This document shows, in pieces, positions 1 through 34,747 of a DNA stretch of 34,747 nucleotides. Under the pieces are notes generated by a model. It was not told where the DNA came from and searched no databases. It was given only the letters and a program-made list of their open reading frames with translations. A program made the translations under genes and the position numbers. The stretch spans positions 1-34,747 of IMG/VR virus record IMGVR_UViG_3300010148_005964. One strand, given 5' to 3'. The stretch comes from a virus. Position 1 is the stretch's first letter; each line of letters starts with the position of its first letter.

Positions 1-2609
1 TCGGTATCGATACGCATAAACTCCGTATCGGCACTTCCATTATCCCCAAGGAATACAAACCTTCCGTTACTTGCGTTATCTCTGGCGTAGAAATTTAAAG
101 ATGCTCCCGCTCTTTCTATTTCACTAAATTGATTTGTGCCATCAGTATCTGTTAGTCTTATAGCAGGAAGTGCTGAAGCTATCTCTAGTTCTGCATTAGG
201 GCTAAATGGTGGTCCTCCATCGGGGAAAATGAGGAGGCCATTGCCATTCATCACCATTCTTGTTCCTCCTGCTGCCCCGAATCTCATGTCACTATTATTG
301 TGCCTATAGTCAATAAATCCTTGATAAGCAGCAGCTCCCGCTGCCCCATCAGCAAAATATAGACCTGCACTAGAACTAGTCCCCGCGAATATACTCATAC
401 CTTGATGCCCTACTCCATCACCAACAACAAGTCTGTTAGCCGCACTGCTGAAAGCACTACCGCTAGTTAACCCAATTCCAACAAGACCATCCTCATTTAT
501 ACGCATAGCCTCAACACTTTCCGTAGAAAAGATTAAGCTACCGTTCGATCCAGCGTTATTTAAAGTAGTATTAACTCCATCAAGAGTAAGAGTAGTAAGT
601 GCTGACGAGCTAGTATCATGAAGAGTTAAAACAGGAGTGCCGTCAGAAATTTTTACATCACCTCCATAAACATGAAGCTGCTCTGATGGAGTTAGCGTTC
701 CTATACCAACTTTACCAGCATCAGTAACAGTTAACCTTCTGCTCCCATTGGTCATTATGCTTATGTCATCAGCAGTATCTGTCCCTATGCGAAAATCATC
801 ATTGGCTTGTTCGAAAGCTTTAAAAGTAGAATTAGCTCCAGTAATAACAAGGCTTGCTCCTGTTATAATGTTAGCTCCTATTGAATTTGTTGTAGTCGCA
901 CCTCTATCAGTAACAATCTGTAAAGTATCTCCCTCAGATCCACTAACTCCTGTTAATACAGGATTGCCATTTATGTAAAGTCCACTATCAGAGTCAACAT
1001 AAACACCGCTTTTAAAATTTAGTGTTAAAGTATTTGCACCAGAAGAAAAAGTATTTGTTGGAAAGGCATCAGATAAAACAAAAGCACCACTATGATTTCC
1101 AGAAACTATAGAGTTTCTACCAGCAGCTACTCCATAATCAGCTAAAACTCTGTTATCGCTACCCCCAAAAACTACAGAAGAATCACCAGAAGCGATATTC
1201 TGAGTACCTCCACCAATTACTGAGTTATTAGAATAAATTGTGTTTGTTGCTCCCGCACCGATGAATGAGTAAGTGGCATCAAGTATTTTGTTTTCTGTTC
1301 CTCCAACTAAAGCATTGGAAATTATGCTAGCACTACCTGAAATTTTATTTGAAACACCCCCACCAAGAAAATGTGCATGCCCTGTTTTGATTAAATTATT
1401 TTCTCCTCCTAATAAAACAGAATAGTTTGCTCCGCTTATATCATTATTTTTACCCCCAAGAGAAGATGAAAATCTACTCCAGTCAACATCATTACCTGAA
1501 CCGCCGCCAATAAAGTTTAACTCATTTCCAGAGATTTTATTGTGAGATCCCGCACTAATTACATTATAATGGCCACTAATAGAATTATTAGCACCTCCTA
1601 CTATTATCGAACCTGTAGGAAGAGAACCTGTTATAACTCTATTTGTAGTCTGAGAGCCTCCAATGCCAACACAATCACTTAAATCTACAGATATTTCTAC
1701 AACTTCATCAACTTCTGTAACATTTACGGTCGCTGTTTGCTTACCTTCTGAAACACTAGACTCTGTAACAGCTTGTCCTCTTATGCCTCTAAATTGAGCC
1801 TTGCTAGGAGGATCTGCATTTGGACCCGTATCATCTAAGTAAATATATTCTGGGGAGCTTCCATCAGTTTGAGGAACGTTGAATCCCGTCCAAGATCCAG
1901 ATCCATCTGAACCCCCAGCAGAGCCAGTTGAGTCTATAATTATGTAATTACCTCCAGATACATTAGCCCCATCATCGTACCTAACTTGAACTCCAGAACC
2001 CCCAGAAATACCTCTAAATCTTACAGGCAGTGATGGATCAGTGTATCCAGACTCAACAATTAAATGAACTTGACCCCCTTCTCCATTTTCTGCTGCTCCT
2101 GTATTTCCAAGTTGTTTAATTTGTGTTTTATCTACAGAAATATTACCTCTTGTAGTATAATTAACTACATGTTCATTTCTTACTGAACATATAGGATATA
2201 TTAATTCAAAATTACCTTGAGCGTCCTCTGTTTTATAATCAAAGACGGAATGTGTGAAATTACCTGTATTTTCCCCTTCTTGAGAAGGCTCTCCTGTCAG
2301 AAATTCAGTGCCTACTATTTGATAGTTTTGCTTATCTAGCTTTATTTTTACTTGAAACTCAATGCTTTGATCAATAGGAACTGAAAAAGCACTTCCCATT
2401 CCTGATATAACCCCAGAAGCTCTGCTATCAAAGGGGGAATTAGTTATTACATAAGCTTGAGCAAAAGTATATGAATAATCTATAACTGAACCATCGTTAG
2501 ATGTATTAGTTATAATATTGTGACTAAAAGGAGTAATTTCATTTATAAGAAATTCTCCTACAGGAGAAAAAGAAAAATCTAAAAGTCCGTCTTCAAAAAT
2601 ATCAGCCAT
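1..2609 (-). CDS. Tail fibre / receptor-binding protein, C-terminus cut by window edge
   Basis: The frame runs open from the ATG at 2609 through the left edge, giving about 869 residues. The first ~130 residues look like a virion-anchoring domain. A Gly/Ser-rich stretch follows. From about residue 325 to 512 there are roughly ten degenerate repeats of the type GG-x-x-N-x-I-S-G, the pattern of trimeric autotransporter (YadA-like) head beta-rolls. After that come segments with VGIGTLTPSEQLHVYGG (near residue 636) and VGIG again near 710, which are common in phage fibres and bacterial adhesins with distal trimeric stalks. The start overlaps the stop of the upstream gene by one base (TAATG). The receptor-binding tip or chaperone domain would lie beyond the window. 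Structural role is inferred from repeat architecture; the receptor is unknown. Confidence 0.82.
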   Translation of the reverse strand, partial: MADIFEDGLLDFSFSPVGEFLINEITPFSHNIITNTSNDGSVIDYSYTFAQAYVITNSPFDSRASGVISGMGSAFSVPIDQSIEFQVKIKLDKQNYQIVGTEFLTGEPSQEGENTGNFTHSVFDYKTEDAQGNFELIYPICSVRNEHVVNYTTRGNISVDKTQIKQLGNTGAAENGEGGQVHLIVESGYTDPSLPVRFRGISGGSGVQVRYDDGANVSGGNYIIIDSTGSAGGSDGSGSWTGFNVPQTDGSSPEYIYLDDTGPNADPPSKAQFRGIRGQAVTESSVSEGKQTATVNVTEVDEVVEISVDLSDCVGIGGSQTTNRVITGSLPTGSIIVGGANNSISGHYNVISAGSHNKISGNELNFIGGGSGNDVDWSRFSSSLGGKNNDISGANYSVLLGGENNLIKTGHAHFLGGGVSNKISGSASIISNALVGGTENKILDATYSFIGAGATNTIYSNNSVIGGGTQNIASGDSSVVFGGSDNRVLADYGVAAGRNSIVSGNHSGAFVLSDAFPTNTFSSGANTLTLNFKSGVYVDSDSGLYINGNPVLTGVSGSEGDTLQIVTDRGATTTNSIGANIITGASLVITGANSTFKAFEQANDDFRIGTDTADDISIMTNGSRRLTVTDAGKVGIGTLTPSEQLHVYGGDVKISDGTPVLTLHDTSSSALTTLTLDGVNTTLNNAGSNGSLIFSTESVEAMRINEDGLVGIGLTSGSAFSSAANRLVVGDGVGHQGMSIFAGTSSSAGLYFADGAAGAAAYQGFIDYRHNNSDMRFGAAGGTRMVMNGNGLLIFPDGGPPFSPNAELEIASALPAIRLTDTDGTNQFSEIERAGASLNFYARDNASNGRFVFLGDNGSADTEFMRIDT

Positions 2610-2956
2610 TAATCATCTTCATTATTTACAGAAGATAATTGGTTGTCTAACTCACACTTGTCGCTGATAGAGCAAATTTCACCTTCTCTGTTTATATAAA
2701 ATAATCTGTCAAACCATTTAAAATTAGTTAATTTCACTGGTTTAATCTCTTTTTCTATATCTTCTCCAGAAAATGGTGAATAAAAATATTTTACTCCCCC
2801 CGCTTTCATCGACCCATCTGGAAAAAGATATTGCTTTTCTGCAAAATAACAATCTTTGAGAGTTGTATTCTGCCAATGTTCAATATATGCAAAATCATTA
2901 TCAAAGTCGTGCCGCTTTGTTTCAAACTTTATAGTCTTTTTTACGATGGTTTTCAC
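2609..2956 (-). CDS. Hypothetical protein before the tail-fibre gene
   Basis: A 115-residue protein with no family I recognise. It is rich in aromatic and charged residues and ends in an acidic tail (SSVNNEDD). The start is GTG at 2956, with an alternating-hydrophobicity N-terminus (KTIVKKTIKFETK) that suggests a beta strand. It is coupled to the tail-fibre gene by a TAATG junction, so it may be a fibre-associated adaptor or assembly factor; that is inference from position only. A sigma70-like promoter lies 7 bases before the start codon, making this the likely first gene of the tail-fibre transcript. Confidence 0.6.
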   Translation of the reverse strand: MKTIVKKTIKFETKRHDFDNDFAYIEHWQNTTLKDCYFAEKQYLFPDGSMKAGGVKYFYSPFSGEDIEKEIKPVKLTNFKWFDRLFYINREGEICSISDKCELDNQLSSVNNEDD

Positions 2957-2963
2957 TTTAATA

Positions 2964-2991
2964 ATAATATAAATAATTACACCTATTTCAA
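2964..2991 (-). promoter_or_regulatory. Sigma70-like promoter for the tail-fibre transcript
   Basis: Reading the minus strand: TTGAAA (2991-2986), 16-base spacer, TATTAT (2969-2964), then only 7 bases (TATTAAA) to the GTG at 2956. No Shine-Dalgarno sequence fits between them, so the transcript would begin at or next to the start codon. The region is AT-rich, so a chance match is possible. Five other sites in this window share the same geometry. Confidence 0.5.
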
Positions 2992-3073
2992 TTTTTATTC
3001 GAAAAATGAAAACAAGTTACAGAAATGACACACACTTTTTTTTACCAAACTTGCATATAAATGTAAGTAGTGT

Positions 3074-3244
3074 ATGATGACAACCAAAGAAGACTACCTA
3101 AAAACAAAAGTGAAGGAAAGACCAAGAAATAAAAATGAAGCCAAAGAGTTTAAAAAACAATTTAAACTACCTTGGGAAGATTTTTCTATAAAATCACTAC
3201 TAATTATTGCAGCTTTTTTATTATATGTGGTATTTTTTAAATAA
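3074..3244 (+). CDS. Small plus-strand protein with C-terminal membrane anchor
   Basis: A 56-residue frame starting with two ATGs at 3074 and ending TAA at 3244. Residues 3-38 are strongly charged and Lys-rich (KVKERPRNKNEAKEFKKQ). Residues about 40-55 are a hydrophobic helix (SLLIIAAFLLYVVFF) ending in Lys, which fits a tail-anchored inner-membrane protein with its basic part in the cytoplasm. It fills the only intergenic gap of about 300 bases in the window and runs against the direction of every other gene. No clear Shine-Dalgarno site precedes it; a weak TATAAA box lies at 3056-3061. The protein-like composition argues for a real gene, but its size and lack of a recognised family keep confidence moderate. 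Confidence 0.5.
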   Translation: MMTTKEDYLKTKVKERPRNKNEAKEFKKQFKLPWEDFSIKSLLIIAAFLLYVVFFK

Positions 3245-3257
3245 TTAAAATTAATTT

Positions 3258-4844
3258 TTAATCGGATTCTTCAGAACCTTTTGCTCTCTCTATTTGCTCT
3301 GATGTAGGCGCTCCTTTGTCGCCTTTCTTTCTCATTTTTTCACCAGAGCCTCTTTTAATTCTTTCTTTTTTCTTCCTAATATTTTCCCAGAGACTACTAT
3401 CTGACTTCTCTTTCTCTTTGAGAATCTCTTTATGACGCTTCATAAAAGCCTCATGATTAGGACCAGCCATATATAATGTTTTACCATCATCGGTTTTGTG
3501 AGTATGAATTCCCTTTAGACCCATTTTTTCAGAATCTTTTTCAGCCTCTTCTTTGCTTTCAAAGTAATGCTTATTTACATCAGGAGAACCGTAAGATTTT
3601 TTCTTTTTGCCATAATGATGAGCGCTACTTTCTTTTTCTTTTTGTTTCTTTAAAATTTCTTTTTGCAACCAGCTAGGAAGTTTTTTTTGCTTTTCTGTTA
3701 ACTGACCCTCATTCTCTTCCATTAGCATAGATCTATCTTCTTTATACTGCACAGCACAAGTAGACATTGTTTTATCCATATCCATATCTTTAGTGTCAAC
3801 CATCTCTGCATCTGTCATCATACAATGACTCATGTATGATTTGAAAACAGTTTTTTCTTTATCGTCCATGTCCATTCCATAAACTTTTTTAGCTTTATAT
3901 GCAGCTTTAGCTATGTCTTGATCAGCTTTTCTATAAGATTCTTTTACCTTTCCACCTCTCATCATTTTAAGAAATGTATTTACCCTAGCCATAGCCCATC
4001 CATGTCTACTCATATTTGGTCTGTGAGAAGTGCTGAAAGCACCAGCACCACGCCTATAAACTCTTTTTAATTGCCCTAATGTAACTTTCTTAGAAGATTT
4101 TTCATTATGACTTTTAACTTTTTCCTTTAGAGCATTTGTTGTTTTTTCACTAAAAGTTATTTTGCCACCACCTTTTTTTGCACTTCCTTTTTTATTTTTC
4201 TTAGAACCTTTTTTTCTTTCACTTGGTTCTGCTGGTGTTTGCGCTCCGCTTTTTGGACCACTTCTCTTTGCAGCTTCTGATTCTTCTGTTATCTCATCAA
4301 CATAAGCTAATGATGGACAGGCGGATAAAAGTTCATTGTGATCAAAAAGAGTCTCGCCATCCCACTCATACTCTTCTGACGCTTTTGTCATTTTTGTCAC
4401 GCTTTTAGCGCTCCACATTTTGCAGGACCAATATCTAGGGGTTGTTTTATCTTTAGCTGTATCGCAGCTATGTCTGCTTCTAAAAGCTTTTCTTCTTTTA
4501 GGGTCATCTCTTTTGATCTCCATGTTTGGGTCTCCAAAATTCACCTTAACGACGTTTCCTTTTTGGTTTTTTACATAGACAGAAAACTTCTTTGGACCTT
4601 TAGGAGTTCTAAAGGGCTTGTTTAAAGTTTTATTTTCGTTTGCAGCCTCAGTAAAAAATAATTTTTTATCTTCGCCTTCCCCTGTAACTACAGAAGCTTT
4701 AGATTCAGAATCACTAAAGATATTCATACAGACTGCAACTCTCTGCTGGTTATCCTTAAATTCTTTTTTATCTGTTAAGTTAGTGACACAACGACTCATG
4801 AAGTCGCTCTTTTTCTCGTTATTATTAGGTACTGGAAGTGGCAT
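3258..4844 (-). CDS. Multi-module phage protein (cysteine-motif, basic and repeat modules)
   Basis: A 528-residue, Lys-rich protein made of several short blocks that recur in marine-phage and viral proteins. Residues ~14-42 carry an FMSRC...QRVAVC motif. Residues ~100-150 hold a block beginning VNFGDPNMEIKRDDPKRR, with RSRHSCD and RYWSCKMW. Residues ~255-305 hold TLGQLKRVYRRGAGAFSTSH and RHGWAMARVNTFLKMM. Residues ~440-480 hold a YFESKEEAEKDSEKMGLKGIHTH block. The linkers are low-complexity Lys/Ser/Glu. In other phages I associate the first block with head or maturation proteins, but no protease or capsid fold is visible here. Function is unassigned; a virion-associated or late scaffold-like protein is possible. 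ATG at 4844; no strong promoter seen. Confidence 0.72.
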   Translation of the reverse strand: MPLPVPNNNEKKSDFMSRCVTNLTDKKEFKDNQQRVAVCMNIFSDSESKASVVTGEGEDKKLFFTEAANENKTLNKPFRTPKGPKKFSVYVKNQKGNVVKVNFGDPNMEIKRDDPKRRKAFRSRHSCDTAKDKTTPRYWSCKMWSAKSVTKMTKASEEYEWDGETLFDHNELLSACPSLAYVDEITEESEAAKRSGPKSGAQTPAEPSERKKGSKKNKKGSAKKGGGKITFSEKTTNALKEKVKSHNEKSSKKVTLGQLKRVYRRGAGAFSTSHRPNMSRHGWAMARVNTFLKMMRGGKVKESYRKADQDIAKAAYKAKKVYGMDMDDKEKTVFKSYMSHCMMTDAEMVDTKDMDMDKTMSTCAVQYKEDRSMLMEENEGQLTEKQKKLPSWLQKEILKKQKEKESSAHHYGKKKKSYGSPDVNKHYFESKEEAEKDSEKMGLKGIHTHKTDDGKTLYMAGPNHEAFMKRHKEILKEKEKSDSSLWENIRKKKERIKRGSGEKMRKKGDKGAPTSEQIERAKGSEESD

Positions 4845-4870
4845 AATATATATATTTTATTGCTTTTACA

Positions 4871-5422
4871 CTACAAAAGCTCCATTGGGGAACGATGTTC
4901 CTGATAAGGTAAAAACCAATGTTCGCACGTATTTAAAACATCAAAAAGGGTCACAACTGTCATTAAATCTTTTCTATCTTTTCTAGTATAACCTTTATAT
5001 AAAGCATCATTAATTTTAGATACTTCATCAGTCCAATCACATCTGTTTTCAGCTAATTCTCTTAGATGTGTATTTCTAGCACATAAAAAGAAAGCTCCAA
5101 AATCAAAGGCTATCCACTCAGGTTTTAATTCGTGGTTACACCAACCCATTTTGCCTTGAACATTTTTTATCTCCAATAAAATTTTACCCTCTTTTTGTGT
5201 CTTTTTTAAACCTTTTACATCGAAAGTCTGACCATCTACAACAAAATCTGTATGATTGCCAATATCATCAGCTTTTGAAGTCTTTTTTATATCTTTATTT
5301 AAAGCTCTGCAAGAATCGTAAAATCTTTGCTGCCCCTCTGTACCAGTTTTAAAAGACTGATTTATATGCCCTGCTGAAGATAAACTTTTTGCCTTGTTTG
5401 ATATCATAAAATTATATTTCAA
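4871..5422 (-). CDS. PD-(D/E)XK nuclease-like protein A (paralogue of next gene)
   Basis: A 183-residue protein. A helix with TEGQQRF is followed by HTDFVVDGQTFDVKG and ILLEIKNVQGKMGWC. Glu in the first helix, the His-x-Asp and the Asp-Val-Lys fit the order of metal-binding residues in restriction-endonuclease-like folds, and E-I-K gives a second possible metal triad residue. A second conserved block, GYTRKDRKDLM, lies near the C-terminus. The adjacent upstream gene shares H-x-D, D-V-K, E-x-K-N-V-x-G, GWC, WIAF and GYTR...DLM in the same order, so the two are tandem paralogues. It overlaps that gene by 11 bases if ATG 5422 is used; a second ATG at 5407 would remove the overlap. Nuclease activity is inferred from motifs only. 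Confidence 0.65.
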   Translation of the reverse strand: MKYNFMISNKAKSLSSAGHINQSFKTGTEGQQRFYDSCRALNKDIKKTSKADDIGNHTDFVVDGQTFDVKGLKKTQKEGKILLEIKNVQGKMGWCNHELKPEWIAFDFGAFFLCARNTHLRELAENRCDWTDEVSKINDALYKGYTRKDRKDLMTVVTLFDVLNTCEHWFLPYQEHRSPMELL

Positions 5423-5984
5423 ATCTAGGGTTTTCTGGATCTATGTGGTAATATTTATGCAAACAATTGTTTTTAATTGTTTCTTCATCTATATAACCCA
5501 TTAAATCATCACGACCATAGTTTATTCTTGTATAACCACACTTCAACCGTTTAGCTTCTTCTTTGTTATCTGTTGTGTGAGAGACAATAGGATTGTAAAC
5601 ACACTCATGCAAATCTATACTTTTAACAAGAAAAAAAGCATTCCTATCATTTAAATAAAAGGCTATCCAGTACGGCCCCATAGGATCAAGGCTACACCAC
5701 CCAGTGTCACCATTTACATTTTTAAGCTCTATCAAGAATAAACCATCTTCTTCATAAGCCCCTTTTGCATCTTTTACATCATAAGGTCTCAATGTTCCAT
5801 CAATATTAACTAACCCATCCCAATGAAATCGCATATCCTGTGTTCTTGTAGAAGCCTCACGATAAATATCGTTGTTTTCGCAACATTGATTAAATACACT
5901 TTCTGCTGTAATCCCTCTTCGAGACCTTCTCTCATGCTCGCCACCAGTCATTGTTTGAGCTTGTATGGTATTGTTTATACTCAT
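5412..5984 (-). CDS. PD-(D/E)XK nuclease-like protein B
   Basis: A 190-residue paralogue of the downstream gene. ITAESVF provides the helix Glu. HWDGLVNIDG and YDVKDAKG match the H-x-D and D-V-K positions. LIELKNVNGDTGWCS, YWIAFYL and GYTRINYGRDDLMGYI follow. The start ATG at 5984 shares one base with the stop of the HAD-phosphatase gene, placing it in the same transcript as the sugar genes. Divergence between the two copies suggests an old duplication and perhaps distinct substrates, or a heterodimer. Possible roles are host-DNA degradation, recombination intermediate cleavage or attack on competing DNA; nothing in sequence chooses between them. Confidence 0.65.
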   Translation of the reverse strand: MSINNTIQAQTMTGGEHERRSRRGITAESVFNQCCENNDIYREASTRTQDMRFHWDGLVNIDGTLRPYDVKDAKGAYEEDGLFLIELKNVNGDTGWCSLDPMGPYWIAFYLNDRNAFFLVKSIDLHECVYNPIVSHTTDNKEEAKRLKCGYTRINYGRDDLMGYIDEETIKNNCLHKYYHIDPENPRFEI

Positions 5985-6322
5985 TATAAAGTTATTGTTT
6001 TTGTTTCTCCTGTTGATGTATCTGTCATGAAAAAATCTTTAACATTAAATGCTTTATCATCAATCCAATAATCATATGGAGGTTTGCCCATCATTAATTT
6101 TGTTCTTTTTACACCCCAATCATTAAGTTGTTTTTCTGTTAATTTAGAGTGATCTTTGCCACTATTACCACCTCTAGCAGTCCAGTAAATTATCTTATGG
6201 CCAGCATCAAACAATTGATTAAAAAAATGTATCCTATCTTTTATCGGCCTTGCTTGTTCGTAAGGAGTATCTTGACTATCATGTGTACAAATTGTGCCGT
6301 CAATGTCTACAATATATTTCAT
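5984..6322 (-). CDS. HAD-superfamily phosphatase, probably for a sugar phosphate
   Basis: A compact 112-residue HAD protein. Motif I is VDIDGTICT (residues ~5-13, nucleophile Asp6 and acid/base Asp8). Motif II is IIYWTARG (Thr near residue 48). The C-terminal motif PPYDYWIDDKA supplies the Asp pair that holds Mg. The short cap-less form resembles small HAD phosphatases found in capsule and LPS gene clusters. It follows the HldE-type nucleotidyltransferase with a 4-base overlap, so the likely job is removal of the 7-phosphate from heptose 1,7-bisphosphate, the step done by GmhB in bacteria. GmhB proper has a longer sequence and a different motif I, so the substrate is an inference from neighbours. 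Confidence 0.78.
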   Translation of the reverse strand: MKYIVDIDGTICTHDSQDTPYEQARPIKDRIHFFNQLFDAGHKIIYWTARGGNSGKDHSKLTEKQLNDWGVKRTKLMMGKPPYDYWIDDKAFNVKDFFMTDTSTGETKTITL

Positions 6323-6813
6323 TTTATTTTTTTAATTATATCGCTAGTGCTTATGTTTTCTATAAATGGTATAACTTTTAATATAGCATTACCTTTCGCT
6401 TTCATCTCTGATTTATTTAAAGAATCTTCATCATAATCGCCTCCTTTGCACCAAAAATCTGGTTGTAATTCTTTTAATTGTTTTGATACGGTTTTAGTAT
6501 TAAATATAAACACATAGTCAACAGCTTCGTGACAGGCTACTGTATAAGCTCTTTGTTTTGCTGTTATTATAGGTCTATCTTTACCCTTTATAGACTTAAC
6601 ACTTGCATCTCCATTTATACCAATAACCAATTTTGAATTTAAGCTACAGGCGTTTTTCATGGCATCTAGTAAACTAGCATGTCCTGCATGAAATAGATCA
6701 AAGCAACCATTGGCAAATATAAAAAATTTTTTAATACCACACGATTCAAGCTCTCTTGCAAAAAGCCTTTCTTGTTTGATTTCTTCAAATGATATTATTT
6801 TTCTATGTTTCAT
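6319..6813 (-). CDS. hldE: D-glycero-beta-D-manno-heptose 1-phosphate adenylyltransferase (HldE C-domain type)
   Basis: A 164-residue cytidylyltransferase-fold enzyme matching the second domain of HldE (RfaE). The HxGH signature lies in GCFDLFHAGHASLLDA. NGDASVKSIKGKDRP follows, then AVDYVFIF, CKGGDYDED and ISTSDIIKKIK at the end, each matching HldE in order. It would transfer AMP from ATP to D,D-heptose 1-phosphate, giving ADP-D,D-heptose in the cytoplasm. Bacterial HldE is usually a fusion; here the kinase is a separate upstream gene overlapping by 4 bases (ATGA). A nucleotide other than ATP cannot be excluded by eye, but the KGGDY and C-terminal pattern favour the HldE family. Confidence 0.85.
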   Translation of the reverse strand: MKHRKIISFEEIKQERLFARELESCGIKKFFIFANGCFDLFHAGHASLLDAMKNACSLNSKLVIGINGDASVKSIKGKDRPIITAKQRAYTVACHEAVDYVFIFNTKTVSKQLKELQPDFWCKGGDYDEDSLNKSEMKAKGNAILKVIPFIENISTSDIIKKIK

Positions 6814-7556
6814 ATTGTAGCAACACCCTTCTTTTTAATAACCCTTTGGCAGCAAGATTGAGCGTATGTGATTGAGCATTTAATATCTTTAGTGGCTGTA
6901 TATGAATAAGCAAATGCAGCTAAAAATGTATCCCCTGCCCCTGAGACATCTCTAACTTCTGAAGGATCGTTAAGTTTATATTCTTGACCATTGTACCAAC
7001 AGCCTTTTGCTCCTTTTGTTACTATCAAGTTTTCTCCTTGATGGGTCCACCCATTCTCTTTGTATTCTTTATCGTTTATTTTAATAAAAGTAAACAAATT
7101 AGCCCATTCTTGATTATATTTTTTCTTGGTATCTAAAAAACTTAACTTACTTCTACTCGCAATCTCTCTTAAGTTAGAATCCGTTAAGTAACCTTTATTA
7201 TAATCTGAAACAATAACAGCATCAAGTTCTTCTATATTTTCTGGTATCTTATTACAAGGTTCATACTTGTCTGTATCAACCCTTAAAAACATTTGATTTG
7301 ATTCTAAATCGATATATCTAGTTTTAGCCCCAATGCATAAATTAGTATTTAATGATATGTCATTTTCAAAAGGCATATCTTTAAAAGTCTCCTTATCCAT
7401 GGCTCGCATATTTTCATAAACATTTGCGGCCATACCTAAATTACTTGTATTATAATCTAGAGTAAATACAGGAACAGGAGCTTCTGGACATAGGCGATTA
7501 GCTTTACCATAGCAAAACTCATCTTTACAAGTTTCACCTATAACTAAAAATTTCAT
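6810..7556 (-). CDS. hldE: D-glycero-beta-D-manno-heptose-7-phosphate kinase (HldE N-domain type, PfkB family)
   Basis: A 248-residue PfkB-family kinase. The N-terminus has the strand MKFLVIGETCKDEF and LCPEAPVPVF, which matches the R-x-x-PEAPVPV substrate loop of HldE. VSDYNKGYL lies mid-protein. The C-terminal motif DVSGAGDTFLAAFAY holds the catalytic Asp and anion hole. It is shorter than the ~320-residue kinase half of bacterial HldE, chiefly in the middle lid region, and the usual PGGAANV reads LGMAANV. It would phosphorylate the C1 of heptose 7-phosphate. It overlaps the cupin gene upstream and the nucleotidyltransferase downstream by 4 bases each (ATGA), so the products are likely made in step. 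Confidence 0.82.
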   Translation of the reverse strand: MKFLVIGETCKDEFCYGKANRLCPEAPVPVFTLDYNTSNLGMAANVYENMRAMDKETFKDMPFENDISLNTNLCIGAKTRYIDLESNQMFLRVDTDKYEPCNKIPENIEELDAVIVSDYNKGYLTDSNLREIASRSKLSFLDTKKKYNQEWANLFTFIKINDKEYKENGWTHQGENLIVTKGAKGCWYNGQEYKLNDPSEVRDVSGAGDTFLAAFAYSYTATKDIKCSITYAQSCCQRVIKKKGVATI

Positions 7557-7927
7557 TTCTGAGATGAGCCTTTTTCTAGCCTATAAGAATCTTCATTAAA
7601 ATGTTGAGTACTAACCTCAAACACATCTGCATCTTCTAGAGCTGTCAGTTTGTGTGGTATGCAGGGTTTTAAATGAACAGTGTCGCCTTCTATTAACTCC
7701 TTTTCAAAACGTTCAGAGTTCTCTAAATTAAAATATTCTAGCTTAAGCTTACCCCTAGTAACACACCAAGTTTCTTCCTTTTGTATATGATAATGCATAG
7801 AGAAAGAAGACCCTTTTTTAAAGCGCAAAATTTTACCACAATATTTATAATTGTTGGTAATCCAAAGCTCTTCTCCCCAACCCTTGGGGTGAGCTTCTAA
7901 TCGACTAAAAATAGGCAACATACTCAT
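7553..7927 (-). CDS. Cupin protein resembling type II mannose-6-phosphate isomerase domain
   Basis: A 124-residue single-domain cupin. WGEELWITNNYKYCGKIL resembles the start of the ManC/ManA C-terminal cupin. HYHIQKEETWCVTRG gives the first metal motif (H-x-H with downstream Glu), and PCIPHKL the second-motif His. In bacteria this domain isomerises fructose 6-phosphate and mannose 6-phosphate. Here it leads the heptose operon, so it may act on a sugar phosphate of that route, or feed mannose to the Gmd pathway at 25.8 kb; sequence does not decide. ATG at 7927 sits 7 bases after a consensus -10 box. Confidence 0.7.
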   Translation of the reverse strand: MSMLPIFSRLEAHPKGWGEELWITNNYKYCGKILRFKKGSSFSMHYHIQKEETWCVTRGKLKLEYFNLENSERFEKELIEGDTVHLKPCIPHKLTALEDADVFEVSTQHFNEDSYRLEKGSSQK

Positions 7928-7934
7928 TAAGAGT

Positions 7935-7962
7935 ATTATAACCTATCGCAAAGATTATTCAA
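7935..7962 (-). promoter_or_regulatory. Strong sigma70-like promoter of the heptose operon
   Basis: Minus strand: TTGAAT (7962-7957), 16-base spacer, perfect TATAAT (7940-7935), then ACTCTTA and the ATG at 7927. Transcription would begin at or one base before the start codon, leaving no room for a ribosome-binding site. It would drive the cupin, kinase, nucleotidyltransferase, HAD and the two nuclease-like genes. Confidence 0.65.
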
Positions 7963-7965
7963 GGG

Positions 7966-8154
7966 TTATTCCCCTTTATCTTTCGCTTTGCCTACGTTAA
8001 TAGCAGCCCAATCTACAAGGCCATAAATTTTAGCCCAAAGAGTACCCTTTTTTGGAGTAGGAGTTGCTGCTGTAATTGCAGATGCTAAAGCGATTGCGGC
8101 GGTAAGAACACCGAACCAAGGATTGTCTTCAATTAATTTGAGAATTACTTCCAT
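7966..8154 (-). CDS. Small single-pass membrane protein in lysis region
   Basis: A 62-residue protein with one hydrophobic helix (WFGVLTAAIALASAITAA, residues ~13-30). A TPTPKKG turn and an amphipathic C-terminal segment ending KAKDKGE follow. Small proteins of this form are common next to phage lysis genes, and it could be an antiholin or accessory holin; a LydA-like holin candidate exists separately at 9774-10091. It has its own promoter immediately upstream, so it is probably expressed independently of the endolysin. Function is inferred only from topology and position. Confidence 0.65.
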   Translation of the reverse strand: MEVILKLIEDNPWFGVLTAAIALASAITAATPTPKKGTLWAKIYGLVDWAAINVGKAKDKGE

Positions 8155-8159
8155 AATAT

Positions 8160-8186
8160 ATTATAGTTATACAATATATTACACAA
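8160..8186 (-). promoter_or_regulatory. Sigma70-like promoter before the small membrane protein
   Basis: Minus strand: TTGTGT (8186-8181), 15-base spacer, TATAAT (8165-8160), then ATATT and the ATG at 8154. A perfect 9-base inverted repeat, TAATATATT and AATATATTA, flanks ten bases and spans 8181-8154. It covers the -10 box and reaches the start codon. The repeat is all A/T, so chance is a serious alternative. Confidence 0.5.
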
Positions 8187-8204
8187 TGAGAAAAAAACAG
8201 GGAA

Positions 8205-8504
8205 TTATTTATAAAGAGTTACTAATTTAGGAGCTATTTCCTCTAATTCTTCACAAAGTCTGCTTATTTCAGGCGATTCCATTTTTTCAGATAAGTTTTT
8301 TAGCTTACTTACCTCCCAGCAAAATCTATTATAGATTGGCCCTTGAACGTATTTTCTATCTGTCTCATTATCATAAATAAAAGTATCAAATACTTCATAT
8401 CTAGTAGGATCAATACACTTTTCTATAGGGTCAAATATTGAATTGCCTACAACGAAATTAAAAATTTCATTTCTATCAACTTTAATTGGAAATCCTTTTT
8501 GCAT
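8205..8504 (-). CDS. Hypothetical protein
   Basis: A 99-residue soluble-looking protein with no recognised family. It has a central YEVFDTFIYDNETDRKYV segment and a Glu/Leu-rich predicted helix at the end (SEKMESPEISRLCEELEEI). It sits between the endolysin and the small membrane protein, with gaps of 43 and 50 bases. A weak TTGAGT / TATTTC pair ends 8 bases before its ATG, echoing the promoter geometry seen at neighbouring genes, but the -10 match is poor. Confidence 0.55.
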   Translation of the reverse strand: MQKGFPIKVDRNEIFNFVVGNSIFDPIEKCIDPTRYEVFDTFIYDNETDRKYVQGPIYNRFCWEVSKLKNLSEKMESPEISRLCEELEEIAPKLVTLYK

Positions 8505-8547
8505 TTAAAAGAGAAATAACACCAAAAATTATGTAACTCAAGTTTTA

Positions 8548-9168
8548 TTATGTAATTCTTATTCTGCTTCTAATTTTAGAGACATGTCTCTTTTTCTCTA
8601 AAACTGATCCCCCTTCTCTACTCCCAGCACCGTTAGTGTTTCCCTCTATTGTAGTGACGTAACCACTTGAATCTATATCTTTTATAGCTATACCTATATG
8701 AGAAAATGTAAAGACCACAATATCTCCAGCTTTAATATCTTCATTAGTTGGCTTACGGAGATCTATACCATTTGCAACTTGCTGCTTTGCCCAGTTCTCA
8801 AAATCCCACGCCCCAGCAGTTCTAGGTCTTTTAAATTTTACATCTTCCCCATCAATAGCTTCTCTCACTAACCAGCAAATAAAAGCAGCACACCAAGGCC
8901 AACCTTTATCTGCATCAAGCCAAGTAGCAGCTTTGTATTCATCAACTCTAGGTCCACAATTACTTCCATCAACTTCTGATACACCTATCTCCTCACGAGC
9001 TATTAAAACCATTTTTTGAGGTACGTCTTTACCGTTCATATTATCTTTCTTTGTTGATAGTTCAGATAAAATAGCATTCCAAGTTACAGGCCCATCTGCC
9101 CCATCGGCAGAAACGCCAATAAGTTTTTGAACAGCTTTTACTACCTCTTTTTTACCTTTAAAATTCAT
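8548..9168 (-). CDS. Endolysin: peptidoglycan-binding domain plus CHAP-type amidase
   Basis: A 206-residue cell-wall hydrolase. Residues ~1-38 form a short peptidoglycan-binding-like module (VQKLIGVSADGADGPVTWNAI). From about residue 50 a CHAP/NlpC-type catalytic domain begins, with KMVLIAREEIGVSE, the catalytic Cys in WPWCAAFICWLV (near residue 91) and the catalytic His in VFTFSHIGIAI (near residue 156). EGNTNGAGSREGGSV then supplies the third polar position. It has no signal peptide, so it needs a holin to reach the wall. The ATG is directly preceded by TATAAATA, which also overlaps the stop of the upstream gene. The family (amidase or endopeptidase) cannot be settled by eye. Confidence 0.87.
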   Translation of the reverse strand: MNFKGKKEVVKAVQKLIGVSADGADGPVTWNAILSELSTKKDNMNGKDVPQKMVLIAREEIGVSEVDGSNCGPRVDEYKAATWLDADKGWPWCAAFICWLVREAIDGEDVKFKRPRTAGAWDFENWAKQQVANGIDLRKPTNEDIKAGDIVVFTFSHIGIAIKDIDSSGYVTTIEGNTNGAGSREGGSVLEKKRHVSKIRSRIRIT

Positions 9169-9171
9169 TAT

Positions 9172-9777
9172 TTATATACATTTTTTACTAAACGAGGCAC
9201 ATACAGACATTACCACGCACAATGCCATTAAAGTACAAATAAAATCAGAAAAGCTTACAATTTTTTTATGAAGAATTGCCGATTGCTCTTCATTATAATA
9301 CATTTTTGTATCCATGATGTTATTTATAGCATCTATTGTGGGGTCTGTCATCTCATACATTTTTGGTATAGACCCTTTGATTTTTTCAATGTCATTATTT
9401 TCTGCCCACTTTATCAATTGATCTACATAAATACTTATTTTTTTCTCTTGTTCAAAAACAAACTTAGCATATTCTTCTTCTTTAGCTGTTATATCTTTCT
9501 TATAACCTTCTAAATATTCATTTTTATAACCTCTCTCCTCCTTCAATATATCTATCATTTCTTCAGGAGTTATAATACCATGAGAAACTTGAATAACTGA
9601 ATTAACTATAATAACCCCATACCAGTCAAAACACATACCAATCTCCATAATTGATGATTCAGACTGTCTAGCGTTTTCTGCTAAAGTTGTTTTTATTTTT
9701 TTATTTAGATCAAAACCTTTTATACCAAAGGCTAAACAAATTATTGAAAGGCAATAAACTATAAATTTTGGTCTCAT
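9172..9777 (-). CDS. Membrane protein with two terminal helices, lysis region
   Basis: A 201-residue protein with a hydrophobic helix at residues ~5-21 (FIVYCLSIICLAFGIKGF) and another near the C-terminus (FSDFICTLMALCVVMSVCASF). A long polar, Glu/Lys-rich middle contains likely helices between them. Both ends would be in the inner membrane with the loop on one side. Its ATG overlaps the holin stop by 4 bases and its stop lies 3 bases before the endolysin ATG, so the three genes form one lysis operon. It could act as a lysis regulator or an inner-membrane spannin-like part, but no known family is recognised. Confidence 0.6.
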   Translation of the reverse strand: MRPKFIVYCLSIICLAFGIKGFDLNKKIKTTLAENARQSESSIMEIGMCFDWYGVIIVNSVIQVSHGIITPEEMIDILKEERGYKNEYLEGYKKDITAKEEEYAKFVFEQEKKISIYVDQLIKWAENNDIEKIKGSIPKMYEMTDPTIDAINNIMDTKMYYNEEQSAILHKKIVSFSDFICTLMALCVVMSVCASFSKKCI

Positions 9778-10091
9778 TTTTTAAGAAATTTTTCTGGATT
9801 CTTTTCAAATCTCTGAGCTAATCTCACTACACCTCCTATAACTTCAGGACTAACAACACCTATTATTCCATAAGTAATTGCTTTAGTAAGAGACGAAACA
9901 TCTGTTTGTTCTAAAACAAACCAAGCAATACCTGAAGCTATTGCGGCTGTAAGTATTCTTTTAAACTGTTGTTTTATAGATAATTCATTGTTTCCAGACA
10001 AAAGCCTAGCAAACATAGCCGCTGCTCCGATCAAAGGGACTAGCCATCCACCCTGAAGGAATTCTTTTAACAAGGATTTTTCTGGTTCCAT
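9774..10091 (-). CDS. Putative holin (LydA-like)
   Basis: A 105-residue protein with two or three hydrophobic segments: GGWLVPLIGAAAMFARLL (residues ~14-31), RILTAAIASGIAWFVL (~45-60) and ITYGIIGVVSPEVIGGVV (~72-89). It has a charged C-terminus (RFEKNPEKFLKK). The N-terminal GGWLVPLIG pattern and the size resemble LydA/phage holin families. It would oligomerise in the inner membrane to release the endolysin encoded two genes downstream. It starts just after a strong terminator, so it must have its own promoter or depend on readthrough; none was clear. Confidence 0.72.
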   Translation of the reverse strand: MEPEKSLLKEFLQGGWLVPLIGAAAMFARLLSGNNELSIKQQFKRILTAAIASGIAWFVLEQTDVSSLTKAITYGIIGVVSPEVIGGVVRLAQRFEKNPEKFLKK

Positions 10092-10106
10092 TGAATGTAC
10101 TTACAC

Positions 10107-10136
10107 AAAAAAAGCCTCCCTTGCGGAAGGCTTTTT
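10107..10136 (-). terminator. Rho-independent terminator after the outer-membrane protein gene
   Basis: On the minus strand the hairpin is AAAAAGCCTTCC, GCAA loop, GGGAGGCTTTTT. That is a 12-pair stem with one G-U wobble, followed by a run of seven T. On the plus strand the wobble becomes a C/A mismatch, so it works best for minus-strand transcripts. It lies between the barrel gene and the holin gene and makes the barrel gene a single-gene unit. It is the only clear terminator in the window. Confidence 0.9.
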
Positions 10137-10173
10137 AATTTTGTATTAAAAGTAAATTTAAATTAATTAAAAT

Positions 10174-10851
10174 TTAAAATTTATAACCTATTCCTGCTCC
10201 AATAATCCACTCATCTTCAACTTCAAAAGAAGATCCCTCAAAGTCATTATTATTGTATGATAATTTAGCAGAAGCAGATAATTGATCGCTTATAGGATAA
10301 CTAGCTTTTAAGCCAGCTTCAATTGCAGTGTACTCATCAACAAGATTAACGGCAATAAAAGGCACTACAATTAAATCATTGATTGGTGTCTCAACTGAAG
10401 TTGAAGCGCCAAGCTCTACTCCATACCACTCATTATCTAAATCATGCCAAACAGAGGCAGAAGCATCAATAAGTGAGATTTTATAAGCAAGACCAATTGC
10501 AATTTCTTCTCTGTCTCCAAAAACCGAATCGAAACCAGTAAAACTTGCAGTCGCATCAAATTTTTGTCCAAATACATCAATCCCTTTGCTGTAAGCAATA
10601 GAAAAATCTGTATCTTCAGAGTCTCCGTCTGTGTCATAAAGACCAAGACCTATAGAAAGATCTCCACCAGCAAGAGGAGCAGTTAAGTCAAGAGAATAAC
10701 CCAAAGAGTCCTCTCTTACGGCTAAACCTCTATCTGTTGTAAAATTAGAGGCAGAAAAACCAACATCAACTGAAGCGTCTGCTAAAGTTGTGCTGTAAGC
10801 TGCGCTACCTAAAATAGCGCCCATCAGTAGTGTAAGAATAAATTTCTTCAT
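10174..10851 (-). CDS. Phage-encoded outer-membrane beta-barrel protein
   Basis: A 225-residue protein with a classic Sec signal peptide (MKKFILTLLMGAILGSAAYS). It continues as alternating amphipathic strands such as GGDLSIGLGLYD, TDFSIAYSKG, EIAIGLAYKI, YGVELGAS and LSASAKLSYN. The last residues are WIIGAGIGYKF, ending in Phe as required for outer-membrane barrel assembly by the BAM machine. Eight to twelve strands are likely. It is flanked by its own promoter and terminator, so it is expressed alone. Possible roles are blocking a phage receptor, replacing a host porin or altering permeability; none is shown by sequence. Phage barrel proteins such as Lom set a precedent. Confidence 0.85.
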   Translation of the reverse strand: MKKFILTLLMGAILGSAAYSTTLADASVDVGFSASNFTTDRGLAVREDSLGYSLDLTAPLAGGDLSIGLGLYDTDGDSEDTDFSIAYSKGIDVFGQKFDATASFTGFDSVFGDREEIAIGLAYKISLIDASASVWHDLDNEWYGVELGASTSVETPINDLIVVPFIAVNLVDEYTAIEAGLKASYPISDQLSASAKLSYNNNDFEGSSFEVEDEWIIGAGIGYKF

Positions 10852-10859
10852 AAGATATA

Positions 10860-10888
10860 ATAATATATTACAATTTTGTAATGGTCAA
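10860..10888 (-). promoter_or_regulatory. Near-consensus promoter of the outer-membrane protein gene
   Basis: Minus strand: TTGACC (10888-10883), 17-base spacer, TATTAT (10865-10860), then TATATCTT and ATG at 10851. This is one of the best -35/-10 pairs in the window. The start codon lies 8 bases after the -10 box, so little or no leader is expected and no Shine-Dalgarno sequence is present. Confidence 0.65.
10867..10882. repeat. Operator-like palindrome inside the barrel-gene promoter
   Basis: ATTACAA, two bases, TTGTAAT: perfect 7-base arms lying between the -35 and -10 boxes. A dimeric repressor bound here would block RNA polymerase. Other palindromes exist in AT-rich DNA, but this one has a mixed-base core and sits exactly in the spacer. 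The binding protein, host or phage, is unknown. Confidence 0.45.
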
Positions 10889-10898
10889 GGGAAATATT

Positions 10899-11099
10899 TT
10901 ATTCTTCCGCAGACTCATCATCATCCTCTAGAGGAGCAATGGAAGGCTCTGCAAATTGAGGTTGTGAAATTTCTTGAGAAATTTTCTTAGCTAGTACGGT
11001 TGCGGCTTCAGCAACATTAAGACCGCCAGCTTTTACTGCGATATCTAAAAGTTGAGTGAGAACCTGCAATTCCTGATCAGTGAATTCAATTGTTTTCAT
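10899..11099 (-). CDS. Small acidic phage protein
   Basis: A 66-residue protein. A helical N-terminal half (TDQELQVLTQLLDIAVKAGG, then LNVAEAATVLAKKI) leads into a Pro/Glu/Asp tail ending DDDESAEE. Short proteins with the LDIAVKAGGL pattern are frequent and uncharacterised in phages. It has its own consensus promoter and lies 48 bases before the barrel gene. Function unknown. Confidence 0.62.
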   Translation of the reverse strand: MKTIEFTDQELQVLTQLLDIAVKAGGLNVAEAATVLAKKISQEISQPQFAEPSIAPLEDDDESAEE

Positions 11100-11107
11100 A
11101 TATTTGT

Positions 11108-11135
11108 ATTATATGATACTATAAAAAAAAATCAA
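11108..11135 (-). promoter_or_regulatory. Consensus promoter before the small acidic gene
   Basis: Minus strand: TTGATT (11135-11130), 16-base spacer, perfect TATAAT (11113-11108), then ACAAATAT and ATG at 11099. Its -35 box overlaps the stop codon of the preceding gene. The 8-base distance to the ATG again predicts a transcript with essentially no leader. Confidence 0.6.
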
Positions 11136-11413
11136 GGCCAAACTCTAAAATTTCCTGTGCCTGTATATCTGAATCCAGCGTTATATGGATCAAGGAAAAG
11201 TCCAGTATGGCCCCATCTACCTGTAAGAGTATCTATCTTCCTGTTATACTCTTGTATATCTTGAGTAAATTCTTGATATCTACCTGTATTTACCCCTCCT
11301 CCACTATAAAATTGACCAGTTAAAATATTTCTATAATTCTGCCAATCACCGCTATCCGTTGATAAATCAGTGTGTATACTATTTCTAATAGGAATTCCAG
11401 TAATAAAAGCCAT
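11132..11413 (-). CDS. Hypothetical Gly/Tyr-rich protein
   Basis: A 93-residue protein rich in Gly, Thr, Tyr and Arg, with ILTGQFYSGGGVNTGRYQEF and a C-terminal FRYTGTGNFRVWP. The composition suggests a beta-rich structural or virion-associated protein, but no family is recognised. It follows the Rz1-like lipoprotein by 22 bases, so it is probably the last gene of the long replication/lysis transcript, before the promoter at 11108-11135. Confidence 0.58.
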   Translation of the reverse strand: MAFITGIPIRNSIHTDLSTDSGDWQNYRNILTGQFYSGGGVNTGRYQEFTQDIQEYNRKIDTLTGRWGHTGLFLDPYNAGFRYTGTGNFRVWP

Positions 11414-11435
11414 TTGTTTTAATTACACAAAAAGC

Positions 11436-11705
11436 TTACTTATTGCTGGGAAAATATAACTGACGCTCAAGTTTGCGGAATCTAGCATCAGAATGCCAGA
11501 CCTCATCAGTTTCTGGAGTGTAGATGCCTTTAGCTGTCTTTATCGGACTTGCTTTCTCTAGACTCAGCGTAGAAGGCTGATAAATATTTAAAACTTGCGT
11601 CTTCACGGATGAGTTCGTCTCGCAAGAGATCAGCACGGTCTGCATCACCGTCACCAGCCCTAATATCTTCAAGATCTTGAATAATTCTTTTACGTGTTTT
11701 TTCAT
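11436..11705 (-). CDS. Lipoprotein, probable outer-membrane spannin (Rz1-like)
   Basis: An 89-residue protein with a positively charged N-terminus, a hydrophobic stretch (ILKILGLVTVMQTVLISC) and a lipobox, Leu-Ile-Ser-Cys with Cys at residue 28. After lipidation the mature part would be about 62 residues, anchored in the outer membrane and facing the periplasm. Its first two-thirds lie inside the upstream gene in another reading frame. That is the overlapping arrangement typical of Rz/Rz1 spannin pairs, which fuse the two membranes in the last step of lysis of Gram-negative hosts. The mature part is not strongly Pro-rich, so the call rests on lipobox and layout. Confidence 0.65.
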   Translation of the reverse strand: MKKHVKELFKILKILGLVTVMQTVLISCETNSSVKTQVLNIYQPSTLSLEKASPIKTAKGIYTPETDEVWHSDARFRKLERQLYFPSNK

Positions 11706-11796
11706 GGTTATGTCTTAATTCTATGTAGAAAAGCTTATTTTTTAAAGATAAATATAGCTCAATTGATTTTAAAACACTTTTAATTAAGGAAAGCAT
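11530..11796 (-). CDS. Possible inner-membrane spannin partner (Rz-like)
   Basis: An 88-residue protein starting at ATG 11796, overlapping the hldD stop by 17 bases. A moderately hydrophobic N-terminal helix (LSLIKSVLKSIELYLSL) precedes a charged segment, RHNHEKTRKRIIQDLEDI, then DADRADLLRDELIRED. This fits a coiled coil, the usual periplasmic form of Rz. The N-terminal helix is weak for a membrane anchor, so it may instead be peripheral or unrelated to lysis. The lipoprotein gene begins inside it, sharing about 176 bases in a different frame. That overlap is the main reason for the spannin suggestion. Confidence 0.5.
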   Translation of the reverse strand: MLSLIKSVLKSIELYLSLKNKLFYIELRHNHEKTRKRIIQDLEDIRAGDGDADRADLLRDELIREDASFKYLSAFYAESRESKSDKDS

Positions 11797-12616
11797 CAAT
11801 GTTTTCTTCTACATATTCATTTACACTTTTCCAATCATAATCACCAATTATTTCATTTAACTTTGATATGTCGGCCTTTGTAAATTTTTGATACTGTCCT
11901 TTTAGCCCTTTGGGCATTGGTATTTCTTCTATCTCAGAGTTAGAGTTTTCTTTTATTATCTCTGCTACATCTCTGAAAGAGATAGGCTCACCTGTGCCTA
12001 TGTTAAATATTCCTGAAGCGTCATTTGTCAAAAGCCTGTAGTGCATTTCACACACATCATCTACAGAAACAAAATCTCTTTTGTATTTTTCGCTTTTCTC
12101 AAAGATCTTTATTTTACCACCTGTCTGCGCTTCTTTTATAAATTTTGAAACAGGGCTGGCTTGCTTGCCTTTTTTATCTTCGCCCAAACCGTACACATTA
12201 AAATATCTAAAACCTTGATATGGATATTCTTGATTCATCAACCAGCAATCAAACATATACTTGCTAAAAGCATAAGGACTCAATGGCTTGCAAAATTCAT
12301 CTTCTTTAAAAGTTTTAGATGTACCATAAACAGATGCGCTACTAGCATATTGAAACTTTATCTCATAAGCCTCACACATCTTGTAAAGGTTGGCTGAGTA
12401 TTCAAAGTTTTGATCTAATATTTTTTTTAGATCGGTTTCTGTAGTGCTTGAATTTGCACCAAGATGAATTACAAAGTCTTGATTGAAGATATCTGGATAA
12501 CCAGTATTACCTAAAGATACATCAAACCTTGTGACTTGAAACCCGCGAGCTTCTAAATATGCGGCCAAGTTTCCTCCTATAAACCCGCCAGCTCCAGTTA
12601 TTAGAACTCTATTCAC
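11780..12616 (-). CDS. hldD: ADP-L-glycero-D-manno-heptose 6-epimerase (HldD)
   Basis: An extended SDR enzyme of 278 residues. RVLITGAGGFIGGNLAAYL binds NADP. HLGANSSTTETDLKKI, ASSASVYG, YAFSKYMFD (catalytic Tyr-x-x-x-Lys), FRYFNVYG, KRDFVSVDDVCEMHY, GIFNIGTGEPISFRD and LKGQYQKFTKADI all match HldD of enterobacteria in order. It converts ADP-D,D-heptose to the ADP-L,D form used for LPS inner core. I place the start at GTG 12616, preceded by a good Shine-Dalgarno (GAGGA) and overlapping the upstream stop by 8 bases. An in-frame extension to 12691 would add a basic, non-homologous leader before the Rossmann strand. It sits at the end of the replication operon, 4 kb from the HldE-type genes. Confidence 0.88.
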   Translation of the reverse strand: MNRVLITGAGGFIGGNLAAYLEARGFQVTRFDVSLGNTGYPDIFNQDFVIHLGANSSTTETDLKKILDQNFEYSANLYKMCEAYEIKFQYASSASVYGTSKTFKEDEFCKPLSPYAFSKYMFDCWLMNQEYPYQGFRYFNVYGLGEDKKGKQASPVSKFIKEAQTGGKIKIFEKSEKYKRDFVSVDDVCEMHYRLLTNDASGIFNIGTGEPISFRDVAEIIKENSNSEIEEIPMPKGLKGQYQKFTKADISKLNEIIGDYDWKSVNEYVEENIDAFLN

Positions 12617-13121
12617 TTGATTCCTCAGAGGATTCTTCTTCCTCTTTTGGTTTATCATCAGGATTCTGAGGATAGTTTCCTTGAAGGACACTATCCAGAA
12701 TAAAAGCTTTTATAACTGATTCATCAAAATTAGATCCTTTTATATCGGTAAGGATTTCATCTAATTCTTCATCTCCTGTAGGTAAATCAAAGTCTGCCTT
12801 ACTGAAATAATTAAATTCTTCACAAAAAGCAAGGCTTTGAACTATCTCAACGATAAGTTCATCACCTTGAAACCTTTTGTGTATCTCATAAGAAGAAGAG
12901 CTTATCATTTCTTTGTCGGAATCTTTAGATTCCGAAAGCTCCAAATCTGAACTAACTTTTTTATATTCCTTAAGTATCCAAAACTTTTTAACAAGCTCAC
13001 TGGACTCAGGAAATTTTATATCAGCATCAAAAGAAAGACTCCGATATAATTTTTGATCTAAAAAAGATAGAGTATAAGGCATTCTCTGTGTCTTACACTT
13101 AAATTTCCAAATTTGACTCAT
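12609..13121 (-). CDS. Hypothetical acidic protein
   Basis: A 170-residue protein with a mixed N-terminal half (MSQIWKFKCKTQRMPYTLSF) and a strongly acidic C-terminus (KPKEEEESSEESSE). The ATG at 13121 is preceded by GAGGAAA, a good ribosome-binding site. No family is recognised. In the same small-gene run as the 73-, 71- and 57-residue genes, it may be a phage regulator or chaperone-like assembly protein, but that is only position. Confidence 0.6.
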   Translation of the reverse strand: MSQIWKFKCKTQRMPYTLSFLDQKLYRSLSFDADIKFPESSELVKKFWILKEYKKVSSDLELSESKDSDKEMISSSSYEIHKRFQGDELIVEIVQSLAFCEEFNYFSKADFDLPTGDEELDEILTDIKGSNFDESVIKAFILDSVLQGNYPQNPDDKPKEEEESSEESSE

Positions 13122-13320
13122 TTTCCTCAGAAGGGTTTACTCTTTTTGTGAGTTCTTCCAAAGCTGAGAGTTTCTCCTCATTAGACATTTTTGCGATATT
13201 TTTATCGACTTCCGAAATAGCGATGTTGTGCATTATATTTACAGCCTCCGCTACCGTGATTCTGGATACCATTTCTGATACTAAAAGAGCTTTCAACTCT
13301 TCTTGCTTTTCGGCATCCAT
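13099..13320 (-). CDS. Small helical hypothetical protein
   Basis: A 73-residue protein, nearly all helix (EELKALLVSEMVSRITVAEA, later EEKLSALEELTKRV). It overlaps the next gene by 23 bases and touches the previous gene at its start (shared base, TAATG). Amphipathic helices suggest a protein-binding role. Not recognised. Confidence 0.58.
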   Translation of the reverse strand: MDAEKQEELKALLVSEMVSRITVAEAVNIMHNIAISEVDKNIAKMSNEEKLSALEELTKRVNPSEENESNLEI

Positions 13321-13535
13321 TATTCAGTTTCCACACTTTGATAAATTCTTAAATCAGGCTGCTTAGTGCCTTCTTCTTTGAATTTATTTTTAAAAATGAC
13401 GATTTTCTGCTTTGAACCATCAGATAAAGCAATCTCCCCACTATAGAAAGATTGATTTTTACCATCGACTCTCCAAAGAGCGCCTAATTCACGCTTTTTC
13501 CATTCGTCGTTATTTTTTGTATTTGTATTACTCAT
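13320..13535 (-). CDS. Small conserved phage-type protein (beta-rich, DUF736-like)
   Basis: A 71-residue protein starting ATG 13535. The core reads KKRELGALWRVDGKN, YSGEIALSDGSKQKIVIFKN and KQPDLRIYQS. It resembles small DUF736-like proteins found in phages and bacteria, whose form is strand, turn, I-F-x-N-x-F-K, then P-D-x-R-I-Y. The start overlaps the upstream stop by 8 bases (ATGAGTAA). A longer frame to 13595 exists, but its extra N-terminus lies wholly inside the 57-residue gene and lacks the family pattern. Function unknown. Confidence 0.66.
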   Translation of the reverse strand: MSNTNTKNNDEWKKRELGALWRVDGKNQSFYSGEIALSDGSKQKIVIFKNKFKEEGTKQPDLRIYQSVETE

Positions 13536-13701
13536 GAGTTTTATAATTGAATTTTCCTTCGACACTTTTCCAAAAGGCAGAAGGCCCAAGCGCATGATAG
13601 CGCCCTTTTAGTTTCTTGTAAAGTTTTTTTAATACAGGATTTTGATTTTTTGGATGATAACCAACTAATTTCCTTATTCTCTTAGCTACTGAGCCACTCA
13701 T
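13528..13701 (-). CDS. Small basic protein
   Basis: A 57-residue frame from ATG 13701 to TAA 13528 with a Lys/Arg-rich sequence (MSGSVAKRIRKLVGYHPKNQ, then LKKLYKKLKGRYH). It has a conserved-looking aromatic end (ALGPSAFWKSVEGKFNY). It overlaps the next gene by ATGAGTAA, the same coupling seen elsewhere in this operon. The MSGSVAK-x-(I/L)R start recurs in marine-phage small proteins. The strong basic charge suggests nucleic-acid or ribosome contact. A weak TTGAAA / GATCAT pair ends 5 bases before its ATG. Confidence 0.62.
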   Translation of the reverse strand: MSGSVAKRIRKLVGYHPKNQNPVLKKLYKKLKGRYHALGPSAFWKSVEGKFNYKTHE

Positions 13702-13723
13702 AATTTATGATCTATAAATAATT

Positions 13724-16045
13724 TTATTTTTCAACAAAAAGTTTTATTTTATCATTGCCATTAGAAATACAATCAGAAATAAAAGGTTTTATGTTTGATG
13801 ATACTAGCTCATTTAAGCTTTTAATTGGTGAAATATCGTTTTTTATCTGTTGTACATTTTTATAAATGTATTTAACAGTAAAATCCAAGTAAACGCCGTT
13901 ATCCTCTAGGTTATTTTTAATATTTCTAAGTTTGTTCCATAAAATTCTACGCAAATCTTTTATTTTTAATTTATTTAAAATGAAAGAATTCTTAATCAAA
14001 GAATAAATATCTTTATCTATGAGAGGATCGTCATTACGAGATCTTTCTATGTTAAATCCAAGTTGGCTTGTGTGAGATAAACAACTAGTTAAAAATATTT
14101 TACAATTAGAAAAATCAGCAACATCGCCGTTATTCATTTGTATCTTACCTTCTTTCAATATTTGATTGAATATAGGTACAGCGGTTTTATCGATCTTATG
14201 AAAATCATCTATAATTAAAACACTGTTTGGGGTTATAACAATCTTCTCGCATATTGAAGTATTATTACCCTGAGAAGAAGCGATCTTGTGAGGAGAAAAA
14301 TTATCTGAAAAATGTACACCATTGTAAGACAAGACGTTTACCCCATGTTTTTGCAAGGAATCCTCTAGTAGTTCACAAAATAAAGACTTTCCACTAGAGT
14401 CTTCCCCACTTACTACATAGCACTCAGGAGTCGAAAATTTTCTAGTGGTTCTAACCCCAATGCTACTTAAAATTATCTCGTGTTTCAATTCATCTAGTAC
14501 ATCTGCTTGTCCAATAAAAGACCTGCTAACGCAATCAAAAACTTTATTTATTTTATTCTTTTTGCTTAGAGGGTTAATTTTGCGATCAAAAAATTCTTTT
14601 AAGTGAAACCGAGAGACTTCAGGTTTGTTTTTTGTTTCATCAGACTCAACCCACTTCTCTAAACTTTTGTTAAGCTTTTCTATTAAGGCTGAATGATCTT
14701 TTTCTGGATGAAGCGCAGATTCAACTATTTCCGTCTGCATTTCTTTTATAGATGGTTTTACATCCCAAAATGCAACTTTAGCTTGAGCGCCACAATGATC
14801 TATAACATCAATAGCTTTATCTGGATAATACTTGTTTGGAGTATATTTCTCGCAATACTTAATTATGTTATTTAAAAATTGATCACTGTACTTTACGCCG
14901 TGAAATTCTTCATAGTAAGAAACAATAGTTGGTAAAATTTCTTCCATTTGAAATTTAGAAGGTTCTTTTACTACAACTCTTTCAAATCTTCTATCCAGCG
15001 CTGTATCTTTCTTTATTGTGTTTGTATATTCATTGACGGTTGTAGCTCCAATACAACTTATTGTTCCTCTAGCTAGCTCTGGCTTTAGGATATTAGATGC
15101 TTCTAGAGAGTTGTTATTCGCACCTCCTGCACCAATCAATGTGTGTATTTCATCGACAAATAAAACTAAATTTGTATACTTTTTAGCCTCGGTTACAAAG
15201 TCTTCTAACCGTTTTTCAAATTGACCTCTATATTCAGTACCAGCAACCATACTAGATAAACTGACAGAGTATATCACCTTGTTGGCTATAAGCTCTGGAG
15301 CGTCTCCGCTAACAATTCTTGTGGCTAACCCCTCTACTAATGAAGTTTTACCTGTTCCAGCAGGACCAACCAATATTGCATTTGGTTTCTTTTTCCGACA
15401 CAAAATAGTCGCAAGCTCATCAATCTTGCCGTCATAATCTACAATTTTATCAAACCCACCTGTAGCAGCTTTTGCATTTAAATTTTCTGCAAACTGAGAC
15501 AATATTTCATTATTGTCAAACATATCGATCCAATGATCAGGAGTTTCTTCAAGTTCTTTTAGTTTTGACTCTATTTTCTCGGCTTCAAAATCTTTTATAA
15601 CCAAGGCGCTCTCAGCGACTACACCAAACCTCACACTGTCAGCCTCATCCACCCCTTCTGGAAAAGAATCTTTTAAAACCCTAGGCATAAACTCCTCATC
15701 AAAGAAATTCATCAAAATCACCTCTGGTGGAATATAGTCTAAAGAATAAGTGTCCCTACAAAGTTTCTCGCAAAACTTCAAAAATTTTCTAACATCCGTT
15801 TTAAACTTATTAGATACGTTTTTATTTTTTCTTTTTTTATGTAAAATATTTCTAGAGTCTTTTACCAATTCATCATTATCAATCCCAATTTTTTTGAATA
15901 TAGAAGTACAAGATAAACTCAAATCACTAATAAAACAGTGGAAAAATATGTCTAGATCAACACCATTCCTTTCTAGGATTACAGATAAATCTTTTGATTT
16001 ATGAATAATACCTTCAATATGGGGGGTAAAGGGTAACTGAATCAT
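13724..16045 (-). CDS. Clp-type AAA+ unfoldase (ClpA/ClpC family) with degenerate second ring
   Basis: A 773-residue double-AAA+ protein. Residues ~1-160 fit a Clp N-domain. D1 (about 170-430) has Walker A GPAGTGKT (227-234), Walker B LFVDE (295-299), pore loop EYRGQFEKRL with Tyr272, and arginine fingers in DRRFERV (351-357). A short middle segment follows rather than a full ClpB M-domain. D2 (from ~505) has Walker A GEDSSGKS (547-554). Its Walker B reads IIDD (Asp for the catalytic Glu), there is no GYVG pore loop, and NKLK stands where Arg-finger NRID is expected. LGF at 662-664 aligns with the ClpP-docking loop (IGL/VGF/IGF). It lies 3 bases after the polymerase gene. It probably redirects host ClpP. 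Confidence 0.82.
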   Translation of the reverse strand: MIQLPFTPHIEGIIHKSKDLSVILERNGVDLDIFFHCFISDLSLSCTSIFKKIGIDNDELVKDSRNILHKKRKNKNVSNKFKTDVRKFLKFCEKLCRDTYSLDYIPPEVILMNFFDEEFMPRVLKDSFPEGVDEADSVRFGVVAESALVIKDFEAEKIESKLKELEETPDHWIDMFDNNEILSQFAENLNAKAATGGFDKIVDYDGKIDELATILCRKKKPNAILVGPAGTGKTSLVEGLATRIVSGDAPELIANKVIYSVSLSSMVAGTEYRGQFEKRLEDFVTEAKKYTNLVLFVDEIHTLIGAGGANNNSLEASNILKPELARGTISCIGATTVNEYTNTIKKDTALDRRFERVVVKEPSKFQMEEILPTIVSYYEEFHGVKYSDQFLNNIIKYCEKYTPNKYYPDKAIDVIDHCGAQAKVAFWDVKPSIKEMQTEIVESALHPEKDHSALIEKLNKSLEKWVESDETKNKPEVSRFHLKEFFDRKINPLSKKNKINKVFDCVSRSFIGQADVLDELKHEIILSSIGVRTTRKFSTPECYVVSGEDSSGKSLFCELLEDSLQKHGVNVLSYNGVHFSDNFSPHKIASSQGNNTSICEKIVITPNSVLIIDDFHKIDKTAVPIFNQILKEGKIQMNNGDVADFSNCKIFLTSCLSHTSQLGFNIERSRNDDPLIDKDIYSLIKNSFILNKLKIKDLRRILWNKLRNIKNNLEDNGVYLDFTVKYIYKNVQQIKNDISPIKSLNELVSSNIKPFISDCISNGNDKIKLFVEK

Positions 16046-16048
16046 TTA

Positions 16049-18640
16049 TTATTTAACCGCTTTTTTAACTTGTCTTTTATACATGTAGATTTCTGGCCCT
16101 TTTATTTCGATATTAGATACAAAAAATGCACTATGGGATTTTGTGCCTCTAACAAAGATAACGTCAGTTTTCTTTAATTTGTTTTCTCTCATGAAATCAC
16201 TGAATTTAAAATCTTGAGCGCCATCAATAAATAACATATCCAAGTTGCATGTTTTATCAGATACTAAAATTTTCATATATTTATTACCAGCTTGAGATTC
16301 TTTGGTAAAGAAATCTTTGACCACACAAATAGAAGTAAAAGTATCTTTATTTTCTAAAGAAGATAAATCACATAGATCGTATAAGTTATCCATGTCTTCA
16401 CTCTCGTCAAAACATTCTTTAAGATCATAAGAATATGAAAAACCTAACAGGTTATTTTCAAAAGTCCAACTAGCAAACTTTTCATGATTTTTATTTTTAA
16501 AATAAATGTCTCTATATCTGTCGTACTTAGAGCGAAAAGTATTAAACCTCTTTTCTGTCATTAGGATTTTACTATCATCTGCAACCACTCTATTCAAAAC
16601 CGCTTCTTGTATTGCTTTTAAAATATCAAACCCTAATCTTGACCCCAGTTTTGTAAAATTTCTTTTCTCTCTATCTGTTAAAAGATTGAAAGATTGAGCT
16701 TCCAAAACTAATTTACTTCTACTAGCACGTTTTACATTGTTATTTTCTGATTCATCCATTAAACCTGCCTGTATTAAAGATGATAGAACATTAATAGGTA
16801 TTCCGCACTCTTTCGCAGCTATAAATATTTCATACTTGCTATTAAATTTAAAGCCACGAAAATCAATCAAGCTTTTTAAATTCTTATCTGAAACACCTTT
16901 TATTGACCTTAAGCCATATCTGATATTAGTTCCTTCAATTTTAAAATTAAAATCAGAATTGTATAAACAAGGAGGTAACAACTTTATATTAAAATAATCA
17001 AGTTCTTGACTAACCTTATTTACAACCTCTAAAGGATCTGGCTCAAATTCAGAACATTCTAAAATAGATAAAAAGAATTCTTGTGGGTATTTATATTTTA
17101 AATAAACTGTTTTCGCCGCAAGATCCGCGTAAGCGAAACTATGAGACTTATTAAACGAATAGTGAGAAGCCGCATCTAAAGACATCCAGTAGAAGTCTGC
17201 TACATGTTCTCCTAATTTTTTTTCTTTCGCCGCTTTATATATCTTGTCTTTCCATTTTGGCATTTCATTAACTTTTTTCTTGCCAACTATCCTTCTTAAG
17301 ACTTCCGCTTCTTCAAGGGTAAATCCAAAAACTTTATTCGCAATTTGCATCAATTGCTCTTGATATAAAATAACACTTTTCGACCACGATAAAATTTCAT
17401 CCAAGTCGTCTTGCACCCTCAGTTTTAAATTGTGTTTTTTATTACTAATATATGTAACTCTTTTTGTAAGGCCAGCAGGTCTAGCTAACGCAACTACGTC
17501 AGAAAGTTCATTTAAATCTTTTGGTTTAACATCCTTGCAAACTCTAAAGTTAGTTTCCGCAGAAATTTGAAATAATCCCGCTGGGTGATTTAAGTCTTTT
17601 AGTATTTCATATATAAAAGGTTCATTAGGATCAATATCATCAATATCTATTTGAACTTTCTCACAACATTTATTTGCAATTGTTAAAGTCCTTAAGCCCA
17701 AGATGTCAAACTTCACCATTAAATCTGCAACATCATCCATGTTGTAAGCTGTAATTAACTCACCGTCTTTTGTTTTTTGAAGAGGAACAACATTAGATAT
17801 TTTTTGAGAACAAATTGCAATACCAGATGGGTGAACTCCTGTATTTTTAGGCAACCCTTCTACTTTTAGAGCGTGTTCAAAAGTTTTTTTATGCCCTTTC
17901 ACCCATTCCCCAAAAGATTGACTTTCCTCCGCCGCTTTTTGCAAAGGTAAAACCAAACCATGGAGTTTAGGTATTGAATCTGAAATTTTCATAGCTCTCT
18001 CTTCAGACTGTTCATGAAAGTATTTTACGGCTTCTTTAATACAAAGTTTTGAACTAAATGTATTAAGCGTTAAAATTTTCGCTGTTTTTCCTTCGTGTTG
18101 TTTTTCAATATAAGAAATAACTTTATGTCTCTCATCATAAGAGATATCAGAATCAACATCAGGAAGAAGACTCCCTACCAAAAATTCTTTCCCTCTTGGG
18201 TCTTTAACTTTTTTTGCTCTAGATTTAGAGACGAATCTTTCAAAATATAAATCATGGGGTATGGGATCTATGTTCGTCACACCCAATAAATATAATACCA
18301 AACTTCCTGCGGCTGAACCTCTACCTGCACCTGTCGGTATTTCGTTTGCGTGACAGAAGTTTAATACATCCCAGTTTAAAAGGATATAATCTATAAAGCC
18401 TAATTCATCTAAAACATCAATCTCATGCTTGCATCTATCATAGTAAGTTTTTTTATTAGAAAACTTATTTATGCCTTTTTCTAACAAACCTTTTCTACAA
18501 AGATTTTTTATAACATCTAAGTTTGAACTCTCATGATTCAACCCAAGATCATTTAATACATCTTTACTTATAGAGGTTTTGGGAAGCTCTACTCCTGCTG
18601 GCTCACAATCATCATATACTGTACAATCATCAAAAATCAT
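16049..18640 (-). CDS. dnaE: DNA polymerase III alpha-type polymerase core (DnaE, without PHP)
   Basis: An 863-residue C-family polymerase lacking the N-terminal PHP domain. Conserved sites are GAGRGSAAGS (residues 104-113), PDVDSD (160-165, catalytic Asp161 and Asp163), TGVHPSGIAI (268-276) and KFDILGLRTLT (310-320, third catalytic Asp312). Tandem helix-hairpin-helix DNA contacts are likely after residue ~560, with an OB-fold near the end (FTSICVVKDFF to VRGTKSH). No clear QxxLF clamp-binding motif was found. It extends primers in phage DNA synthesis. Its ATG overlaps the exonuclease stop by 4 bases, and the missing PHP domain is encoded two genes upstream. Confidence 0.92.
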   Translation of the reverse strand: MIFDDCTVYDDCEPAGVELPKTSISKDVLNDLGLNHESSNLDVIKNLCRKGLLEKGINKFSNKKTYYDRCKHEIDVLDELGFIDYILLNWDVLNFCHANEIPTGAGRGSAAGSLVLYLLGVTNIDPIPHDLYFERFVSKSRAKKVKDPRGKEFLVGSLLPDVDSDISYDERHKVISYIEKQHEGKTAKILTLNTFSSKLCIKEAVKYFHEQSEERAMKISDSIPKLHGLVLPLQKAAEESQSFGEWVKGHKKTFEHALKVEGLPKNTGVHPSGIAICSQKISNVVPLQKTKDGELITAYNMDDVADLMVKFDILGLRTLTIANKCCEKVQIDIDDIDPNEPFIYEILKDLNHPAGLFQISAETNFRVCKDVKPKDLNELSDVVALARPAGLTKRVTYISNKKHNLKLRVQDDLDEILSWSKSVILYQEQLMQIANKVFGFTLEEAEVLRRIVGKKKVNEMPKWKDKIYKAAKEKKLGEHVADFYWMSLDAASHYSFNKSHSFAYADLAAKTVYLKYKYPQEFFLSILECSEFEPDPLEVVNKVSQELDYFNIKLLPPCLYNSDFNFKIEGTNIRYGLRSIKGVSDKNLKSLIDFRGFKFNSKYEIFIAAKECGIPINVLSSLIQAGLMDESENNNVKRASRSKLVLEAQSFNLLTDREKRNFTKLGSRLGFDILKAIQEAVLNRVVADDSKILMTEKRFNTFRSKYDRYRDIYFKNKNHEKFASWTFENNLLGFSYSYDLKECFDESEDMDNLYDLCDLSSLENKDTFTSICVVKDFFTKESQAGNKYMKILVSDKTCNLDMLFIDGAQDFKFSDFMRENKLKKTDVIFVRGTKSHSAFFVSNIEIKGPEIYMYKRQVKKAVK

Positions 18641-19251
18641 AAACTCATTCTCTTCTTTAATTCACAAAAAATCTCAAAACACATTTTTATGTCGTAAAGA
18701 GCATCGTGTAATTTAGAATGATCATGATTAATGTCAAAGAATTTTAATAGTGTGCCTTGAGAAACTTTGGCTTTCAAGCTTCTATCATTAATTAACTTAT
18801 ACTGCCAGCTCAATAAATTACCTTTAGGTTTGTCCAAGTTTTCTCTATAAGCTTTAGCGAAAGCCCTAGTATCGTAGATTCTTGATATATAAGAGTAATC
18901 TGGTTCTTGTCCTAGCATTTTTTGTAGAATAGCCAACATATAAACGTCAAAACCTAACAAGTTTTGCCCAACAATTATATATTGAGGGTCATACAAGTAA
19001 GGTTCAAATTTTGACCAAACTTCAGAAAGAGATTTTGATTTTTTCTCATACTTTTTCCAATCAAACCCTGTTAGTTTTTTTACAACCTCTGGGATGTTTA
19101 GATTTTTATGAGATATAAACTCATCATGTTCTTCCAAAATTTTTTCTCCTTGGCAAACGATCCAAGATAACTGCCAAGTTTTAGAAGAGTGTAAATTTAA
19201 CCCTTCTGTTTCTGTATCAATAACTAAATATTTCTGATTATAAGGTAACAT
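18637..19251 (-). CDS. DEDDh 3'-5' proofreading exonuclease (DnaQ-like)
   Basis: A 204-residue RNase-T/DnaQ-fold exonuclease. The four metal-binding acids are in order: VIDTETEG (Asp12, Glu14), LLGFDVYML (Asp102) and HDALYDIKM (His182, Asp187). The spacing is normal for DnaQ/epsilon. No Zn or BRCT appendage is present, and the protein ends shortly after motif III, so it lacks the epsilon C-terminal segment that binds alpha in E. coli. It lies between the PHP and polymerase genes and overlaps both (14 and 4 bases), which strongly suggests that its product assembles with them as the proofreading part of the replicase. Confidence 0.9.
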   Translation of the reverse strand: MLPYNQKYLVIDTETEGLNLHSSKTWQLSWIVCQGEKILEEHDEFISHKNLNIPEVVKKLTGFDWKKYEKKSKSLSEVWSKFEPYLYDPQYIIVGQNLLGFDVYMLAILQKMLGQEPDYSYISRIYDTRAFAKAYRENLDKPKGNLLSWQYKLINDRSLKAKVSQGTLLKFFDINHDHSKLHDALYDIKMCFEIFCELKKRMSL

Positions 19252-19939
19252 TTTTTTCTAAAAAGGATTCAAAGCAAAAGTCATCTGAACAAAAGTCATT
19301 TAAGTTAGGCTTACTGAAAGTTGGTATTCTACCCTGCCGCCTAGAACATACAGCTTTGTACATTTGAAAAGCTTGGAAATCCTCTCTATTCCTGTAGTAG
19401 ATAGTTTGGGTTTTTTGAGTTTTTATATTAAGATCTTTTAACTTTCGTTTTATTTGAAAATCAAATGGATGGCTATTGTCTTCCTCCATATAAAAATGAT
19501 CATATTTTTCTAAGCCTAGCTCACATAAACCAAAATTAAATATATTTTTAAAAATATATGAGTCGTAAAAAGGAACCCCTATTTTAATGTCTTCTAATTC
19601 AGAATCATGTATATTTGATATATTTAAAACCTCAAGAGGACTAAGTTTACATTTGCTATAAAGATTCCTTAAGTTATTTATACCTTTATTGTTTTTAGCA
19701 AAAAAAACTAATTTGCTAGACCCTTCGGATTCACTTTGAAAAACTGGCATTCTTATTCCATAAACCATTGGAATATCAGCATGAAGAAATGCTGAATTTG
19801 CAGCCCTAAATCCGTAAAAGTTATCTTCAACAAGTGTTACTTTTTTAAGTTTATTTGATTGAGCTATATCTATTATATCCTCAACCCTTAAAAGAGATTT
19901 ACCAATACTGTAACTTGTTTTAAAGAGTGGAATTATCAC
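19238..19939 (-). CDS. Stand-alone PHP domain of DnaE (catalytic residues lost)
   Basis: A 233-residue protein matching the first ~230 residues of DnaE. It has SLLRVEDIIDIAQSNKLKKV, FYGFRAANSAFLHADIPMVY, GIRMPVF and LVFFAKNNKGINNLRNLYS, ending near FQAFQMYKAVCSRR, where DnaE passes from PHP to palm. The metal-binding His-x-His start of active PHP domains reads FKTSYS, and the T-D-H/E site reads VEDNF, so it is probably structural rather than catalytic. The start is GTG 19939, 9 bases after the nuclease stop. It should bind the separately encoded polymerase core. Another fold is unlikely given the co-linear match and the missing PHP in the downstream gene. Confidence 0.75.
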   Translation of the reverse strand: MIIPLFKTSYSIGKSLLRVEDIIDIAQSNKLKKVTLVEDNFYGFRAANSAFLHADIPMVYGIRMPVFQSESEGSSKLVFFAKNNKGINNLRNLYSKCKLSPLEVLNISNIHDSELEDIKIGVPFYDSYIFKNIFNFGLCELGLEKYDHFYMEEDNSHPFDFQIKRKLKDLNIKTQKTQTIYYRNREDFQAFQMYKAVCSRRQGRIPTFSKPNLNDFCSDDFCFESFLEKNVTL

Positions 19940-19948
19940 ACTTGAATG

Positions 19949-20989
19949 TTAAAGCAAATCTTCACTCTTGTCAAAAGAAAAAGCAGGGCAACCTTCATAA
20001 TTTCTCATTTCTATTTTATAATTTTCTTTTTTCTTTTCATTTAAAGTTTTTTTGTCTTCTGACGAAGATAAAATTTCTCCATCTTCATTAACAAGTACAT
20101 AAAACTTCTTTGGAAATTTAAATGGGCAGTGCCACATTAAAGTACCATCTCTTTTTAACTGACCTTCGTACTCTGCTCTACCACAGACAACTCTACCTGC
20201 AAAACCGTCGTCTCTCCCTAGATATCCTTTACTGTAGGCTAAATTTTTAGTAGCTGAATTTGAATTAAAATTATTAATAATTTCTTGAACGCCTGTAAGG
20301 AAATATTCAAAACCATCTAGCTCTTCTTCATTTAAGCCCTCCATTCTCATCATACCTTCATTATTGCAGTCAAACTTTAAAAACAGAAATTCCATCTGTC
20401 TTTTAAGAAACTCTGGATAAAGGTGTTTAACAGCCAAACAATACATTAAATTCTGCATGTTATCGGTATAATCTTTGCCAGAAAACATTTGTTTCGATGT
20501 TTTGAAATCTCTAATTATTGCCAAGCTTTTACGTTTAAAAAGAAATAACTTATCTATAAACCCTAAAATTCTATAATTTTTAGAACCTTCTGTTACAGAA
20601 ATATCAAAATCTTTTTCGCTTATAGACTCTGTAGGTTTACTCTCTTTAGTTCCAAAAAAATCACAATTCAAACCTTCTACAGTCATCCTATTGATAAGAT
20701 CCATATTTTCAAAATCATCAATACCGTGCTTTTTTGCATAAGCTTCAACCATTCTTTTAATTGGTGGAGAAGCATAAGCATTTTGAGTTTTAATTATTCT
20801 GGTGTAATGCTTTTTATGCCTAGGGTTACCAAGGTTTTCAAAGATAGCGTGACATATAGTGCCGCGAAGACTTCCTTCATTTGACTTATCGGGAAGCTTT
20901 AAATGATATTTGCACCAGTATTGCCAAGAACAAGTTTGTAACGTTTTTATTCTAGACGCTGATAACGGTTTGTTCTCATGGTCGGCCAT
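19949..20989 (-). CDS. Cas4/RecB-family PD-(D/E)XK exonuclease
   Basis: A 346-residue nuclease. LSASRIKTLQTCSWQYWCKY opens the domain, RGTICHAIFE gives His47, GFID gives Asp146, IIRDFKTSK gives Asp161-x-Lys163, and NMQNLMYCLAV the motif-IV Gln179. This is the RecB-nuclease order. Cys20 at the N-terminal position used by Cas4 and AddB, plus Cys269, Cys288 and Cys334 late in the protein, raise the chance of an iron-sulphur cluster. The spacing of the last three is much wider than in Cas4, so this is tentative. It overlaps the primase gene by 13-14 bases and lies in the replication operon. It probably resects DNA ends for recombination or host-DNA breakdown. Confidence 0.83.
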   Translation of the reverse strand: MADHENKPLSASRIKTLQTCSWQYWCKYHLKLPDKSNEGSLRGTICHAIFENLGNPRHKKHYTRIIKTQNAYASPPIKRMVEAYAKKHGIDDFENMDLINRMTVEGLNCDFFGTKESKPTESISEKDFDISVTEGSKNYRILGFIDKLFLFKRKSLAIIRDFKTSKQMFSGKDYTDNMQNLMYCLAVKHLYPEFLKRQMEFLFLKFDCNNEGMMRMEGLNEEELDGFEYFLTGVQEIINNFNSNSATKNLAYSKGYLGRDDGFAGRVVCGRAEYEGQLKRDGTLMWHCPFKFPKKFYVLVNEDGEILSSSEDKKTLNEKKKENYKIEMRNYEGCPAFSFDKSEDLL

Positions 20990-22016
20990 AATGAAATTTA
21001 TATTTTTTCTTTAGCTTTTTTAAAGATTGAGAAAAAGTTTTATTGACTCCTTTTTTGTCCATCTTCTCTGCTATAGATATAACTTTATGCATAGAGATTT
21101 GATGATCAGCGGAAAAACACCGATCTTGATAAAAGTATATTTGTTCTTTTGTCATATCTCCAAAATCATTACTATCTGGGGGGCAGAAATAAATTCTGTC
21201 AAAATCTACAGCATCTGAAAGTTTAAAAATAGATTTAACCGCGCCTTCAAAACCTCTATTTCTTTCAGATTCACTATCATTATTATAAGAAATATAAATG
21301 TTTTGTAAATTTAAAGCTGATAATCTTGAAATAAATTTAGGAGACATGTTTAAACCAAAAGAAACTAAAACGTTTTTTATGCCACAATCATAAAGAGCCA
21401 TGCAATCACCTATGGACTCTACTATATGAACTTGTTTTTTTAGGTTTATTTGTTTCTCAACTTCATCAATGGTAAAATAAGGGTAAATCCAATTGGTAGT
21501 TTTGCCTTTATGAAACCATTTTGGTCTATCATCTTTTGTTATTTTTCTACCAGAGAATCCGTGAATTTTTTTATCATCTCTAAATATTGGAAAAACCATT
21601 CTCTGATACATAGGTCCAGAGTGAGCTAATCCACATTTAAAATCTAAAAGAGTCTGTTTTGAAATATTTTTATTTAAATAAAAATCATAATGAGGTAGCA
21701 ATCTTTTAAGGCATGACACATCATATGTTTTTTCCTCTTTCAATAACTTTTTTTCAGTTCTTACACTTAAATTTGATGTTTTTAAATTTTTTAATATAGA
21801 CTTAACATCTGATTTTTTGGTTGTTTTTTGAACAAGAGCCTCAAATGGTAAATACATTGTATCTTCCACATAGTCTTTCCAGACTCCTGAATCTTTATAA
21901 ATTTGTAGAGCTGTAGTGTTATCGCCAGCCCTATATAAAGCATTAGTCCTCCAGTAAGGACCATGGTCTGAAAGTTTATAGCCTAAATTTTCTAAAACTT
22001 CTTTGTAATTGGTCAT
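20976..22016 (-). CDS. DnaG/TOPRIM-type DNA primase
   Basis: A 346-residue primase. The N-terminal ~60 residues keep the shape of a DnaG zinc-binding domain (LQIYKDSGVWKDYVEDTMYL), but without the Cys ligands. A central RNA-polymerase-like segment includes FKCGLAHSGPMYQRMVFPIF and HGFSGRKI. The TOPRIM part has IVESIGDCMAL (Glu200) and YNNDSE (Asp247; the first Asp of DxD is replaced by Asn). The C-terminus is very basic (SLKKLKKKYKFHYG). It lays down RNA primers for the replicase encoded downstream and partners the helicase encoded just upstream, whose stop it overlaps by 4 bases (ATGA). Confidence 0.85.
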   Translation of the reverse strand: MTNYKEVLENLGYKLSDHGPYWRTNALYRAGDNTTALQIYKDSGVWKDYVEDTMYLPFEALVQKTTKKSDVKSILKNLKTSNLSVRTEKKLLKEEKTYDVSCLKRLLPHYDFYLNKNISKQTLLDFKCGLAHSGPMYQRMVFPIFRDDKKIHGFSGRKITKDDRPKWFHKGKTTNWIYPYFTIDEVEKQINLKKQVHIVESIGDCMALYDCGIKNVLVSFGLNMSPKFISRLSALNLQNIYISYNNDSESERNRGFEGAVKSIFKLSDAVDFDRIYFCPPDSNDFGDMTKEQIYFYQDRCFSADHQISMHKVISIAEKMDKKGVNKTFSQSLKKLKKKYKFHYGRP

Positions 22017-23548
22017 GGCCTTAAGATCATTGGAACGTTTTCACTTTCATTAGCCTGAACATTCACATTAACACCTCTTTGAGCATCAACTATATCTTGA
22101 AGGTCTCCTTTCTCTGTTACTGAAAAGTTTTTGAAGTCTAAATTTATATAATTTTTTTGTTTAGACCCATCATCCATTTCTACTTCGTTTATAGCACGAA
22201 GAGGATTTTTTCCTAAATGTCTAGATTTCAGATTGATAAATTTATGAGTACCTCTATCCGCGCCATCCCTACCCATCTCTTCTAAAGTTTTCTTTCTTAA
22301 TAAAAATAAGTGAGAACAAAATTGTGTGATCCCATCAGATAGAGAAACAACACTTTCATCATCAACTATAGAATCAGCACCCCTGTTGGTTGTTATGCCA
22401 TACCTATTTGCTTGAACAGAAGTGATCATAGAAACACAAGGATTGCCTTCAAAACAAAGCTCCCTGTGAATTGCTTGTTTGAATCTATGAACCATATAAG
22501 ACACTTGCTGCCACGGACTGTCCCCCATTTTAGAAAAATCACTTTTGATATAATCAAAGCTGAAAATCATTGGGTTGCCTCTACCTACTTTTGTATAGTA
22601 TAGCCTCTTCAATAAAGAACACATTTCATCAGGACTCATACCTGCTACATTCTCATAGTAAAACTTCATATGTTTAACTTCATCAAGAGTGCGTCTAATT
22701 TTTTTTATCATATCCTCGGAAGATACCCCATTATAAGTGTGGGTTCTCCACTCTCCTGTTTGAAAGAGCCATATAGGAAGCCCAGTTAAGGCTGAGGCTT
22801 GCCGAAAAATAAGCTCTTCTTCGCTCATTTCTCCATTATCAAAATGAACTACAGGCACGTCGTATTGTTTGGAAGCTTTTGTCGTAAAATCCATACAAAA
22901 ATTAGTTTTACCCACACCAGATCTAGCCACTATGACTGATATATTACCAGCTAAAAGCAAAGAACCATACATATCATTAACCCTTCTGTGCGGCCCCATC
23001 ATGCCAAATTCTTTTTTAGGATTATTTCCTCTTTCCTCAATTATTGGACTCATCATCTCAAATAAATTTTGAGAATCTTCCTTTCCTACTTCAAAACTTT
23101 GAAGCTCATTATTATAGACTTTGTCGCACTGATCTATTATTTCTGAGTATGGAATATTAGGATCTATATTTTTGACGTATTTACTGACTTTAACACAAGC
23201 TTCGTATATATGCCTTCTTGCTGTGTATTTTTTTAATTCTTTTACGTTTGGAAGCAACAGATCTTCAGAAACAGGCATAAAAGCCATTGATCTTATATAC
23301 TCCCCTATATCAATGCTATCTGGAAACGAGACCCCTAAAGCATTTAATCTTTCAATAACTATATGCTCATCTATTTTTTCAGCATTATCAAGAGAGCGTT
23401 TTACTATTTTAAAAATAGAAACATTAACTTTTGAGTCTTTGCTATAGAAATCTTCATCATTTAGAAAGCTCGCAACCTCCTCCCACTTGTGTTGATGTTG
23501 TAGGATACAACTTAAAACGTTTTTTTCTATGCTTTGAGAATTTATCAT
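22013..23548 (-). CDS. Replicative DNA helicase, DnaB family
   Basis: A 511-residue DnaB-like helicase. Residues 1-~115 form the N-terminal primase-interaction domain (SIEKNVLSCILQHQHKW, DEDFYSKDSK). A linker follows, and the RecA-like motor begins near residue 180. Walker A is ARSGVGKTN (208-216). DNGEMSEEELIFRQ gives the catalytic Glu region. IFSFDYIK is the Walker B. MVHRFKQAIHRELC and a late SRHLGKNP supply Arg/Lys fingers. The hexamer would unwind DNA ahead of the DnaE-type polymerase. Both neighbours overlap it by 4 bases. Confidence 0.9.
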   Translation of the reverse strand: MINSQSIEKNVLSCILQHQHKWEEVASFLNDEDFYSKDSKVNVSIFKIVKRSLDNAEKIDEHIVIERLNALGVSFPDSIDIGEYIRSMAFMPVSEDLLLPNVKELKKYTARRHIYEACVKVSKYVKNIDPNIPYSEIIDQCDKVYNNELQSFEVGKEDSQNLFEMMSPIIEERGNNPKKEFGMMGPHRRVNDMYGSLLLAGNISVIVARSGVGKTNFCMDFTTKASKQYDVPVVHFDNGEMSEEELIFRQASALTGLPIWLFQTGEWRTHTYNGVSSEDMIKKIRRTLDEVKHMKFYYENVAGMSPDEMCSLLKRLYYTKVGRGNPMIFSFDYIKSDFSKMGDSPWQQVSYMVHRFKQAIHRELCFEGNPCVSMITSVQANRYGITTNRGADSIVDDESVVSLSDGITQFCSHLFLLRKKTLEEMGRDGADRGTHKFINLKSRHLGKNPLRAINEVEMDDGSKQKNYINLDFKNFSVTEKGDLQDIVDAQRGVNVNVQANESENVPMILRP

Positions 23549-23769
23549 CTAGTAAGGTTTTCGTCACTTTTTAAACTTAGCTCAAGTAATTTAGTTAAAG
23601 CCATTTCTACACAAGAATTTTCAGTTTTACCGCTTATCACAGGCTCCCCTTCTGAGTTTACATAAACAAGTATAAATCCTCTATTGCCACCTGTAGATGA
23701 CCCTGTTGAGTCATAAAGTTTTTGTAATAACGATTGGGGAAGTGCGCTTTCTTCTTCTACAAGAGACAT
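23545..23769 (-). CDS. Small hypothetical protein in replication operon
   Basis: A 74-residue protein with a central GFILVYVNSEGEPVI strand-turn-strand and an acidic, Leu-rich helical end (VEMALTKLLELSLKSDENL). It overlaps the helicase start by 4 bases and starts 1 base after the nuclease stop. Position between the endonuclease and helicase suggests a replication accessory role; no family recognised. Confidence 0.58.
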   Translation of the reverse strand: MSLVEEESALPQSLLQKLYDSTGSSTGGNRGFILVYVNSEGEPVISGKTENSCVEMALTKLLELSLKSDENLTR

Positions 23770-23770
23770 A

Positions 23771-24184
23771 CTATATATTATTTAAAAAATTTTTGTTAGG
23801 GAATTGACCTTCTACTATTTCAGATTCTAAAATTCTTAGTAAAGTTATATTATTTATTTCACAAAAGTACTCCTTCCTCTCATCCCTCTTTAGTTGAGAA
23901 AGAAAGTTTTGTCTTGAGTTTGAGTGAAAAAACTTGTTGTACTTATAGTGTTGATTGCCATCGACTTCAACTGCTATATTTCTAGTAGCATTAAAAAAAT
24001 CAAAAGTCAATCTTGTACCTGCAACTGGAAATTCTTCAAAAACAACATCTGCAAACCAATTGTCATTCAATACATCCTTTACTGTTTTTTGAATTCCACT
24101 CTTACAGTTAGCATCCCAATCAATTAAATATTTTACTGAGTTTACTATCTTCTTTTTTCTGCCGTTTGTACAAAGAAAAATCAT
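23771..24184 (-). CDS. Vsr/DUF559-like endonuclease
   Basis: A 137-residue protein of the restriction-endonuclease fold. FDFFNATRNIAVEVDGNQHYKY carries the Asp in strand 1 and the E-x-D-G-x-Q-H motif typical of Vsr-like and DUF559-type nucleases (Glu in the position of D/E of D-x-n-(D/E)-x-K). LKRDERKEYFCEINNI and LLRILESEI complete the core. The N-terminus is basic (NGRKKKIVNSVKYL). It would nick or cut DNA, perhaps in repair or recombination with the RecA-like protein encoded immediately upstream, whose stop it overlaps by 4 bases. Confidence 0.75.
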   Translation of the reverse strand: MIFLCTNGRKKKIVNSVKYLIDWDANCKSGIQKTVKDVLNDNWFADVVFEEFPVAGTRLTFDFFNATRNIAVEVDGNQHYKYNKFFHSNSRQNFLSQLKRDERKEYFCEINNITLLRILESEIVEGQFPNKNFLNNI

Positions 24185-25308
24185 TGCTCCATTATCTCTT
24201 CCTCTACAAACTGCTTTAATATATCTTTAATTTTAGGGTTCTCCTCAAGATTTTCTAAAATTTTATTTGTGCCTTGAAATTTTTCAGGCATCTCCAATTT
24301 ATTTTTTTTACAATGTTCGAGTAAAGTTGAGTCAACTGTAATCCAAGAACTTCTCTTTTGCAAGTAAGACCACATAAGAAGCATGTCTATGACCTCTTTT
24401 TCTACCCAAATTGATCTACCTTTTGTTCTTCCATATTTTATGGGATACTGAACAATGTTTCCTGTTGTTTCGTTGGTAGACTTCAAAATTTGAACCGTAG
24501 CTATATGGCCTATAGGTTTATTCGTTATGCTTAACGATGATCCTGAATCTTGAAGGAATAGATCGCTTTGTTTTCTTTTTTTAAATTCTAAGATCCAGTC
24601 AGGGTAATGAAGAATAGCGTTGCCTCCACTGCTGTTTGTTTGATTATTGGGATCATTTTTTACATACTGACTAGCTTTAATAGATGACCTTATTTGAGAG
24701 ATCATTATGCACATATGCCCAAATTTAGACATGCCTAAACTAACTCTCTTTAAGAAATCTGAAGTTATTAAAGCTCCAGCAGCAACTTTTCTTGCTTCGT
24801 GCGTACTTTTTTGCAAATCATCTTTAGCTATCATTCCATCCATACTATCAATAATAATACAAAATCTTTCGTCTTCACTATTGTTCGCTAATAGACCTCT
24901 TAAATAATCTATTACAGTATCAAAAACATTACATTCAAATACTAAGCAAGTCCCAGCGACCCATTCTTCTGGATTGTAAATAAATTTTAAACCAGATCTT
25001 TCTTTTATTTCATTGCTCAGCCTTCCTTCCGCTTTAATAAATAAACCTTTGGATTTTTTTACAGATTTAAACATGTTAAACATAACATGCAGGGCCGCGT
25101 TAGTTTTCCCCCCCTCATTAGCTCCTGTAAACCTGTGTAAACCAGCTCCAAGACCACCTCCTAAAACGTGATCCATATACATAGAACCGCTAGAAACTAA
25201 ATATTCTTCAGCCTCTTTTTCATAATTATAATGATCCTCTTTGTGAGATTTAAAATACTCACTAGAATAGTCATTTGCACTTTTGCCTTTGTCTTTTTTC
25301 TTACTCAT
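24181..25308 (-). CDS. RecA/UvsX-like recombinase
   Basis: A 375-residue RecA-fold ATPase. Walker A is GANEGGKT (62-69), the catalytic Glu is in KAEGRL (Glu94), and Walker B is IIIDSMDG (Asp154). SFLKRVS-like and SQIRSSIKA segments form the DNA-binding loops, and an NQTNSSGGNAILHYPDWILEF block matches the RecA/UvsX core end. The N-terminal ~40 residues are highly charged and probably disordered. It would drive homologous pairing in phage recombination or recombination-dependent replication. Its ATG overlaps the zinc-ribbon stop by 8 bases (ATGAGTAA). Confidence 0.85.
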   Translation of the reverse strand: MSKKKDKGKSANDYSSEYFKSHKEDHYNYEKEAEEYLVSSGSMYMDHVLGGGLGAGLHRFTGANEGGKTNAALHVMFNMFKSVKKSKGLFIKAEGRLSNEIKERSGLKFIYNPEEWVAGTCLVFECNVFDTVIDYLRGLLANNSEDERFCIIIDSMDGMIAKDDLQKSTHEARKVAAGALITSDFLKRVSLGMSKFGHMCIMISQIRSSIKASQYVKNDPNNQTNSSGGNAILHYPDWILEFKKRKQSDLFLQDSGSSLSITNKPIGHIATVQILKSTNETTGNIVQYPIKYGRTKGRSIWVEKEVIDMLLMWSYLQKRSSWITVDSTLLEHCKKNKLEMPEKFQGTNKILENLEENPKIKDILKQFVEEEIMEQ

Positions 25309-25756
25309 CTAAAAATTGTCTTATGGATCTTGGTTTTATTACAAGCACATCTTCGCCTTTTTTTGAACCCTCGTCAACATAAATATCTTTTTTTACTTCA
25401 GGCTTAAATAAATATTCATGATATTTTCTTTCTAAAAACTTTTTGCCGTCTTTAGTTTTAAACCAAAGTAGTGAATCTTTTATCCAGCTTGGGACTGTAA
25501 ATTTAGAAAAAAAGTCATAGTCTTCGTAGCAAATACCTAGCATAATTTTTGCCACATGTATTTCTCTAGCCATTTCTCTTCCAGAGAGTTTTTTAGATAA
25601 ATTTCTAGAAATGAAGCTCTTTAATCTTTCATGACCCTCATTAAATGTTTTTGTTTTCTTTTTTCGTAAAAAGACTTCGCCACATTTACATTTTTTTAAA
25701 AAAGAGGGAACTTTATTGTCTCCACATTTAGGGCAGGTTTTGTAACCTCTAGGCAT
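25301..25756 (-). CDS. Zinc-ribbon protein leading the replication operon
   Basis: A 151-residue protein with a zinc ribbon at residues 8-25: CPKCG, then CKCGEVF, four Cys in the two-pair arrangement. A Lys-rich linker (RKKKTKTF) and a helical domain of about 100 residues without recognised motifs follow. It ends in an IKPRSIRQFLDE tail. As the first gene after a promoter in the replication operon it could be a regulator, a loader or a single-strand binding helper; none is established. The ATG at 25756 sits 6 bases after the -10 box. Confidence 0.66.
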   Translation of the reverse strand: MPRGYKTCPKCGDNKVPSFLKKCKCGEVFLRKKKTKTFNEGHERLKSFISRNLSKKLSGREMAREIHVAKIMLGICYEDYDFFSKFTVPSWIKDSLLWFKTKDGKKFLERKYHEYLFKPEVKKDIYVDEGSKKGEDVLVIKPRSIRQFLDE

Positions 25757-25762
25757 ACTAAT

Positions 25763-25790
25763 AGTATAGCCTACTTAGATGTATTTGCAA
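25763..25790 (-). promoter_or_regulatory. Promoter of the replication operon
   Basis: Minus strand: TTGCAA (25790-25785), 16-base spacer, TATACT (25768-25763), then ATTAGT and ATG at 25756. It overlaps the 3' end of the gmd gene. About 12 kb of coupled minus-strand genes follow without another clear promoter before hldD and the spannin genes. The 6-base gap to the start codon again leaves no leader. Confidence 0.55.
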
Positions 25791-26844
25791 TATTTAAATC
25801 ATTTTTAACCATTTTTGTAACCAACCCTATAAAGTTTGTTTTTGGCTCCCACTCTAGGTCTGTTCGCGCTCTAGAAGAATCACCGTACAGTAAATCAACT
25901 TCGGCTGGTCTGTAGAACTTGTCGCTAATTTCGACAATTAGATCGTCTCCATGATAATATTTTTCATGAACCCCCTTTCCTTCCCATCTACACATAGATC
26001 TATGAAATCCCGCTATATGGAAAGCTTCCTCAACAAATTCTCTAATAGTATGAGTTTCGTCAGAAGAAAGGATATATTCTTTTGGTATATTATTGTTTTC
26101 TATATACATATCAAACCTATCTTGATTTAACATTCTCCAAATACCGTCCATAAAATCTTCAGAATCACTCCAATCTCTTTTAGAATCTACATTACCAAGA
26201 ACTAAAGGCTTGAAATTTTCTTGATTCGCGTACTGATGAGAAATTCTAGCGACATTCTTTGTTATCTTCCTTGTAACAAACTCCTCCCCCCTTCTAGTTC
26301 CTTCGTGATTAAATAACCACCCTTGGATTGCATATAGTTTATAAGAGTCTCTATAAACTTTTACTAAATGTCTCGCAGAACATTTGGAAGCTCCATATGG
26401 GCTTCTTGGCCTCAAGGGGTGAATTTCGCTCTGAGGTGTACAAAGTACATCCCCAAACTCTTCTGAAGACCCTGCGTTATAGTATCTACAATCGGGACAG
26501 TGTTTTTTTATTGCTTCAAGTTGATTAAGTACAGCCAAAGCATTAGTTTCCATATGCTGCGCTGGCATTTTCCAACTAGTTCCTACAAATGAATTTGCCG
26601 CAAAATTTATAAAATAGTCTGGTTTGTGTTCTGCTAAAACAGAATCAGTATTCTGTACATCTGTTACGTCCAAGTCTATTAAAAAAAATCTATCCTCATT
26701 TTTTAAATGATCTATGTTTTCATGATTTTTGACACTAAGCCTTCTAGCCCCACCAATTATCGTATGATCGGTTTCTCTCAATAGGTAATCCACCATATTG
26801 CTACCATCTTGCCCCGTAACACCTGTAATTATTACTTTTTTCAT
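25771..26844 (-). CDS. gmd: GDP-mannose 4,6-dehydratase
   Basis: A 357-residue SDR enzyme of the Gmd family. The cofactor motif is VIITGVTGQDGSNMVDYLL. NAGSSEEFGDV, SPYGASKCSARHL (catalytic Tyr-x-x-x-Lys), FNHEGTRRGEEFVTRKI, LGNVDSKRDWSDSEDFMDGI and FYRPAEVDLLYGDSSRART are diagnostic for Gmd. It makes GDP-4-keto-6-deoxymannose, the precursor of GDP-fucose, rhamnose and perosamine. I take ATG 26844 as the start, giving a 4-base overlap (ATGA) with the upstream gene; a TTG three codons earlier is in frame but lies inside that gene. No GMER (fucose) partner is seen, while an aminotransferase is, so perosamine is the likelier branch. Confidence 0.93.
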   Translation of the reverse strand: MKKVIITGVTGQDGSNMVDYLLRETDHTIIGGARRLSVKNHENIDHLKNEDRFFLIDLDVTDVQNTDSVLAEHKPDYFINFAANSFVGTSWKMPAQHMETNALAVLNQLEAIKKHCPDCRYYNAGSSEEFGDVLCTPQSEIHPLRPRSPYGASKCSARHLVKVYRDSYKLYAIQGWLFNHEGTRRGEEFVTRKITKNVARISHQYANQENFKPLVLGNVDSKRDWSDSEDFMDGIWRMLNQDRFDMYIENNNIPKEYILSSDETHTIREFVEEAFHIAGFHRSMCRWEGKGVHEKYYHGDDLIVEISDKFYRPAEVDLLYGDSSRARTDLEWEPKTNFIGLVTKMVKNDLNIANTSK

Positions 26845-27671
26845 TTTATCCAATCTTCTATATTTTTAGTAGGCTCCCAGCCTAAAATTTCTTTAGCTAA
26901 GGATAGATCACACAATGTGTCTTGAGCTTCTCCTTCTCTATCTTCTTTATAAATAATGTTATTGTACCCATACATTTCTACAATTTCTTTGACAGAAAAA
27001 TTATTTCCCCTTCCAAGTTCAAAAACTTCTCCCCAAGCTTGTTTTTTAATAATTAAAATTAAAGCGTCTACTATATCTTCTACATGAGTAAAATCTCTAC
27101 GCTTAGACCCATCACCAAAAATATAAAAAGGCTTTCCTTCTCTTTTTGCTTTATCCCATATACCTATCAAGGTGGCATTACCCTCTTCTAGTTGATGAGG
27201 ACCATAAACATTATAAAATCTAGCTATAGATCCTTTAAGTTCAAAAATTTTTTGATATAGTTTAATCGTCTCTTCTGACAAGTCTTTTGTAAAAGTATAA
27301 GGGTTTTTGTATTTTCCTGAATGATGGGAAGAAGTACCTGCAAAAACTAAAGGTATTTTTAATTCTCTACATAATTCACAAACATAAAAAGTACCAATTA
27401 CGTTGTTTCTAGCAAATAAAATAGGATCAGAAAAAGAAGGCTGTATTCTCGCAGATGCCGCCAAATGTACTACAGCTTCAACCCCTTCTACTATGGTTTT
27501 ATTTATGCCATAAGCTATATCAGAATTAAAATAAGTTACTTCATCTATCTCGTTTTCTTTTCTACCAGTAGAATAATTATCTATACTTATAACCTCGTGA
27601 CCATCTTGTATGAGTTTTTTACATAAGTTGTAACCTACGAACCCTGTTCCTCCTGTAACTAATAATTTCAT
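26841..27671 (-). CDS. NDP-sugar epimerase/dehydratase (extended SDR)
   Basis: A 276-residue extended SDR. KLLVTGGTGFVGYNLCKKLI binds NAD. VVHLAASARIQPSFSDP, GTSSHHSG, YTFTKDLSEE (Tyr-x-x-x-Lys), ARFYNVYGPHQ and KRRDFTHVEDIVDAL match UDP-glucose 4-epimerase-like enzymes. The product cannot be named from sequence. It overlaps gmd and the GT2 gene by 4 bases each (ATGA), so it is in the same transcript and may supply a second sugar of the same glycan. Confidence 0.82.
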   Translation of the reverse strand: MKLLVTGGTGFVGYNLCKKLIQDGHEVISIDNYSTGRKENEIDEVTYFNSDIAYGINKTIVEGVEAVVHLAASARIQPSFSDPILFARNNVIGTFYVCELCRELKIPLVFAGTSSHHSGKYKNPYTFTKDLSEETIKLYQKIFELKGSIARFYNVYGPHQLEEGNATLIGIWDKAKREGKPFYIFGDGSKRRDFTHVEDIVDALILIIKKQAWGEVFELGRGNNFSVKEIVEMYGYNNIIYKEDREGEAQDTLCDLSLAKEILGWEPTKNIEDWIK

Positions 27672-28834
27672 TTATTTAAATGTTGAAAGTTTTTTTTATC
27701 ATTAATTATTATAACCATTGACTCTCCTAAAGAAATATTATTTGGACAGCTATGTATGTAAGTGGACATGTTAAAAATTTTATCGTAGTCTTTTCCATTA
27801 AAACCTCTTGCATCTATATAAATTAAAGTTTGATGATATTTTAAATCGCTAATTTTTTTAATTCTATCATTTAAATTGAATAAAGTTTTAGGCTGTTCTT
27901 CCTCTATATACTCTTCTATTTGATCTTTACTACAATCACTATAAAAAACGCTGCAAAGAGGCTCTAGAGCGATTAGGTGTTTTGGAGAGCAATTTCTGCA
28001 AACTATACCAATATCAAATTTAGCTTTTATAATGGGATGCAAAAGTTCTGTTGTAATTACTTCTGACCCCCATTTGCGGAAAAAATTTCTTTCATTTTTT
28101 AGGTTTGTGTATTTCCACTCTGGAGAATTAACCCCTGTTGCACCGCCTGAATGTTTATTGAATCTACTACCTCTAGATGCAAAGTGATAAACTAACCCTT
28201 CCCAAGTTTGAATTAGTTTATAGCCATTTAAATAAAATCTACAAAATAAATCGCTATCTTCTCTACTCTGTGGTGCAAAAAGCTCATCATGACCACCTAT
28301 ATCAAAAAAATCTGATTTGTACATACACCAAGGGGCAAACATCCCTTTGGTTGTTAAATCTTTATGTTTTGGTTTATAGTCATTCTGTAACCATTCTACA
28401 AATTTATTATAGTCAAAATTTTCAACCTCTGTGCCTAAATCTACTAAAACTTTTTCTGGACCCTCTGGATATATAGGAGGTTCAGCCCTAGTAGCACAAA
28501 CAACTGTACCCTTTTTCAAATGTTTTAAAACATGATCATCTAAATCTGGCGCTGCGACCATATCTGCATGAAAGGCCATTATTATATCTGTTGGAGCCAT
28601 CTCTATGCCTTTGTCAAACATACCAACTATTCCAACTCTTTCTGGCCCTTTATTTTTGTAAGTTAACAAAAATTCATCATTTAGGGAATCAACCCATTCT
28701 GAAGTTCCATCAATAGAAGCATCATCTAGAACTAGTATAAAATGATTCGTTTTTAATTTTTTAATAGAATCATACGATACTTTTAATAGCTCCAAATTAT
28801 TTCTAGTGGGTATTACAAAGGTTATTTTTTCCAT
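27668..28834 (-). CDS. Family 2 glycosyltransferase with C-terminal extension
   Basis: A 388-residue protein. A GT-A domain fills residues ~1-260: ITFVIPTRNNLELL, LDDASIDGTSEW (sugar-nucleotide binding), FHADMVAAPDLDD and SREDSDLFCRFY (ED-type acceptor/catalytic motif). The last ~110 residues (KAKFDIGIVCRNCSPKHL on) are a separate domain with a Rossmann-like look, possibly a second GT or regulatory domain. It would add one sugar to a surface glycan. It overlaps the FkbM methyltransferase start by 13 bases. Confidence 0.82.
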   Translation of the reverse strand: MEKITFVIPTRNNLELLKVSYDSIKKLKTNHFILVLDDASIDGTSEWVDSLNDEFLLTYKNKGPERVGIVGMFDKGIEMAPTDIIMAFHADMVAAPDLDDHVLKHLKKGTVVCATRAEPPIYPEGPEKVLVDLGTEVENFDYNKFVEWLQNDYKPKHKDLTTKGMFAPWCMYKSDFFDIGGHDELFAPQSREDSDLFCRFYLNGYKLIQTWEGLVYHFASRGSRFNKHSGGATGVNSPEWKYTNLKNERNFFRKWGSEVITTELLHPIIKAKFDIGIVCRNCSPKHLIALEPLCSVFYSDCSKDQIEEYIEEEQPKTLFNLNDRIKKISDLKYHQTLIYIDARGFNGKDYDKIFNMSTYIHSCPNNISLGESMVIIINDKKNFQHLNK

Positions 28835-29559
28835 ACTTTTTTCAAGATTTTAGAATCTTTGTGAAGCAAAATTAAATTATGACACCATTCTCTTGGAGTT
28901 TTGTTGGTTTCTGGATTAATAGTATAATAAGAAAATTCGCTACAAAACTCTTTTATTTTATCTTCGGTTTCAGGAAACCATTCTATCATTATATTTGGTT
29001 TATTTTTTACAATTATTTCTTGTAATTCCATAAGGCAATCTATATCAGACCCCTCCGTATCAACCTTAATAAAGTTTAAATTTTCAAGTTCTATTTTTAA
29101 GTTTTCGCTGAAATCTTTCCAACAAAGACATTTGAATTTTCTTTCGCTGTTCCAAGATTCTTGTAAGGATATTTTGTTTTTTAAACCGCCATTTCTTTCT
29201 TTTTCATCCCAAACAAAATCTAACATACCTGACTCTTCTGATATTGCAAATTCATTCAATGAAGCTTTGAGGTTATTTTGTTCACAAACTATTTTTAGTT
29301 TTTGAAATTCTTCAGGATTAGGCTCAAAACATATAAGGCTTTTAATTCTTTCTTTAAATGGAACCAACTCTCTCACAGAGTCTCCATTTCTAGCTCCAAT
29401 ATCAACATAATGAATATCACCACTTGGAAGAAAAGGTGATATTAAAGAATGATCGTAATATAACTGATTTCTTTCTTTAAAATAACAAGATTCTTCATCC
29501 ACAAATTGAATAATTTTGTGGCCTCTAATATAAAATTTTGCAAGTAATTGCTTATTCAT
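28822..29559 (-). CDS. FkbM-family SAM-dependent methyltransferase
   Basis: A 245-residue protein with YVDIGARNGDSV (SAM-binding glycine loop), ICFEPNPEEFQKL (motif II Glu), FIKVDTEGSDIDCLMEL and PNIMIEWFPETE, which together are the FkbM signature. FkbM enzymes O-methylate sugars or polyketides. Beside glycosyltransferases and NDP-sugar genes it most likely methylates a glycan hydroxyl. It overlaps the GT2 gene downstream by 13 bases and starts 11 bases after the next glycosyltransferase. Confidence 0.84.
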   Translation of the reverse strand: MNKQLLAKFYIRGHKIIQFVDEESCYFKERNQLYYDHSLISPFLPSGDIHYVDIGARNGDSVRELVPFKERIKSLICFEPNPEEFQKLKIVCEQNNLKASLNEFAISEESGMLDFVWDEKERNGGLKNKISLQESWNSERKFKCLCWKDFSENLKIELENLNFIKVDTEGSDIDCLMELQEIIVKNKPNIMIEWFPETEDKIKEFCSEFSYYTINPETNKTPREWCHNLILLHKDSKILKKVWKK

Positions 29560-29570
29560 TTACTAGTAAG

Positions 29571-30470
29571 TTAGTCTAATTTAATTTCTTTCAAAGCATC
29601 AATAAACCTTGTAGCCATAGCTGATTTACTATAAATTTCACAAAAAGACCTTCTATCTTGTAAATCAACAGGATCTTTTGCTTTTCTATGCAGCATATCT
29701 ACCTTGTCTATAAAATCTGATAAGTTTCCATCTTTGAAATAAAAAGCCCTGTCTCCAAAATAATCTTTACCTCCTTGATACTTTGAATCTGATAATAAAA
29801 CATTTTTACCGTGATAGTAGCCCTCCAATAAACTCAATCCACCTGTAGAGGCTTCAGAATATTCACAAACTAAAAAAGAACAATTTAAAATTGCTTGTTT
29901 ATATTCATCAAAACTTAACGAGTGTTCTGGCCTCATTTCATTTATATTCAACTTTTCACAAGCTTTTCTTAAGAATCCATAATTGGAATCTTTGTAAGCC
30001 CTTAAGGGGTGAAAAATAAAATCTTTATTTTCTAATAAGGACTCATTTTTTTTATCTTCAAATGATTCAAAGAAACATTTTATAACTTTTGTTTTTTGAT
30101 CGCTGCTATAAAGCTCATTAACTCTAAGGCCAACCTCATTTGAAGGAACCCATATTTCATCATAAAAAGGAAAACCTATAATTGAATATCCTTCGACCCA
30201 AGGATATAAATCCCAAAGATACAATATTCTTTTCATATGAGGATATTTTACCGCAAAACTTTTGTAAGCGCCTTGAGTATAATGCTCTGAACCACTTATA
30301 CATAAAATAATATCACAAGAATTTATATCTTCTTCACTAAAACTTTCTAGGTTAGTTATAATGCTAATACCTTTTGTTTTTATGCAATTTAAAACTTTAT
30401 AAGCTATTCTGCATTCAGTGCTTTCTGTGTTTTTTTTGACATCTTCTGGAACTATTACAAAAATTTTCAC
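29571..30470 (-). CDS. GT-B-fold glycosyltransferase (GT4-like)
   Basis: A 299-residue protein. The N-terminal half begins KIFVIVPEDVKKNTES and has ILYLWDLYPWVEG. The C-terminal half has CEYSEASTGGLSLLEGYYHG and NVLLSDSKYQGGKDYFGDRA, the Glu-rich donor-binding pattern of GT4 enzymes. It is short for the family, with a reduced first domain. It would transfer a sugar from an NDP donor to a glycan. Donor and linkage are unknown. Confidence 0.75.
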   Translation of the reverse strand: MKIFVIVPEDVKKNTESTECRIAYKVLNCIKTKGISIITNLESFSEEDINSCDIILCISGSEHYTQGAYKSFAVKYPHMKRILYLWDLYPWVEGYSIIGFPFYDEIWVPSNEVGLRVNELYSSDQKTKVIKCFFESFEDKKNESLLENKDFIFHPLRAYKDSNYGFLRKACEKLNINEMRPEHSLSFDEYKQAILNCSFLVCEYSEASTGGLSLLEGYYHGKNVLLSDSKYQGGKDYFGDRAFYFKDGNLSDFIDKVDMLHRKAKDPVDLQDRRSFCEIYSKSAMATRFIDALKEIKLD

Positions 30471-30475
30471 AATAT

Positions 30476-31099
30476 TTAGTCATTTTCAAAATTTATATAC
30501 TTTTTAACACCATTATTATTTATATAATATGCAGACTCTTTACCTTCAAAAGTTAGCCCTCTAATATATTTACTAAGATCTTTTATTTTATTTAAATCTT
30601 TTCTGTAATAAATAGCGGCTTTTGATTCATCTTGTTTTACTGCGTCATATTCACCGTTCAGTAATAGATAAAACCAATCCTTAAACATTTTAAACATTAC
30701 TTTGTTGCCTTTTTCAAAAAGACTTTGAGCCGTGTCAACATTTCTATCAACCGCAAATGATCTAATTTCTATTATATCTCCAGTGTCTATGCCTTCATCA
30801 ATCAGATGTAAGGTTATTCCGCATTTGTTGTCACCATTTATCAAAGTCCAACTATATGCTCCAGCTCCTCTATATTCAGGTAAAACAGCAGGATGAAAAT
30901 TAAAACAAGTTCTTTCTTTTATTAAAAATGGGGTTATCAACTTGTCGTATAGAACTGATATAAAAATATCACAATCTTCTTTACAGTCTGTTATTTGAAA
31001 ACCTTTGGGGATATTTTTTTTCGCCCAATCTATACACTCATAGCCAATGTCTCTAGATGTAGCTATATGTACTTTTTTACCAATCCCACTTGCTGCCAT
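30476..31099 (-). CDS. Sugar N-formyltransferase (formyl-THF dependent)
   Basis: A 207-residue formyltransferase-fold enzyme. NFHPAVLPEYRGAGAYSWTL carries the catalytic Asn and His (Asn67, His69 from this start) and the PxxRG loop. GITLHLIDEGIDTGDII carries the catalytic Asp (Asp105). It lacks the tRNA-binding C-terminal domain of Met-tRNA formyltransferase, so a sugar amine is the likely acceptor, as in ArnA, VioF or WbkC. Next to Gmd and a Per-like aminotransferase it could N-formylate GDP-perosamine. I use ATG 31099; a TTG at 31129 is in frame but lies deeper inside the upstream SDR gene. Overlap with that gene is about 23 bases. Confidence 0.82.
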   Translation of the reverse strand: MAASGIGKKVHIATSRDIGYECIDWAKKNIPKGFQITDCKEDCDIFISVLYDKLITPFLIKERTCFNFHPAVLPEYRGAGAYSWTLINGDNKCGITLHLIDEGIDTGDIIEIRSFAVDRNVDTAQSLFEKGNKVMFKMFKDWFYLLLNGEYDAVKQDESKAAIYYRKDLNKIKDLSKYIRGLTFEGKESAYYINNNGVKKYINFEND

Positions 31100-32039
31100 T
31101 TTCGTGGAAATATTTGATTGTTTTTTCAAGCGCCTCCTCTAAAGAAATACTAGGTCGGCTTTCTATAACATTATTTAGTTTGGTATTATCTGACTGTAAA
31201 TGCCAAATCTCCCAAGGACGAATACGAGAATCTTCTGTTTTTATAATTGTTTCTTCATGCCCCATAAGTTTACCAATAAGTTCGGCTAATTCATATATCC
31301 TGATGCCGTCCTCACTTCCCATATTATAAACCTCTCCAAATTGACCTTTTTCAAGAAGTTCTACAGCCATTTTGGCTGCGTCTCCAGCGTATTGAAAATC
31401 TCTAAAAGAATTGTTTCCTAAATTGACAACATTGCTTTTAGCTAATTGAGAAATAATCTCTGGGATAACATATTCGTGCGTTTCTCTTTCTCCCACACAA
31501 TTAAATTGTCTTAATGAAATTGCTGGAACATTAGCTTCTCTCCATCTTACCTGAACTAAACCATCAGCAGCTAATTTTGAGACACCATACGTAGAATGAG
31601 CTTCAACAGCATCGGTCTCTTTTATTTTTCCTTTCATGTCCCCGTATATTTCTGCTGAAGAAACTTGGAGAATAGCCTTTATTTTAGATTTTTGGCAAGC
31701 ATTTAAAACTTTTAGTACAGCAGTTGCATTAATATCAAAAAAGTGCATTGGTCTTTCAAAACACTCAGGAATATATGGTTCAGCAGCGTAGTTAAAAACA
31801 TAATCAATGTTTTCTTTTTCAAAAATTCTTACAAGTTCGCTTTCTTCGTCTCTTATATCTGCCCATATAAACTTCGCTTTTTCGTGAATGTTTTTTGTTT
31901 TACCTGTAATTAAATTATCTAAAACTGTTACATTACACCCTCTTTCATCTATTAAATAATCAACGAGATGTGAGCCTATAAATCCAGCTCCACCTATAAC
32001 ACAAACATTGCAGTTTTTTATTTCTCTATTTTCTTTCAT
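31077..32039 (-). CDS. NDP-sugar 4,6-dehydratase / epimerase (LegB- or RmlB-like SDR)
   Basis: A 320-residue extended SDR. VCVIGGAGFIGSHLVDYL binds NAD. FNYAAEPYIPECFERP, VSSAEIYGD, STYGVSKLAADGL (Tyr-x-x-x-Lys), LRQFNCVGERETHEYVIPEI and FRDFQYAGDAAKM follow the order of NDP-sugar 4,6-dehydratases such as LegB. The substrate is not determined. It would supply another deoxy or epimeric sugar for the same surface glycan. A possible promoter (TAGATT / TATAAT) lies just upstream of its ATG. Confidence 0.83.
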   Translation of the reverse strand: MKENREIKNCNVCVIGGAGFIGSHLVDYLIDERGCNVTVLDNLITGKTKNIHEKAKFIWADIRDEESELVRIFEKENIDYVFNYAAEPYIPECFERPMHFFDINATAVLKVLNACQKSKIKAILQVSSAEIYGDMKGKIKETDAVEAHSTYGVSKLAADGLVQVRWREANVPAISLRQFNCVGERETHEYVIPEIISQLAKSNVVNLGNNSFRDFQYAGDAAKMAVELLEKGQFGEVYNMGSEDGIRIYELAELIGKLMGHEETIIKTEDSRIRPWEIWHLQSDNTKLNNVIESRPSISLEEALEKTIKYFHENGSKWDW

Positions 32040-32050
32040 AATATTATTTT

Positions 32051-32078
32051 ATTATAACCAATATAAAAAATAAATCTA
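32051..32078 (-). promoter_or_regulatory. Possible internal promoter of the sugar cluster
   Basis: Minus strand: TAGATT (32078-32073), 16-base spacer, perfect TATAAT (32056-32051), then 11 bases to ATG 32039. The -35 is weak (three of six to consensus), but the -10 is exact and the 36-base gap is the largest in this cluster. It would uncouple the last seven sugar genes from those upstream. Confidence 0.35.
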
Positions 32079-32567
32079 CTTAAATGCAACCAATAGAAAA
32101 TCTCTAGAAGGGTTATGATGGATGTAAGCTTCTTTCTCTTCTACTTTAGAGAATCCTGCATTGTATAAAAGAGGACTTAAAGTTGCTGGACACCAACACC
32201 ATTTATGACCAACTGTGGTTTCATCTCCAAAAAGTTGAATAGCACCGTTGCTTCCATTTATGATATTTGGGTCATCACTAGACAATATAGTCTGGCATAT
32301 TGATTTTAAATTGCCAGTTTCTATCACAAGTTTACCGTTTTTATTCAACCATTTATACCACTTTTTTAAAAGAGGTTGCATTTCATGTAACCCTATATAC
32401 ATAGCAAAATGAGACAATAAAATTTCTTCTACTGTATTTTCCTGCCAATCCATAGTTAAAATATCTGCCTCGTGATCAACTTCCATATACCCATGGTACA
32501 TTGATTTGTTATCAATATTTATATAACCTTGTCTATAGTCTTGGCCTGAAGCTAAATTAAGTTTCAT
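32076..32567 (-). CDS. SAM-dependent methyltransferase-like protein
   Basis: A 163-residue class I methyltransferase-like protein. KLNLASGQDYRQGYINID replaces the usual E/DxGxGxG motif. EILLSHFAMYIGLHEMQPLL and YKWLNKNGKLVIETGNL match the family of small methyltransferases beside sugar clusters. A WCWCPATLSPLLYNAGF segment supplies the acceptor-side loop. Substrate unknown; a sugar or lipid-linked glycan is likely. Its ATG overlaps the aminotransferase stop by 11 bases. Confidence 0.75.
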   Translation of the reverse strand: MKLNLASGQDYRQGYINIDNKSMYHGYMEVDHEADILTMDWQENTVEEILLSHFAMYIGLHEMQPLLKKWYKWLNKNGKLVIETGNLKSICQTILSSDDPNIINGSNGAIQLFGDETTVGHKWCWCPATLSPLLYNAGFSKVEEKEAYIHHNPSRDFLLVAFK

Positions 32568-33621
32568 TTATTAAATCGCAGATAAAGTCAATTTTTTTAT
32601 TTTTTAGTTTTGTGTAAGTTGGCAAAATTAAACCTTTATCATATAAAAATTCACACTTAGGTAGACTTTCTTCTTCTTTTATAAACGGTTGTTTATGCAA
32701 TGGATTAAAAAGGTGTCTATAATCTACATTATTATCTATTAATTTTTTTATTAGTAAGTCTTTTTTTTCTTTAATTAAAATAGCAAAATACCAGTAAACA
32801 TTATTCTTATCTAAAGGAAGTTGAATGTTTTGATTTCCTTCTAAATTTTTTCTATACCTATCTGCAATTCTTTTTCTTTCTTTTAAAGTTTTGTTTATGT
32901 TTTTTATTTGCCCTAATCCCAAAGAACAATGAATATTACTAAGCCTAAAATTAAAAGCCGTGTCAGAGTGGATGTATTTTTTTCTATCGATAAAATTTAA
33001 ATTCCTCAAAGCGCACAATCTTTCATAAATTTTTTTATCATCAGTTAAAATCATTCCCCCTTCTCCAGTGGTAACTATTTTATTGGAGTAAAAAGAGAAA
33101 GTGCTTACATTTCCTAATGAACCAGCCTTCTTATTATTACTTTCAGATCCATGAGCTTCTGAAGCATCTTCTATTATTTTAATTTCAGGGAATTCAAGTC
33201 TGAAGTTTTGCAACTGATGTGGATCAACCACAAGTCCATACATATCAACAACCATTATTGCTGAAGTTTTATCGGTAATTTTATTTTTTAAAGAAGAGAA
33301 GCAAAGATTCCATGTTTTTAAATCTGAGTCGCAAAAAACAGGTTTTAAACCGTTTTCTAATACTGCTGTAAGACAAGATATTATTGTTAGGGAAGGTATT
33401 ATTATTTCGCTGCCTTTTGGCAAATTCAAAGATTTTATAGCCAAGTAAAGAGCTGTGGTCCCATTACTACAGCTAACGCCATATTTTCTACCACAATAAT
33501 CAGCCATTTTTTCTTCAAATAGCTTTATATTTTTACCTTGAGAAATATAACCTTTTTTTATAGCTTCAATTGCTAATTTTTTATCCTCTTTATACAAATG
33601 AGGGATAGATATTGGAATCAT
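32557..33621 (-). CDS. DegT/DnrJ-family sugar aminotransferase, GDP-perosamine synthase-like
   Basis: A 354-residue PLP-dependent aminotransferase. It begins MIPISIPHLYKEDKKL, close to RfbE/Per proteins. SNGTTALYLAIKSL, IIEDASEAHGSES (PLP-binding Asp), TFSFYSNKIVTTGEGGM (internal aldimine Lys181) and FNFRLSNIHCSLGLGQI follow in register. It would transfer an amino group to the C4 ketone made by Gmd, giving GDP-perosamine, but other 4-keto sugars are possible. It lies 4 bases after a glycosyltransferase and overlaps the methyltransferase gene. Confidence 0.86.
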   Translation of the reverse strand: MIPISIPHLYKEDKKLAIEAIKKGYISQGKNIKLFEEKMADYCGRKYGVSCSNGTTALYLAIKSLNLPKGSEIIIPSLTIISCLTAVLENGLKPVFCDSDLKTWNLCFSSLKNKITDKTSAIMVVDMYGLVVDPHQLQNFRLEFPEIKIIEDASEAHGSESNNKKAGSLGNVSTFSFYSNKIVTTGEGGMILTDDKKIYERLCALRNLNFIDRKKYIHSDTAFNFRLSNIHCSLGLGQIKNINKTLKERKRIADRYRKNLEGNQNIQLPLDKNNVYWYFAILIKEKKDLLIKKLIDNNVDYRHLFNPLHKQPFIKEEESLPKCEFLYDKGLILPTYTKLKNKKIDFICDLINET

Positions 33622-33625
33622 ATTA

Positions 33626-34468
33626 CTAATTCAAAGAATTTCTTTCATACAGTATAGGGCCAATCATACCTTTTTCATGAGCTAAAAACTCTCCTAAAAC
33701 ACTAGCCTCAACGACTTTACTGCCTATCGGAGATATTTCCCCCATTGGCTCGCATAAATTATTATATTTTAAACCATGTTTTTTTATCGCAGCATCAAGA
33801 GTATGGCAATCTGTCTTAAATTCAAAAGAAAGAACTTCTCCACTAACCCAATAATCAAAATTGCTTAAAATTAAATCTTTTGTTCCACTTAATCCCACAT
33901 TGAAGCCTATAAACCCAGTCTCCGTATGTGTATCTTTTTTTGTGGCTTCTGCAACATTGACACAAACATATTTTCCATCAATATAAGCTCCATGCCTCAT
34001 AACTTTGAAAAATTCTCTCCCCAAGTACGCCATATTATAACCACCTAAAATATCATCAAAAAAAGCATCTGTAAATTCTTTGATTAAAATACAATCTGCA
34101 TCAATCCAACAGAACTGATCGTCAATTAATTCTGATGCATATTGAATGGATGCCACGGGTCTAAACCATTTTACGCTCCTTGGGCTTGAGTATTCGTCAG
34201 TAAAATTTATTTTATGTTTTAGTTTTGAATCAACAAAATCTACAATCTTTAAATCTTTGTACTCATAATTCATTAAATTAAAAAATTTAATGTTTTTATG
34301 TTTATTATATTTACTTAACCAGTCTGGAGTTTTTTCAGTATATAAATCTGTCTCATCTTCAAAAAATACATAAAGTTTATGAGAAGGTTGAGTTAATAAA
34401 AATGATTCCAAAAACTTATGCCCACATATTTCATAAATTTCTTTAGTAAAAGTTGTAATAAAATTCAT
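33626..34468 (-). CDS. GT-A-like glycosyltransferase
   Basis: A 280-residue protein. FCWIDADCILIKEF holds a D-x-D metal/NDP-sugar motif near residue 122. SVKWFRPVASIQYASEL, DTHTETGFIGFNVGLSG and FKTDCHTLDAAIKKHGL complete a GT-A-like fold as seen in capsule or GT8-related enzymes. The N-terminus is MNFITTFTKEIYEICGHK, with the sugar-binding strand. Donor and acceptor are unknown. It lies 1 base downstream of the partial gene at the window edge. Confidence 0.75.
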   Translation of the reverse strand: MNFITTFTKEIYEICGHKFLESFLLTQPSHKLYVFFEDETDLYTEKTPDWLSKYNKHKNIKFFNLMNYEYKDLKIVDFVDSKLKHKINFTDEYSSPRSVKWFRPVASIQYASELIDDQFCWIDADCILIKEFTDAFFDDILGGYNMAYLGREFFKVMRHGAYIDGKYVCVNVAEATKKDTHTETGFIGFNVGLSGTKDLILSNFDYWVSGEVLSFEFKTDCHTLDAAIKKHGLKYNNLCEPMGEISPIGSKVVEASVLGEFLAHEKGMIGPILYERNSLN

Positions 34469-34469
34469 A

Positions 34470-34747
34470 TTAAATGGAACTGTAAAGAGTATTTTGTTTT
34501 TTTTGCTTATCTATGTGTTTTACATGAAGAATAGAATAAAGCTCTATTGGCTTTTCTTCTATCCTAGCTTGATTCCCTGCACCATCTAAGATTTCGTGAA
34601 CTTTATTTTTCCACCTTATGTGACCTTTTGTGGATACAAATCTAGATTGATAATCTGGAAATCCTTCCCAACCAAGTTCGTTTATATTCCAATTAAAATT
34701 TTGCACATCTTCTTCAGTAGCTCCTTGTACAATATTTATTCTAGGAA
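34470..34747 (-). CDS. Family 2 glycosyltransferase, C-terminal part (5' end outside window)
   Basis: The frame is open through the right edge, so only about 92 C-terminal residues are present. FPDYQSRFVSTKGHIRW and KVHEIL form the IRW-x-x-K-VHE end found after the catalytic domain of many GT2 enzymes (acceptor-side W and VHE). The end, ELYSILHVKHIDKQKKQN, matches the usual H-x-K-x-x-x-K-Q tail. An internal GTG at 34706 should not be taken as the start. It shows the sugar cluster continues beyond the window. Confidence 0.72.
   Translation of the reverse strand, partial: PRINIVQGATEEDVQNFNWNINELGWEGFPDYQSRFVSTKGHIRWKNKVHEILDGAGNQARIEEKPIELYSILHVKHIDKQKKQNTLYSSI

Follow-up and report, generated by a model that had tools for sequence, protein, structure and literature searches.

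The locus described here raises the question of what a phage could do with a double-ring Clp unfoldase in which one ring seems unable to hydrolyse ATP and carries, in that same ring, a tripeptide at the position used for docking to ClpP. The gene lies in a 34.7-kb IMG/VR virus record, the whole of which is referred to as the window. The gene and its first domain are located as follows:

13724..16045, minus strand: ClpA-like double-ring AAA+ unfoldase gene, 773 aa (open reading frame and translation)
15536..16045, minus strand: divergent N-terminal domain resembling a Clp N-domain, residues 1-170 (AF2 alignment to the ClpC N-domain)

Family assignment, structure model and relatives

The 773-aa protein is matched by the NCBIfam ClpA model (E 5.7e-100, residues 155-764) and by the PHROG 4871 'ATP-dependent protease' HMM (E 1.7e-99, residues 44-722), and its score against the ClpA equivalog TIGR02639, 335.6 bits, is far under the curated cut-off of 993 bits. 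As judged from its sequence, it is an Hsp100 of the ClpA type. An AF2 monomer model built from a 98-sequence alignment reached a mean pLDDT of 81.9 (a first run with eight close orthologs had given a poor model, pLDDT 52), and in the PDB it is most similar to ClpC and ClpA chains, several of which come from ClpP complexes. The N-terminal domain has no match to Pfam Clp_N (PF02861); the modelled chain can be aligned with the ClpC N-domain coordinates from its first residues onward.

The protein also contains a segment between its rings that ClpA lacks:

14621..14761, minus strand: short helical middle insert, about residues 429-475, which lengthens the D1-D2 spacing by ~39 residues relative to ClpA

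From D1 to the D2 P-loop there are 140 residues, vs 101 in E. coli ClpA, and the ~39 additional ones are also extra relative to the jumbo phage proteins that were checked. The model places helices at 431-444 and 452-472, and the insert is possibly a short ClpC-like middle domain, which could bind an adaptor. ClpB, by comparison, is recognized by a middle domain of ~120 residues and by the absence of the ClpP tripeptide; its inter-ring distance is 219 residues, and the phage protein has the tripeptide, as LGF.

Scans of viral contigs returned 53 relatives (47-93% identity, nearly all full length), and the ortholog set used below comprises 41 distinct marine viral proteins, with D2 identity down to 34%. 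These sequences belong to a widespread clade of uncultured marine phages carrying a ClpA-related unfoldase. Among the long contigs, the nearest relative measures 109 kb and comes from a tailed phage; it encodes a terminase, a tape measure protein, a ribonucleotide reductase, PhoH and a sigma-70 region 2 protein. Its ribonucleotide reductase is nearest to those of alphaproteobacterial phages (58-63%), a kinship that hints weakly at a host among marine Alphaproteobacteria, and a terminase comparison returned no informative relative. Rhodobacter phage RcXuper was considered as a relative and set aside: it has an annotated DNA polymerase I and no annotated Clp gene, and looks like a different lineage. 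The 109-kb relative (IMGVR_UViG_3300020439_000004) also encodes, at 13992-14927, a RuvB-like/clamp-loader-like AAA+ protein (Pfam RuvB_N and RuvB_C; PHROG clamp loader).

Motifs of the two AAA+ rings

The rings, and the two nucleotide-pocket motifs of the second, map to these positions:

14711..15511, minus strand: D1 AAA+ ring domain, residues 179-445, catalytic motifs all intact (motif alignment)
13727..14560, minus strand: D2 AAA+ ring domain, residues 496-773, with the P-loop retained and the catalytic residues missing (alignment)
14384..14407, minus strand: D2 P-loop GEDSSGKS, residues 547-554 (G...GK[ST] in 41/41 orthologs)
14204..14209, minus strand: D2 Walker B Asp613-Asp614, Asp in place of the catalytic Glu (41/41 orthologs)

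D1 is 41% identical to D1 of E. coli ClpA and has the P-loop GPAGTGKT (227-234), the pore residue Tyr272, the Walker B motif VLFVDE (294-299, with E299), a sensor 1 Thr and RRF at 352-354 (RR352-353). A sequence-only reading of this DNA had described D1 as intact in Walker A and B, pore Tyr and arginine fingers, and all of these are present and aligned with their counterparts in bacterial ClpA/C. All 41 orthologs have intact D1 motifs, and constraint is strongest in this domain, with a mean entropy of 0.52 bit vs 1.43 in D2 and 118 invariant positions out of 261 (D2: 27 out of 278).

D2 is only 15% identical to D2 of E. coli ClpA. Its Walker B motif reads VLIIDD, with D614 in place of Glu, the GYVG pore-loop segment is deleted and the arginine-finger position, 683, is Leu. 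The alignment thereby agrees with the sequence-only reading, which had proposed a D2 that keeps the P-loop, has Asp for the Walker B Glu and lacks both GYVG and the arginine finger; it adds two losses absent from that reading, C655 for the sensor-1 Asn and K742 for the sensor-2 Arg. The same picture holds across the clade when it is compared with 57 bacterial ClpA/ClpC-type proteins with an intact D2. The arginine-finger Arg and the sensor-2 Arg occur in 0/41 orthologs vs 57/57 bacterial proteins, Walker B is DD in 41/41 vs DE in 57/57, and the sensor-1 Asn survives in 2/41 vs 57/57; the GYVG loop is missing from every ortholog.

What is kept in D2 is as uniform as what is lost. The Gly, Gly and Lys of the P-loop are found in 41/41 orthologs with synonymous variation, and Asp614 is encoded by GAT in 26 and by GAC in 15. 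Nucleotide binding is therefore probably retained, as these P-loop residues and the DD pair are invariant at the protein level. Codon usage at the D2 motifs and at the tripeptide described below indicates selection on the protein. Given the losses and retentions shared by the 41 orthologs and this codon-level selection, we read D2 as a domain that is not drifting, from which catalysis has been removed and in which the nucleotide pocket and a predicted docking loop have been kept. Recent pseudogene decay was ruled out, since the D2 losses are common to all 41 orthologs, the frames are intact and the motifs are under selection.

On present knowledge of AAA+ catalysis, it is very unlikely that such a D2 acts as a motor. 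Replacement of Glu by Asp could leave slow hydrolysis, and if Asp614 supported it, or if a non-canonical residue substituted for the finger, both rings would work in an altered form. Selection on the P-loop and the Asp-Asp pair, with synonymous variation, is compatible with that explanation. However, a ring without finger Arg, sensor-2 Arg or GYVG in any ortholog, and without sensor-1 Asn in 39 of them, leaves it highly improbable.

Among the phage proteins inspected, the inactivated D2 is confined to this clade. It was ruled out as a general trait of phage ClpA by 14 other phage ClpA-like proteins whose D2 is intact, with DE, GYVG, Asn, finger Arg and GAR (RaK2, PBECO4, SCTP-2, Atu_ph07, VnaP, Vibrio 2.275, XaC1, GAP32, Hallingskeid, Serratia BF and four huge uncultured phages). 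The ClpA-like proteins of jumbo and huge phages (RaK2, PBECO4, GAP32, SCTP-2, Agrobacterium Atu_ph07; PHROG 4871) are likewise phage-encoded and of ClpA type, but their D2 is fully intact and several adjoin virion genes and not a DNA polymerase. In a D1 tree, the 41 proteins form one clade with a long stem, inside the ClpA side, and the ClpA of Salicola SCTP-2 is its sister (support 0.999). On the basis of this topology, the D2 change probably happened once, on the stem of the clade. Among the 80 matches listed from GTDB species genomes, no cellular ortholog with a dead D2 was found; these were ordinary ClpA/ClpC-type proteins only, at ≤35% identity.

Compared with E. coli and proteobacterial ClpA (TIGR02639), the phage protein thus shares the N-D1-D2 order, the D1 motifs and the Clp fold, and differs in its divergent N-domain, in the inter-ring insert and in the loss from D2 of the Walker B Glu, both sensors, the arginine finger and GYVG. 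ClpC and ClpE, from Gram-positives and plastids, resemble it through a V/IGF loop and a short middle insert, and ClpC is the best structural match; however, both ClpC rings are active, and the D1 tree puts the phage clade on the ClpA side.

E. coli ClpA is driven mainly by D2; its D1 has an auxiliary role and can serve as a weaker back-up motor if D2 fails (PMC9663308). The division of work proposed for the phage protein would be the reverse, and a machine powered by D1 only might, for this reason, be too weak to unfold stable proteins. By analogy, NSF offers a precedent for a D2 with an Asp-Asp Walker B that serves hexamerisation: its D2 Walker B segment is VVVDDIERL, and its D2 is named as a hexamerisation domain in a work that appears in the references of PMC6160233 (Lenzen, 1998). 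NSF/Sec18 resembles the phage protein in its working, with one hydrolysing ring and a D2 of this kind, and is not a relative at the family level; it disassembles SNAREs in eukaryotes and is without a ClpP loop.

The LGF tripeptide and its candidate partner

D2 also contains the motif on which a link to proteolysis depends:

14054..14062, minus strand: LGF tripeptide, residues 662-664, at the ClpP-docking loop position (alignment)

ClpB does not use ClpP, and in a D2 alignment with ClpA, ClpC and ClpB it has no tripeptide at this position. In the same alignment, LGF is in register with the E. coli ClpA IGL and with the [IVL]GF that bacterial relatives carry, so the earlier suggestion that it corresponds to the IGL/VGF/IGF loop proved correct column for column. 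An [ILV]GF/L-type tripeptide after D2 sensor 1 is a trait of the Hsp100 proteins that partner ClpP (ClpA, ClpC, ClpE and ClpX), and the clade has it as LGF or MGF: the first residue is M in 36 orthologs and L in 5, and G and F follow in 41/41, in register. All four Gly codons are used at Gly663 (GGC 15, GGA 11, GGT 8, GGG 7), and Phe664 is TTT in 27 and TTC in 14.

The tripeptide lies inside a hypervariable loop in which many neighbours exceed 2 bits of entropy. The chance of finding [LIVM]GF in a random 21-residue loop of D2 composition is ~1.2%; the strong evidence, at the sequence level, is the invariance in register in all 41 orthologs while neighbouring positions vary. In the AF2 model, residues ~660-669 are placed with low confidence as a coil that joins the sensor-1 strand to the following helix, where the ClpP loop is located, and the low pLDDT fits what would be expected of a mobile docking loop. 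In E. coli ClpA, the IGL loops of the D2 ring dock in the clefts of ClpP (PMC7707817).

A search of 26 distinct related contigs of up to 148 kb found no ClpP gene, and none of the 19 tested for ClpS had such a gene. The former result fits the use of host ClpP, although the contigs are mostly fragments and a phage ClpP could therefore lie elsewhere in the genome. Together with the tripeptide, it points to host ClpP as the likely partner and suggests that selected proteins are passed by the phage to the protease of its host.

The sequence-only reading had viewed the protein as a half-active adaptor ring. Its anatomy, with an active-looking D1, an inactivated D2 and the tripeptide, stands and is kept by purifying selection throughout the clade, but 'adaptor ring' is imprecise: a one-motor unfoldase with D2 as docking platform is likelier. 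A docking loop beside an inactive ring, in phages with no ClpP gene found, would also suit a cap or poison that blocks ClpP or diverts it from host ClpA and ClpX, or forms mixed hexamers with host ClpA, so that phage proteins are spared. D1 would be needless for such a function, yet nowhere is the protein better conserved than in the catalytic and pore residues of this ring, and we consider capping quite unlikely.

Gene neighbourhood and proposed function

The genes upstream of the unfoldase gene form a replication cluster:

16049..18640, minus strand: DnaE-type DNA polymerase III alpha gene, 863 aa, the upstream neighbour in 40/40 loci
18637..19251, minus strand: DnaQ-like 3'-5' exonuclease gene, same replication cluster
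19238..19939, minus strand: separate PHP-domain gene, N-terminal part of a split Pol III alpha

The end of the DnaE gene precedes the Clp ATG by 3 nt, the spacing that had been reported at the outset. DnaE is directly upstream of the Clp gene in 40/40 loci, behind the PHP and exonuclease genes, and the two frames mostly overlap (-1 to -17 nt; 0 to +6 in the closest relatives). A role of the Clp protein in replication is suggested by gene order, and this synteny is very strong.

ClpX acts on MuA, and by analogy the phage protein could be a replisome remodeller that works without proteolysis, D1 disassembling or loading fork complexes and [LM]GF binding a phage protein such as DnaE in place of ClpP. 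The conserved GF could indeed serve another partner, and both the constant DnaE neighbour, with overlapping frames in most loci, and the related contigs in which no ClpP gene was found are compatible with this. Against it, the tripeptide matches ClpP-docking loops in both register and residue classes, within a stretch that is otherwise hypervariable, and ClpB lacks it; we regard remodelling without proteolysis as unlikely.

Our preferred reading, which we hold with moderate confidence, is that of a D1-powered unfoldase of ClpA descent in which D2 binds nucleotide without hydrolysing it and serves as the docking platform for host ClpP. The divergent N-domain would take up substrates, and D1, as the sole ring competent for ATP hydrolysis, would pull them in. 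D2 would bind nucleotide through its P-loop and neither hydrolyse ATP nor grip substrate, because it has lost the arginine finger, both sensors, the Walker B Glu and the GYVG pore loop. It would form a fairly static collar that stabilizes the hexamer and offers six [LM]GF loops to the hydrophobic pockets of ClpP. The Clp gene would be co-expressed with the phage DNA polymerase, and host or phage proteins would for that reason probably be degraded or remodelled during genome replication.

Neither an inactive-ring Clp of a phage nor any ClpP-type Hsp100 with a naturally inactive peptidase-proximal ring and a conserved docking tripeptide was found in the literature searched. It is conceivable, and we propose it tentatively, that this lineage is the first among Hsp100 proteins to have its ClpP-proximal ring fixed as a non-hydrolysing docking collar and to leave unfolding to the distal D1 alone, coupled to the replisome and directing replication-phase targets to host ClpP. 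Since D2 catalysis and pore gripping are gone while the ClpP loop stays under selection, the clade is a natural experiment on whether the docked ring must hydrolyse ATP or rotate for coupling to ClpP; it also probes whether D1 alone can drive degradation. Jumbo phages are known to encode ClpA, ClpX, ClpP and ClpS (PMC7824862). Their ClpS and ClpP similarly hijack or supply Clp parts, but as adaptor or peptidase and not as a dead-ring unfoldase, and the present protein would add an unfoldase route to the exploitation of host Clp proteolysis by phages.

Other features of the window were noted. Pol III alpha is split over three consecutive genes (16049-19939, minus strand: PHP, DnaQ-like exonuclease and DnaE core), an arrangement shared by almost every related locus whose flank is long enough. 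Downstream of the Clp gene, a gene for a 91-aa protein (13320-13595, minus strand) is present in 40/40 loci; its product has no Pfam or PHROG match and could be a substrate adaptor. Finally, as judged from translations only, the regions 6319-7927 and 25771-34468 (minus strand) hold a sugar-nucleotide and surface-glycan-type gene set, which includes a cytidylyltransferase/HldE-like kinase pair, a cupin, several NAD-dependent epimerases, a formyltransferase-like protein, a DegT-like aminotransferase and glycosyltransferases, an unusual load for a phage.
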